DNA of 48,367 nucleotides from Neptuniibacter caesariensis (GTDB lineage Bacteria; Pseudomonadota; Gammaproteobacteria; Pseudomonadales; Balneatricaceae). Below, one piece after another: positions 1 to 48,367 of the stretch. Where the stretch lies: positions 1,747,941 to 1,796,307 of the forward strand of contig NZ_CH724125.1 of assembly GCF_000153345.1 (NCBI RefSeq), read 5' to 3'. The number at the start of each line of letters is the position of its first letter. Within the stretch, counting starts at the first letter, position 1. The notes beneath the pieces were generated by a model. The model searched no databases, was not told the DNA's origin, and worked only from the letters and a program-made list of their open reading frames with translations. A program made the translations under genes and the position numbers.

Positions 1-220
1 ACGTACCATCTTCATACCAACGGATGTCTACATTGTGCGGATCAAAAGAAGTGTTTTTAACTTTTGTGTACGGTTTAAACCAATCGATGCGCTTACCTGC
101 TTCACCCCAGAATGCCTCTGGATCGTTTACAGACTGCTCATACATCGCCAGATATTTTTCGTTATCGATGTGCGCGTTAGCCGCGATCTCCGGACTTACT
201 GGATATACCTTTTCACTCAT
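1..220 (-). CDS. acsA: Acetyl-CoA synthetase, N-terminal part (cut by window edge)
   Basis: The reverse strand from the ATG at 218-220 reads through to the window edge, giving 73 codons. The start, [18 protein letters not shown], and the segment [20 protein letters not shown] are characteristic of the N-terminal domain of AMP-forming acetyl-CoA synthetase. This enzyme activates acetate with ATP and CoA to acetyl-CoA in the cytoplasm. The adenylation core lies outside the window, so catalytic residues cannot be checked. A weak ribosome site (AAGGGC) precedes the ATG. The gene lies downstream of fleR in the same direction, separated by about 213 bp with no clear terminator, and is probably unrelated to flagella. 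Family recognition is confident; the rest of the gene is unseen. Confidence 0.88.
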
Positions 221-433
221 CGTGATGCCCTTAGCTTGATTGTTATATTCTTTTCTTCCTCAGTCGCGCCCACTTGCTCTTGTTATTATCAGGCACGTTC
301 GAGTCTTTTAAATCAGGACTTAGATTTATACAGAAGGGGCAACCAACCTCTGAATTAGACATTGGTATATCCGGGCTAAGACCTTAGTCTCTAGCAGGCT
401 ATTCAAACCCCTAAAAGCGGGAGTAGCTATAGA

Positions 434-1798
434 CTATCGACCTAGTAACTTGTCCAGATCCAATCCCATTTCCCTCATTTTGGCCAATTTGTAGCGCAAG
501 GTTCTGGGACTGATTCCTAAGTTTTCAGCCGCATCTTTTCGACTGCCATGGGTCGCTTTAAGCGCATCGATGATCAATTGGAACTCGTGCTGACGCATCC
601 CTTCGCCCAATTGCCCCGCCAGATCATCATCTTCGACAGCCACATCTTCAACTTTGGCTTCGCTTAATTCATCCGGATTAAGCATCAAATCAGACACACC
701 AATTTCAGGTCCGGTCTGAAGGATCAAAGCTCGCTGAACGACATTATCCAACTCCCTCACGTTGCCCGGCCACGAGTACCTTTGCAGATCTGATTTAACC
801 TGCTCAGACAAACTCACAGGTGTTCTATGCATTTTCTGGCAATACTTGAGGAACAGTCGCTCTGCCAGAGGCACAATATCCGCGGGACGTTCCCTTAATG
901 GCTTCCACTGCAACGGAAAGACATTTAGCCGATAATAAAGATCCTCACGGAATTTGCCTTCCTGAACGTAGGACTCCAGCTTACGGTTCGTTGTCGCCAA
1001 CACCCGCACATCAAGCTTGATGACCTTTCGACCACCGATACGCTCAACTTCTTGCTCCTGCAAGACCCTTAAAAGCTTCGCCTGAAGCCCAAGATCCATT
1101 TCAGATATTTCATCCAGGAGAATCGTTCCGCCGTTGGCCTGCTCAAACTTACCCGGTGAACTGTTATAGGCGCCTGTGAACGCACCCTTCTCGTGACCAA
1201 ACAGCGTAGCTTCGAGCATATTTTCAGGAATAGCAGCACAGTTAATCGCAATAAAAGGCTCTTTGGCACGAGGCGAATTGCAGTGAATATACTGAGCCAA
1301 AACCTCTTTACCTGTTCCAGATTCACCTGAAATTAAGACAGTTGAATCGGAAGCGGCAACACGTCGGGCCAACTGAAGTAATTGCTTACTACTCCCCTCT
1401 TCAGCTATCGGCTGCTCCTGCTCTTCTGTCACCGCTTGCCCAACCGCGAAACGTCTTACCGATGAGATCAGCGCATCTGAATCAAAAGGCTTCATCAGAT
1501 AATCTACAGCGCCCGCTTTAATCGCTTCAACGGCTTTACTGACCTGCCCGAAAGCGGTAATCAACATAACCGGCAATCCGGGATAACTCTGCCGAATCTG
1601 ACTTAAAAGCTCATGCCCATCCATCCCCGGCATATTCACATCAGTGACGACCATATCGACCTGATGCTCAGTCAACAGCGCTAACGCTTTTTCAGCATCC
1701 TCAGCTTCTATATAGTCAAAACCAGCCAACTCAAGCGTATCGCAAAGAGCCTCACGCAACTCATTGTCATCCTCAACGATCAAAATACGATTCGACAT
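434..1798 (-). CDS. fleR: FleR/FlrC sigma-54-dependent flagellar response regulator
   Basis: 454-residue NtrC-type regulator. An N-terminal receiver domain carries the acidic pair near residues 10-11 and phospho-acceptor D53 (VVTDVNMPG). The AAA+ domain has Walker A GESGTGKE (about 157-164) and the sigma-54 loop GAFTGA (about 204-209). A Fis-type helix-turn-helix ends the protein (RKDAAENLGISPRTLRYKL). In related bacteria FleR is phosphorylated by FleS and, with RpoN, activates class III flagellar genes for the basal body and hook. It lies 16 bp downstream of fleS, so the two are co-transcribed. In Pseudomonas and Vibrio the fliE cluster follows; here acsA follows, so this flagellar block ends at fleR. 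The start ATG matches the usual MxxxILIVEDD opening. Confidence 0.95.
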   Translation of the reverse strand: MSNRILIVEDDNELREALCDTLELAGFDYIEAEDAEKALALLTEHQVDMVVTDVNMPGMDGHELLSQIRQSYPGLPVMLITAFGQVSKAVEAIKAGAVDYLMKPFDSDALISSVRRFAVGQAVTEEQEQPIAEEGSSKQLLQLARRVAASDSTVLISGESGTGKEVLAQYIHCNSPRAKEPFIAINCAAIPENMLEATLFGHEKGAFTGAYNSSPGKFEQANGGTILLDEISEMDLGLQAKLLRVLQEQEVERIGGRKVIKLDVRVLATTNRKLESYVQEGKFREDLYYRLNVFPLQWKPLRERPADIVPLAERLFLKYCQKMHRTPVSLSEQVKSDLQRYSWPGNVRELDNVVQRALILQTGPEIGVSDLMLNPDELSEAKVEDVAVEDDDLAGQLGEGMRQHEFQLIIDALKATHGSRKDAAENLGISPRTLRYKLAKMREMGLDLDKLLGR

Positions 1799-1814
1799 AA
1801 TCTATCCGCTACTC

Positions 1815-2912
1815 TTATTCAACGTCGCTTATTGGCAAAACAAGGCTAGCCACAGTACCCTGCCCCTCTTTTGAATCCAGCATAAAACTGCCATGATGCG
1901 CATGCGCTACCACCTGAGCCACAGCCAGACCTAAACCCGTACCATGGGATTTAGTGGTATAAAAAGGCTCCAGGGCTCGATTCAATGAATCAGCATTCAT
2001 CCCCGGACCTCTATCTACGATATCAATACGCAGACGGTTATCAACTTGATAGAACCTGGCAATAAGCTCTGCTCCTTTACCACAAGCCTGCAACGCATTT
2101 TCGACTAGGTTCATGCAGACCCCCAGCAGCGCCTCTTTATTACAATGCAGTTGAAGCTCTGGCACCTCATTCTGGCAGTCGCAGTCGGCATCATGATTCA
2201 CTAAGGGCAGATCCAGAAGATCTTCAAACTCAGCCACAAGATCTTTAACACTTATCTGATCATCTAAACGCATCTCGCCGCGGGCAAAGATCAGCATATC
2301 CCGCACCTGCTGCTCAAGATTGGTTAGCCTTGATTTGGCCTTTGTAGCAAATTTCAGACGCTGCTCTGGCTGTAAATCGGACCGAGTCAGATGGTCAACA
2401 TATAAAAGCGCTGCTGATAATGGCGTTCTGATTTGATGAGCAAGCGAGGCCATCATGCGCCCCATTTCGGAAAGACGCTGATAATGCGATAGCCGGCCTT
2501 GTAGCAATCGGGTTTCAGTCTGATCGGTGAGCAACAACAACTGCCCAGGCTCATTTTCCATAGCCCGGGTCATCAGACTCACTTTGCGCCCATCTTTTAG
2601 AGAGACTTCATGCCCATCATCACGCTGTGGCGCAAAGCTACGACTGATAATCCGATGCCAGGGCTCTCCAATAAGAGGTTCGCCCAGAAGGTTTCGCGCT
2701 GCAGGATTGGCTTCAGCCACCAAACCTTTGCCATCGATCAAAACAACCCCTGCCGGCAATACGGCTAACAGATGCCGATAGCGATCGCTGACGGTGGCCT
2801 CTTGAGCGTTTTTCCCATCGCTAGTACTGATCTGTGCTAACTGCTGTTTCTGGAATGCCAGCTCACTCTCAAGTTGAGCAATACGCTCGAGATATTCCTT
2901 TTCACTTGCCAT
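1815..2912 (-). CDS. fleS: FleS/FlrB flagellar sensor histidine kinase
   Basis: 365-residue soluble histidine kinase. A coiled N-terminus (about 1-40) is followed by a PAS domain (about 43-135). The dimerisation helix carries the phospho-accepting H159 (MASLAHQIRTPLSAAL). The ATPase domain has an N box (CMNLVENALQA), a G1 box (DRGPGMN) and a G2 box (GTGLGLAVAQ). No membrane segment is visible, as is usual for FleS/FlrB. It is the expected partner kinase of FleR, relaying an assembly checkpoint to class III flagellar promoters. Its ATG overlaps the fleQ stop by one base (TAATG), indicating translational coupling within a fleQ-fleS-fleR operon. Confidence 0.94.
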   Translation of the reverse strand: MASEKEYLERIAQLESELAFQKQQLAQISTSDGKNAQEATVSDRYRHLLAVLPAGVVLIDGKGLVAEANPAARNLLGEPLIGEPWHRIISRSFAPQRDDGHEVSLKDGRKVSLMTRAMENEPGQLLLLTDQTETRLLQGRLSHYQRLSEMGRMMASLAHQIRTPLSAALLYVDHLTRSDLQPEQRLKFATKAKSRLTNLEQQVRDMLIFARGEMRLDDQISVKDLVAEFEDLLDLPLVNHDADCDCQNEVPELQLHCNKEALLGVCMNLVENALQACGKGAELIARFYQVDNRLRIDIVDRGPGMNADSLNRALEPFYTTKSHGTGLGLAVAQVVAHAHHGSFMLDSKEGQGTVASLVLPISDVE

Positions 2913-4351
2913 TATTTTCTTTGTATCCCGTATTTACGCATTTTTTCAACCAAAGTAGTTCGGCGGATCTGCAGAATATCCGCTGCCCTTGCGACAACGC
3001 CTTCACACCGACTTAGCGCCTGCTCAATCAGCGCTTTTTCAATCGTTTCTAAATGAGATTTAAGGTCAATCCCGTCATCGGGCAAAAGATCAAGCGCGAC
3101 TTGAGCGAGACCTGCATGTGGCATGACAGAAACACCCTCGTCTTCCTCGACAACGCTTTCCTGATAACGTTCCGGATTAGGCTCTTCCACATGTTGAAAA
3201 CGGGGAGGTAATTCTGAAACGCCAACAACCCCGTTCGGATACATAATCGCTAAGCGTTCTATCAGGTTAGATAATTCACGAACATTCCCTGGCCAGGGGT
3301 GAGCAAGTAAAGATTGGATAGCACTAGGCTGCAAACGAACCCTTTCAAAACCCTGAACGGCAAGACGGCCTAACAGCTCATCCATCAGTGCAGAAAGATC
3401 TTCAACGCGCTCCCGCAGTGGAGGCATCTCAATAGGAAAAACGTTTAAGCGATAATAAAGATCCTCACGAAACTCACCCGTTTCAATCATCGATTCCAGA
3501 TCTTTATGGGTCGCTGCAATAACTCGGATGTCCGCCTCAAGCGTTTTAGTTCCGCCTATTCTTTCAAACTTTCGCTCTTGCAGAACTCGCAGCAATTTAA
3601 CTTGCATAGGTAGAGGCATATCACCTATTTCATCAAGAAACAGTGTACCCCCTTCAGCCATTTCAAAACGACCTGGCCGGCTGGATACAGCGCCTGTAAA
3701 CGCGCCCTTTTCATGCCCAAAAAGTTCACTTTCCAAAAGGTCAGCGGGAATAGCTCCGCAATTAATGGGCACAAACGGCCCATCTTTGCGGATAGAGTGC
3801 TCGTGAAGATTTCGAGCAACCACCTCTTTACCTGTACCCGATTCGCCAGTAATCAGAACATTAACATCGCGGCTTGCTACTTGCGCCATCGCCCTGCGAA
3901 CTTTAGCCATCGGCTTACTCGCACCGACGAGGCTCGAAAAGAGCCCATCGACACCAGACTGCTCACCCGCTAGGCGTTGCTGATTAAACAACTGAGCTTT
4001 GTGCAACATATCCAGGAGCTGCTGATAGTCGAAGGGCGTAGGAAGCTCACCAATACAACTGGCCCCCAGATCATCGGGCAATTCGGATAGCTCATCCCAT
4101 TTACCCAAGGTAACAACCGCGCAGTGAGGCATTTTAACCTGCAAGTCTCGCAGGAGCTTTTCCAGCGATATTGGCAATTCACTCTGGCCAAGCAGTACCA
4201 GTTTTGCCTCAGAGGGATCACGCACTTCATCCGTTGACTGGAGCCAGTCAACCAAACCGAAAAACTGATAATTCTGATCAAAAAAAGACAGCGCAGACTT
4301 TAAGAAGTCCTGCCGACTAAGATCATCGTCGATTACCAACAAAGAAGACAT
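2912..4351 (-). CDS. fleQ: FleQ/FlrA master flagellar regulator (sigma-54 activator)
   Basis: 479-residue FleQ. The N-terminal receiver-like domain is degenerate (LVLLGQ where a phospho-Asp strand would lie), typical of FleQ/FlrA. The AAA+ domain has Walker A GESGTGKE (about 169-176) and GAFTGA (about 216-221). The C-terminal Fis-type HTH ends RRTTLVEKMRKYGIQRK. FleQ activates class II flagellar genes with RpoN and in Pseudomonas also senses c-di-GMP. Against my memory of the Pseudomonas protein, the LFRS motif is LFSS here (S139 replaces the c-di-GMP-contacting Arg144), while R180/N181 (Arg185/Asn186) are kept. The start at 4351 is chosen because MSSLLVIDDD matches the family and TTGGA sits about 9 bases upstream. 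The reading frame is open up to an ATG at 4375. Confidence 0.95.
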   Translation of the reverse strand: MSSLLVIDDDLSRQDFLKSALSFFDQNYQFFGLVDWLQSTDEVRDPSEAKLVLLGQSELPISLEKLLRDLQVKMPHCAVVTLGKWDELSELPDDLGASCIGELPTPFDYQQLLDMLHKAQLFNQQRLAGEQSGVDGLFSSLVGASKPMAKVRRAMAQVASRDVNVLITGESGTGKEVVARNLHEHSIRKDGPFVPINCGAIPADLLESELFGHEKGAFTGAVSSRPGRFEMAEGGTLFLDEIGDMPLPMQVKLLRVLQERKFERIGGTKTLEADIRVIAATHKDLESMIETGEFREDLYYRLNVFPIEMPPLRERVEDLSALMDELLGRLAVQGFERVRLQPSAIQSLLAHPWPGNVRELSNLIERLAIMYPNGVVGVSELPPRFQHVEEPNPERYQESVVEEDEGVSVMPHAGLAQVALDLLPDDGIDLKSHLETIEKALIEQALSRCEGVVARAADILQIRRTTLVEKMRKYGIQRK

Positions 4352-4384
4352 GCCAAGCATTCCAACCATTAACAATAATTCTAT

Positions 4385-4427
4385 GGGTAATAGTTACCCC
4401 CATAAACCAAATTGTCAATATTTCGAC
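4385..4427 (-). promoter_or_regulatory. fleQ promoter with FleQ-box-like site and inverted repeat
   Basis: Reading towards fleQ there is a perfect -35 TTGACA (plus-strand TGTCAA at 4413-4418). With 17-bp spacing, a weak -10 (AACTAT) lies at 4390-4395. The -35 overlaps GTCAATATTTCGAC (4414-4427), which matches the published FleQ consensus GTCaNTAAAtTGAC at 11 of 14 positions as I recall it. The -10 sits inside the perfect inverted repeat GGGTAA-TAG-TTACCC (4385-4399). The arrangement suggests a sigma-70 promoter open to autoregulation by FleQ, plus a second unknown operator. The sequence matches are visible; regulation is inferred. Confidence 0.5.
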
Positions 4428-4484
4428 ACAAAATCAGGCAAACAAAAAATATGCTGTTTTTTTGACACCCCTATAAACAAGCAC

Positions 4485-4507
4485 AAAAAAAGCCGCTCTA
4501 GGCGGCT
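4485..4507 (-). terminator. Intrinsic terminator downstream of fliS
   Basis: On the minus strand a hairpin with stem AGCCGC/GCGGCT and a 5-base loop is followed by a run of seven T. It lies just after the fliS stop and before the fleQ promoter, so it separates fliS from fleQSR. Confidence 0.85.
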
Positions 4508-4528
4508 TTTCAAGCTAACGAAAAGTAC

Positions 4529-4933
4529 TTACTTTTCGCCAATCTGAATATCGTTAGGCATCTCCGACCAGCCCTGTTTGATTTCTAGCATCAAGTTCAT
4601 CACTTCCTGAACTTTTTCTGCATCACTATCACGGTTAGCCTGCATAATAGCTCGCAACATATAGTCATAAAGAGCATCCAAGTTGGTCGCAACCTCCCCA
4701 CCTTGCTCCAAATCCAAACTACCACGCAGCCCCACTACAATTTCAGAGGCTTTGTTTAAGTGCTGCGTCCTTTCCTCAATGCTTTCCCTTTCGATAGAGC
4801 CCTTTGCTTTGGCTAAAGCTCCAAGCGCGCCGTCCAAAAGCATTGAGATCAGTTTATGTGGACTTGCCGTCTCAACTGTTGCTCTAAGATCTACACTTTG
4901 GTACTGCTTCAAAGCATTAAGATTAACGCTCAT
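4529..4933 (-). CDS. fliS: FliS flagellin export chaperone
   Basis: 134-residue, mostly helical protein with the family opening LKQYQSVDLRATVETASPHK and the conserved LISMLLDGALGALAKAK segment. FliS binds the C-terminal D0 helix of newly made flagellin in the cytoplasm, preventing premature polymerisation and delivering it to the export gate. Length is normal for the family (about 125-135). It has a good ribosome site (AGCAGG, 6 bases before ATG), its own sigma-28 promoter at 4982-5008 and a terminator, so it is a single-gene unit. Its separation from fliD by the glycan island is unusual, because relatives mostly have fliD-fliS adjacent. No fliT follows it; a FliT-like gene is next to fliC instead. 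Confidence 0.93.
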   Translation of the reverse strand: MSVNLNALKQYQSVDLRATVETASPHKLISMLLDGALGALAKAKGSIERESIEERTQHLNKASEIVVGLRGSLDLEQGGEVATNLDALYDYMLRAIMQANRDSDAEKVQEVMNLMLEIKQGWSEMPNDIQIGEK

Positions 4934-4981
4934 AAATAACCTGCTTCTTTACGTTTAATTACTAGAAATATAATAAACAAT

Positions 4982-5008
4982 AGATCGGCCTAATAGATAC
5001 ATCCTTTA
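4982..5008 (-). promoter_or_regulatory. Sigma-28 (FliA) promoter of fliS
   Basis: On the minus strand TAAAGGAT-N11-GCCGATCT closely matches the flagellar sigma-28 consensus TAAAGTTT-N11-GCCGATAA. Spacing is exactly 11, with 6 of 8 matches in each box. It lies about 50 bp upstream of the fliS ATG. It makes fliS a late (class IV) gene despite its separation from fliC-fliD. Confidence 0.85.
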
Positions 5009-5092
5009 AGAAAAAAATAGTCATGCCGTTAAAATAAGGAAATAATAACGATCCTCTAAATGATCCGCCGAGATCCAAACTCAGGTATAGAT

Positions 5093-6514
5093 ATGATTAT
5101 TCCCGTCATCATGGCAGGCGGTGCAGGCACACGCTTATGGCCTCTTTCGAGAAAACAGAAGCCAAAACAATTCCTGAATTTACTTTCACCCGATTACAGC
5201 ATGCTCCAGACAACATATCAGCGCATTTCGGGCCTGAAGTGGAATAAGTCAATACTGGTTTGTAATGAAGAGCATCGCTTTCTTGCAGCGGAACAAATCA
5301 GAAAACTAGAGATGGCCTCCGGGACTGATATCATTCTTGAACCTGAGGGTAAAAATACAGCCCCCACCGTTGCATTAGCGGCACATCATGCTCAAAGCAA
5401 TGTTGGATCTGCAGACGGTGAGCCTATATTACTTGTCTTGTCTGCAGATCATGAAATAAATGATATTTGCGGTTTCGAAAAAGCCGTGAGCAAAGCGATA
5501 ACACTGGCTAAGAAAGGGAAATTAGTAACATTTGGCACTATTCCTTCACGACCGGAAACCGGCTACGGATATATAAAGAGCGGAGCTGCCGAGGATGAGG
5601 GTTTTGAAGTCGTAGCCTTTGAAGAAAAACCTGATCTGAAGAGAGCCACCGAATTCCTCAATACGGGTGGTTATCTCTGGAACACAGGCATGTTTATGTT
5701 TAAAGCCAGCACATACCTCTCTGAACTGCAAAAATATGCTGGTGACATTCATAAAGCATGCGAACAAGCATACCAAAAGAAAGCTCATGACCTTGATTTT
5801 GTTCGTGTCGGTGCAAGTGAGTTTATAAATTGCCCATCCAATTCAATCGACTATGCCATCATGGAGCACACCAAGCTCAGCAGTGTAATACCGATTGACG
5901 TTGGCTGGAGCGACGTAGGCTCTTGGAAAACGCTCTGGGATTCGTCTGATAAAGACTCCGATAATAATGTTATCTTAGGCGACGTACTTACGACTGATAC
6001 ACAAAACAGCTATATCAGAGCCGAAAACCGTTTGGTAACTACAATCGGTGTCAATGATTTAATTGTGATTGAATCACAGGACTCCGTTCTGGTTGCACCT
6101 AAATCCGCATCTGAAAGGATCAAGGATATTGTTACCCAACTACAAACAAACAATCGGCATGAGCATATTAGCCACCCTTTAGTTCACCGTCCTTGGGGCC
6201 ATTATTATTCAATATTTAAGCAGGATCGGTATCAGGTCAAACATATCACCGTAAAACCCGGTGCTAAGCTGTCTACTCAAATGCACCACCATCGCTCCGA
6301 GCACTGGATTATTGTCAGTGGCGCAGCACAAGTGACTAAAGGCGAACAAAGTTTTCTTCTTGCCGAAAATGAATCCACTTATATTCCCATCGGCACCATT
6401 CATGCCCTTGAAAATCCGGGTTTAATTCCTCTCGAGTTAATTGAAGTACAAGCAGGCCCTTATCTTGGTGAAGATGACATCATCCGCTTTGATGACCGTT
6501 ACGGTAGAAGTTAA
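5093..6514 (+). CDS. manC: Mannose-1-phosphate guanylyltransferase (bifunctional GMP/PMI type)
   Basis: 473 residues. The N-terminal nucleotidyltransferase domain carries the GTP/metal-binding signature GGAGTRLWPLSRKQKPKQF and FEEKPD. A linker leads to a C-terminal cupin with the phosphomannose-isomerase signature (about 370-470, containing HHHRSEHWIIVSG). It converts mannose-1-phosphate and GTP to GDP-mannose, and the cupin suggests type II fructose-6-phosphate/mannose-6-phosphate isomerase activity, as in AlgA/ManC. The start at 5093 is preferred (AGG about 8 bases upstream, standard MIIPVIMAGG opening). The frame is open from an ATG at 5060 that lacks a ribosome site. It heads a plus-strand trio with a glycosyltransferase and a methyltransferase. 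GDP-mannose could feed the 3-deoxy-sugar genes on the other strand, but no gmd or manB is in the window. Confidence 0.92.
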   Translation: MIIPVIMAGGAGTRLWPLSRKQKPKQFLNLLSPDYSMLQTTYQRISGLKWNKSILVCNEEHRFLAAEQIRKLEMASGTDIILEPEGKNTAPTVALAAHHAQSNVGSADGEPILLVLSADHEINDICGFEKAVSKAITLAKKGKLVTFGTIPSRPETGYGYIKSGAAEDEGFEVVAFEEKPDLKRATEFLNTGGYLWNTGMFMFKASTYLSELQKYAGDIHKACEQAYQKKAHDLDFVRVGASEFINCPSNSIDYAIMEHTKLSSVIPIDVGWSDVGSWKTLWDSSDKDSDNNVILGDVLTTDTQNSYIRAENRLVTTIGVNDLIVIESQDSVLVAPKSASERIKDIVTQLQTNNRHEHISHPLVHRPWGHYYSIFKQDRYQVKHITVKPGAKLSTQMHHHRSEHWIIVSGAAQVTKGEQSFLLAENESTYIPIGTIHALENPGLIPLELIEVQAGPYLGEDDIIRFDDRYGRS

Positions 6515-6517
6515 CTA

Positions 6518-6537
6518 ATATCGGTTTTGGCCGATAT
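6518..6537. repeat. Inverted repeat between manC and the glycosyltransferase
   Basis: Perfect 7-bp inverted repeat ATATCGG-N6-CCGATAT just after the manC stop. It could form a small hairpin in the transcript or be a protein-binding site. No T run follows, so it is not a standard terminator. Confidence 0.4.
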
Positions 6538-6568
6538 ATCGAATAAACCTCACACAAGATTTAAACCG

Positions 6569-7432
6569 ATGAATTCACCCCAATATCAAGATGACTCACA
6601 AACGAGTAATTCAGTATCAGCAGTTGTGTGTAGCTGGAATGCGGCTGACTCGATCGTTTCCTGCCTGAAAAGCCTCCGAGAAAACGGCGTCTATGAGATT
6701 ATTTTGGTCGATGCTGACTCTGAAGACGGTACTCAAGAATTGGCCAAACCTTATGTAGACTGTATTCTGCAAGATCAACGCCAAGGCTTGGGAGCGGCTA
6801 GAAACCTCGGTATAGAAGTTGCGTCAGGCAGGTTCATCCTAAATTGCGGTTGTGACAATATCATGCCGCCAGGTAGCGTTCAGTCTATGCTCGATTACAT
6901 GAGCGAAACTGCCGTGAACGGTGTATCTGCGGTCACCCATCTACAACCGAAAGGCTATCTGAGTCGTTCACTAAATGAGTATAAAAAAACCCGTTTTTTC
7001 CCGGGTGTCAGGAACTATATAGGAACACCGAGTCTATTCCCCGCAACAAAGCTGAAAAGCCACCCATTCGACCCCGCATGCTCCTGGTCAGATGACTCTG
7101 AATTATGTGACCGGTGGCGAGTAGTTTATAACGCCAAATTCGCCATATCAGATTCTGTTATTTATGAAAGCAACCCTTCATCCCTCAGCGAAATCAGCGC
7201 TCGATGGAAGAATTATGGCCGGAGCGACTTTGAAATTTACACTAAGAACGGCCCCGATTGGTCGATAGGGCGGAAAATTCAGAGCCTTCTTTACCCCTTC
7301 AGAGAGGAACTCATCAAGCCATTTATCAAAATAAAAGGGCTGCAGCGATTCACCACTTTACCTTTTCTTATTTACATTACATCAAGCCGATACATCGGCT
7401 GGGCCAAATGCGCTTTGCGCAGTAGCAGGTAA
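6569..7432 (+). CDS. Family 2 glycosyltransferase
   Basis: About 287 residues with a GT-A fold opening VSAVVCSWNAADSIVSCLKSL, the nucleotide-binding acidic motif LVDADSEDGT, and LGAARNLGIEVASG, all hallmarks of GT2. The position normally holding DxD reads NCGCDN, a variant worth checking. It probably adds a sugar to the flagellin glycan or another surface glycan, in the cytoplasm or at the inner membrane face; the acceptor is unknown. Only a modest hydrophobic stretch is seen near the C-terminus. The frame is open from a TTG at 6527, which lies inside an inverted repeat; the ATG at 6569 is preferred although no clear ribosome site precedes it. It ends 3 bp before the methyltransferase, so the two are co-transcribed. 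Confidence 0.8.
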   Translation: MNSPQYQDDSQTSNSVSAVVCSWNAADSIVSCLKSLRENGVYEIILVDADSEDGTQELAKPYVDCILQDQRQGLGAARNLGIEVASGRFILNCGCDNIMPPGSVQSMLDYMSETAVNGVSAVTHLQPKGYLSRSLNEYKKTRFFPGVRNYIGTPSLFPATKLKSHPFDPACSWSDDSELCDRWRVVYNAKFAISDSVIYESNPSSLSEISARWKNYGRSDFEIYTKNGPDWSIGRKIQSLLYPFREELIKPFIKIKGLQRFTTLPFLIYITSSRYIGWAKCALRSSR

Positions 7433-7435
7433 CCT

Positions 7436-8149
7436 ATGAGCAAGAATCAAACAGCTGAATTTTCAAATGAATCAACACGTTACACTTCATCCTATCTGGA
7501 CTTGCCACATGGTTTAAGTGTTTTGAATGAATACCAGATTCTAGAAAACTTGGAAGCCGATAGCGTGCTTGATGTTGGCTGTGGTAATGGAGCGAATCTA
7601 GACCACCTATCAAAACAACTGGGTGCTAATGGTGTCGGTGTCGAATTATCAGAGGATGCGGTATCACTTCTTAAAAAGAAGCACCAACACAACGCTCAAC
7701 TAAGTTTTACTCAAGCCAGTGCCCACGCACTTCCATTTGAGACTGAACAGTTCGATCTGGTAACTGCATGGTCAGTGTTACACTGGGTTGGCCGAAATGA
7801 GTACCTTCAAGCGATAGGTGAACTTCTTCGCTGTAGCAAAAAATATCTACTCATCATGGACTTTGTCGCGGCAGAGGATTATCGAACTTCATACAATCAC
7901 GACCCACGATTTTTCACCTATAAACAGGATTTCGCTGAAGCAGTTAGCTGCTCTGGGATTATGGAACCGATACTTGAAAAACGCTGGTATGAATCAAATC
8001 AAACCCCAGGAGAAATCATAGAGATTACTTCAGATCAGTTGAACCCATTTTACGATAACCCGATAAGCTATTACGCCCGCAAACTCGTTCTTTTTAAAAA
8101 GAATTACGACAAACTACCGCTGTGTTCTGCTGAAGATTTTGGCAATTAG
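7436..8149 (+). CDS. Class I SAM-dependent methyltransferase
   Basis: 237 residues with Rossmann motif I VLDVGCGNGANLDHL, an acidic residue at the end of strand 2 (GVELSEDA) and a motif IV-like DLVTAWSVLHWV, typical of the Methyltransf_11/25 group. The target cannot be read from the sequence. The context, third in the manC-GT2-methyltransferase group facing the flagellin-sugar genes, suggests methylation of a sugar or its attached group. Methylated flagellar sugars are known in marine gammaproteobacteria. A ribosome site (AGG, 6 bases before ATG) supports the start. Its end overlaps the convergent SDR gene by 4 bp, so transcripts from both strands meet here and no terminator fits between them. 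Confidence 0.82.
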   Translation: MSKNQTAEFSNESTRYTSSYLDLPHGLSVLNEYQILENLEADSVLDVGCGNGANLDHLSKQLGANGVGVELSEDAVSLLKKKHQHNAQLSFTQASAHALPFETEQFDLVTAWSVLHWVGRNEYLQAIGELLRCSKKYLLIMDFVAAEDYRTSYNHDPRFFTYKQDFAEAVSCSGIMEPILEKRWYESNQTPGEIIEITSDQLNPFYDNPISYYARKLVLFKKNYDKLPLCSAEDFGN

Positions 8150-9084
8150 CGACTAAGAACTTTATGGCGGTAGTGATGAATCATCGCTTTTATCCCGTCA
8201 TCAAGATCGATCCGCGGACGCCAATCAATATAACTTTTAAGCCTATCCACCGTCATATAGCGGACGGCCTGACCGTCTGGTTTATTGTGATCCCAGTTAA
8301 TACTGCCTCGGTAACCTGCTTGGTCCGCTATTTTGACAATCAACTTACGTAAACTGAGTGGATTTCCGGAACCTATATTGACAGGAGCGCTTGATTCTAT
8401 TGAGGAGGCGCTTTGTATTATTGCGGAGACAGCATCATCAACATGTAGAAAATCCCTTACAGGTTCCCCTGTCCCCCAACAAGTAACTTCTTCCACCCCT
8501 GAATGAGCTGCATCGACAAATCGCGCCACATTCGCAGGAAGAACTCTAGCAGTATCCAGGGAAAAACTCTCCCCCGGCCCATAGACGCTGTCGAGAATAA
8601 GATTAATGCTGTTGAAGCCAAACTGCTGCCGGGCTAATTCAGAATGGACAAGCATGGCTCGTTTAGCATAAGCATATCCCAGCACAGGAAGCGCCGGCTG
8701 GCCGTCAAACAGCGAAGACTCCAAATAAGGCGCTTCAGCTTCGGCTGGATAACAATTGATACTAGCAATATTAACAAGCTTGCCTACCCCATTACGTCGA
8801 GCCGCATGTAACAGTTGAGTATTCATCAATAGGTTATTTTCAAATACCTCGGCTCCATGAGCCTGCATATAACCTATCCCTCCCACATCTGCAGCCAGAT
8901 GGAAAATCAGGTCAAATGACTCGCTTTGCAAACTTACTTCAATTTGCTCATAACATAATAGATCACATTCACTCGAGCGCAGAGCTTTCACCTCTGCGCC
9001 TTCCTGCATCAGGGCTGCACAGAGATGCTTACCAATAAAGCCACCACCTCCTGTCACCAATACACGCTTACCCTGAAAACGCAT
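8146..9084 (-). CDS. SDR epimerase/reductase resembling GDP-L-fucose (or colitose) synthase
   Basis: 312 residues. The Rossmann motif TGGGGFIGKHL is at 11-21, and the catalytic pattern is S in NIASINCYP and Y137-xxx-K141 (GYAYAKR). The segments ESSLFDGQP, VYGPGESF and CWGTGEPVRDFLHVDDA match GDP-fucose synthase (Fcl/GMER) and ColC-type enzymes. These epimerise C3/C5 and/or C5 and reduce C4 of GDP-4-keto-6-deoxy sugars. It follows the His-type DegT dehydrase by 2 bp, so the pair could make a 3,6-dideoxyhexose such as a colitose-like sugar from a GDP-4-keto-6-deoxymannose precursor. The required 4,6-dehydratase (Gmd) is not in the window, so the sugar identity is inferred. It is the last gene of the minus-strand sugar run. 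Confidence 0.78.
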   Translation of the reverse strand: MRFQGKRVLVTGGGGFIGKHLCAALMQEGAEVKALRSSECDLLCYEQIEVSLQSESFDLIFHLAADVGGIGYMQAHGAEVFENNLLMNTQLLHAARRNGVGKLVNIASINCYPAEAEAPYLESSLFDGQPALPVLGYAYAKRAMLVHSELARQQFGFNSINLILDSVYGPGESFSLDTARVLPANVARFVDAAHSGVEEVTCWGTGEPVRDFLHVDDAVSAIIQSASSIESSAPVNIGSGNPLSLRKLIVKIADQAGYRGSINWDHNKPDGQAVRYMTVDRLKSYIDWRPRIDLDDGIKAMIHHYRHKVLSR

Positions 9085-9086
9085 TT

Positions 9087-10373
9087 TTACGCTACCGAGC
9101 TAACGAATGATCTGAAAGCATCGATTATGTAATCACGTTGCTCAGCCTTAATCATGCTATGACAACCGATAAAAAAGCCACTTCTTGTCATTAGCTCAGT
9201 ATGTTTCAGGTCTCCCGCTATTCTGATAGCTGGGTCATCACGATAGGCCGGCTGAAGCGCAAGGTTCCCTCCCATAAATGCCCTTGTTTCTATATTCCTG
9301 CTTTCCAGGAAACGTACTAACTCCTGACGCTTAAAAGGTGCATCGTCACGCACAATAATAGGATAACCATAAAACGAGTGCAGATAGCTCTCGGGCACGT
9401 AAGGCAGTTGTAAAAACGACGAAAACTCTTTCAATTGTTCGGTATAAAACTCGGCATTATTAATACGATCTTGTGTCAGTGCATCTAATTTCTTTAGCTG
9501 CTCAATTCCCAAAGCTGCGCATATGTCAGTCATTCGTACGTTATAGCCGACTTTCTCAAAGACATAGCGTTCGTCATATTCATTCAGAAAGCCATCACTG
9601 TAATAGAATCGGTCTTGAGATGAATCATATTCAGTCAAACGACCAAACTCTCGCGTAGAACGCAGAATCTTTTCTAATCGGCTATCCGACGTCATCACCA
9701 TTCCACCCTCACCCGTGGTCATGTTATGAGCCACGAAAAAACTATAAGTGGAGATAAGTCCGAAGGAGCCTACACGCTGACCTTCAATGGCCGCTGCATG
9801 AGCTTCACAACAGTCTTCCAAAATCGGGAGGCCATGCTTCTGAGCCAGTCTATTGATAGCAGGCATATCTGCTGCCAGACCCAGAGAATGAACCGGCATT
9901 ATTAGCCCTGTATTATCATTAATCGCTTCAGCGATCGCATCTACTGATATGTTGTGAGTATCACCGTCTATATCAACAAAAACGGGCTTAAGCCCATTTT
10001 GCAGAAGCGGTGAGATAACCGTAGTAAAAGTGGCTGCCGGGACGATAACTTCAGCTCCTGGCTTGACATAACCGGCCTGTAATAATGCATTGATCGCCAG
10101 CAAGTTGGCAGAGGAGCCAGAGTTAACTGCAATGCCATAATCGGTTCCAATATATTCAGCATAATCGGCTTCAAACTGACGAACCTTTGGTCCCATTGAG
10201 AGCCACACATCCAACAATGAACCAATCGCATTATTGATCTCTTTGTGGTCAAACACTGGGTAACCCACACCAATACGACTTTGACCCGGAATGAAGGTTT
10301 CTTGTTGCATATCGGCAGAGAAATACGCTTCGACAAGCGCAAATATCTGGTTTCGGATTTCAGATTTATTCAT
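9087..10373 (-). CDS. DegT-fold PLP/PMP sugar 3-dehydrase-like enzyme (Lys replaced by His216)
   Basis: 428 residues of the DegT/DnrJ/EryC1/StrS aspartate aminotransferase fold: NSGSSANLLAINALL (cofactor phosphate), EDCCEAHAA and GYNVRMTDICAALG. The internal-aldimine position reads TYSFFVAHNMTTGEGG, so the usual Lys is His216. In this fold that change marks dehydrases such as ColD and E1/RfbH, which remove the C3 hydroxyl of a 4-keto-6-deoxy sugar rather than simply transaminate. Length is near RfbH (about 437). No iron-sulfur Cys cluster like that of RfbH is evident (CC at 188-189 only), so a ColD-like mechanism is more likely. It sits between two SDR genes in one direction. Family is firm; 3-dehydrase activity is inferred from His216. 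Confidence 0.82.
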   Translation of the reverse strand: MNKSEIRNQIFALVEAYFSADMQQETFIPGQSRIGVGYPVFDHKEINNAIGSLLDVWLSMGPKVRQFEADYAEYIGTDYGIAVNSGSSANLLAINALLQAGYVKPGAEVIVPAATFTTVISPLLQNGLKPVFVDIDGDTHNISVDAIAEAINDNTGLIMPVHSLGLAADMPAINRLAQKHGLPILEDCCEAHAAAIEGQRVGSFGLISTYSFFVAHNMTTGEGGMVMTSDSRLEKILRSTREFGRLTEYDSSQDRFYYSDGFLNEYDERYVFEKVGYNVRMTDICAALGIEQLKKLDALTQDRINNAEFYTEQLKEFSSFLQLPYVPESYLHSFYGYPIIVRDDAPFKRQELVRFLESRNIETRAFMGGNLALQPAYRDDPAIRIAGDLKHTELMTRSGFFIGCHSMIKAEQRDYIIDAFRSFVSSVA

Positions 10374-10382
10374 CAGTACGCC

Positions 10383-11357
10383 TTAAAACTTATTTTTATA
10401 CCAGTCGTAACAGGCCCTCAGACCTTCGTCCAAGCTTACTGAGGCCTCATAACCAAGCTCCTCAAGCTTCGTTACATCAGGGCACCTTCGTTTAACACTG
10501 CCCTGGAAGGAAGCTTCAGCGAGGGTGTCAGTAGGAGAGCCGGTAATTAAAAGCAATTTTTTAGCTAATGCCTCTATGCTAATCTCTTCTTGTTTCCCTA
10601 TGTGATAAATTTCTCCACATGTTTTAGCGGACTCCATCACCAGCTGGGTTGCCTTGACAGCGTCATCAACATAACAAAAAGCTCTGGACTCATCCGCGCC
10701 AAAAACCTTAAAAGGAAACTCTTTTTTTACGATTCTTTCTATCATCTGGGGGACAACGTGTTTGAATCCCATTCTTGGACCATAAACATTGTGGTAACGG
10801 ATAATAGAAAAGTTTGTAAGCCCGTGAGCCTGTGCATAACAGTTAAGTGCGACCTCACTGACCATTTTGCCTGCGGCGTAACTCCAACGAGGGTTGGCTA
10901 CATCATCAATCACCAGCGGAACATTCTCAGGGGTCGGAACAGGAAAATCATTTCCGAGCAACGATAAAGTGCCCGCATAGGCTTCCGAACTCGAAGAGAA
11001 AACAATTTTTGCTTGTGGATTGGTTTTTAGCCATTCCAATAGGTTGAGTGTACCTAAAACGCCTACCCTTAGAACCTGATCAGGAATCTCGTAAAAATTA
11101 CCTGTGCCATTGATGGCGGCGAGGTGATACACCTGATCAAAATCATTATCAAGCTCCACAAACAACCCGGGGTCAGTGATATCCCCCCTGACTAAGGTAA
11201 CATTTTCTCTCTCGATAACTTCCTTCAGTTCAGCATCTCCTGAATACTCTCTGGCAAAATTATCGACAATATATAACTCATGCCCCTCTTCGGCGATCTT
11301 TCGCGATAGATGGAGGCCGATAAAACCTGTTCCACCGGTTATGAGTACTTTACTCAT
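10383..11357 (-). CDS. NAD-dependent epimerase/dehydratase (extended SDR)
   Basis: 324 residues. Rossmann motif TGGTGFIGLHL, substrate-loop Ser run FSSSSEAYAG, catalytic Y-xxx-K in WSYAAGKMVSE, and NVYGPRMGFKHVVPQM, all typical of UDP-sugar epimerases and UDP-glucuronate decarboxylases. Its ATG overlaps the stop of the upstream nucleotide-sugar dehydrogenase by 4 bp (ATGA). It therefore probably acts on the UDP-uronate that enzyme makes, as a 4-epimerase or a decarboxylase. It is not Gmd-like: the opening and loop motifs differ. The exact reaction cannot be assigned by eye. Confidence 0.8.
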   Translation of the reverse strand: MSKVLITGGTGFIGLHLSRKIAEEGHELYIVDNFAREYSGDAELKEVIERENVTLVRGDITDPGLFVELDNDFDQVYHLAAINGTGNFYEIPDQVLRVGVLGTLNLLEWLKTNPQAKIVFSSSSEAYAGTLSLLGNDFPVPTPENVPLVIDDVANPRWSYAAGKMVSEVALNCYAQAHGLTNFSIIRYHNVYGPRMGFKHVVPQMIERIVKKEFPFKVFGADESRAFCYVDDAVKATQLVMESAKTCGEIYHIGKQEEISIEALAKKLLLITGSPTDTLAEASFQGSVKRRCPDVTKLEELGYEASVSLDEGLRACYDWYKNKF

Positions 11358-12679
11358 ACACCCACCCCCAAGTATTCCACATTATCTAACTCATCAAACA
11401 TGTTCTTCTCAAGCATTCGCCACGCGTCATAAAACAGGCAGGGTTGGCGCATTTTCGAAGTAATCATATAAGGATCGATCTCAGTGTATGATGCATGATT
11501 GTTCATCAACATTAATACATCAGCGCCAGACGCTAACTGCTCAAGTGAGGAAGAGACCTCAAAACCCAGAGTTTCCAGTTCAGTATCCGAAATAACCGGG
11601 TCATAGACCTTGATAAGCGCCTCTGGATAATTGGCAGAAAACTGCTCCAGTAACCATATAGAAGTTGATTCTCGAAGATCCGATGTCTCAGGCTGGCCTT
11701 TGAATGCCAAACCGGCTATGCCTATGGTCACCTGATCCATTGGCTTTTTAATCACATCAAGTCGCGCGGCTACCCGATTAACAATATCCGCAACAATCTC
11801 TTCATTGATACGTCGGCCCTCCAGTAACAGACTTGCATCTGCTCCTGCCTTCTTTGCCGCATCCGCAAGTATATATGGATCCTTCGAGAGACAAGCACCG
11901 CCGACACCTGGGCTGGGAACCGGAATAGAGTTTCTAGGATAATGAGTATTGGCACAATCAATTAATTCATTAGCGTCCAACCCCATAGACTCACAAATTT
12001 GCGCTACTTGGTTCGCATATGAGAAGCGTAAATCACGATAGGAATTATCCATCAATTTAACCATCTCAGCAGCTTCAAGACTGGAAACAGAAAGAATCGT
12101 AGGCGTGAGTTTTGCAAACATCTGAGAAGCTTTCTGAATCGAAGCCTCATCAAAGCCACCAATTACCTGTGGATTCTTTTCCAATTCCTGTATCGCATTC
12201 CCCTCGATAGTGCGCTCTGGCACAAAAGCAAAAGAAAAACCGTCTCCCACTTGCAAACCAGAGCTCTTCTCAATTTCTGGAATGGCGATCTTGCGACTGG
12301 TGCCTACAGCAACTGTTGACCTGAGGGCAATTAAGGCACCTTGCTGAACATGCCCGCCCACTTCTTCCAAAACTTGACCGATATAGTCCGTATTAGGCCT
12401 TTTACTACTCTTATGTAATGGTGTACCGACCGAGATAATATATGTATCGACCTTACCAACACCCACCAGATTCTGACTTAATCGAATCTTACCAGCTTTG
12501 ACATAATGCCTGAGAAGAGGTGCTAAACCTTTCTCGGTAAAGTGCGGAATTCCCTCTTTTAACTGTGTCAACACATCAAGGTTTTTTTCGACTCCAATAA
12601 CATTAAAGCCTTTCTTCGCAAGGGCAACACTTAACGTTAATCCAACATAACCCATTCCCATGACCGCAACGCTTGTCAT
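11354..12679 (-). CDS. UDP-glucose/UDP-N-acetylhexosamine 6-dehydrogenase family
   Basis: 441 residues of the UDP-sugar 6-dehydrogenase family. N-terminal NAD-binding VAVMGMGYVGLTLSVALAKKG, the PERTIEGNAIQEL motif, the central-domain Lys in MVKLMDNSYRD, the catalytic Cys in GVGGACLSKDPY, and a C-terminal domain with GLAFKGQPETSDLRES. It oxidises C6 of a UDP-hexose twice to give a UDP-uronate. The PERTIEG form is closer to UDP-GlcNAc/ManNAc dehydrogenases than to classical Ugd, so the substrate is uncertain. Upstream is a 109-bp gap holding a small GGCCTAAAGGCC inverted repeat, which may separate it from the GT2-neuB unit. The downstream SDR is translationally coupled. Confidence 0.85.
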   Translation of the reverse strand: MTSVAVMGMGYVGLTLSVALAKKGFNVIGVEKNLDVLTQLKEGIPHFTEKGLAPLLRHYVKAGKIRLSQNLVGVGKVDTYIISVGTPLHKSSKRPNTDYIGQVLEEVGGHVQQGALIALRSTVAVGTSRKIAIPEIEKSSGLQVGDGFSFAFVPERTIEGNAIQELEKNPQVIGGFDEASIQKASQMFAKLTPTILSVSSLEAAEMVKLMDNSYRDLRFSYANQVAQICESMGLDANELIDCANTHYPRNSIPVPSPGVGGACLSKDPYILADAAKKAGADASLLLEGRRINEEIVADIVNRVAARLDVIKKPMDQVTIGIAGLAFKGQPETSDLRESTSIWLLEQFSANYPEALIKVYDPVISDTELETLGFEVSSSLEQLASGADVLMLMNNHASYTEIDPYMITSKMRQPCLFYDAWRMLEKNMFDELDNVEYLGVGV

Positions 12680-12788
12680 GAATACTCCTTAGTAAACGGA
12701 TAAAATCTATAGCTTATATTTCGGCCTAAAGGCCCTAAACATAAGAGGAAATACATATCAGGAGATAGACCTTCGTGTAGAAACAAGG

Positions 12789-13427
12789 TCAAAATCGTTT
12801 AAAAAGCCCTTTGAGCATGGCTTTCAGGATATAAACATCTGCTTTCAGACTACCGCCAAATCGTGATTCGTCTTCACGCGGCACTATGGGGACAGGGTAT
12901 TGCTTAACGGTACGTTTTGTACGAATAGCCCTGATCAACAACTCAGTACCACAAGATTTATAGGTATCAAAAGCACCATTTTCGCGCCAGATATCGATAT
13001 TATAAGCCTTCATTCCGCACAAAGGATCTCTAATACCCCACAACGTACTCGTGACTGAGGCAAAAAACCTTTCTGACCAGCGCTGTGTTTCCGAACGAAA
13101 CCCAACCACACAATCTGCCACCTGCATTTGCTTTAAAAATTCTGGCAATACATCCCCAGGGTGCTGACCATCACCATCCATAGTTATAACACAATCGAAT
13201 CCCATCTCAGCTGCGTACTCAAATCCCCGATTAATTGCCCCATCGTAGCCGAGATTATGCTGAGCAGAAAGCACTGTAGCACCTGCCTGCTCTGCCTTTT
13301 CTGCTGTTTTATCACTGGAACCGTCATCCACAACAATAGCCAACAAAGCAAAAGCTAACACCTCTGATACAACGGAGGAAATGGTCTGTTCTTCGTTGAA
13401 CGCGGGAATCACAACAGCCGTTTTCAT
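12789..13427 (-). CDS. Family 2 glycosyltransferase (DPM1-like)
   Basis: 212 residues with GT2 opening VVIPAFNEEQTISSVV, VDDGSSDKTAEKA, LGYDGAINRGFEYA and the metal-binding MDGDGQHP, close to the dolichyl-phosphate-mannose synthase/WcaA group. There are no C-terminal membrane helices, so it is a soluble catalytic domain only. Its ATG directly abuts the neuB stop (TAA-ATG), showing operon membership with the nonulosonate-type set. It may extend or decorate the flagellin glycan, or make a lipid-linked sugar. The donor is unknown. Confidence 0.85.
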   Translation of the reverse strand: MKTAVVIPAFNEEQTISSVVSEVLAFALLAIVVDDGSSDKTAEKAEQAGATVLSAQHNLGYDGAINRGFEYAAEMGFDCVITMDGDGQHPGDVLPEFLKQMQVADCVVGFRSETQRWSERFFASVTSTLWGIRDPLCGMKAYNIDIWRENGAFDTYKSCGTELLIRAIRTKRTVKQYPVPIVPREDESRFGGSLKADVYILKAMLKGLFKRF

Positions 13428-14519
13428 TTATAGCTTACCAACAAGATCTGGCCTCAGGTGCTCACCTTTAACCATATCCTGCTTTAACGATAACCCAATA
13501 ACATCCTGCAACTGATAGGGCAAGAAAGCGTCTACTGGCGCGGGCCGTAGACATTCTAAATCGGCTTCGACTAATACTTCACCTGCTTTCATGTCTCTGG
13601 TTAAACGAACAGACCTTCGCTGTAAAACAACTGTCTCAGCTTCATTAGCTTCCACTTTTTTTATGGGGGAGCCTAACGCCGCTTCCAACTCCCTTGTGCG
13701 ATCAACCATCTCTTTCCAGGTAACCGGATTCATTGAAAATTTGTGATCAGGTCCATTTCTCTGATTGTCATCTGTAAAATGTTTCTCTATAACTCGAGCA
13801 CCTAAAGCAACCGCCCCCAAAACAGTGGAATGACCGGGAGTATGATCACTTAACCCTAATACTAACTCTGGAAACAGAGTCCGGTAGGTTTTTAAGACAT
13901 TCAGATTAATGTAAGCAAAGTTTTCCAAACTAGCCGTGTAGTTGGTATTACACTGCATCAAAACTAGCTTTGGATTAATCTTAAGACAAGCCTCCACAGC
14001 GGCAACAACATCTGCCAGTTCAGACGCGCCCGTGGCAAGAAAGTAAGGTTTATTTTTCTTAGCAATATGCTCAAGCATCGCATGCCAGGTAATATCACCC
14101 GAACCTATCTTATGTGCGGGAACAAATTGATCAATATAATCAGCTAAGTCGAAATCATAAGGGCTGGTAAAGAAATCAATCTCAGCTTGCTTACAGGTAT
14201 TAACCAGTTCTTCAGTCCAGTTTAAATCGACTTCAGCATCAGCATAAACCTCATAAACAGATTTCTCCCAGGTGGACTGGTGCGATTGCTGCCCTCCCAA
14301 TGACTTAAAACCAAAGTCGCTGACGATGGTATCGGCTTTAAAATGCTGAAACTTAGCTGCATCGGCTCCCGCTTCTGCTGAAAGCCATATCAATTCTTTA
14401 GCCTTTTCAAGATCACCATCATGATTTGCGGCAATATCGGCAATAAAATAGGTAGGGTCTGACTCTGAAATAGAATGTGAATTAACGATCAAAGGTGAGT
14501 GTGTATTACTGATATTCAT
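13428..14519 (-). CDS. neuB: NeuB-family sialic/nonulosonic acid synthase with SAF domain
   Basis: 363 residues. The N-terminal TIM-barrel has FIADIAANHDGDLEKA, AGADAAKFQHFKA, KIGSGDITW, GLSDHTPGHSTVLGA and ARVIEKHFTDD; the two His in SDHTPGH and EKHFT match metal ligands known in NeuB. A C-terminal SAF/antifreeze-like domain starts at about residue 295 (RRSVRLTRDMKAGEVL). The family condenses phosphoenolpyruvate with a 6-carbon N-acyl amino sugar to make a nonulosonic acid. Sequence by eye cannot decide between NeuB, LegI and PseI. It overlaps the upstream RmlD-like gene by 14 bp. The usual partners PseG, PseH and PseC are missing nearby, so its substrate is uncertain. Confidence 0.88.
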   Translation of the reverse strand: MNISNTHSPLIVNSHSISESDPTYFIADIAANHDGDLEKAKELIWLSAEAGADAAKFQHFKADTIVSDFGFKSLGGQQSHQSTWEKSVYEVYADAEVDLNWTEELVNTCKQAEIDFFTSPYDFDLADYIDQFVPAHKIGSGDITWHAMLEHIAKKNKPYFLATGASELADVVAAVEACLKINPKLVLMQCNTNYTASLENFAYINLNVLKTYRTLFPELVLGLSDHTPGHSTVLGAVALGARVIEKHFTDDNQRNGPDHKFSMNPVTWKEMVDRTRELEAALGSPIKKVEANEAETVVLQRRSVRLTRDMKAGEVLVEADLECLRPAPVDAFLPYQLQDVIGLSLKQDMVKGEHLRPDLVGKL

Positions 14520-15369
14520 CTATAATCCTGTCCAATTCTTGCTCCAGCGAAGGCAGATTGGTATTAAAACTATTTTGGTAGTGGCTAACATCCATTCGCA
14601 TGTCATTTGGGCGCCTTGCTTTCAAGGCAACCGACTCCACTGTTACTTCGCTAAGATACCCTTCATCAAAACCAAATTTTCGCGCTATTGCAAACGCCAA
14701 TTCGGCTTTAGAAAAACCATCTGACGTACCCAAGTTATATATACCCGGCTTAAAATCCACCAACCTGCATTGAATTTCTTCACATAAACTAGCTATGGAT
14801 AACGCATTGATATAAACATCTTCAAAGACCGGGATCTGTTTCTTTTCCCGTAGAGCCTGTATCACCCAATCAGAAAAACTAGACCTTCCATCTATCAAAC
14901 TTTTACCAAAAAAGTTAACCCTTAATACCAACCCTTCAGCGCGCAGAACCGACTTGTCAGCCAGTAATTTTGTCAGGCCATAAACATTGATCGGGTAAGC
15001 ATTCCCTTCTAGGTGAGGTCCGATTCCTGAATACACTTGATCCGTTGATATGTGAATAAACTTTATTGTCTTAGGTAGAATGCCCTGGACAGCAGAAATA
15101 CATTGATCGACAAACTCTGTATTTATCTGGTAGGCCTTATATGGATCTTCTTCACAGGCATCTACATTGGTCAGCGCTACTAAATTAACAACATGAGAAA
15201 TCTGTTTTTTACTAAGAAACTCAGTCAGCTCTTGGACAAACACCCCCTTCAACTGAAGATCATGCGTTTCGGATCTGCCTGCCGTATAACAGTTCCATTT
15301 CAATTTTTTGAAGCTCTGCATTAATGCACTACCCAGTAGCCCACTCCCGCCCAATACAAGAACATTCAT
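14506..15369 (-). CDS. RmlD-like sugar-nucleotide reductase (SDR)
   Basis: 287 residues of the dTDP-4-dehydrorhamnose reductase type. NAD(P)-binding VLGGSGLLGSALMQSF, VVNLVALTNVDACEEDP, the catalytic STDQVYSG and Y-xxx-K in YGLTKLLADKSVL, and a late RPNDMRMD segment typical of RmlD. These enzymes reduce a 4-keto sugar nucleotide at C4. It lies between the cytidylyltransferase-aminotransferase fusion and neuB. It might therefore reduce the 4-keto product of PseB, giving a 6-deoxy-N-acetylhexosamine instead of the 4-amino sugar made by PseC. That role is inference. AGGAC about 6 bases before the ATG supports the start. Confidence 0.82.
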   Translation of the reverse strand: MNVLVLGGSGLLGSALMQSFKKLKWNCYTAGRSETHDLQLKGVFVQELTEFLSKKQISHVVNLVALTNVDACEEDPYKAYQINTEFVDQCISAVQGILPKTIKFIHISTDQVYSGIGPHLEGNAYPINVYGLTKLLADKSVLRAEGLVLRVNFFGKSLIDGRSSFSDWVIQALREKKQIPVFEDVYINALSIASLCEEIQCRLVDFKPGIYNLGTSDGFSKAELAFAIARKFGFDEGYLSEVTVESVALKARRPNDMRMDVSHYQNSFNTNLPSLEQELDRIIDEYQ

Positions 15370-15380
15370 AATGGTCGTCC

Positions 15381-17411
15381 TTAATTAAGACGCTTGAAAG
15401 TACTATGACATAAAGCCCCATCCAGAAGACCCATAGGATCATCCCCTTGCTTGATACATGATGAGAATGTCGAAAAAACAGCTTCCAGATGTTTTAAGTA
15501 GCTGAGAAGATGATCCTCAGTGTGCGCTATCGAGGGATAAAGTGCATTTGATGCCAGAATTCCCTGCTTTAATAACTCTTGGGATATCAGGGTTTTTAAT
15601 ACGACTGCCTGCTCACCTTTCAATGAAAAACCGCCTAATGCAGGTAGACCGAAGCACTCTATATCCAGTTTATAACGCTCAGCCAAATGCTTCCAAGCAT
15701 CACGAACCTTACAACCATAATCGGTGATCTGAAGCCAAGATTGCTCCTGTTCCATCACCTCCAAGGTTGCTAAAGCAGCACTAGGGCCAATTCGCTCAGT
15801 CCAAAAGGTGCTGCTGATAAAGGTACTTTGAGCAGCATCCATAACATCACGGGTACCAATCACTGCGGTAATTGGATATCCATTGCCCAGCGCTTTACCA
15901 AACACAGCCATATCCGGGTTGACCCCATACTTCAAATGCAAACCACCAAAGGTTTCTCTGAAGCCCGATGTGCACTCATCAAAAATAAGCACGACCCCAT
16001 GCTTATCGCACAATTCCCTAACAGCCTGAAGGTAACCATCCTCAGGCTCAATATTTCTTTTTACTTCCATTTTTACGACTGCGATTTCATCACCTTCGAT
16101 AATGCCACGCAAACGTTCAATATCATTGGGCATAAAGGTAATAACGGAGCCCTCCAGATCTTTAGGAACCCCTTTCGGGTCCAATCCAGGGAGTAGATGC
16201 TGATCCAGGGAATCATCGGAGCTTAAGTTAACTGACAGGTACCAGTCATGCCAGCCATGATAACCACAAACAGCGATCTTATCCCGGCCTGTAGCAGCCC
16301 GCGCAATGCGAATCGCAATCGAGTTAGCTTCTCCACCAGCTCTTGAGAATCGCACCATATCAGCCCAAGGATGTAGAGCAACCATTCTTTCCGCCAGCAT
16401 GACCTCTTCTGGACAATTCAAGCTGGACATATTTCCTTGTCTTACGGTTCTCTGCACAGCCTCATCTACTTTTGGATGGCCGTAACCAAGCGTATTGGTT
16501 CCAACCCCCATAAGCGCCATATCGGTAAAACTATTCCCATCCAGATCTTTAACAACGATACCCGAGGCTTCTGAAAAATAAGTTGGCCATCCATCAGGCA
16601 AAAACATCTCGGGGCGCTTTGAAAGCAACATGTTGCCACCTGGAATAAGCTGCTTAGCTCTGCGCCATAATTTTGTACCAGAACTCATTGTAGACCCTTC
16701 ATTTCTCTGAATTTCACAATTAGCTTCAAATTTAGCTGGCTGTTCGCACTGTAATTCAAGCACCTCTTTCCAACCAAAATGCACGTCAGGTGCCAAAGCC
16801 TCAAAAACAAACTTTATCACCTCTAGGTCTTCTATTTGGTCAAGAGTCCAACGTTTATCTGAGTGATTTTTATCTGCACTTAAAGTATGAGTTTTAAAAA
16901 AGCCCGGTTTACGCAGGTAAGGTGTCACATGCTCTCGATCATAGGAATCAACCGCATTTAGATAGGCATTTTTCAGCGCGTCAAAAGTAAAAACCTCTGC
17001 GTCAAGACCATCCGGATATGTGGCGGGATAGTTGTTACAAACATATTCAAAATCACTGTTCAGAATAGACTCAATAACCTCATCCACCAAAGTGACATCA
17101 ATCAGAGGGCAATCACCCGTTAAGCGCACAACATATTCAGGATTATATTGCTCGGCGCAATCATAAAAGCGCTTTAGCACATCATGTTGGCTACCCGCGT
17201 AAATTGAGTACCCCCAACTTTTAACGGCCTCAATAAGGGAGGCATTTTCATGCTCCTCCCCAGTAGCCACTACAATCTGATCCGCACATTTACTCTTGCT
17301 CAAGCGCGATAGCATAATTTTAAGTAAAGGCTGGCCAACAACCTCTTTAAGGACCTTTCCAGCTAATCGCGATGATCCAAGGCGAGCCTGTACAATCATC
17401 AGCACTTTCAT
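15381..17411 (-). CDS. Fusion: SpsF/CMP-sugar cytidylyltransferase domain plus class III (GSA-type) aminotransferase
   Basis: About 676 residues in two clear parts, numbered from the upstream ATG at 17423. Residues 6-235 are an SpsF/CMP-KDO-synthetase-like nucleotidyltransferase (IVQARLGSSRLAGKVL, RLTGDCPLIDV, NYPATYPDGLDAEVF). Residues 245-670 are a class III PLP aminotransferase close to glutamate-1-semialdehyde aminomutase (RAGGEANSIAIRIARA, GYHGWHDWY, FDECTSGF), with PLP-binding Asp482 and Lys510 (FGKALGNGYP). Both parts look catalytically intact. The first would activate an acid sugar as a CMP derivative; the second would transaminate a carbonyl of unknown substrate. The ATG at 17411 is preferred because it overlaps the aldo/keto reductase stop as ATGA. 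The fusion may channel two steps of an atypical nonulosonate pathway. Confidence 0.87.
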   Translation of the reverse strand: MKVLMIVQARLGSSRLAGKVLKEVVGQPLLKIMLSRLSKSKCADQIVVATGEEHENASLIEAVKSWGYSIYAGSQHDVLKRFYDCAEQYNPEYVVRLTGDCPLIDVTLVDEVIESILNSDFEYVCNNYPATYPDGLDAEVFTFDALKNAYLNAVDSYDREHVTPYLRKPGFFKTHTLSADKNHSDKRWTLDQIEDLEVIKFVFEALAPDVHFGWKEVLELQCEQPAKFEANCEIQRNEGSTMSSGTKLWRRAKQLIPGGNMLLSKRPEMFLPDGWPTYFSEASGIVVKDLDGNSFTDMALMGVGTNTLGYGHPKVDEAVQRTVRQGNMSSLNCPEEVMLAERMVALHPWADMVRFSRAGGEANSIAIRIARAATGRDKIAVCGYHGWHDWYLSVNLSSDDSLDQHLLPGLDPKGVPKDLEGSVITFMPNDIERLRGIIEGDEIAVVKMEVKRNIEPEDGYLQAVRELCDKHGVVLIFDECTSGFRETFGGLHLKYGVNPDMAVFGKALGNGYPITAVIGTRDVMDAAQSTFISSTFWTERIGPSAALATLEVMEQEQSWLQITDYGCKVRDAWKHLAERYKLDIECFGLPALGGFSLKGEQAVVLKTLISQELLKQGILASNALYPSIAHTEDHLLSYLKHLEAVFSTFSSCIKQGDDPMGLLDGALCHSTFKRLN

Positions 17412-18289
17412 TTTTTTGTCCATGTTCGAGGGTCAAATAAGTTTCTGGGGGCGTTAAAGTCTGGGAAATCTAGCTCTATAGATGAGACCGTTTCAATAGC
17501 ACCCGCTATTTGCTGCAAATGATCTAATGAATGCACACCTATTATTACTTTAGATAGATAGGGGCATGAAAAAAAATAGCCTAAAGCAATCTGTAATTTT
17601 GACAGATCCAGCTCAGCACACCAATCATGATATAACTTCAGATAGGGTTGCCAGGATGGGGCGTACCGATGATATTGCTCTTCATTGTCTAGCAAAACGC
17701 CTTGTAAGAAAGCGGACCGAGCATTAATGTCGATCCCTAAAACACTCAATTGCTTTGCCCATCCGCTGCTGACTATCCTGTTGTCGAAAAGATTATAAGG
17801 AACTTGAATAACATCGGGCTTAATGACATCCAGAATGGGGCCAAGCTCCTCGGGGTCATAAATTGAAACCCCGAACCTACGAATAATGCCCTCAGACTTA
17901 AGCCCTTCCAGGTCATCTTCAAGGACGGACACATCACTCGCTAAGAGGTCAGAAGAAGAATGGAAATAAAGCGTATTTAACGAGCAGAGGTTAAGCCTTT
18001 CCAAGGAAGCATTTACAGCATCGCGAAGAGAGCAGCAGCGAGTAAATTGATTGTTAGGGGGTAGTTTGGTATCAACCAGCATCTCACTCAACTGGAGTTT
18101 ACCTAGAACCGTTTCACTGTCTCCATAGACAGCTGCTGTATCCAGTTGGACAATATCATTCGCTTTGCAAAAACGGATGATATTTTCAGTTTCTTCGAAA
18201 GGAACCTGATCAGAACTTGGGTTTGTGATACCGTAACTGAGCCCAAACTGAGCTGCCCCCAATATTAGTCGGTCAACAGCCCTACCCAT
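17408..18289 (-). CDS. Aldo/keto reductase family protein
   Basis: About 293 residues of the AKR TIM-barrel type, opening LILGAAQFGLSYGITN. The catalytic tetrad is recognisable: Asp and Tyr in LDTAAVYGDSE, Lys in LVDTKLPPN and His in LYFHSSSD. A late SKVIIGVHSLDHLQQI segment binds NADP phosphate. It would reduce a carbonyl with NADPH. The gene lies 20 bp after pseB and is translationally coupled to the fusion gene, so its substrate is probably an intermediate of the flagellar sugar. The frame is open up to 18361, overlapping pseB; the ATG at 18289 is chosen because it starts just before the conserved domain and right after the pseB stop. Confidence 0.83.
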   Translation of the reverse strand: MGRAVDRLILGAAQFGLSYGITNPSSDQVPFEETENIIRFCKANDIVQLDTAAVYGDSETVLGKLQLSEMLVDTKLPPNNQFTRCCSLRDAVNASLERLNLCSLNTLYFHSSSDLLASDVSVLEDDLEGLKSEGIIRRFGVSIYDPEELGPILDVIKPDVIQVPYNLFDNRIVSSGWAKQLSVLGIDINARSAFLQGVLLDNEEQYHRYAPSWQPYLKLYHDWCAELDLSKLQIALGYFFSCPYLSKVIIGVHSLDHLQQIAGAIETVSSIELDFPDFNAPRNLFDPRTWTKK

Positions 18290-18309
18290 CTTATAGCAAT
18301 AGCTCAAGT

Positions 18310-19293
18310 TCAATAGCCATTCTCTGACAGCCATTTTTTCAATTGATCTTGACTCATCCAAACATCATTATTGTCAGACGAGTATGTGAAATTTTCAGCA
18401 ACTTTCACGCCGTCTTTAATTCGCTTAGGATCATCACACCAACCATAAATCGCTGGAAGTATTTTGAAATAATCCTGATACTCAAAAGTATGCAAAGCGT
18501 CTTCAGAGCCTATCATCTGCTCATGCAACTTTTCCCCGGGGCGTATACCAATTGTATAATGCTCAGCATTAGGGCAAACCGCCTGCGCAATATCCGTGAT
18601 TGTCATTGAGGGGCACTTTCGAACGTATATTTCACCACCGACCATATCTTCAAAAGCTTGCCATACGAGCCCCACCCCCTGTTCAAGAGAGATCATAAAA
18701 CGAGTCATACGGTCATCAGTAATTGGCAATCGCCCTTCAGCTTTCAAGCTATGGAAAAAGGGTATGACCGAACCACGAGAACACATGACATTGCCGTAAC
18801 GAACAACGGAAAACTTAGTTTCGCTTTTACCCGCATATGAATTGCCAGCAATAAAAAGCTTGTCAGAAGTAAGTTTGGTTGCACCGTAGAGGTTAGCCGG
18901 GCTGCTGGCCTTATCGGTCGATAACGCGACAACAGATTTAATCCCCTTGTCCAAACAAGCATCAATGACGTTCATCGCGCCATTGATATTTGTTTTAACA
19001 CATTCAAAGGGGTTGTACTCAGCCGTAGGAACAATCTTAGTCGCCGCTGCATGAACGACATAATCTATTCCAGAAAGCGCCCTGACCAAACGGGATTTAT
19101 CTCGAACATCACCAATGAAAAAGCGAACTCTTTCATCGCCCTCATACAGCTTTGCCATCTCCCATTGCTTCATCTCATCTCGGGAATAGATAACTAGCCT
19201 TTCGGGATCGTATTTTTCAAGCGTCATTTGTACAAATTTATGTCCAAACGAACCTGTTCCACCGGTTATCAATATACTTGAATTTTTTAGCAT
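18310..19293 (-). CDS. pseB: PseB, UDP-GlcNAc 4,6-dehydratase (inverting)
   Basis: About 327 residues. ILITGGTGSFGHKFVQ begins the NADP-binding domain, followed by IYSRDEMKQWEM and the catalytic ALSTDKASSPANLYGATK (Asp-Lys pair and Tyr-xxx-Lys), diagnostic of PseB/FlaA1. It converts UDP-GlcNAc to the 4-keto-6-deoxy-L-arabino sugar, the first step to pseudaminic acid. The ATG at 19293 is chosen because GGGTGA precedes it at suitable spacing, unlike the upstream ATG at 19329. An extended -10 promoter lies about 60 bp upstream. It heads the unit pseB-AKR-fusion-RmlD-neuB-GT2. The next canonical enzyme, PseC, is not beside it. Confidence 0.92.
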   Translation of the reverse strand: MLKNSSILITGGTGSFGHKFVQMTLEKYDPERLVIYSRDEMKQWEMAKLYEGDERVRFFIGDVRDKSRLVRALSGIDYVVHAAATKIVPTAEYNPFECVKTNINGAMNVIDACLDKGIKSVVALSTDKASSPANLYGATKLTSDKLFIAGNSYAGKSETKFSVVRYGNVMCSRGSVIPFFHSLKAEGRLPITDDRMTRFMISLEQGVGLVWQAFEDMVGGEIYVRKCPSMTITDIAQAVCPNAEHYTIGIRPGEKLHEQMIGSEDALHTFEYQDYFKILPAIYGWCDDPKRIKDGVKVAENFTYSSDNNDVWMSQDQLKKWLSENGY

Positions 19294-19355
19294 AGTGGAT
19301 TTCACCCGATTCTTTCCAGCCGTTAACATAGCGCAATAGTACGTATACTAAGGTA

Positions 19356-19364
19356 ATTATAACA
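19356..19364 (-). promoter_or_regulatory. Extended -10 promoter ahead of pseB
   Basis: On the minus strand TGTTATAAT combines a perfect TATAAT with the TGn extension, 60-70 bp upstream of the pseB ATG. No good -35 is seen, as is usual for extended -10 promoters. It suggests the sugar operon is not wholly dependent on flagellar sigma factors. Confidence 0.5.
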
Positions 19365-19430
19365 GCTAGAAATAGTTTTTTATTTTCAGCGAGTTATATA
19401 ACTATTTAACGTGCGACAATTCGGAAAATT

Positions 19431-21434
19431 CTACAAATTGCAATATGTATCAAGGTTGTAGAGGTTATGCTTCATATCTTCCTCTACCTGATCAAGGAAA
19501 CGATTTACAATTTGACAGCTTTTAGCAAAATTCTCAGAATAATTTTCTACTCCACCGTAAAGCACAACCGAGTAAACAGCTGACAACATTGTTTCAATAG
19601 AGCCTTTAAACAACATCGCGGTATAACCATCTAGCTTTGTTTGCCAGAATGAATTTCTTATCTCGGATAACCTGTTAACCAGCTGCTCTTCATTTTCCAC
19701 AGTCAATTTCAGGATTTCCCTCAACTGAGAAAATAGTCCCTCTGCTTCTATAATAACCTTGCTTTTAACCTTGTCCTTGCTTTCAGGTAGGACTCCCTCA
19801 GAACTAAACACCATTTCATGCAGTGCCTGCAGAGTTTTAATCTTGTCCTTGCCAGCAACTTCCTTAACTATATAGTCATTACTTTCAAAGGCTGCACCAC
19901 GAATTTCGGCACCATCACTAAGGTTTTTAACATTAAGACCATACTTATCAATAAGCCTTTCAATGTTTAGTTTAGAACTGTTAAAGGCAGCATTTGTATA
20001 AAGTTCCTTACCATCCCGACCTTTAATCTTAAACTTATCATCGGTCGCCTCAATGAATTTAAAGATGTTTGGTGACTCATCCTTCGCTTTGGCATAGTAA
20101 CTCTTCTCAGAATGGTGTTTATCGATCTCTTTCATACCAAGATCAACACCAGCAAGGAAGACATTCTTCATCCCCAGAAGCACACATAGGGAAAGGCCGA
20201 AATTAGTTACGGTTGGGTTAGACCCGTCAGCGAAAGACAGTGTGTGGCCCTTCTTAATGGACCTTGAAAGATAAATAGAACCTAAATCATTTGGCTTGAG
20301 ACACTGACCGGTTTTATCCGCATCAAATAAACTGAAACAATCCGGATGTACCGTATTTAAACCGTAGAAATAGATCCCTTGACGGAAGCTTTCTGTGGTC
20401 GATTTAATCAACCAGCGGTAAGTATCATATGGGCGCTCCTGCTCAACATGAATGTCAGGCTTAATTCCCATTCCCTCGAGAGCACTTAAGCTTGAACCAC
20501 AAGAAATAAGAATCATCTTATCCTTGTTAGCCCTTAAAAAGTGTTCGCTCCCGTCCAAAGAGGGGCCATTACCAATGACGACTGCTGGTAACTGACAATG
20601 AATTTTACGTTGTAACAATCCAACAGTTGAGGGCGGTATATTTCTCTGACAGTTCTCTACGGTATGTGCCAAACCTACTTTTTCATCATCATAAAACCCC
20701 GCGGCAGCACTCGGAGCCAGCAGTTTTTTGAAAAAGTTTTCGAGAAGTGTATCTAGTGTACTGTTTACGTAATGTCGGTAAACAAACATTTTAGTAAATA
20801 CATAGTTACCTACCTCGTAGGTATACTGATGTAGGTTGTCGAGTATCTCTTTCTCTGTATCCCCAATAATGATCTTTAACTGACCCTTTACCGCTCTGAA
20901 AATACTTTCCCAATCCACGAAATACATAGATAGGTAGAATGAGTCTTTATTGTTTTCAATGATGACGACATTGTTGAGGGCTTTCTGTTCAAGTAGTGCT
21001 TTTATATGCAGCCCTGAACCAATTCCCACAATGAAAAGCTGCTGGATCAGCTGTTCATCCTGCGCAAAAAATTCTGGCATTGACGCATCACCGCGGAGCT
21101 CAACCAGGCTATCCATCATTTCATGATGTAAATATTGGGTATCAACTACATGCGGGTTGTAAAACCGAATCACACTGGCTTTAGTATCACGTAGAAACTT
21201 ATCTACTTGCTTATCCGCGTATTGTTCAGGGCGTTCCGGATAAACAAAACGGCCTGTCTTACGGTTGATGATGTTTATATGCTCACTTTCATCAAACGCA
21301 AGAGTTAAATTCTGAGGTTCATAACTCTTGAACTCAGCATAGACATCTGGTGACAGAAGTTCGAAGAACTGCATATTCTTCGTGAAGATGGCGTCAACTA
21401 CTTTATTTTGCTCAAACTTTTCCTGAAAACCCAT
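19431..21434 (-). CDS. maf: Maf-type motility accessory factor (DUF115), flagellin glycosyltransferase
   Basis: 667 residues. The central DUF115/MAF_flag10 domain has VVIGNGPSLDGSEHFL and ILISCGSSLSALEGMGIKPD, followed by LCVLLGMKNVFLAGVDLGM. The N-terminal part has a second Rossmann-like block (FIVGIGSGLHIKALLE), and the C-terminal third is helical. Maf proteins transfer nonulosonic acids (pseudaminic or legionaminic type) from CMP donors onto Ser/Thr of flagellin in the cytoplasm before export. It begins 9 bp after the fliD stop, so it is expressed with fliD, right beside the sugar genes. This is the strongest contextual evidence that the island serves flagellin glycosylation. No other recognisable flagellin glycan transferase is present. 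Confidence 0.9.
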   Translation of the reverse strand: MGFQEKFEQNKVVDAIFTKNMQFFELLSPDVYAEFKSYEPQNLTLAFDESEHINIINRKTGRFVYPERPEQYADKQVDKFLRDTKASVIRFYNPHVVDTQYLHHEMMDSLVELRGDASMPEFFAQDEQLIQQLFIVGIGSGLHIKALLEQKALNNVVIIENNKDSFYLSMYFVDWESIFRAVKGQLKIIIGDTEKEILDNLHQYTYEVGNYVFTKMFVYRHYVNSTLDTLLENFFKKLLAPSAAAGFYDDEKVGLAHTVENCQRNIPPSTVGLLQRKIHCQLPAVVIGNGPSLDGSEHFLRANKDKMILISCGSSLSALEGMGIKPDIHVEQERPYDTYRWLIKSTTESFRQGIYFYGLNTVHPDCFSLFDADKTGQCLKPNDLGSIYLSRSIKKGHTLSFADGSNPTVTNFGLSLCVLLGMKNVFLAGVDLGMKEIDKHHSEKSYYAKAKDESPNIFKFIEATDDKFKIKGRDGKELYTNAAFNSSKLNIERLIDKYGLNVKNLSDGAEIRGAAFESNDYIVKEVAGKDKIKTLQALHEMVFSSEGVLPESKDKVKSKVIIEAEGLFSQLREILKLTVENEEQLVNRLSEIRNSFWQTKLDGYTAMLFKGSIETMLSAVYSVVLYGGVENYSENFAKSCQIVNRFLDQVEEDMKHNLYNLDTYCNL

Positions 21435-21443
21435 CTATAACCT

Positions 21444-23531
21444 TTAGCTAGACTGCGCAGTGAATGGTAGACGATCCAGAATACCATCAAGTTGATTACC
21501 TGTACTCTGAAAACTATTGATAATTCTTTCCATAGCCAGAAACTGGGAATAGAGCCTTGCCTCAACCTTCTCCATTCTCCTATCAAGCTCAGCGCGATCT
21601 TCTGTTACATCCTCTAGTGCAGAATTAATATTCTCTTCACGGTTTTCTATTGTGCCACTACTGGATAGCAGGCTATCGATCAATACGGTCAGCTCTCCAG
21701 CGATACCACGTGTAAAGGTTGTGGAAACGGTTCCTGCAGCAACTGCATTTTCACCAACTGTAAAGTTCAATCCGTATGAGTCGGATCCAATTGGAGGAAG
21801 CAAAACATTCCCTGAACCAAACGCTGCTTTCCCAGCAATAGTACCTTCTGCATTAACGCCAATATCTGAAAGCGCAGCCAAACCAAGCTCTGCCGCTTTT
21901 GCTGGGTTCGCAAAGTCAGCTGACTCGAATTTAACCTCTGAGGATGCGCCATAACTTCGCGATGTAAAAACAAACTGCCCAGCAGTATAAGCAACATCAA
22001 CGGTTACATTTGCCGCTTTAAGATTGGTATCGCCATTAATCATAGCTTGCAAATCAGCACGCACCTCCTCTTCAGAAGAGTAACTACCATTAAGAACGAT
22101 ATCTTCGGATTTCGTTCCATCGACCGTAACCTTAAAAGCATAATCGGCCCCTAAAGTGACAGGGGGCGAACTGAAATCCAGAGTCTCAGCATTAGCTGAA
22201 ACAGTTGCCTTCTCTGGATTGGTGGTTACAACAACATCATAGCTACCAGGTACGGTTTCATTTGCATAGCTACCTACACCAACGGTGACCTGATTACTGC
22301 TAGATTGCGTATTTTGTGCGAATAAGTTCTCTATCAAATCATAGTTATTATTAAACGCATTTGAAAAATCATCTTCATTGATAGAAAGCGTGCCATCTAA
22401 CTCAGTCCTGATACCAATATTGGTGAGTGCAGTAAAACCACCACTTAAACCGGTTACCTCAGCAGTCACCGCCGTACGAATTCTATTGATTAGGGTTTTA
22501 GCGGTACCATCTGTTGAAAGATCGCCTTTAACAGTCTGATTGTTTTCATCAGTACTAGTGCCAACCAGATTCTGCGACGTTTGATAGAATAGGTTGTAGG
22601 CTTCCACAAGATCTCGGGCTGCCTGCTGAGCCCCGCTTTTGTCTGCACTAACTGTAAAGGTGAGGCTATTACCAGGGTCTGCCTTATTCAGCGAAAAATT
22701 GAATCCCTGAATAACATCATTTATTTCGTTTGTTTCACGAAGGACCGTTAATCCATTGACCTTCAGTTCCGCATCTTTGCCCTGCTGTGTCTCTGTGACC
22801 TGAGAGTGCTCATTTTCGTTAAATTCGAAAACACTTAAACCCGTAGCATCACCTTTTGTTGCATCATCACTTGAGATTCGTAGCGCATTATTTTTTCCTG
22901 ACGGAGCGGTCAGTAGCAACTGATACTGACCATCAACCAATAACACCGACGCTTGAACATCTGCATCAGCAGCATTGATCTTATCTGCAATATCATCCAG
23001 GGAATCACTGGCTTCGACACTGATATTTAACGCAGCCCGCTCATCATTAGAGACAAAGGAGTATGGCTCATTTATCGCATCAGCATCCGCTCCTGGGGCA
23101 GCATCTTCATCATAAGTCCAGGTACCAAAGCTTACTGTCAACGTACCAGTTTCACCTAGAGCAGCATCTTTATCCGCATAGGAACCTGTAGCAAGGGATT
23201 GAGCTTGTGCCACATCAACTACTTCTATCTGATAAGTACCTGTTTGTGCACCTGGATCTACTGAATTCGGTGTTATCACCGTCGAATCAGGGAAAGCCAC
23301 TGAACGAGCATTGAATGTATCATTGCTCGCAAGGGACGCCATGGCATTTTGAAACTCGGAAAGACTGCTTTTTAACGTACCGTATGCAGATATTTGAGCT
23401 TCCAGCGTCTCTTGACGTGTATTAAGACGCTGCTCCTGAGGAGCTTTTTCAATTTCAACTAACTGGGAAACTAGACTGGTGGTGTCGATACCAGAACCGG
23501 CACCCAGTGATCTAATGATACTATCACTCAT
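21444..23531 (-). CDS. fliD: FliD flagellar filament cap
   Basis: About 695 residues, longer than the usual 450-480 of enteric or pseudomonad FliD. The N-terminal D0/D1 segment is typical (IIRSLGAGSGIDTTSLVSQL, IEKAPQEQRL). The C-terminal coiled coil (about 630-690) ends with SQFLAMERIINSFQSTGNQL. The extra length is an inserted domain after FNNNYDLIENLFAQ, rich in Thr/Val beta structure (about 405-600). FliD caps the growing filament and folds incoming flagellin. The ATG at 23531 is chosen over 23537 because AGAGG lies 8 bases before it. It follows flaG by about 48 bp and precedes maf by 9 bp. Confidence 0.93.
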   Translation of the reverse strand: MSDSIIRSLGAGSGIDTTSLVSQLVEIEKAPQEQRLNTRQETLEAQISAYGTLKSSLSEFQNAMASLASNDTFNARSVAFPDSTVITPNSVDPGAQTGTYQIEVVDVAQAQSLATGSYADKDAALGETGTLTVSFGTWTYDEDAAPGADADAINEPYSFVSNDERAALNISVEASDSLDDIADKINAADADVQASVLLVDGQYQLLLTAPSGKNNALRISSDDATKGDATGLSVFEFNENEHSQVTETQQGKDAELKVNGLTVLRETNEINDVIQGFNFSLNKADPGNSLTFTVSADKSGAQQAARDLVEAYNLFYQTSQNLVGTSTDENNQTVKGDLSTDGTAKTLINRIRTAVTAEVTGLSGGFTALTNIGIRTELDGTLSINEDDFSNAFNNNYDLIENLFAQNTQSSSNQVTVGVGSYANETVPGSYDVVVTTNPEKATVSANAETLDFSSPPVTLGADYAFKVTVDGTKSEDIVLNGSYSSEEEVRADLQAMINGDTNLKAANVTVDVAYTAGQFVFTSRSYGASSEVKFESADFANPAKAAELGLAALSDIGVNAEGTIAGKAAFGSGNVLLPPIGSDSYGLNFTVGENAVAAGTVSTTFTRGIAGELTVLIDSLLSSSGTIENREENINSALEDVTEDRAELDRRMEKVEARLYSQFLAMERIINSFQSTGNQLDGILDRLPFTAQSS

Positions 23532-23578
23532 TGCCATTGCCTCTGGATTTTAGGTGAGTGGAAGAAGCCTGTAGTGTC

Positions 23579-23956
23579 TCAGGCTTCCTCGTTGAAGATC
23601 AAGCCCATCATACGATCCAGTGATTCAGCAAAGCGAAGAGCTTCTTCATTTGGAATCTGTCGAATGACTTGGTCGGTACTTAAATCGCGAACCTGAACTA
23701 CTACTTTTTCCGAAGATGAATCTACAGAAAAATTCAGAGAGCGCTGGCCGCTTTTCATCATCTCATTGAGGCGATCAATTGCAGCTTCCAGCTTCTCAGC
23801 AGATACTTCCTGCGTCTGTTTCGCCTGCTGCTGGTAACGCTCATTATTTTGAGGCTCCACAGGCTGACGCTGAACTTTATCCGCTTGCTGAGGCTGCTGA
23901 GACGGCTGAACAACATTAGCAGCTGCATTTGCGGCGCTCATTGATTCAATAGCCAT
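23579..23956 (-). CDS. flaG: FlaG family flagellar protein
   Basis: 125 residues with a low-complexity Gln-rich N-terminus (about 15-50) and the conserved FlaG domain: LNEMMKSGQRSLNFSVD, VVQVRDLSTDQVIRQIPNEEAL and a C-terminal DRMMGLIFNEEA. FlaG occurs between flagellin and the cap gene in polar flagellates and influences filament length; the exact mechanism is unclear. Location between fliC and fliD is standard. No separate sigma-28 promoter is visible upstream, so it may be read from fliC through the hairpins at 23990-24054. Confidence 0.9.
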   Translation of the reverse strand: MAIESMSAANAAANVVQPSQQPQQADKVQRQPVEPQNNERYQQQAKQTQEVSAEKLEAAIDRLNEMMKSGQRSLNFSVDSSSEKVVVQVRDLSTDQVIRQIPNEEALRFAESLDRMMGLIFNEEA

Positions 23957-23989
23957 AACTCATATCCTCTTAGTTAACCTTTGAGTAAT

Positions 23990-24015
23990 CCCCCTTCGCT
24001 GTCTAGCTCAGGGGG
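23990..24015 (-). terminator. Hairpin between fliC and flaG, possible partial terminator
   Basis: CCCCCT/AGGGGG perfect 6-bp GC-rich stem with a 14-base loop. There is no T run after it on the minus strand, so it may attenuate, or protect fliC mRNA, rather than fully terminate. This fits high flagellin and low flaG/fliD output. Confidence 0.45.
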
Positions 24016-24028
24016 ACTTGAACTCTTT

Positions 24029-24054
24029 CAGTAAGTATAGTCGCTATCTTACTG
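24029..24054 (-). other. Hairpin overlapping the fliC stop codon
   Basis: Inverted repeat CAGTAAG(t)ATAG - TCG - CTAT-CTTACTG with one bulged base spans the TAA of fliC. It probably folds in the mRNA 3' end and may stabilise the flagellin transcript against exonucleases. Confidence 0.45.
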
Positions 24055-25854
24055 AAGCAGTGACAGTACCTGCTGTGGCGCAGCGTTAGCCTGTGCCAGC
24101 ATTGCAGTACCCGCCTGCTGGAGTACCTGTGCTCGTGACAGTGCAGCAGATTCAGCAGCAAAGTCAGCATCTTCGATTCGTGAACGGGCAGCCGCTACGT
24201 TCTCAGATACGTTTGACAGGTTATTGATTGTGAAGTCCAGACGGTTATTGATCGCACCCAGATCACCTCGAGTAGCGTTGATTTCTTCCAGAGCGGAGTC
24301 AATGATACCGATAGCTTTCTGCGCACCCGCAGCAGTAGAGATGTCGATTGACGCGACACTACCCGCACCTTCAGAAGCATTTCTCTCCTGAAGACCTGTC
24401 AGGTTAAGAATTGCAGTTTCCTGAGTAGAGTTCAGATCACTTGCATACTCGATGGCAATTTCGTCACCACTTGCGGAACGAAGACCGATACCGCTTACAC
24501 CACCGGCACCAGAAGTATCACTTTCGAATGCAACAACACCAGTCTGATCAGACATTTTATTGATCGCTTCAACAGCAGCGTCAACAGTCAGCGCTTCAGT
24601 TGTACCACCAGTAATTTCACCGATTTCAACACCGTTGATGATCAAGTCACCAGCCTGAACAGTAGTACCACTCAGGTCTGCTGTGCCAGAAAGAGATTGA
24701 GATAATAAGTTACCGTTATCATCGCTCAGATCAATACCGATGTTGTCAGCAATATCATATGCAGCTGATGCGCCTGTACCTGCCTGCTCAATTTTAACAC
24801 CAGACTGATCAGCACTTGTGTCATTAACTACCAAAGAGAAGAACTGAGTATCTGTAGTAGTACCTGCAGACAGACCAAACGCTTCGTCTACACGACCCGC
24901 TGTATCTGCTACAGCGATAGAACCTGCGTTTTCAGCACGCAGAATCAGTTTTCCATCCTGGTTAACAGAAGCTTGTACTGTACCGCCTGCAACATCATTG
25001 ATCTTACTAACAAGATCATCCATGTTCTGAGTATCAGTGATAACGAAAGATGTAGCATCTTCAAAGTTGTTAGTAACAGTAATAGTTACTTCATCAGTAC
25101 CCGCAACCAGAACACCATCACCAACACCTGCTGATTCCCACTCAACCAATGTAGATACTTCAGCACCGTAGTCATTAATGTCTGCATTGATGCTGTCTAG
25201 CTGATCTTGAAGAATCGCTTCACCAGTCAGCGAGCTGATTGCCTGATCGTTAATAGTTAGCGCACCTGTACCAGTTGCACCAGTGATTGTTTCCAACACA
25301 CCAATAGCAGTAACAGCTTCACCGATGATAGTACCGCCAGAACCACCGATAGAACGTGAGTCCAGTGCACCAATCTCAAGGGCAATAGTTTCGTTCGCGT
25401 CAGCACCCGCCTGAAGATCAACGTTACCCAGCGTACCGTCCAGAATATTCAGGCCGTTGAATTTAGTTGTCTCAGAGATACGGTCGATCTCAGCAACCAA
25501 CTGTTGAACCTCAGCGTTCAGAGTGCCACGGTTACCTTCATCGTAAGTACCGTTGGCAGACTGAATAGACAGCTCACGCATACGCTGCAGGATGTTAGTT
25601 GTTTCATCCAATGCACCTTCAGCCGTCTGAATCAGAGAGATACCATCGTTTGCATTTCGGATCGCCTGGTCAAGACCACGAACCTGAGAAGTCATACGGT
25701 TAGAGATCGCAAGACCCGCCGCATCGTCTGCTGCAGAGTTGATACGCTTACCGCTGGTCAGACGCTCCATAGCCTGGTTTTGATCGCCCTGAGAGATCAT
25801 CAGGTTACGCTGAGCGTTCAGCGACATAATGTTTGAGTTAATTACCATTGCCAT
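24049..25854 (-). CDS. fliC: Flagellin FliC
   Basis: 601 residues. The N-terminal D0/D1 is classic (VINSNIMSLNAQRNLMISQG, LTSGKRINSAADDAAGLAIS), and the C-terminal D1/D0 ends with RSRIEDADFAAESAALSRAQ and VLSLLQ. The central region (about 180-500) is a long variable Thr/Ser/Ala-rich D2/D3 block, offering many sites for O-glycosylation by Maf. It is larger than typical Pseudomonas b-type flagellin (about 490). Ribosome site GAGGAG lies 8 bases before the ATG at 25854. Transcription comes from the sigma-28 promoter at 25959-25985 with a leader of about 100 bases. Only one flagellin gene is seen in the window. Confidence 0.96.
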   Translation of the reverse strand: MAMVINSNIMSLNAQRNLMISQGDQNQAMERLTSGKRINSAADDAAGLAISNRMTSQVRGLDQAIRNANDGISLIQTAEGALDETTNILQRMRELSIQSANGTYDEGNRGTLNAEVQQLVAEIDRISETTKFNGLNILDGTLGNVDLQAGADANETIALEIGALDSRSIGGSGGTIIGEAVTAIGVLETITGATGTGALTINDQAISSLTGEAILQDQLDSINADINDYGAEVSTLVEWESAGVGDGVLVAGTDEVTITVTNNFEDATSFVITDTQNMDDLVSKINDVAGGTVQASVNQDGKLILRAENAGSIAVADTAGRVDEAFGLSAGTTTDTQFFSLVVNDTSADQSGVKIEQAGTGASAAYDIADNIGIDLSDDNGNLLSQSLSGTADLSGTTVQAGDLIINGVEIGEITGGTTEALTVDAAVEAINKMSDQTGVVAFESDTSGAGGVSGIGLRSASGDEIAIEYASDLNSTQETAILNLTGLQERNASEGAGSVASIDISTAAGAQKAIGIIDSALEEINATRGDLGAINNRLDFTINNLSNVSENVAAARSRIEDADFAAESAALSRAQVLQQAGTAMLAQANAAPQQVLSLLQ

Positions 25855-25915
25855 GAGATTTTCTCCTCACAATCAGCCGAGTCTGACCGGCCGTAATAGA
25901 ATTTTTTGGCTATTC

Positions 25916-25945
25916 GGAACTCCCGGTTGAAGGGGTGGGAGAACC
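25916..25945 (-). other. Stem-loop in the fliC mRNA leader
   Basis: GG-AA-CTCCC pairs with GGGAG-AA-CC around a 12-base loop (plus-strand coordinates). This gives a 5-bp GC stem, a symmetric AA/AA internal loop and two more GC pairs, inside the transcribed leader between the sigma-28 promoter and the fliC start. It may control flagellin translation or stability, for example as a CsrA-type target; that is inference. Confidence 0.4.
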
Positions 25946-25958
25946 AAGCTTGAGTTAG

Positions 25959-25985
25959 TTATCGACCAGAGATAAAAACCCTTTA
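25959..25985 (-). promoter_or_regulatory. Sigma-28 (FliA) promoter of fliC
   Basis: On the minus strand TAAAGGGT-N11-GTCGATAA matches TAAAGTTT-N11-GCCGATAA with correct spacing, 6 of 8 in the -35 box and 7 of 8 in the -10 box. It lies 105 bp upstream of the fliC ATG. Confidence 0.92.
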
Positions 25986-26096
25986 GAAAAAAAATGATAT
26001 TTTTCCGAAACTTTCTTATCCAAGGCATTAACCTCTCGTTGCATTTTGTTATCGGCACAATCACACTGGACATTAGAAAATTTTTTCGAGGCCCCT

Positions 26097-26408
26097 ATGA
26101 AGAGTGTTAAAGAAAGATTAGCGACGGCTATTCAGCAATCTGAGCAGATGCTAGAACTGGCTAGAGAGGAAGAATGGGATAAGGTCGAGGAGATACAAAA
26201 GCAGCACTCTACTTTAATAACAGATTTAGCTTCAGCAAATTTCGAAGAAAATGATATTCATGATGCCCGCAAAGCAATTGAAAACATCCAGAAGCTAGAT
26301 CAGCAAACAGAAGCTCTCGCCCAAATACGTAAAGAACAGATCGTCAAAGAGAAACAGCAGCAGGATAAAGCTGACAAGATGAAGAAGGCTTTCGGCGCTT
26401 TTAAATAA
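26097..26408 (+). CDS. Small FliT-like coiled-coil protein divergent from fliC
   Basis: 103 residues, almost wholly helical and highly charged. An N-terminal helix (SVKERLATAIQQSEQMLELA) is followed by REEEWDKVEEIQKQHSTLI, which has the W-(x)n-E-x-Q-x(2)-L pattern of FliT export chaperones, and a Lys-rich coiled C-terminus. FliT binds FliD and regulators and is often next to fliS. Here a candidate stands apart, facing fliC. The ATG at 26097 has GAGG 5 bases upstream; the frame is open from 26046 but without a ribosome site. No sigma-28 match is clear on this strand. Function is by resemblance and position only; a generic coiled-coil protein is the alternative. Confidence 0.6.
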   Translation: MKSVKERLATAIQQSEQMLELAREEEWDKVEEIQKQHSTLITDLASANFEENDIHDARKAIENIQKLDQQTEALAQIRKEQIVKEKQQQDKADKMKKAFGAFK

Positions 26409-26422
26409 CACCCATATAAAAA

Positions 26423-26444
26423 GGCAGGAGGGGAACCTCCTGCC
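26423..26444 (-). terminator. Intrinsic terminator of the MMPL operon
   Basis: Perfect 9-bp stem GGCAGGAGG/CCTCCTGCC with a 4-base loop. On the minus strand it is followed by TTTTTATA, just after the MMPL gene stop. It may also block read-through from the convergent FliT-like gene, although no T run exists on that strand. Confidence 0.88.
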
Positions 26445-26453
26445 ATCTAATCA

Positions 26454-28823
26454 TTATGCTTTAACTTTCTTTTCCACTTCCCGGTTCTCCGGATGAAGCA
26501 AGCATGCAATCGCCGGCAGTAAAATCAATGCCCCCAACATATTCCAGATAAACATAAAGGTCAGCAGGATTCCCATATCCGCCTGGAATTTAATCGGTGA
26601 AAGAGCCCACAGCACAACACCAATTGCCAAGGTTAGCCCCGTAAAGGCCACCGACTTACCGGTACTCTGCAAAGTTTCGAGATAGGCCACCGACAGCGAA
26701 TGCCCCTGCTGCAAATAGGTCTGCATCTTGGAATAGATATAGATGCCATAATCAACACCAATCCCCACACCCAATGCAATAACGGGCAATGTCGCTACCT
26801 TAACACCAATTCCAAACTGGGCCATTAGAGCCTGACAGAGAATAGAAGTTAGCGCTAAAGGCGCAATGATACAGATAACGGTACGGATTGAACGGAAGGT
26901 CAGCAAACAAAGCAAACTCACTACAGTGTACACCCAGATCAACATCTCATATTGAGCAGTCTCAATCACTTCATTGGTAGCGGCCTCAAAACCGGCTTTA
27001 CCCGCAGCCATATGCAACTGAATCTCATCAGAAACATTTTCAGCCGCAAACGCTTCAACTGATGCTGTTACTGCCTTAAGCGTTTCCGCTTTGTGGTCAT
27101 CCAGGAAAATGATAACCGGTAATAGCGAACAGCTGCTATTCATAAGACCCGCTGGCACATAGGAGAGTGAAGCATTAATCACATATTGATTACGCAGGAC
27201 TGAACGCCACTTTAAGTTACCCTCATTCAAACCCGCCGTAACACGTTCAGAAACATCCACCAACGATATACTGGACTGCACACCCGGTACGTTCTGCAAA
27301 TAGAACTGAAAACGGTCCACCAGCGAGAGCGTTTCAAAACGACTGCAATATTCCTCTGGCGTGGTCACCATCACAACAAATACATCGCTTGAGGTAGAGT
27401 AGTTTTCAGTAACAAAATTATTGTCCAGATTGTAGCGAGAGTCCGCACGAAGCTCTGGCGCACCTTTGTCCAGGTCACCTATCTGCAACCCCTGACTTCC
27501 GTACAATCCGATAACTAACAAACCTAATGCAGTAGTCACTGCCACCGTAGCGCCGAATGGCTTGGAAAAGAAACTAAACAGATGCCAGTGTGAATTGGTT
27601 TTCTCAATACTGCGCTTCGCCTTCGCAATAGCATTGCGACCAACACCTACATAGCTCATTAATAAAGGAAGAATCATCAAGTTTGTCAGAACAATGACCG
27701 CCACACCTACCGATGCTGCAACAGCCAGATCCTGAATTACCTGGATCTCGATCACCATCAGCGTAATAAATCCGATACCATCTGATATCAAAGCAGTCAG
27801 GCCAGGAATATAGATAGTTTTGAAAGCATGCCTTGCCGCATCAACTTTATCCGCCCCTGTTGTCGCGGATTCCAGCGTGATGGTATTAACAATCTGAACC
27901 CCATGACTCACGGCTATAGCGAATACCAGGAATGGCACCAGCATCGAGTATGGATCAAGACCATACCCCAACAGGTTCAGCAGACCCAATTGCCATATAA
28001 CGGCAATAAAGGAGCACATCAACGGCACAAGCGTACCCATGACACTGCCTGAGTACATATAGAGCAGCACCATCGTCACAACAAAAGCCACGGCAAAGAA
28101 CAGTGCAACTTCCGATGCCCCTTCAATCAGATCACCGACTATTTTGGCAAACCCGGTAATGTGGATATCAATCCGATCATTTGAATACTTGTCGCGTACC
28201 AATGACTCCAACTGCTGAGAGAACTCTTGGTAATTCAGCTTCTCACCGGTCTCCGGATGCTTATCAAACAGCGGGACCTGAACCATTGCAGAGCGAAAAT
28301 CATTACCGACCAGGATTCCCACCTGCCCTGAACGCAGGATATTGATTCGTACCTGCTCTAGACTGGCCTCCGAGCCATCATACTTCGCGGGTATCACAGG
28401 GCCGCCAACAAAGCCCTCTTCTGTCACCTCAGTCCAGCGGACATTAGGCGTCCAGATGGACTTAAGCGCGGAACGATCAACGCCGGGAATATAAAAAAGC
28501 TCATCGGTAACTTTCTTCAGCGTCTCCTGAAACTCTGCACTAAAGATATCACCCTCTTTAGCCGCCACCACGACACGGATACTGTTACCTAACCCCGCCA
28601 GGTCATCTTTATACTTTATATAGTTCGCCACATAGGGATGATCAGAAGGAATCATCTTAACAAAGCTGGCGTCTGGCCTGATCTGTGTAGCCTGCCAAGC
28701 TAAAAAAGCCGTTGCAGCTAAGAAAGCAAGCAGCACAATACGGCGATAACCAAAGAGCACACCTTCAGCAAATTTTTCGCTGCTTAGAATTGGCCACAAC
28801 AGGATTGATGATATCTTTTTCAT
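26454..28823 (-). CDS. MMPL/RND superfamily transporter
   Basis: 789 residues with the RND layout. One N-terminal helix (IVLLAFLAATAFLAW) precedes a large periplasmic loop, then a block of five or so helices (about 225-400). A second helix precedes a second periplasmic loop, and a last block of helices (about 625-780) ends the protein. Motifs GIGVDYGIYIYSKMQ and AVSHGVQIVNTITLE resemble the proton-relay regions of HAE3/MMPL hopanoid-lipid type exporters. It probably moves lipids or hydrophobic compounds across the inner membrane. It overlaps the Ycf48-like gene by one base (TAATG), with GAGGGTGG upstream. Pairs of an MMPL transporter and a Ycf48-like protein are known in gammaproteobacteria, often with DUF1302/DUF1329 genes, which are absent here. 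The substrate is unknown. Confidence 0.83.
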   Translation of the reverse strand: MKKISSILLWPILSSEKFAEGVLFGYRRIVLLAFLAATAFLAWQATQIRPDASFVKMIPSDHPYVANYIKYKDDLAGLGNSIRVVVAAKEGDIFSAEFQETLKKVTDELFYIPGVDRSALKSIWTPNVRWTEVTEEGFVGGPVIPAKYDGSEASLEQVRINILRSGQVGILVGNDFRSAMVQVPLFDKHPETGEKLNYQEFSQQLESLVRDKYSNDRIDIHITGFAKIVGDLIEGASEVALFFAVAFVVTMVLLYMYSGSVMGTLVPLMCSFIAVIWQLGLLNLLGYGLDPYSMLVPFLVFAIAVSHGVQIVNTITLESATTGADKVDAARHAFKTIYIPGLTALISDGIGFITLMVIEIQVIQDLAVAASVGVAVIVLTNLMILPLLMSYVGVGRNAIAKAKRSIEKTNSHWHLFSFFSKPFGATVAVTTALGLLVIGLYGSQGLQIGDLDKGAPELRADSRYNLDNNFVTENYSTSSDVFVVMVTTPEEYCSRFETLSLVDRFQFYLQNVPGVQSSISLVDVSERVTAGLNEGNLKWRSVLRNQYVINASLSYVPAGLMNSSCSLLPVIIFLDDHKAETLKAVTASVEAFAAENVSDEIQLHMAAGKAGFEAATNEVIETAQYEMLIWVYTVVSLLCLLTFRSIRTVICIIAPLALTSILCQALMAQFGIGVKVATLPVIALGVGIGVDYGIYIYSKMQTYLQQGHSLSVAYLETLQSTGKSVAFTGLTLAIGVVLWALSPIKFQADMGILLTFMFIWNMLGALILLPAIACLLHPENREVEKKVKA

Positions 28824-29905
28824 TAGCGACCACCCTCAAGCTCAATACGCTTCACACCTGACTCACCCACAACAATCAGATTTCCTCCATGGTGCGCAAC
28901 CGAAGTAAATGTACGCAGCCCCTGAGCGCCCATCGCTACAAACTGGTTTCTATCCTGACGAATCAGTGCGCCTCCTTGCCCCACTAAAATCGCTTTGCCT
29001 TGGACAACCACCGCATCATTGATGGTCGAAGTTGAATTAAAGGCCTGATTTTCCCAGCTTCCATCCGCCATCTTTTTAAAGACATTACCGCGTAGACCCA
29101 TCAGGTAGATTGCATCTGACTCCACTGCTGAAAAGAATGAACCATCGTATGGCACATCTTCCTCGAGCCAACGACTACCCTGATCGGAACTTTTTAACAG
29201 AAGCCCAGCCTCACCCAGTAGATAAAGATCACCATTTTTTGCTTTAAAGAAAGCGTTAAAGTGCAAGCTATCCGGGTTAGGTAATTGATGCCCGATATAC
29301 TGCCAAGTTAGCCCCTGATCATCTGAGCGATAGAGCTGACCATAAGCTCCAATTGCAAACCCTATCTGCCCATTAAGAAAATGAATATCAAGTAACGGGG
29401 TTCCTGCCCCCTCTTCTAGCGCGACAGCGGCATCGTCAAATTTATATTCCAGCTCCTCAAGAGCATCAAGATTATCCGGTTCTTTTGCTGCCAGTTCAGT
29501 CAAAGCGTTTTCAATGGCATTCATTCGAATCTTATTCAACGCATTTCCGTCTGTAACCTTAACCCAGCTTTTGCCCGCATCATCAGTTTTAAGAATCACT
29601 GCATCATGACCGACTGCCCAGCCTTTTTGATTATCAAAAAAGTGCACCGAGGTTAACATCGAACTAACCGGCACATCGGCCTGATTCCAGCTAAGCCCAC
29701 CGTCATCAGAGAAGATAATCAACCCATGTTCACCGACAGTTACCAATCTTGATCCCGCTCTATCGATAGAGATCAGAAGCATCCTTTCAGGAGAAACCTG
29801 ACTTATAGCAGGTGTATCTAGGCGATCAGAATTAGCTGTTGCAATAACAGAAGCAGAAAAAAGCAAGGCGATAAAAAGCCTGGCAGAGAAAGCACGTATC
29901 AGCAT
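28823..29905 (-). CDS. Ycf48-like (BNR-repeat beta-propeller) exported protein
   Basis: 360 residues with an N-terminal signal peptide (RLFIALLFSASVIATANS). Repeated BNR/Asp-box units follow: IIFSDDGGLSWNQADVP, ILKTDDAGKSWVKVTD, LYRSDDQGLTWQYIG and LLKSSDQGSRWLEEDVP, each with GWAVG/GFAIG-like neighbours. This is the Ycf48/photosystem-II-stability-factor-like seven-bladed fold. In a non-photosynthetic bacterium it is probably a periplasmic partner of the coupled MMPL transporter. The promoter should lie in the 250-bp divergent gap shared with the ferritin unit. The role is inferred from linkage. Confidence 0.82.
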   Translation of the reverse strand: MLIRAFSARLFIALLFSASVIATANSDRLDTPAISQVSPERMLLISIDRAGSRLVTVGEHGLIIFSDDGGLSWNQADVPVSSMLTSVHFFDNQKGWAVGHDAVILKTDDAGKSWVKVTDGNALNKIRMNAIENALTELAAKEPDNLDALEELEYKFDDAAVALEEGAGTPLLDIHFLNGQIGFAIGAYGQLYRSDDQGLTWQYIGHQLPNPDSLHFNAFFKAKNGDLYLLGEAGLLLKSSDQGSRWLEEDVPYDGSFFSAVESDAIYLMGLRGNVFKKMADGSWENQAFNSTSTINDAVVVQGKAILVGQGGALIRQDRNQFVAMGAQGLRTFTSVAHHGGNLIVVGESGVKRIELEGGR

Positions 29906-30107
29906 AAGGACCCAATTGTTATTTTTCTCAGGGGATATTTAACACTAAAGCATGGAGCAACACCTTGAATACAACAATAACATCACTCCCCACAATTACT
30001 AACAATATCCGTCAGAGCATAACTAAAGCAGCTGAAATTCTATTCATAAGAAAACCAACCGCCACTACCGGACGCAATAAATCGTTCATATAGATTACAA
30101 GACGTTC

Positions 30108-30139
30108 AAGATTGATTATCATTAACATAAAAGTATAGT
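30108..30139 (+). promoter_or_regulatory. Promoter with Fur-box-like site upstream of small Cys protein and ferritin
   Basis: At 30108-30126 the 19-mer matches the Fur consensus GATAATGATAATCATTATC at about 14 of 19 positions, with GATTATCATTAAC in the second part. It overlaps a -35 TTGATT (30112-30117) set 16 bp from a -10 TATAGT (30134-30139). The first gene starts at 30156. The matches are visible; iron control is inferred and fits ferritin downstream. Confidence 0.55.
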
Positions 30140-30155
30140 TCAGACATGGCGAGCC

Positions 30156-30314
30156 ATGAGCAAAACCAAATCGCTTTGCAAATTTAAGAGATCAGATATT
30201 GAAGATCATTTCAAAGAGCTCTCGAAAGAGGTCCGTTCTAGTAAATATCTGTGTCTCAAATGCGCCCGATCCGCAGAAAGTAAGAAAAGGCTATGCAAGC
30301 CCGCCAGCATTTAA
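30156..30314 (+). CDS. Small four-Cys (zinc-knuckle-like) protein, 52 residues
   Basis: An ORF opening MSKTKSLCKFKRSDIEDHF and ending CKPASI. Cys8, Cys33, Cys36 and Cys47 are arranged C-x24-C-x2-C-x10-C, suggesting one metal site. It is rich in Lys/Arg. It lies between the Fur-box-like promoter and ferritin. It overlaps the open N-terminal extension of the ferritin frame, which supports the downstream ferritin start at 30344. The ribosome site is weak (GGCGAG). I believe similar short Cys4 proteins occur in other gammaproteobacteria but cannot verify this here. Function unknown; possible iron or zinc binding, or a nucleic-acid-binding role. Confidence 0.65.
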   Translation: MSKTKSLCKFKRSDIEDHFKELSKEVRSSKYLCLKCARSAESKKRLCKPASI

Positions 30315-30343
30315 AAAGTTTCTACATCAATAAGGATGACTCA

Positions 30344-30874
30344 ATGCTTAGTTCAGCAATGCTTGAAAGACTAAATGAACAGATCAATTTGGAGTTCTTC
30401 TCCTCAAACCTGTATCTACAAATGGGTGCATGGGCAGAATCCAAAGGCTACGAAGGCTGTGCCGAGTTCCTTTACAAGCATGCCGACGAAGAGATGTCGC
30501 ACATGAAACGCCTTTTCACTTACGTGAATGAAACAGGCGCAATGGCTACTATTGGTAGCATTGAAGCACCGGATGCGGAATTTGAGTCTATCCGTGACCT
30601 GTTCGAAAAAGTCTACGAACATGAGTGCTTTATTACGAAAAAAATTAATGATTTAGCTCACACTGCATTCAGTAACCAGGATTACTCAACCTTTAGCTTT
30701 CTACAGTGGTATGTCGCGGAGCAACATGAAGAGGAAAAACTCTTCAACGGCATTTTAGACAAAATTAAAATTATCGGGGAAGATGGCAAAGGGCTATTCT
30801 TTATCGACAAAGAGATTGGTGAGCTTGCGAAAAACGGCTCAGGCGGGAGCATAATGGACGCCCCTGCAGAGTAA
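30344..30874 (+). CDS. ftnA: Non-heme ferritin
   Basis: 176 residues opening MLSSAMLERLNEQINLEFFS, with ferroxidase-centre ligands recognisable: Glu in NLEFFSSNLY, Glu and His in HADEEMSHMKR, Glu in VYEHECFITKKI and Gln in WYVAEQHEEEKLF. Length matches bacterial FtnA (about 165-180). It oxidises Fe(II) and stores ferric mineral in a 24-subunit cytoplasmic shell. The start at 30344 has AAGGA 7 bases upstream and the family opening; the frame is open from 30293 but that part overlaps the small Cys protein. Iron control is suggested by the upstream Fur-box-like site. Confidence 0.93.
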   Translation: MLSSAMLERLNEQINLEFFSSNLYLQMGAWAESKGYEGCAEFLYKHADEEMSHMKRLFTYVNETGAMATIGSIEAPDAEFESIRDLFEKVYEHECFITKKINDLAHTAFSNQDYSTFSFLQWYVAEQHEEEKLFNGILDKIKIIGEDGKGLFFIDKEIGELAKNGSGGSIMDAPAE

Positions 30875-30969
30875 ACCAACAAAACATTTAAAATCAAAAG
30901 GTTATGGGAACTGCTTGGCAAAGCACAGTAAATTATTTAAAAAAACACCTGTTTTTTATTAATTTTTAT

Positions 30970-30996
30970 TAAAGTTAATTCTTTACTGTCCGATAT
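30970..30996 (+). promoter_or_regulatory. Sigma-28-type promoter upstream of the small Cys-rich gene
   Basis: TAAAGTTA-N11-TCCGATAT matches the sigma-28 consensus TAAAGTTT-N11-GCCGATAA at 7 of 8 and 6 of 8 positions with exact spacing. It lies 50 bp before the GTG start at 31046, with a strong ribosome site between. It is far from other flagellar genes on this strand, so the downstream gene may belong to the FliA regulon. Confidence 0.7.
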
Positions 30997-31045
30997 TTAA
31001 CCGAAAGTAGCCTCTCATAACCTGACTCAGGGAAGGAGATTGATT

Positions 31046-31255
31046 GTGAATACCGATTGCGTACATTGCTTTGAACTTATCCAGACGGGCAAGGAACACC
31101 CACAGCTTACGACAGTGAGTGATCTGGGCAACTCTCAGATCTGCAAATGCGGAAACTGCGGTGCCATGTTAATGAGCACAGCAGATACATGGGAGATGGT
31201 GATCAAGGGCTCAGTCGCCAGACATCATAAACGCAATAAGCGGAATGCTGCGTAA
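31046..31255 (+). CDS. Small Cys-rich zinc-ribbon-like protein
   Basis: 69 residues from the GTG at 31046, which has GGAAGGAG 7 bases upstream. The TTG at 31040 is too close to that site. Cys5-x2-Cys8 and Cys33-x-Cys35-x2-Cys38 (ICKCGNCG) form a zinc-ribbon-like pair of knuckles, and the C-terminus is basic (HHKRNKRNAA). I do not recognise a named family. The sigma-28-type promoter just upstream predicts late flagellar timing. A sigma-54 activator gene follows 86 bp later in the same direction. Possible roles are a small regulator or adaptor of motile cells; no function can be assigned. Confidence 0.7.
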   Translation: MNTDCVHCFELIQTGKEHPQLTTVSDLGNSQICKCGNCGAMLMSTADTWEMVIKGSVARHHKRNKRNAA

Positions 31256-31298
31256 GGATTAACCGATCTGTAAAATAGCTTGGCAGCAAGTCCATCAG

Positions 31299-31335
31299 AG
31301 CGTAGTTTATCTTTACCCAAGCCAAGGTCTACGCT
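31299..31335 (+). other. Hairpin just before the sigma-54 activator start codon
   Basis: Perfect 7-bp inverted repeat AGCGTAG/CTACGCT with a 23-base loop, ending 6 bases before the ATG at 31342. If the stem forms in mRNA it would crowd the ribosome site and could regulate translation. Confidence 0.35.
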
Positions 31336-31341
31336 TTAAAG

Positions 31342-32697
31342 ATGGAATCACTTCGCCAACTTATTGAAAAAGATAAAAACCAGAGCCTGCTGGACTTACT
31401 CTCGAGCCTTTGCCAAGGCTCAATCGCAGTAGATGAGTCCGGCAAGATTTTATGGATGAGCGATGCTTATCGGCAACTCATTGAGCTTCCCGCTGATACC
31501 GATCCCGTTGGCCATGCTGTAGAAGAGTTCCTACCTACCACACGCTTACCCCGGGTTGTGAAGAGCGGAAAGCCTTCATTTGTTGATCTTATGCAGATCA
31601 ATAATCGCTGGTGTGTTGTTACCCGCCTGCCCATAAAAAGCCCACAAGATGAAATTCTAGGCGCTATAGGTTTTATTTTTTATGACGACCTGGATAGCTT
31701 ACAACCTCTTTTTGATAAGTTTGCCCGCCTGCAACGTAAGTTTGAAGACGAACAGATACTTCGACCAAGCCGCTACGCCCTGGATGATATGATTGGGGAG
31801 GCTTACTCCACCCAACAATTAAAGCGCCAGGCACTCAGAGCAGCACAACTGGATACAACTTTACTTCTGCTAGGAGAAACAGGTACAGGTAAAGAGTTGC
31901 TTGCTCAAGGCATACATACAGCGTCCCCTCGACGAGATGGACCGTTTGTTGGCATAAATATGGGTGCACTACCTGAATCCCTTGCAGAAGCGGAACTTTT
32001 TGGTACTGCCCCTGGTGCTTATACCGGAGCGAATAACAAAGGACGCATTGGTAAGATCCAATTGGCCGATGGTGGCACCCTGTTTCTTGACGAAATCGCA
32101 GAGATGCCTCTCGCTATGCAGGCAAAATTACTTCGTGTCCTTCAAGAGCGCGAAGTTGAAGCTTTGGGCTCAAATCAGCTCATCAAAGTTGACGTCCGTG
32201 TTATTGCCGCGACAGCTAAAGACCTTAAACAGCAAGTTGAAAACGGCGAATTCAGAGAAGACCTTTATTACCGACTTAACGTTCTCCCCATCAACCTGCC
32301 ACCACTGCGCAAGCGTTCAGAAGATATCCCAGCGCTTTCAACACATCTGTTACGACAGATACAACACCAAGCCCAGCTTCCTGAACTTAGTCTGTCTCAA
32401 AGCGCACTCGAATGGCTCGAAAACTATAGTTGGCCAGGCAATATAAGAGAACTAAGAAACCGGCTAGAACGAGGCTGCGTTATGGCCGAAGGAGATTATA
32501 TTGAACCGGAGGACCTTGGTGCATTTGATGACCTCGCAGAGCCAACCACACAAGACTGCTCACTCAAGTCTCAACGCCAACAAACAGAGCTAGAACTTAT
32601 CGAGCAGGCCATTGAACAATGCAACGGAAACAAAACTGCGGCGGCCAAAAAACTAGGCATATCCAGAGCAAGTCTCTACCAGCGACTCAATCGGTAA
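31342..32697 (+). CDS. PAS-containing sigma-54-dependent activator
   Basis: 451 residues. The N-terminal PAS-like sensor (about 18-130) has the opening LLSSLCQGSIAVDESGKILWMSDAY with no phospho-receiver. The AAA+ domain has Walker A GETGTGKE and the sigma-54 contact loop as GAYTGA (Phe to Tyr variant). A C-terminal Fis-type HTH (NKTAAAKKLGISRASLYQRL) ends the protein. It would act as a ligand-sensing enhancer-binding protein. A good -24/-12 promoter lies immediately downstream, before the CoA-transferase, so that gene is the likely target. The system then resembles AtoC- or AcoR-like control of short-chain acyl-CoA metabolism. The ribosome site is weak. The inducer is unknown. Confidence 0.88.
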   Translation: MESLRQLIEKDKNQSLLDLLSSLCQGSIAVDESGKILWMSDAYRQLIELPADTDPVGHAVEEFLPTTRLPRVVKSGKPSFVDLMQINNRWCVVTRLPIKSPQDEILGAIGFIFYDDLDSLQPLFDKFARLQRKFEDEQILRPSRYALDDMIGEAYSTQQLKRQALRAAQLDTTLLLLGETGTGKELLAQGIHTASPRRDGPFVGINMGALPESLAEAELFGTAPGAYTGANNKGRIGKIQLADGGTLFLDEIAEMPLAMQAKLLRVLQEREVEALGSNQLIKVDVRVIAATAKDLKQQVENGEFREDLYYRLNVLPINLPPLRKRSEDIPALSTHLLRQIQHQAQLPELSLSQSALEWLENYSWPGNIRELRNRLERGCVMAEGDYIEPEDLGAFDDLAEPTTQDCSLKSQRQQTELELIEQAIEQCNGNKTAAAKKLGISRASLYQRLNR

Positions 32698-32735
32698 CGA
32701 GATTGGTAGACCGTATTGAAAAATAGACACATACA

Positions 32736-32749
32736 CAGACACATGTCTG
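32736..32749. promoter_or_regulatory. Candidate upstream activator site for the sigma-54 activator
   Basis: Perfect inverted repeat CAGACA-CA-TGTCTG about 80 bp upstream of the -24 element. The half AGACACAT also occurs as a direct repeat at 32725-32732. Dyad symmetry and distance suit a Fis-type HTH enhancer site. Binding is inferred. Confidence 0.5.
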
Positions 32750-32826
32750 AAAAAGAAAACACCCAGCCATTCAACTGCCTACACAAAAACTCATAACATA
32801 CTGATAAATAAAGAATTAAGCATTTG

Positions 32827-32842
32827 TGGCATCTGGTTTGCT
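32827..32842 (+). promoter_or_regulatory. Sigma-54 (-24/-12) promoter of the CoA-transferase gene
   Basis: TGGCAT-N5-TTGCT matches TGGCAC-N5-TTGCW, with the essential GG and GC at correct spacing. It ends 40 bp before the CoA-transferase start. Confidence 0.82.
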
Positions 32843-32882
32843 TTTCTTATACAAATCAAAATAAGAACAACAGGCCATGATT

Positions 32883-34541
32883 ATGTCCCAGAATAAAGAA
32901 ATTACCGCTGAACAGGCTGCCACCCTCATTCAATCCAATGACACGCTTGTGACCGGCGGCTTCATCGGCATTGGTTTCGCTGAGCACCTCGCCAAAGCCA
33001 TTGAACAACGCTTTCTGGACTCAAATAAGCCAAATAACCTCAGCTTATTCTATGCAGCAGGGCAAGGCGATGCGCAAACCCGCGGGCTAAACCATTTTGG
33101 CCACACAGGCATGGTTAAACGTGTGATCGGCGGCCACTGGGGGCTTGCACCCATTCTTGGGAAGATGGCGATCGAAGGAAAAATCGAGGGCTACAACCTA
33201 CCTCAAGGCGTTATCTGCCATATGTTCCGCGATATTGCCGCAAAACGCCCAGGTACATTATCACGCGTGGGTTTGCATACCTTTGTCGATCCTCGACAGG
33301 ACGGCGGTAAAATCAATACCCGATCAGAGGAAGACCTGGTTCAACTGATTAATATTAATGGTGAAGAGTCTCTTCTATATAAACACCCAAAACTAAATGT
33401 TGCGATCTTACGCGGCACGACTGCCGACAGGAAAGGTAACATTTCAATGGAGCGTGAAGCCCTCCCTCTTGATGCCCTGGCAATCGCCCAAGCAGTCAAA
33501 AACAGCGGAGGCACAGTGCTTGTTCAGGTTTCACGCATAACCGAACAACACACTTTAACGCCAGATCGAATCAGAATTCCCGGTATTTTGGTTGATCACG
33601 TGATCGTCGCCCCGGAAGAAGACCACCCACAGACGTTTGCTGAAAACTACAATCCTGCATACACCGGTGAAATCAAAACCGCAGCAGACAGCCCCGACAA
33701 CAAACCACTGGATGCAAGGAAGATCATCGCCCGACGAGCGCTCATGAAACTCAAGAAAAATGCGGTAGTAAATCTGGGCATAGGTATGCCAGAAACCATT
33801 GCAGCGGTCGCAGCTGAAGAGGGAAAAATTGATGATTTCACGCTAACAGTTGAACCCGGTGGCATTGGAGGCCAGCCTGCTAGCGGACTTAGCTTTGGAG
33901 CTATCAGTAATGCCGAAGCCGTCATTGACCAACCTGCGCAGTTCGACTTCTACGACGGAGGGGGCTTAGACCAAGCCTTTCTGGGCCTTGCAGAAACATG
34001 CCCTGAAGGTCATGTTAATGTCAGCAAGTTCGGCCCTAAGCTAGCCGGTGCCGGCGGCTTCATCAATATCACGCAAAATACCCAAGATGTTTACTTTCTA
34101 GGCACCTTTACTTCTGGCAAACAGCAATTAGAAGTATCCGATACAGGTTTACGTATCATTGAAAACGGCCCACTAAAGAAATTCAAAACCGCAGTCCAAC
34201 AAATTACCTTTAATGGCAGCTACGCGATGCGCCAACAGCAACGCGTTACCTTTATTACAGAGCGCGCAGTTTTCCGGCTAACGCCACAGGGCCTCAAGCT
34301 AACCGAGATAGCGCCAGGCGTTGATCTTCAGAAAGATATCTTAGACCAGATGGAGTTTACGCCTCTGATCGATGACAACCTGACACCTATGGATGAGCGC
34401 TTATTCCGCAAAGGCCCTATGAGACTTGATCATCCTGGCAGTCGCCCGATGCAGCAGATGCGCAACCTTATGCGAAAAGTTCTGCAAAACCCCGAATTAT
34501 CAGAACCTCAGTCGAGACTGGTAACAACCTCAGTAGGTTAA
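32883..34541 (+). CDS. Family I acyl-CoA:acetate/3-ketoacid CoA-transferase (fused alpha-beta)
   Basis: 552 residues. The alpha part has TGGFIGIGFAEHLAKAIE and GGHWGLAP. The beta part has VNLGIGMPETIAAVAAEEG and the catalytic Glu in LTVEPGGIGGQPASGLSFG, followed by FDFYDGGGLDQAFLGLAE. Length and layout match single-chain propionate/acetate CoA-transferases such as YdiF. It moves CoA between short-chain acids through a glutamyl-CoA intermediate in the cytoplasm. The ATG at 32883 is preferred over 32877 because AACAGG sits 8 bases before it. It is probably driven by the sigma-54 promoter and the adjacent PAS activator. The acid used is unknown. Confidence 0.9.
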   Translation: MSQNKEITAEQAATLIQSNDTLVTGGFIGIGFAEHLAKAIEQRFLDSNKPNNLSLFYAAGQGDAQTRGLNHFGHTGMVKRVIGGHWGLAPILGKMAIEGKIEGYNLPQGVICHMFRDIAAKRPGTLSRVGLHTFVDPRQDGGKINTRSEEDLVQLININGEESLLYKHPKLNVAILRGTTADRKGNISMEREALPLDALAIAQAVKNSGGTVLVQVSRITEQHTLTPDRIRIPGILVDHVIVAPEEDHPQTFAENYNPAYTGEIKTAADSPDNKPLDARKIIARRALMKLKKNAVVNLGIGMPETIAAVAAEEGKIDDFTLTVEPGGIGGQPASGLSFGAISNAEAVIDQPAQFDFYDGGGLDQAFLGLAETCPEGHVNVSKFGPKLAGAGGFINITQNTQDVYFLGTFTSGKQQLEVSDTGLRIIENGPLKKFKTAVQQITFNGSYAMRQQQRVTFITERAVFRLTPQGLKLTEIAPGVDLQKDILDQMEFTPLIDDNLTPMDERLFRKGPMRLDHPGSRPMQQMRNLMRKVLQNPELSEPQSRLVTTSVG

Positions 34542-34579
34542 GGAAAACCTACTTTTCATCCACCTGCCAGTAGCTACAG

Positions 34580-34624
34580 CAACGCAAATATCGCCTGTGC
34601 GGTGTTATTGTGCAGCGTTGTTTT
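34580..34624 (+). terminator. Probable terminator after the CoA-transferase gene
   Basis: CAACGC/GCGTTG stem enclosing a smaller CGC-ctgt-GCG hairpin, followed by TTTT. It is about 40 bp downstream of the stop codon. The loop is long, so strength is uncertain. Confidence 0.5.
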
Positions 34625-34636
34625 GCCGCTCGCAGA

Positions 34637-34762
34637 AGAGAACAGGTAAAGGTGTATGGGGCGCTTCCATCATCTACTGGATATCCCGCTACTGCCTTTT
34701 AAATTGCATCCCCCGGGCTGGGAGCTAACCGCACCTTCTACCTGTTCTCTGGATGTTTTTTT
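34637..34762 (+). ncRNA. Unclassified structured RNA candidate
   Basis: A perfect 12-bp terminal stem (AGAGAACAGGTA at 34637-34648 with TACCTGTTCTCT at 34739-34750) continues, after a small AA/TTC internal loop, as GGTG (34651-34654) with CACC (34732-34735). It encloses about 77 bases containing GC-rich blocks and two copies of CTACTG. Seven T follow at 34756-34762, as in an intrinsic terminator. It could be a small RNA, or a leader element with attenuator for the 67-residue gene starting at 34796. It does not match tmRNA, 6S, SRP, RNase P or the riboswitch signatures I know. Pairing is directly visible; function is unknown. Confidence 0.5.
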
Positions 34763-34795
34763 CATTCACACACTCAAAAAAAATTAGGATTTTCC

Positions 34796-34999
34796 ATGTA
34801 CGACATGCAATACGACGCAATGGATCTGGTTCATAGCGGAATGACTCTGGAGCAATTTAAAAAAATGCTGGAACTCATCGATGTTAACGTCATCCTCGAA
34901 GAGAAAAAATCAGCTCAAATAATTTCAGAGCAGCAATATTTTGTCCCGGTCGTTCAAAACGGAATTGTAATAGGCAGAAACTACCTTGCTGCCACGTGA
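34796..34999 (+). CDS. Small hypothetical protein, 67 residues
   Basis: A helix-rich, acidic N-terminus (DAMDLVHSGMTLEQFKKMLE) is followed by a beta-like C-terminal part (YFVPVVQNGIVIGRNYLA). There is no signal peptide, Cys cluster or known motif. A ribosome site (TAGGA, 6 bases before ATG) supports translation. It starts 34 bp after the T run of the structured RNA candidate, which may control it. I do not recognise the family and assign no function. Confidence 0.6.
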   Translation: MYDMQYDAMDLVHSGMTLEQFKKMLELIDVNVILEEKKSAQIISEQQYFVPVVQNGIVIGRNYLAAT

Positions 35000-35114
35000 T
35001 TAAACCTCCGTTACAAGGATGTATTCTTTTTGTCACAAAGATTCGCAATTATTAACATTAACCCCAATACTAATTCCAACACAGCCTAACAATATTCATG
35101 GCAGGCAGCTCACT

Positions 35115-35618
35115 ATGAAAAAGCTCACTTTGATCCGCCATGCAAAATCCAGTTGGAAAGATCCCGAACTGGCTGACTTTGACCGCCCACTAAACAAACG
35201 TGGTAAACGAGATCTTCCGCATATGGCAGATCGAGTGCGTCATTTTGAACTTAAACCTGACCTGGTTCTTAGCAGCGGTGCAAAGCGGGCGATCACAACC
35301 GCCAAAGCAGTCGTGGCTCGCCTTGAATTAGATAACGACCAGTTACAGGTTATTCCTGAACTCTATGAAGCCTGCTCCGAAACCTTGCAACTTATACTGC
35401 AGAATCTTCCCGAAGAAATAACACATGTGATGCTCGTCGGTCATAACCCAGGACTTGAGATGCTCGCTTATCACCTGACTCAATCATTCACAGCAAAGTT
35501 CCCAACTGCGGCAGTTCTGAGTATGCACCTGAGCATCACTCAATGGGAGGAACTTGCAGAAGGCTGCGCCACTGAAGTACTTTTTGACTATCCAAAGCAG
35601 CATGTAAAGACGGCTTAA
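35115..35618 (+). CDS. sixA: SixA-type histidine phosphatase
   Basis: 167 residues with the phosphoglycerate-mutase-fold catalytic motif LTLIRHAKSSW (RH), KRDLPHMADRV, LVLSSGAKRAITTA and the second His in LVGHNPGLEML. The short length without extra domains matches SixA, which removes phosphate from histidine of HPt domains or, in E. coli, from the nitrogen PTS protein NPr. The open frame extends to 35019, but the ATG at 35115 with GGCAGG about 9 bases upstream gives the standard family start. It probably stands alone; the AEC transporter follows after 50 bp. The substrate is inferred from the family only. Confidence 0.82.
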   Translation: MKKLTLIRHAKSSWKDPELADFDRPLNKRGKRDLPHMADRVRHFELKPDLVLSSGAKRAITTAKAVVARLELDNDQLQVIPELYEACSETLQLILQNLPEEITHVMLVGHNPGLEMLAYHLTQSFTAKFPTAAVLSMHLSITQWEELAEGCATEVLFDYPKQHVKTA

Positions 35619-35667
35619 GCCTATATTATGTTAGACTCTCAATCTTTGTTCTGATTGGCTTGCCTTT

Positions 35668-36624
35668 GTGGATCTGTATCTAAACTCATTGAGTTTCACC
35701 GCGAATATTGTCGCCCCCATCTTCTTTATCGTTTTTCTCGGCTATTTACTCAAAAGAGTCCGCGTCATAGATGAGAACTTCATCAATACGGCATCCAGGC
35801 TCGTGTTTGTAATCACCCTGCCGGCACTGGTTTTTATGTCCATTTCCAGAACCGACTTCCATGCCGTTTTTAATCCTGAACAGCTAGGCTTTGTGCTTTT
35901 CGGTACCCTCCTCAGCTTTATTGCCTTGTGGGTCATTGCAAAGCGCTGGATAAGAAAGCCCGAGGATCTGGGGGTATTCATTCAGGGGGCTTTTCGAAGT
36001 AACTATGGCATCATCGGCTTAGCCGTGAGCTACAACCTGTTCTCAGATTCGGGGCTGGCACAAGCATCCCTGCTCCTGGCGCTGGTCATACCTCTGTTTA
36101 ACGTATTATCAATCCTTGCGCTGAGCATTCCAGCTCAGCGAAGCGGCTCCTCAAGTCTCACTAGCACCGCTATGGAAGTGCTTAAGAACCCACTCATTAT
36201 TGCAGTATGCTTGGCCCTACCCTTCTCCTACTTTGGCTTCCAGCTACCCGAGGTGGCACAAAAAACCGGACGATACTTTGCCAACCTGACTCTACCACTT
36301 GCGCTGCTGGCTATCGGAGGCTCTCTAAATTTACAGAGTTTAAGAAACACCTCGGCTCAAGCCACCTGGGCAACCCTTAGCAAACTGGTAATCCTGCCTG
36401 TCGCTCTGACTATGATGGCCTGGCTATATGGTTTCAGAGGTCAGGATCTGACAATGCTGATGGTGTTGTTTGGCTGCCCTACCGCAGCAGCAAGCTTTGT
36501 GATGGCAAAAGGAATGGGAGGAAACGCGGAACTCGCTGCCAACATCATATTGATGACGACACTTGGATCAGTCGTGAGCCTTTCTTCAGGCATTTACCTT
36601 ATGAAAGTGCTGGCCGTTATCTAA
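35668..36624 (+). CDS. AEC-family (auxin efflux carrier-like) transporter
   Basis: 318 residues with about ten hydrophobic helices in two halves. The first opens IVAPIFFIVFLGYLLKRVRV, and the crossover region has FIQGAFRSNYGIIGLAV. The second half starts about residue 165 and has LFGCPTAAASFVMAKGMGG, typical of bacterial AEC proteins such as MdcF/YfdV-like carriers of malonate or other organic acids. It is an inner-membrane transporter with unknown substrate. The start is a GTG at 35668 with a poor ribosome site; no better start precedes the first helix. It overlaps the convergent WYL regulator by 8 bp. Confidence 0.84.
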   Translation: MDLYLNSLSFTANIVAPIFFIVFLGYLLKRVRVIDENFINTASRLVFVITLPALVFMSISRTDFHAVFNPEQLGFVLFGTLLSFIALWVIAKRWIRKPEDLGVFIQGAFRSNYGIIGLAVSYNLFSDSGLAQASLLLALVIPLFNVLSILALSIPAQRSGSSSLTSTAMEVLKNPLIIAVCLALPFSYFGFQLPEVAQKTGRYFANLTLPLALLAIGGSLNLQSLRNTSAQATWATLSKLVILPVALTMMAWLYGFRGQDLTMLMVLFGCPTAAASFVMAKGMGGNAELAANIILMTTLGSVVSLSSGIYLMKVLAVI

Positions 36625-37309
36625 CGTCGTGACGGGCACGGCTCATATATGTCTGCAGATTAATCTCATCAGTGGTCTGAAAGCAGCGGCATGTCGACTC
36701 CAATGCTTTAATACGATCCAGGCGAAACATACGATAGTCACTTCGAAGCTCACACCATCCAATCAGAGTCCAGATGGTCCCCCAATAAATCAAACCTAAG
36801 GGCCATACTTCTCGCTGGGATAACTGTTTATCCTCACGCTGATACCGAATGTTTACAACACGATGTTCCTTAATCGCCGAACGGATCTGATCGCTAAACT
36901 GTGTTGCCCACTGCCGATGCATACCAGGCACGATGAGACTCTCTTGTTTCTCTAGAAATCTCCCATGCAAGTGCCGGGGTAATGCCGCACGCACTTTATC
37001 TAAAACCCGGGATGCAGCAGAACCTAATTGCTCATCACTGCAGCCCTGAACCAAACGCACGCCAAGCAATAATGCTTCAAGCTCGTCCAGATCAAACATT
37101 AAGGGGGGAAGATCAAAGTCAGGACGCAAACGATAGCCCACGCCTGCCTCCCCCTCTATAGGAACCCCAGAAAGCGAAAGCGCCTGTATATCTCGGTAGA
37201 CTGTGCGCTCCGATACTTCAAGCACCTCAGCCATCGCCCGGGCTGTCAGCACAGTCCTTCTGCCACGTAGCAGAGTTAACAATTGAAAAAGGCGCTCCGC
37301 TTTTCTCAT
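36617..37309 (-). CDS. YafY-type HTH/WYL-domain transcriptional regulator
   Basis: 230 residues. The N-terminal winged HTH (RLFQLLTLLRGRRTVLTARA, VSERTVYRDIQALSLSGVPI) is of the HTH_11/DeoR type. A WYL domain follows (about 135-215), with RVVNIRYQRED, REVWPLGLIYWG and a YRMFRLDRIKAL end. WYL domains bind small ligands or nucleic acid and switch repression. It lies 6 bp after a small dimeric-barrel-type gene and is probably its co-transcribed regulator. A perfect 10-bp inverted repeat upstream of that gene (37693-37718) is the best operator candidate. Confidence 0.85.
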   Translation of the reverse strand: MRKAERLFQLLTLLRGRRTVLTARAMAEVLEVSERTVYRDIQALSLSGVPIEGEAGVGYRLRPDFDLPPLMFDLDELEALLLGVRLVQGCSDEQLGSAASRVLDKVRAALPRHLHGRFLEKQESLIVPGMHRQWATQFSDQIRSAIKEHRVVNIRYQREDKQLSQREVWPLGLIYWGTIWTLIGWCELRSDYRMFRLDRIKALESTCRCFQTTDEINLQTYMSRARHDVR

Positions 37310-37315
37310 ATCAAT

Positions 37316-37639
37316 TTACGCGCCCGTCTCACAAATCATTGCTTCAGCTTCAACCTGCATATGCTTCATATGACAACTGTCCATATCAACCAGACTGCAA
37401 AGATACTGGCCTTCCTTCGACGCCATGAAAGCCTCACCCGCTGCCTTAGCACTATCCATATCCTGCCAATAAACAATATCATGCCAAAGATCGTTTACAT
37501 CTTTACTCACTGAACGATAAAGAAACCCTGGCTGCTGGCTGATAAACTGATTTACCGCTACATGGCTCTCGGACAAATGAGAAAGATTTGTTTCCGATTT
37601 CACCTGATAGGTTACCATTTCGACCACTGTCGTTGTCAT
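37316..37639 (-). CDS. Small dimeric alpha-beta barrel-type protein (ABM-like)
   Basis: 107 residues opening MTTTVVEMVTYQVK, with HVAVNQFISQQPGFLYRSV and WHDIVYWQDMDSAKAAGEAF. This is the pattern of antibiotic-biosynthesis-monooxygenase-like/DUF ferredoxin-fold dimers. Cys88 and Cys96 flank an Asp/His/Met-rich stretch (CSLVDMDSCHMKHM), which could bind metal or react with electrophiles. The start at 37639 is set by AAAGGAG 7 bases upstream; the frame is open to 37663. It precedes the WYL regulator by 6 bp. The reaction is unknown. Confidence 0.7.
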   Translation of the reverse strand: MTTTVVEMVTYQVKSETNLSHLSESHVAVNQFISQQPGFLYRSVSKDVNDLWHDIVYWQDMDSAKAAGEAFMASKEGQYLCSLVDMDSCHMKHMQVEAEAMICETGA

Positions 37640-37692
37640 GATTCGTCTCCTTTCACTATTCATTAATCTGACAACAGTGATGCTAAACTAGG

Positions 37693-37718
37693 GCTACTGA
37701 CAGCGTCGTGTCAGTAGC
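37693..37718. promoter_or_regulatory. Perfect 10-bp inverted repeat, operator candidate
   Basis: GCTACTGACA-N6-TGTCAGTAGC lies in the divergent gap between the ABM-like/WYL pair and the ankyrin-like gene. The size and position suit a dimeric repressor site, most simply for the WYL regulator. A terminator role is unlikely because no T run follows on either strand. Confidence 0.6.
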
Positions 37719-37746
37719 AATCAGATTTTTTCTAAAGGGCAAAATA

Positions 37747-38340
37747 GTGCTGAATATATTCAAAAGCGACCAACATGCCAAAGCCTACAAAGCTTTACTC
37801 GCCAATGATCTGGAGAAATTTGCGAAGTCCTTGCAAAAAATCGACGCTGACAAAATCGACCTGCCGGTTTCAGATAATACCCCTTCTCTGGCAGAGTGCT
37901 GCATTCTTGAGCAAAACCCTAAGGCTCTGCAATCGGTAATCGATAAAGGGGCCAACCCTGACAAAAAGTCGTTAAGCCAGCCCGAATACCACTTAGCTGA
38001 GCTCACCCTGCTCCAGGAACAAAGCCTGCCATTGTTAACGGTTTTATTGAAAGCAATTCCCCAAACTATTGACTCCGACCTACTTCTTAAATGCTTTCAG
38101 CTAAAGCAGGACAGCACTTTGATGTTGCATCTTTCATTACTGCTACAAAATGGTGCGGAACTAAACGACGAGATTGTTCACCTCGCACTCATAAGTGAAG
38201 ATCTGCCGCTGATCCATTTCATTATTAATTCCGGTGCAAACCAACCCTCAATGCTTGCGGAACAAGGTTATTCTGAGGAGGTTATCGCTTACGCACAGCG
38301 CTGCTGGAATGATTTAAAGATCCGGGAGATGTTTTTATGA
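37747..38340 (+). CDS. Ankyrin-repeat-like protein
   Basis: 197 residues, mostly helix pairs, with degenerate ankyrin-like units: AYKALLANDLEKFAKSLQK, NPKALQSVIDKGANPDKK, and EDLPLIHFIINSGANQPSML. The repeated leu-hydrophobic...GAN/GA(E/N) ends recall ankyrin loops, but the canonical GxTPLHxA motif is missing. There is no signal peptide. The GTG at 37747 (AGGG, about 9 bases upstream) is preferred over a GTG at 37708, which falls in the inverted repeat. Its end overlaps the P-loop gene by 4 bp (ATGA). It may be a protein-interaction partner of that gene; no function is assigned. Confidence 0.65.
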   Translation: MLNIFKSDQHAKAYKALLANDLEKFAKSLQKIDADKIDLPVSDNTPSLAECCILEQNPKALQSVIDKGANPDKKSLSQPEYHLAELTLLQEQSLPLLTVLLKAIPQTIDSDLLLKCFQLKQDSTLMLHLSLLLQNGAELNDEIVHLALISEDLPLIHFIINSGANQPSMLAEQGYSEEVIAYAQRCWNDLKIREMFL

Positions 38341-38927
38341 ACAAGCCGCTTAATGCACGCCCTGTAATTGCGATTGCTGGCGCTCCAGGGAGCGGTAAAA
38401 CCCTGCTTCTGGAGTCTTTAGCCGCTGCTCTCAATTGCGACACATTGCAATATGATGATTACCAAAAGGCCACAGAGCAATCCATGGAAGAGATGATCAG
38501 TTGGATGAAACAAGGCGGGGATTATAACCAATTACAGGTACCCGGCTTTGCTGAAGCCATTGCTCAACAGAAATCTCTTAACACTGAAACGCCTCTGTTA
38601 ATTGAAACCCCCTTAGGACGTCATCATTCTACCAGCGGCCAGTTTATCGATTACCTCATTTGGGTCGATACCCCGTTAGATGTCGCTCTGGCTAGAAATA
38701 TCAAAGCATTCATTGCTGATTTCGGCGAAAGCCCTCAGGCTTACCATGAGCAGTTGGGCTGGCTCGATAACTATTTGCATATTTACATTCAAGATGTCAG
38801 AGAAACGCTGTTGGTCCAAAAACAGCGACTATCCGGCAGCGCTGATTTATGCATTGATGGCAGCCTACCCGCCAATGAGGTCTTCGATACAGCCGCCCAT
38901 TACATTAAACAACAAATTTCCACTTAA
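38337..38927 (+). CDS. P-loop NTPase, kinase-like
   Basis: 196 residues with Walker A AIAGAPGSGKTLLLESLAAA near the N-terminus and LIWVDTPLDVALARNIKAFI, the LID-like Arg helix found in uridine-kinase/nucleoside-kinase-type proteins. The fold suggests a small-molecule kinase rather than a transporter ATPase: no ABC signature is present. The substrate is unknown. It is translationally coupled to the ankyrin-like gene by an ATGA overlap and is followed 12 bp later by an O-methyltransferase. The three form a probable operon that may act on one metabolite. Confidence 0.72.
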   Translation: MNKPLNARPVIAIAGAPGSGKTLLLESLAAALNCDTLQYDDYQKATEQSMEEMISWMKQGGDYNQLQVPGFAEAIAQQKSLNTETPLLIETPLGRHHSTSGQFIDYLIWVDTPLDVALARNIKAFIADFGESPQAYHEQLGWLDNYLHIYIQDVRETLLVQKQRLSGSADLCIDGSLPANEVFDTAAHYIKQQIST

Positions 38928-38939
38928 GCAGGCAAACAG

Positions 38940-39998
38940 ATGCACTCTAAAGCATTGTGTTCAGATTCCTCTTCCGCACTTCATAACAACGCGACCGACT
39001 ACCTACGCGTTGAACAGTACGTTGCCGACTTTGTTACAGCACAAGCACTATATACCGCACTGAAGATCGACCTAATCGATGCAGTTGGCTACAAGCCTCA
39101 TTCAGAGACCATGCTAAATAAGGCCTACCCAGAATACGAAGCCTGCCCGATGCTCCTAGAGCAATTGCAGGCAGCTGGGGTAACAACGAAAGAGGAAGGC
39201 TACTGGAAACTCAGCGAAGAATTCAAAAAATGCCTGCCTTATAAAGACCTGCTTCTGGCAAAACTTGAGTTTGCCAATTTACTAGCTCCCGACCTTCTTC
39301 AGCACTACGAACTATTCTTAAAAGACCTGCCAGCCTTTATCCAACAAGCTAAAGTATTTGAGCTATTTGCTTACGATCGCTGCTTTGAGGTGACAGAAGA
39401 TAATATTCAGGCGACGAGAAACTGGATGCGTTTCACCACTAGCCTCACCCGCTATGAAGGCAGGGTCATTGCAAAACAAGTCGACTTGAAAGGCTCTCAG
39501 AAACATTTGGATATAGGGGGCAACAGTGGTGAATTTGCCCTACAACTATGCAAAGCCAACCCGGAACTCCGATCCACCGTGGTGGACCTGCCTGTGGTCT
39601 GCGAGGTAGGCAAACAGCACCTTTGCGATGAACCTGAAGCCAACCGGATCCGTTTTTTCGCTGCTGATGCATTGACCGACCCATTGCCAATGCAACAAGA
39701 CCTGGTCACTTTCAAGTCCATTCTGCATGACTGGCCGATACCCGCATGCGAAAGATTCATAAGCAGAGCGGCCGAAACACTCGCCCCAGAGGGACAAATT
39801 ATTATCTGCGAAAGGGGCCCACTCAATTTAAAAAAAACTGTCCCTTACGGATTACTCCCAATGCTACTCTTCAACCGTTCTTTCCGTTCAGCAGAACAGT
39901 ATCTGAAGATATTGCATGATCAGGGTTTCAAAAACTGCAGCGTACAGCAGTTCGAACTGGAAACACCGTTCTTTATGGTGATAGCCAAGCGCAATTAA
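38940..39998 (+). CDS. O-methyltransferase (Methyltransf_2 type)
   Basis: 352 residues. The N-terminal helical/winged-helix dimerisation part (about 15-150) precedes a SAM-binding Rossmann domain with HLDIGGNSGEFALQLCKANP, TVVDLPVVCEVGKQH and FKSILHDWPIPACERFI, which has the HDW catalytic-base motif of this family. Such enzymes methylate hydroxyls of aromatic or polyketide substrates, as in acetylserotonin- or hydroxyindole-type O-methyltransferases. The ribosome site CAGG is 7 bases before ATG. It converges with, and overlaps by 4 bp, the CoA-binding protein gene. The substrate is unknown. Confidence 0.83.
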   Translation: MHSKALCSDSSSALHNNATDYLRVEQYVADFVTAQALYTALKIDLIDAVGYKPHSETMLNKAYPEYEACPMLLEQLQAAGVTTKEEGYWKLSEEFKKCLPYKDLLLAKLEFANLLAPDLLQHYELFLKDLPAFIQQAKVFELFAYDRCFEVTEDNIQATRNWMRFTTSLTRYEGRVIAKQVDLKGSQKHLDIGGNSGEFALQLCKANPELRSTVVDLPVVCEVGKQHLCDEPEANRIRFFAADALTDPLPMQQDLVTFKSILHDWPIPACERFISRAAETLAPEGQIIICERGPLNLKKTVPYGLLPMLLFNRSFRSAEQYLKILHDQGFKNCSVQQFELETPFFMVIAKRN

Positions 39999-40420
39999 GC
40001 CGCTGGGGTTTTAACTCCCTGCTCAGGGATATCGATCTTTGGGCAACGATCCATAACGACCTTAAGCCCAGCCTCCGAGGCCCGGTCCGCCGCTTCGGGA
40101 TTAATAACGCCCAGCTGCATCCATACCGCTTTCGCACCGATTGCAATGGCCTGATCGACTGCTTCCCCAGCCGCCGCTGAATTACGGAAAATATCAACCA
40201 GATCTACCGGCTGATCAATATCAGATAACGAACCTTTAACAACCTGGCCATGTAATACCTCACCCGCCAGGGCCGGGTTAACAGGAATGACGTGATACCC
40301 GCATAGCTGTAGAAAAGCCATCACTCGATAACTTGCTCGTTCAGGTTTATTACTCGCACCGACCATGGCAATAACATGACTGCTCTCAAGGATTTCAACT
40401 GCCAATCGTTCATTTGTCAT
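39995..40420 (-). CDS. CoA-binding (YccU-like) protein
   Basis: 141 residues of the CoA_binding Rossmann family: VIAMVGASNKPERASYRVMAFL, GYHVIPVNPALAGEVLHGQ, VDLVDIFRNSAAAGEAVDQA and AKAVWMQLGVINPEAA. It resembles the nucleotide-binding domain of succinyl-CoA synthetase but has no catalytic partner domain. YccU-like proteins are widespread and poorly understood. The start at 40420 has AAGGAGG about 9 bases upstream and overlaps the moeB end by 11 bp; the frame is open to 40471. It is the last gene of the hemA-prfA-prmC-moeB run. Confidence 0.85.
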   Translation of the reverse strand: MTNERLAVEILESSHVIAMVGASNKPERASYRVMAFLQLCGYHVIPVNPALAGEVLHGQVVKGSLSDIDQPVDLVDIFRNSAAAGEAVDQAIAIGAKAVWMQLGVINPEAADRASEAGLKVVMDRCPKIDIPEQGVKTPAA

Positions 40421-41186
40421 GCTCACTCTCCTCCTTATGCAGATGGGCACAGACTGAGCACTCAGGATCACGGCGAAGCTTCAAACTTCTCCAATCCATT
40501 GTTTTTGCATCCAGAAGCAGCAATCGCCCTGCAAGACTTTCGCCCACAGAGGCCAATACTTTTAAAGCTTCCAGCGCTTGAACTGAACCGATAATCCCAA
40601 CCAAAGGAGACAAGACACCTGATTCTGAGCAAGTCAGCGCCTCATCACTCCCCTCTTTATAAAGGCATTGATAACATGGCGATTCTGGCTTAAGCGGATC
40701 ATATACAGCGACCTGCCCTTCCATTCTGATAGCAGCGCCCGAGACAAGCGGCTTTTTATTGTTGAAACAAGCCCGATTGATGGCAAAGCGAGTTGTAAAA
40801 TTATCGGTACAATCCACAACCAGGTCGACCGTTGCAATCAGTCGATCAAGGGCGTCATCATCCAGTCGTTCGTAAAGCGCCTTAACCCGGGTGTCTGGGT
40901 TCAGACTGGCGATGGTATTTCTAGCCGAATCAACTTTTGGGGCGCCAATACGCTTAGTATTATGGGCAATCTGACGCTGAAGATTAGAGAGCTCCACCTC
41001 ATCATCATCAACCAGAATAAGCTCGCCCACTCCCGCTGCAGCCAAGTACATTGCAACAGGGCTACCCAAACCGCCCAAACCGATTATTAACACAGTGGAA
41101 TTCAGCCAGATCTCCTGACCATTGATATCCACGTCGGGCAGCATGATCTGACGACTATACCTCAGTAACTGTTCATCACTCAGCAT
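40410..41186 (-). CDS. moeB: MoeB/ThiF-family adenylyltransferase
   Basis: 258 residues. ATP-binding VLIIGLGGLGSPVAMYLAAA, VDDDEVELSNLQRQI, the metal/adenylate Asp in VVDCTDNFTTRFAINR, and zinc ligands in SPCYQCLY and PECSVCAHLH. It adenylates the C-terminal Gly of a ubiquitin-like sulfur carrier such as MoaD or ThiS. Location immediately after prmC is conserved in many gammaproteobacteria, where it is called moeB or HesA/MoeB/ThiF. It starts one base before the prmC stop end, so it is translationally linked. A tRNA-modifying TcdA-type role is less likely given the zinc pairs and length. Confidence 0.87.
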   Translation of the reverse strand: MLSDEQLLRYSRQIMLPDVDINGQEIWLNSTVLIIGLGGLGSPVAMYLAAAGVGELILVDDDEVELSNLQRQIAHNTKRIGAPKVDSARNTIASLNPDTRVKALYERLDDDALDRLIATVDLVVDCTDNFTTRFAINRACFNNKKPLVSGAAIRMEGQVAVYDPLKPESPCYQCLYKEGSDEALTCSESGVLSPLVGIIGSVQALEALKVLASVGESLAGRLLLLDAKTMDWRSLKLRRDPECSVCAHLHKEESEHDK

Positions 41187-42038
41187 TCAACTCTCCTCAG
41201 CATAGCCATCGTGCGGCCATACACCGTAGGTAACCCTTTCATTCTGACCATAATCGCGCTGCGTTCCAACTTCCAGATAACCTAATGTTTGTAAAAGATT
41301 ACGACAGATCGGCCCCTGATCAAAGCCATGTTCAAAAGCCAGAACACCATTTTTATTCAGGAAATTTCGCCCCTGCTTGGCAATGAGTTCAATATCAGCC
41401 ATCCCCTGGTTTTCGGCGGTTAAAGCACTTAGCGGCTCAAAGCGGACATCCCCCTGATCAAGATGAGGATCCTCAGGATCAATATAGGGGGGATTCGATA
41501 CAATCATGTCAAAGCGCCCGGAATGAGGCTCATACCAGCTTCCCTGAAGGACCTGCATATTCGTTATATGCAAACGCTGGCGATTTCGCTCTGCAAGCTC
41601 CGCCGCCTCTTTAACGTAGTCCGAAGCAAACACTTCCCAACCCGGGTTTTCTTTCGCTAGTGCCAATGCAACTGCACCCGTTCCCGTGCCCAGATCAACA
41701 ACCCTCGCCGCTGGCAGCGAACATAGCTCTAAAGCCTTTTCGACCAATACTTCAGTATCCGGACGAGGTATCAATGTGTGCGGGGAAACTTCCAGCTCGA
41801 AGCTCCAGAAACCTCTTTTCCCTATGATATGCGCGACCGGTTCACCTTTTAGGCGCCTCTGCAGCAACTGCTCCAGACTTTCCTGCTCTCCAGGCTGTAA
41901 TTCTCGTTCAGGCCAGGTGAAGAGGTAACTTTCCGGTTTATCCAGAACATGGCACAACAAATACTGCATATCCAGTTGGGGAGAGTCACTGATCGCAGCT
42001 AATTTTTCACTTAGCTGTAAAGCCTGTTTGATCTGCAT
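41187..42038 (-). CDS. prmC: PrmC (HemK), release-factor glutamine methyltransferase
   Basis: 283 residues. A helical N-terminal substrate-binding domain (about 1-80) precedes the SAM-binding domain with VVDLGTGTGAVALALAKENP and the catalytic NPPYI motif (MIVSNPPYIDPEDPHL). It methylates the Gln of the GGQ motif in release factors, so it serves prfA just upstream. Length is normal (276-285). A strong hairpin plus T run lies between the two genes, so some of its expression may depend on read-through. Confidence 0.95.
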   Translation of the reverse strand: MQIKQALQLSEKLAAISDSPQLDMQYLLCHVLDKPESYLFTWPERELQPGEQESLEQLLQRRLKGEPVAHIIGKRGFWSFELEVSPHTLIPRPDTEVLVEKALELCSLPAARVVDLGTGTGAVALALAKENPGWEVFASDYVKEAAELAERNRQRLHITNMQVLQGSWYEPHSGRFDMIVSNPPYIDPEDPHLDQGDVRFEPLSALTAENQGMADIELIAKQGRNFLNKNGVLAFEHGFDQGPICRNLLQTLGYLEVGTQRDYGQNERVTYGVWPHDGYAEES

Positions 42039-42056
42039 AATAATTCTTCAGATATG

Positions 42057-42079
42057 AAAAAGGGCCCTATTGGCCCTTT
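42057..42079 (-). terminator. Terminator-like hairpin between prfA and prmC
   Basis: On the minus strand AAAGGGCC-AATAG-GGCCCTTT followed by TT; the 8-bp stem overlaps the prfA stop codon. It has all the parts of an intrinsic terminator but sits inside a conserved operon, 19 bp before prmC, so it may be leaky. Confidence 0.75.
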
Positions 42080-43166
42080 AACTTTCTTCGGACAGAGCCC
42101 CTAGTTGCTCTGCCTGATATTCGTTCATTAATGGCTCAACGACATGCTGAAGCTCGCCACTAATCACTTCTTGTAATTTATACAGGGTGAGATTGATTCG
42201 ATGGTCAGTTACTCGCCCTTGCGGATAATTGTAGGTACGAATACGCTCTGAGCGATCACCACTCCCCACCAAGCTCTTACGTGTACTCGCCAGTTCAGCC
42301 GCCTGGCGTTCCTCTTCGGCTGCTTGCAAACGCGAAGCTAGCAAGGACATCGCTTTAGCGCGATTTTTATGCTGGGAGCGCTCTTCCTGACACTCAACCA
42401 CAACCCCGGTAGGAATGTGCGTAATTCGAATCGCCGAATCTGTCTTGTTTACGTGCTGGCCGCCCGCACCTGATGCACGGAACGTATCGATTCGCAGATC
42501 CGCTTTGTTTATTTCGATCTCTGCTGATTCATCCATCTCTGCCATAATAGCGACAGTGCAGGCTGATGTATGGATACGACCCTGAGATTCCGTCTCTGGG
42601 ACTCGCTGTACACGGTGGGCACCTGATTCAAATTTCAGCTGCGAATAAACATTAGTACCAACGATACGAGAGATTATTTCCTTGTAGCCACCATGCTCAC
42701 CTTCATTCGCACTCACCACTTCAACACGCCAGCCCTGAACTTCTGCATAGCGGGAATACATACGAAACAGGTCGCCCGCAAAAATAGCCGCTTCATCACC
42801 GCCGGTTCCCGCGCGGACTTCCAGAAAGACATTACGTGAATCATTAGGGTCTTTTGGTAATAGCAGAATCTGCAATTCACCTTCTAACGACTCGATCCGC
42901 GCCTTAACTTCCGGGTACTCTTCTTTAGCCATTTCGCGCATATCCGGATCACTGTCAGCCATCATCATTTCGGCTTCTTCCAGATCTTCCTGCGCCTGAG
43001 TATAGGCTTCAAAGGCTTTAACTACAGGCTCAAGCTCTGAGTACTCCATCGAATACTCACGAAACTTCTCCTGATCAGAAATGACTTCTGGATCCGATAG
43101 CAATGCTGCCAGCTCTTCATAGCGATCGCTAAGCTTTTCCAGCTTACTTAAGATAGATTCTTTCAT
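42078..43166 (-). CDS. prfA: Peptide chain release factor 1 (RF1)
   Basis: 362 residues with the codon-reading PxT-type region (the [16 protein letters not shown] block, then [16 protein letters not shown]) and the peptidyl-hydrolysis motif GGQ in [20 protein letters not shown]. It recognises UAA and UAG stop codons and releases the nascent chain. Its ATG overlaps the hemA stop by one base, and it precedes prmC, which methylates its GGQ Gln. Nothing unusual is seen in sequence or length. Confidence 0.97.
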
Positions 43167-44440
43167 TATTTTCCGTCGTTCTTTGAATAGTCACCCAACT
43201 GATGTAGCTCCTGAACAAGATCCAGCATATCAGTTCGACCCTCTGCGCTTGCTTTACGCATCTGAATGGTTGGGTGATGCAGCATTTTATTGGTAAGGCT
43301 TTTGGCAAGCATATTGAGCACTTCCTCAGCCGGCTTCCCGGCATTGAGCTGTTTAAACGCTTTTTCCAACTCCTGATCGCGAAGTGCTTCAGCTTTACCC
43401 CTGAAGACCGTTAGGAGATCTACAGCATCCAACGTCCTCAATTGACGCATAAATTCATGCGCGCCATTTTCGATAATAGATTCAGCCTGGCGCGCAGCAT
43501 TTTCACGACTACGCTGATTTTCTTCGATTACCTCTTTAAGGTCATCGACGGTATAAAGGTATACATCATCCAGCTCGGCAACCTGCGCCTCAATATCACG
43601 TGGCACGGCGATATCAACCATAAAAATCGGACGATGCTTACGTTTTTTTAACGCAGTTTCAACTGCGCCTTTACCCAGAATAGGCAACTGGCTCGCTGTG
43701 GATGCAATAACAATATCAGCATCCGCCAGTGCTTCTGGAATGTCACCCAGCAGTATAGCCTTACCCGAAAACTCCTCCGCCAGGGATAAAGCTCGGCTAA
43801 GCGTTCGGTTCGCAACGGTGATATCTTTAACCCCCGCGTTGCCTAAGTGACGGGCTACCAGCTCGATAGTTTCTCCAGCACCGATTAACAAAGCTTTACT
43901 GCGGCTCATATCTGAAAAGATGTGCTGAGCAAGACTAACAGCGGCATAGGCAACTGACACTGGGTTTTCACCGATTGCAGTATCTGTTCTAACCTGCTTG
44001 GCGACTGAAAAGGTCTGCTGAAACAGCCGACCCAGCTCAGCACCAACCAGGCCATTATCCTGAGACAAGCTGTAAGCTGATTTTAGCTGCCCAAGAATCT
44101 GAGGTTCGCCCAACACCAGCGAATCAAGACCACTGGCCACGCGCATCATGTGCTTAGCAGCATCTTCGTCCCAGAAAGCGTAGGAGCTTTGCTGCAGCTC
44201 ATCCGGATCAAGGCCGTGGTAGCCACCAAGCCATTCCAGTAAGGCCCTTGACCCCTGTAACTCTGATGAGCAATACACCTCGGTCCGATTACAGGTAGAC
44301 AGAATAGCGATCTCTTGTAAGCCAGCGGTCTCCCGAGCTGCCAGCATCGCTTCTGCCAATAATTCAGGCGCAAACGCCACACGTTCGCGAACCTCAACTG
44401 AAGCAGTTTTGTGATTGATGCCTAATGCAAGTAATGCCAT
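43166..44440 (-). CDS. hemA: Glutamyl-tRNA reductase
   Basis: 424 residues opening [23 protein letters not shown]. The catalytic Cys is in [13 protein letters not shown], the tRNA/substrate region in [19 protein letters not shown], and the NADPH Rossmann motif in [20 protein letters not shown]-terminal dimerisation helix domain ends the protein. It reduces glutamyl-tRNA to glutamate-1-semialdehyde, the first step of haem synthesis by the C5 route. The frame is open to 44560, but the ATG at 44440 gives the universal family start. It heads hemA-prfA-prmC-moeB, divergent from the TPR-lolB unit. Confidence 0.96.
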
Positions 44441-44615
44441 TTTCGCCGCCAAGAAACCTACGCCGTTACCTAAACTGATCTCAAAATTGGCCAAAGCCAA
44501 TAGAAATAAGCGCGCTATGATACAACGCTTTGGGCTAAAGGTTAAAACTCCATATACCAAATAAGGGAACTTCTGCGCTAAATCAGGTCTTTATAACTAG
44601 GCAAAAACCTTTTCC

Positions 44616-44631
44616 GTGGCTGACAAGCCAC
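44616..44631. repeat. Inverted repeat in the hemA/TPR divergent gap
   Basis: GTGGCT-GACA-AGCCAC, a perfect 6-bp repeat in the 253-bp gap between hemA and the TPR lipoprotein. It could be a regulator site or a leader hairpin. No other strong signal is seen in this gap apart from a TATAGT -10-like hexamer near 44646. Confidence 0.35.
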
Positions 44632-44693
44632 TACCTGTTCAACTATAGTGAGCAAATGAGTTCAGGGATGTCAGAGGCAAAAGTACAGTTTTC

Positions 44694-46388
44694 ATGAATA
44701 GATTGTTATTAATACCTGTTGTTGTGCTACTTGGGCTTCAAGGCTGTAAATCTGTACCTACACAGCCGTCACCCCCAAAACTCGCCTCCCCTGAATATGT
44801 TGCCGGAGAGTTTAATCAGGAATCTCTCTACGATCTTTTGCTCGCTGAAATTGCCGGCCAGAATCGTCTTTTCCCTGTCGCCCTGGATAACTATGTCACT
44901 CAAGCTAAGAAGACCCAAGACGCAGGCGTCGCCGAGCGGGCGACCAGAATTGCTCAATATTTGCGAGATACCGATAAAATCATCGAAACGGCTCGTATCT
45001 GGAGAGAGATAGATAGCGAAAACCCTGAACCCTATCAGATAGAAGCGAATATGCTTCTCCATCAGGGGCTCTATCAGGAGGCGCTCCCTCTCGTTAAAAA
45101 AGCCCTCGAGTTTGATGCCCTTAGAACCCTCGCTCTTATTCGCGGACAGGCAAACCGTATCAATAAAGATGTGCTTTCAAGCTATGTAACAATGCTCAAG
45201 GCATTCCGTACGGAAGAAACACCCAGGGCCGACCTTGAACTGACCCTTGCGCTTCTGCACAAAGCGGAAGGAGCTACCCAATCAGCCCTATCCGCATTCA
45301 ACCGGGCTCTATCTATCGATCCAGACAACCCTGAAGCGCTGATCCAAAAGGCGGAGCTCTTACGTGAAGATGAAGACATTAAGGGCGCTTTACAGCTAAT
45401 CGAAGCGGCATTCGAACAGCAGCCGGAAAATCGCCAGCTTCACATTTTGTATACCCAGCTACTTTTCCAGACTAAACAAACGAAGAAAGGGGTTACTCAA
45501 GCCGAAGCGCTGGTTCAAAACAATCTGAAAGACCATCAACTAACCTATTATCTGGCACTCCTAATGCTTGAAAATGAAGCACCTGAGAGCGCCCTTAAAG
45601 CCTTTAACCATCTTCTTGAGCTGAAGCCTGAAGATACTTCTCCGAACTTTTATCTGGGCCATATAGCTCAGGCAAAAGGCGATAAAGAAACGGCAATCAA
45701 GCATTATTCGGCCGTATCAAATGGCAACAATGTTCTTCAATCATTATCCCGTGCTATCGGCTTATTAAACGACAGCGCGGAACGGGAGAAAGTTGAGAGC
45801 ATTCTGAGTGAAGCCCGAAGCTCACTTCCTGATCAGGCTCCGCAGCTGTTTACCTTAGAGGCAGAGTGGCTCAATCTGCATAACTACAAAGAAGAAGCAC
45901 TGACATTATTAGAAGATGCGCTGGGGCTTTTTACCGATAACACGACCCTGTTATACACACGCGCAATGATGGTTGAGTCCACTGACTTTCCTTTAGCTGA
46001 ACAAGACCTGCGACGAGTTTTAGAGCTGGAGCCTGATAATTCAACAGCTCAAAATGCTTTAGGTTACACGCTTCTTCTACATACAAGCAGATATGAGGAA
46101 GCCCTGGAGCTCATTCAAGCTGCGTTAAATAGTGAACCGGAAGACCCTGCGATTCTTGATTCTATGGGCTGGGCTCTTTTCAAACTAGAACGCTATAACG
46201 AAGCGCTACCCTATCTTGAGAAAGCCCATGCCCTGTATTCAGATCCTGAGGTTTCTAGCCACCTGATTCAGACCTACTGGGCGCTCGGACAGAAAGACAG
46301 AGCACTGGATCTATTAAACAAGAGCCGCGCTGAAAGCCCGGACAATCCTTTTCTTGAAGAAGCTGCACAGTTGATCGATGCTAACTAA
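44694..46388 (+). CDS. TPR-repeat lipoprotein
   Basis: 564 residues. The lipoprotein signal LLLIPVVVLLGLQGCKS has its lipobox Cys at residue 18. At least eight tetratricopeptide-like helix pairs follow, for example SALSAFNRALSIDPDNPEAL, DLRRVLELEPDNSTAQNALG and ILDSMGWALFKLERYNEALP. It is probably anchored in the outer membrane, facing the periplasm, as a scaffold. The gene before lolB in this conserved locus of pseudomonads is likewise a large TPR protein of unsettled function. It overlaps lolB by 11 bp, so the two are co-translated. The ribosome site is weak. Confidence 0.9.
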   Translation: MNRLLLIPVVVLLGLQGCKSVPTQPSPPKLASPEYVAGEFNQESLYDLLLAEIAGQNRLFPVALDNYVTQAKKTQDAGVAERATRIAQYLRDTDKIIETARIWREIDSENPEPYQIEANMLLHQGLYQEALPLVKKALEFDALRTLALIRGQANRINKDVLSSYVTMLKAFRTEETPRADLELTLALLHKAEGATQSALSAFNRALSIDPDNPEALIQKAELLREDEDIKGALQLIEAAFEQQPENRQLHILYTQLLFQTKQTKKGVTQAEALVQNNLKDHQLTYYLALLMLENEAPESALKAFNHLLELKPEDTSPNFYLGHIAQAKGDKETAIKHYSAVSNGNNVLQSLSRAIGLLNDSAEREKVESILSEARSSLPDQAPQLFTLEAEWLNLHNYKEEALTLLEDALGLFTDNTTLLYTRAMMVESTDFPLAEQDLRRVLELEPDNSTAQNALGYTLLLHTSRYEEALELIQAALNSEPEDPAILDSMGWALFKLERYNEALPYLEKAHALYSDPEVSSHLIQTYWALGQKDRALDLLNKSRAESPDNPFLEEAAQLIDAN

Positions 46389-46983
46389 ATCTGTTTCCCG
46401 ACTCATAGTACTTTTCCTATTCGGTTCATTCATGGTCGGCTGTAGCCTAACGCCGACCCAAATTCCAGAGCCTGTAGACACCCTTTCCTGGCAAGAGAGA
46501 CAGGACCAATTGGCCCGTTTCACTGAGTGGGAGATCAGTGGCAAGATCGGAATCATAACGGAGCAAGATAGTCAGTCTGCCAGCTTGAAATGGTTCCAGG
46601 AGGAACAGGAATACCAGATAGATATTCGTGGCCCATGGGGGCATGGGGGCGCATCTATTTTTGGCAAACCCGGCGACGTAACAATTGATATTGCAGGGGA
46701 AGGTAAATTCCATGGTGCGAGCCCCGAATTCATTATGCAAGAAAGGCTCGGCTGGCAACTACCTATCAGCGACATCTACTGGTGGATAAGAGGATTACCA
46801 GCGCCTGAGAAAGCGTATCAACACTCACTCAATAATAACCGCCTGAAACAACTCAATCAGAGCGGCTGGGATATACAATACCTTAGCTATAATAACCATC
46901 TGCCAGCTCTGCCCAAGAAAATGCGTATGAGCCGTGACGGACTTAAAGTCACACTCGTACTCAGCAGCTGGATACCACGATAA
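46378..46983 (+). CDS. lolB: LolB outer-membrane lipoprotein receptor
   Basis: 201 residues with lipoprotein signal VLFLFGSFMVGCSLTP (Cys in the lipobox). A beta-sheet domain follows: FTEWEISGKIGIITEQDSQSA, YQIDIRGPWGHGGASIFG, and the LolB-typical DIYWWIRGLPAP and GWDIQYLSY blocks. It receives lipoproteins from LolA and inserts them in the outer membrane. Length is typical (about 200). In Pseudomonas lolB is followed by ispE, but here tRNA-Gln follows after about 110 bp. Confidence 0.93.
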   Translation: MLTKSVSRLIVLFLFGSFMVGCSLTPTQIPEPVDTLSWQERQDQLARFTEWEISGKIGIITEQDSQSASLKWFQEEQEYQIDIRGPWGHGGASIFGKPGDVTIDIAGEGKFHGASPEFIMQERLGWQLPISDIYWWIRGLPAPEKAYQHSLNNNRLKQLNQSGWDIQYLSYNNHLPALPKKMRMSRDGLKVTLVLSSWIPR

Positions 46984-47021
46984 TTTGGTGAAATTATAAG
47001 CACTCATACCACCTTACAGGT

Positions 47022-47050
47022 TTGACTTTGCCTGATCAATCCTAGATAAT
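47022..47050 (+). promoter_or_regulatory. Sigma-70 promoter of tRNA-Gln and perhaps prs
   Basis: TTGACT-N17-GATAAT matches -35 and -10 at 5 of 6 each. A GC-rich discriminator (CTGCGCC) follows, as in growth-rate and ppGpp controlled stable-RNA promoters. The tRNA begins about 40 bp later. Confidence 0.8.
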
Positions 47051-47096
47051 CTGCGCCTCTTTCAACGGGAGGCCGGTCCTCCAAGAGGAATAATGT

Positions 47097-47171
47097 TGGG
47101 GTATCGCCAAGCGGTAAGGCACTGGATTCTGATTCCAGTATGCGGAGGTTCGAATCCTCCTACCCCAGCCA
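47097..47171 (+). tRNA. tRNA-Gln (anticodon CUG)
   Basis: 75 bases including encoded CCA. Acceptor stem TGGGGTA/TACCCCA, D arm TCGCCAAGCGGTAAGGCA, anticodon stem CTGGA/TCCAG with loop TTCTGAT giving anticodon CTG, and T arm with GGTTCGAATCC. Nearly identical to E. coli glnV. It reads CAG codons. It lies between lolB and prs, as in pseudomonads, and prs may share its transcript. Confidence 0.97.
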
Positions 47172-47235
47172 AATGCCTATGAACGGTTCCCGATCTACAG
47201 ATTCCGAACAAATTACAATCGAAAAGGTGCACGCC

Positions 47236-48177
47236 GTGTCCAAGATGATGGTCTTCACTGGCAATGCTAACCCTGATCTAGCGCGTAAAGTAGTTGATCG
47301 CCTGGATATCCCTATGGGTAAAGCAAATGTTGGTCGTTTTAGCGATGGTGAAGTAAGCGTTGAGATTCAGGAAAACGTTCGTGGTAAAGACGTTTTTATA
47401 ATCCAGTCTACCTGCGCGCCAACTAACGACAATCTGATGGAACTGATTGTACTAGCAGATGCGCTTCGTCGCGCTTCCGCTTCACGTATTACAGCCGTTG
47501 TACCTTACTTCGGTTACGCACGTCAGGATCGTCGCCCACGTTCAGCCCGTGTACCTATCACTGCAAAAGTAGTTGCAGACATGATGACTGCAATCGGTAT
47601 CGACCGCGTACTGACAGTTGACCTGCACGCTGACCAGATCCAGGGATTCTTCTCTGTACCTGTAGACAACGTTTATGGTTCCCCAGTACTTCTGGACGAT
47701 ATCGCTGATCAGGAATACGAAAATACCATGATCGTTTCCCCTGATGTTGGCGGTGTAGTTCGTGCTCGTGCTGTTGCGAAACAGCTGGATTGCGATCTGG
47801 CGATTATCGATAAGCGTCGCGAACGCGCTAACGAATCTGATGTTATGAACATCATCGGCGATGTTGAAGGTCGCACTTGTGTCCTGGTCGACGATATGTG
47901 CGACACAGCAGGCACACTATGTAAAGCCGCTAAGGCACTGAAAGCTCAAGGCGCTGAACGTGTTGTTGCGTATGCAACTCACGCAGTACTTTCAGGCCCG
48001 GCAATTACGAATATTACTAATTCAGATCTGGATGAGTTTGTTGTAACTGACACCATCCCACTGTCTGAATCAGCACAAGCATGCTCTAAGATTCGCCAGC
48101 TAACTCTGGCGCCTCTACTGGCTGAAGCTGTTCGCCGAGTATGCAACGAAGAATCTATCAGCGCGATGTTCCGTTAA
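47236..48177 (+). CDS. prs: Ribose-phosphate pyrophosphokinase (PRPP synthetase)
   Basis: 313 residues from the GTG at 47236 (AAGG about 8 bases upstream, aligned with the E. coli start). The flexible ATP region is [12 protein letters not shown] and [18 protein letters not shown], the catalytic His is in [13 protein letters not shown], and the PRPP loop is [17 protein letters not shown]. It makes PRPP from ribose-5-phosphate and ATP for nucleotide, His and Trp synthesis. The frame is open through the tRNA end to 47140, which is clearly not coding. Class I length is normal. The DTAG variant of DTGG is, from memory, also found in pseudomonads. Confidence 0.97.
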
Positions 48178-48196
48178 GAACATCCACTGATAACGT

Positions 48197-48231
48197 GCTC
48201 TACCTCGGTAGAGCGAATAGCCCACAAGGGC
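48197..48231 (+). other. Two small hairpins in the prs-rplY gap
   Basis: GCTCTACC-TC-GGTAGAGC (48197-48214) and GCCC-ACAA-GGGC (48220-48231) follow the prs stop in tandem, ahead of the terminator at 48239-48270. They may stabilise the prs mRNA 3' end or be part of an rplY leader. Confidence 0.45.
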
Positions 48232-48238
48232 ACAAAAT

Positions 48239-48270
48239 CTGCAAAACCTGGTCGCAAGGTTTTGCAGTTT
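48239..48270 (+). terminator. Intrinsic terminator between prs and rplY
   Basis: Perfect 11-bp stem CTGCAAAACCT/AGGTTTTGCAG with a 7-base loop, followed by TTTGTTT. It should separate prs from rplY. Confidence 0.85.
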
Positions 48271-48291
48271 GTTTATTTAAAGGTATGAAAA

Positions 48292-48367
48292 ATGTCTAAC
48301 TTTGTAGTTAATGCAGTAGCACGTAGTGACGAGGGGAAAGGTGCGAGCCGCCGCCTGCGTCGTGAAG
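48292..48367 (+). CDS. rplY: 50S ribosomal protein L25 (Ctc), N-terminal part
   Basis: 25 codons up to the window edge, opening MSNFVVNAVARSDEGKGASR followed by RLRRE, the standard L25/Ctc start with the GKGASRRLRR 5S-rRNA-binding segment. The ribosome site AAAGG is 8 bases before ATG. Position after prs is conserved in gammaproteobacteria. The remainder is outside the window, so it cannot be told whether it is the short L25 or the long Ctc form. Confidence 0.92.
   Translation, partial: MSNFVVNAVARSDEGKGASRRLRRE

Follow-up and report, generated by a model that had tools for sequence, protein, structure and literature searches.

Gene content is the usual basis for assigning nonulosonic acids, sugars that decorate flagella and surfaces, to the Neu, Leg or Pse type. 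The cluster described here adjoins the flagellin genes of Neptuniibacter caesariensis in a stretch of 48,367 nucleotides (the window, that is, the whole of the DNA analysed), and it raises the question of which acid it makes. We propose a two-module route to a flagellar nonulosonic acid, a sialic-acid-like sugar, in which the C4 ketone would be reduced and an 8-amino group added. Judging from the sequences, we give this reading a probability of about one half.

Gene content of the cluster

The relevant features, all on the minus strand, are:

18310 to 19293, minus strand: PseB, UDP-GlcNAc 5-inverting 4,6-dehydratase (TIGR03589, 518 bits against a cut-off of 407.75)
17408 to 18289, minus strand: aldo/keto reductase, AKR (PF00248, 4.5e-29)
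15381 to 17423, minus strand: fusion of an SpsF-like CMP-transferase (residues ~1-240) and a class III (GSA-type) aminotransferase (~246-680) (PF02348 and PF00202)
14506 to 15369, minus strand: RmlD-like SDR reductase, proposed C4-ketone reductase (PF04321, 1.5e-35)
13428 to 14519, minus strand: NeuB-family nonulosonate synthase of the RmlD-linked clade (PF03102 and SAF)
12789 to 13427, minus strand: short GT2 (PF00535, Glycos_transf_2)
19431 to 21434, minus strand: Maf flagellin glycosyltransferase, proposed transferase of the sugar (PF20157 and PF01973)
24049 to 25854, minus strand: flagellin, proposed acceptor (Flagellin_N and Flagellin_C)
9087 to 10373, minus strand: DegT homologue resembling RfbH/ColD 3-dehydrases (best match 3bcx, with His where the PLP lysine would be)

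Pfam and NCBIfam searches confirmed the place, strand and names that the preliminary description had given to the run from PseB to GT2 beside Maf. Maf and flagellin lie upstream of this run; FliD and FlaG were named by eye. The cluster consists of two modules that also occur apart: a core of PseB, CMP-transferase, RmlD and a distinct NeuB clade, and an add-on of AKR, SpsF and aminotransferase.

The PseB frame is open to 19329, and 19293 is the preferred start. The AKR most likely starts at 18289 (ATG, 293 residues, the same size as its relatives; frame open to 18361), and its D50, Y55, K75 and H110 presumably form the AKR tetrad. The Pfam domains CTP_transf_3 and Aminotran_3 share a single 680-residue frame with no stop, in which K510, D482, Q12, A13, R14, S17, R19, L20, K23 and V24 were invariant in all 11 aligned fusions. 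The PLP site is complete, and this is the sole such aminotransferase of the cluster. The fusion gave a weak structure prediction (mean pLDDT 66.6). PDB relatives of its aminotransferase include C-6' aminotransferases (7lld), enzymes that aminate an exocyclic sugar carbon.

Known nonulosonate pathways

The canonical Pse, Neu and Leg pathways were rejected on equivalog cut-offs, Leg on the ten cluster proteins scanned. Searching the organism's own genome (98% complete) yielded no PseG match; the same model gave matches in five of 14 control genomes, two of them over the cut-off. The genome holds three matches to PseC, all below the cut-off (best 236 and 223 bits against 423.5), and a single match to PseH (21.4 bits against 93.1). 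NeuB scored below the equivalogs for PseI (239.7 against 340.25 bits) and for NeuB_NnaB of the Neu5Ac pathway (268.7 against 399.65), and the ten cluster proteins scanned stayed below LegB (at most 126 bits against 475) and LegC (169.5 against 420). The RmlD-like SDR scored 106 bits against the rmlD equivalog, whose cut-off is 224.

At the curated cut-offs, the genome-wide search bore out the absence of PseC, PseH and PseG that had been noted from the cluster. The accompanying statement that the DegT aminotransferase step is not recognisable calls for a correction: a DegT homologue does lie about 3 kb downstream, at 9087-10373, but it is not PseC (222.8 bits against 423.5), since it resembles the RfbH/ColD 3-dehydrases and has a histidine where aminotransferases have the PLP lysine. 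It probably serves another sugar.

Conservation of the core

NeuB relatives number at least 566 confirmed candidates, and the counts below refer to the loci of the best 80 of these. They were obtained by six-frame HMM searches, because the gene caller, by retaining the longest frames, had hidden some genes. RmlD was present in 77 of the 80 loci (own HMM, > 40 bits) and PseB in 64 (> 250 bits), whereas full-length PseC was found in none and PseG in one. The PseC, PseG and PseH labels come from our own small HMMs, scored by leave-one-out, in which one PseG and one PseH training sequence reached merely 38-39; for a single record they come from database annotation. DegT relatives with lower scores (58-210 bits, the training set having 429-686) occurred in 29 loci and PseH-like GNATs with lower scores in 28; many of these genes sit in a second recurring gene set. 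PseG exceeded the curated cut-off in three of 52 distinct genomes with an RmlD-linked NeuB, genomes whose completeness is not stated. Weaker matches to the model (E up to 0.001) were seen in 19 of 48 genomes, including those three, and in 2 of 5.

The high-scoring NeuBs formed a single clade with support 100/100. The tree was built from 19 of the 82 rows above 450 bits together with all 11 of the lower ones, which means that score defined the group. RmlD is a near-constant companion of this clade even where the class III aminotransferase is missing, and this comparison supports the earlier suggestion that the C4 keto group is reduced rather than aminated.

The order PseB-AKR-fusion-RmlD-NeuB-GT2 recurs in a genome that is very probably Dasania (G127; its proteins are identical to those of locus L125), in an uncultured Marinobacterium (L050), in a Betaproteobacteria MAG (L066) and in Propionivibrio (L103). 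The set is therefore not a chance assembly. The core, to which this NeuB clade belongs, is kept across many phyla and appears to be a widespread but little-described variant. The cluster stands less alone than had first been supposed: besides the at least 566 NeuB relatives, a reductase and a class III aminotransferase beside pse genes have been published for Aeromonas (PMC7874193).

The add-on module in other settings

Among the same 80 loci, the AKR was present in 12 and the class III aminotransferase in 10, with seven shared (hypergeometric 2.5e-5, taking the loci as independent). A DegT aminotransferase with the catalytic lysine fills the aminotransferase slot in three further AKR loci. 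Exceptions are L073, where the AKR is accompanied by an SDR (so named by eye) but by no aminotransferase; L081, a 7.5-kb contig with AKR and no aminotransferase at all; and L085, in which fusion, RmlD, NeuB and GT2 are accompanied by neither AKR nor PseB within 14,960 bases.

Because we infer position C8, the add-on might act on the nonulosonate elsewhere (C4 or C9), or merely epimerise C8, as EpaA/EpaB does (PMC12053666), with the aminotransferase working on a second substrate; the AKR and SDR of L073 fit such epimerisation. AKR and aminotransferase (class III or DegT) nevertheless stand together in 10 of the 12 AKR loci, and the aminotransferase is fused to the CMP-transferase in six of the 10 class III loci (two others are cut). 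Both facts argue for one substrate line, and we regard this alternative as rather unlikely.

In a further search, 293 genomes of the order were covered and the ten best-scoring inspected. The cluster contained the AKR in all ten, and a PseC homologue together with a PseG-like gene in eight (in L048 the DegT gene runs off the end of the stretch, and in L046 the PseG-like gene is divergent). Full-length fusions numbered six in the 293 genomes, four of them beside PseC and PseG; this neighbourhood comparison contradicts the idea that the fusion is peculiar to clusters devoid of these genes. Clusters with PseB, PseC, PseG and PseI that carry the add-on include an annotated Pseudosulfitobacter plasmid, where PseC lies beside a relative of the aminotransferase.

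Aminotransferases from RmlD and Pse settings mixed in an 11-row clade (100/100; seven RmlD, four Pse), and 232 and 247 of 500 label shuffles gave values as low. The mixing is incomplete: the unfused Pse-type aminotransferases of L047-L049 form a separate clade (99/96). The AKRs mixed as well, with at least three label changes forced, and some clustering of their labels by setting was evident (6 and 9 of 500 label shuffles reached values as low). Branches are long in both trees. The tree of the aminotransferases holds 23 rows outside both labelled groups, some duplicating grouped rows (L045 and L125 are identical), and that of the AKRs was built without the duplicate loci L018 and L020.

A cluster without PseC, holding one aminotransferase with a complete PLP site, invites the explanation that this enzyme stands in for PseC, aminating the UDP-hexose at C4 to give an ordinary 5,7-diamino pseudaminic-type acid, RmlD and AKR being otherwise employed. 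We consider this improbable. The aminotransferase relatives stand beside a PseC homologue in the eight order-level clusters and on the plasmid, and the fused aminotransferases of both settings mix in the tree. Moreover, the class III aminotransferase was detected in 10 core loci against 77 for RmlD, so RmlD alone should handle the C4 ketone in most of them. Its use in clusters that already have PseC indicates that the aminotransferase probably acts elsewhere on the molecule, as the preliminary description had suggested; C7 is an unlikely target, since the module also adjoins PseB, PseC, PseG and PseI, and both the aminotransferases and the AKRs mix across settings in the trees.

A degraded or transplanted pseudaminic cluster, with unlinked non-homologous enzymes filling the gaps and normal Pse on the filament, recalls Shewanella oneidensis MR-1, which reportedly has no clear PseH, PseG, PseI or PseF orthologues and carries a 274 Da mono-N-acetyl nonulosonate (PMC3765264), but it is very improbable given that the core, which has a NeuB clade to itself, is kept across many phyla and that the genome has no PseC over the cut-off.

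Proposed pathway and product

For the preferred two-module route, we infer the catalytic steps, position C8 and the stereochemistry as follows. PseB would form UDP-2-acetamido-2,6-dideoxy-L-arabino-hexos-4-ulose, whose C4 ketone the RmlD-like enzyme would reduce to a hydroxyl, likely giving UDP-6-deoxy-L-AltNAc or its C4 epimer. After removal of UDP by an activity other than PseG, the distinct NeuB would condense the sugar with PEP to a 5-acetamido-3,5,9-trideoxynonulosonate with a 7-hydroxyl. The hydroxyl at C8 would be oxidised by the AKR, and the resulting ketone would become an 8-amino group through the class III aminotransferase; the fused SpsF domain would activate the product with CMP, and Maf would transfer the sugar onto flagellin. 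The predicted residue is C11H18N2O6, 274.117 Da as the free amine and 316.127 Da if N-acetylated. The N-acetylated form has the same formula as Pse5Ac7Ac and would therefore pass for pseudaminic acid by mass alone.

No UDP-releasing family recurring in all loci was found among the gene families of the 80 loci. The GT2 was considered as the missing hydrolase and rejected, because a relative is present in only 41 of these loci by our own HMM (33 by clustering) and genes resembling GNAT or GT4 proteins, named by eye, follow NeuB in others. Fusion of a hydrolase domain to NeuB, RmlD or PseB was rejected too: inspection of the long members showed only terminal extensions resembling start-site artefacts, or an unrelated paralogue (L052_9).

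Tentatively, and in a generalisation that could well prove wrong, we suggest a fourth, PseG-independent nonulosonate route of at least ten phyla. PseB, an RmlD-type reductase and a NeuB clade of its own would make 7-hydroxy-9-deoxy acids, and an exchangeable C8 module (AKR with a class III aminotransferase, a DegT aminotransferase or an SDR) would turn these into 8-amino or 8-epi acids; UDP would be released by a new hydrolase, or NeuB would dispense with one. If this is true, a common route lies outside Neu, Leg and Pse, and the label pseudaminic acid, predicted or assigned by mass, is in some cases wrong. The scheme offers a missing enzyme, for UDP release, and a sugar-amination module, both directly testable.

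Comparison with known systems

The cluster resembles the CMP-pseudaminic acid pathway (PseB, C, H, G, I, F) in its PseB over the cut-off, NeuB-family synthase, CMP-transferase and linkage to Maf and flagellin. It differs in lacking a PseG match and any PseC or PseH above the cut-off, in carrying an RmlD-like reductase instead, and in its NeuB, which falls in a separate clade.

The literature searched yielded no 8-amino nonulosonate. A comparable chemistry is that of 8-amino-Kdo, made by KdnB and KdnA followed by CMP transfer: as in the proposed add-on, an ulosonic acid is oxidised, transaminated and CMP-activated. In that case, however, an eight-carbon sugar is modified at its terminal carbon by an unrelated dehydrogenase and a DegT aminotransferase. 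Matches among PDB entries included 5k8b, which we take to be the 8-amino-Kdo transaminase.

Fusaminic acid (7-hydroxy, 9-deoxy; 3,5,9-trideoxy) occurs with 6-deoxy-L-AltNAc in one O-chain of F. nucleatum 25586 (PMC13014188). This is the chemistry that PseB followed by C4 reduction would be expected to give, as deduced here from PseB and RmlD, although the acid belongs to an O-antigen and not to a flagellum (PMC13014188). Its gene cluster was called not investigated in 2020 (PMC7371886). A link by orthology was not supported: an RmlD-linked NeuB was found at high score in one of 41 genomes of the Fusobacteriaceae, the producer's family, and that was the genome that had seeded the search.

In the excerpted account of Aeromonas flagellin glycosylation islands, the reductase and class III aminotransferase beside the pse genes of group I appear without function; unlike the present cluster, that group has pseC, and pseG in some subgroups, and the excerpt names no RmlD for it (PMC7874193). 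The flagellin sugar of A. hydrophila AH-1 is 403 Da (oxonium m/z 404; PMC4691044), an odd nominal mass that suggests an odd number of nitrogens by the nitrogen rule. Some fragments are one unit off a Pse derivative, and the authors' top formula is without nitrogen (PMC4691044); for the proposed product this sugar is only a hint. The 274-Da sugar of S. oneidensis is not proof, because that organism carries both PseB and PseC and its sugar has the formula of an isomer (PMC3765264).

EpaA of Acinetobacter prophages, a fusion of SpsF and AKR (CTP_transf_3 and Aldo_ket_red), inverts C8 of pseudaminic acid together with EpaB (PMC12053666). One of our loci, L057, encodes the same two domains as one 548-residue fusion. 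Used as a query, it gave one weak partial phage match, no viral contig, and four plasmid records (coverage at least 80%, identity 26-28%); our own fusion matched 52 phage records, none over 80% of the query. No EpaB-type short-chain dehydrogenase lies between PseB and GT2, the RmlD-like SDR belonging to the core. Likened by domain content, the EpaA domains are both present here, as separate genes; the SpsF domain is joined to an aminotransferase, not to the AKR, and this aminotransferase takes the place of the SDR EpaB, in a system described as epimerising C8 and not aminating it (PMC12053666).

Gene cluster and missing steps

The preliminary description proposed a minus-strand nonulosonate run next to a Maf gene. 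This was borne out, with all genes in place:

18310-19293, minus strand, PseB
17408-18289, minus strand, aldo/keto reductase (AKR)
15381-17423, minus strand, fusion, CMP-transferase::class III aminotransferase
14506-15369, minus strand, RmlD-like reductase
13428-14519, minus strand, NeuB
12789-13427, minus strand, GT2

The genes overlap or lie ≤ 20 bases apart, and Maf and flagellin genes adjoin the run. The fusion is a single open frame with family motifs in its N- and C-terminal halves alike. The contig is 2.09 Mb long, in a genome of 3.92 Mb (completeness 98.14%). Nearby, a second sugar module (5060-12679) comprises ManC/PMI-like, GT2 and methyltransferase genes on the plus strand, followed on the minus strand by genes for an Fcl-like SDR, an RfbH/ColD-like 3-dehydrase, a 4,6-dehydratase-like SDR and a UDP-sugar dehydrogenase; it possibly yields a 3,6-dideoxy sugar joined to the flagellar glycan. 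At 26454-29905, a YCF48/BNR-repeat protein is encoded immediately upstream of an MMPL-family transporter.

The canonical Pse steps after PseB had been reported as unrecognisable in the cluster, and a whole-genome search agreed: there was no match for PseG, only sub-threshold relatives of PseC and a single very weak relative of PseH. One of the two stronger PseC relatives, the RfbH/ColD-like protein in the window, was rejected as PseC; it has His at the PLP site, as in the dehydrase 3bcx. The other lies in an O-antigen-like locus ≈ 70-80 kb away that carries a second NeuB and a NeuA-like gene. The O-antigen-like locus covered by L002, L003 and L004 (own genome, C5 ≈ 1.67-1.69 Mb) has a NeuB differing from the window's and, by eye, NeuA-like, hydroxyacid dehydrogenase-like and WbpB/D/E-like genes.

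A conserved core with RmlD

Using NeuB of the window and of G127 (a genome with a related cluster) as queries, we scanned 84,980 species genomes and confirmed at least 566 relatives. The best 80 of these share 59-75% identity and represent at least 10 phyla by record title; the high-scoring NeuBs form one clade (support 100/100), separate from 11 others. Gene presence in these 80 loci was scored by six-frame HMM search. RmlD was present in 77/80 and full-length PseC in none (top score 210, versus 429-686 for training members). In two RmlD-less loci (L061, L072) the sequence breaks off immediately upstream of NeuB; in the third (L091), PseB and one more gene precede NeuB and the stretch stops ≈ 1.4 kb past it. 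PseB exceeded 250 bits in 64 of the 80, 63 of them with RmlD. PseG occurred once, in L083, which carries a second NeuB; among genomes with the clade NeuB, it passed the curated cut-off in 0/5 and 3/48 (3/52 distinct). SpsF-type matches were found in 65/80, some as part of other gene sets, and the NeuA-like family in 26/80. From these locus counts and the NeuB clade, PseB, CMP-transferase, RmlD and NeuB form a conserved core that usually lacks PseC and PseG.

The PseC score of 210 came from a 126-aa remnant in L089 (6731-7111; 68% identity to full pseC) that stands directly ahead of RmlD-NeuB and looks like what is left of a pse cluster displaced by the RmlD set. Three loci (L055, L058, L106) have, by eye, deacetylase-like and formyltransferase-like genes after the core, which suggests exchange of N-acetyl for N-formyl. 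A second recurring set (L051, L066, L078 and others) contains CTP_transf_3, Gfo/Idh-like, DegT and GNAT genes and an unassigned 300-aa protein; the Gfo/Idh-like, GNAT and 300-aa families occur in 16/80, 14/80 and 17/80 of these best NeuB loci.

RmlD was found also in loci lacking the class III aminotransferase and, on gene content, is the sole core enzyme remaining for the C4 ketone from PseB. For these reasons, we propose that the RmlD-like enzyme would reduce this ketone, giving a 7-hydroxyl in the acid. Reduction rather than amination, as first suggested, fits the RmlD and PseC counts, the activity itself being a prediction. Fusaminic acid, a 3,5,9-trideoxynonulosonate whose gene cluster was termed not investigated in 2020 (PMC7371886), co-occurs in Fusobacterium nucleatum 25586 with 6-deoxy-L-AltNAc (PMC13014188), which should arise when the PseB product is reduced. 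The likeness is a chemical analogy only, without orthology, since high-scoring clade NeuB was found in just 1/41 genomes of the Fusobacteriaceae, namely that from which the search was seeded.

An add-on module shared with Pse-type clusters

The full-length fusion occurs in 6/293 genomes of the order. In the ten best-scoring of the 293, the window's own included, AKR was always in the cluster. Eight have a PseC homologue, a PseG-like gene and a different NeuB (in L048 the PseC homologue is cut by the stretch end; in L046 the PseG-like gene is divergent), and the remaining pair (window, G127) carries RmlD and lacks PseC and PseG. Plasmid pSMR1-1 of Pseudosulfitobacter pseudonitzschiae exemplifies the former (annotated order pseB-pseC-AKR-GNAT-hypothetical-fusion-pseG-pseI). 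Published pse gene sets of Aeromonas include a reductase and a class III aminotransferase, to which the relevant passages give no function (PMC7874193). On a plasmid of the archaeon Halorussus aquaticus (L136, 5889-9139), an SpsF-like gene adjoins a class III aminotransferase gene, both after a Gfo/Idh oxidoreductase; the surrounding 16 kb has no NeuB annotation.

Among the best 80 NeuB loci, AKR was found in 12, the class III aminotransferase in 10 and both in 7. Three have the aminotransferase alone: in L051 and L074 it lies at the stretch edge, and in L085 no AKR was found. Five have AKR alone. In L057, L083 and L105 a DegT aminotransferase with the catalytic Lys fills the class III slot, the closest solved relatives in L105 and L057 being perosamine synthetases, not PseC; L073 has an SDR (by eye), and L081 neither aminotransferase nor SDR. 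Fused aminotransferases of Pse-type and RmlD-type clusters intermingle in the tree, three unfused Pse-type ones forming their own clade; the AKRs also intermingle, partly clustered by setting. Because the module accompanies both cluster types, its target is most likely a position that the 7-amino and proposed 7-hydroxy cores share. The earlier suggestion that the aminotransferase acts elsewhere on the molecule gains from its relatives beside PseC homologues and from the mixed trees, its exact target being putative.

Proposed action at C8

C8 of NeuB products corresponds to C5 of the hexose ring and is not a free CH(OH)-CH3 until condensation has taken place. Oxidation of C8 and transamination immediately ahead of CMP transfer would fit this order, and the fusion of the aminotransferase to the CMP-transferase fits amination at that point. 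PDB relatives of the class III aminotransferase include 7lld, a C-6' aminotransferase; such enzymes place the amino group on an exocyclic sugar carbon. Together with the action of EpaA and EpaB at C8 of pseudaminic acid (below), the best reading is that the add-on acts at C8 of the nonulosonate.

The predicted product, 5-acetamido-8-amino-3,5,8,9-tetradeoxynonulosonic acid, has a computed residue of C11H18N2O6 (274.117); its N-acetylated form, C13H20N2O7 (316.127), matches Pse5Ac7Ac in formula and mass. Mass by itself cannot decide the product, since the 274-Da sugar of S. oneidensis, which possesses PseB and PseC, is also C11H18N2O6 (PMC3765264). Neither the RmlD core nor an 8-amino nonulosonate turned up in the literature searched, which covered few subscription papers. 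The atypical pathway first proposed is partly supported, by gene content, the conserved RmlD core and the gaps in the Pse steps; its product and the C8 position are predictions.

Further pointers to C8 come from proteins that join CMP-transferase and AKR domains. One such protein, SpsF-like::AKR, is on record from a pse cluster of Vibrio (PMC7371886). In Acinetobacter prophages, EpaA (CTP_transf_3::Aldo_ket_red) together with EpaB turns Pse5Ac7Ac into its 8-epimer, as seen by NMR after introduction of the genes (PMC12053666), and a protein in the RmlD-type cluster L057 shares the CTP_transf_3::Aldo_ket_red domain order of EpaA.
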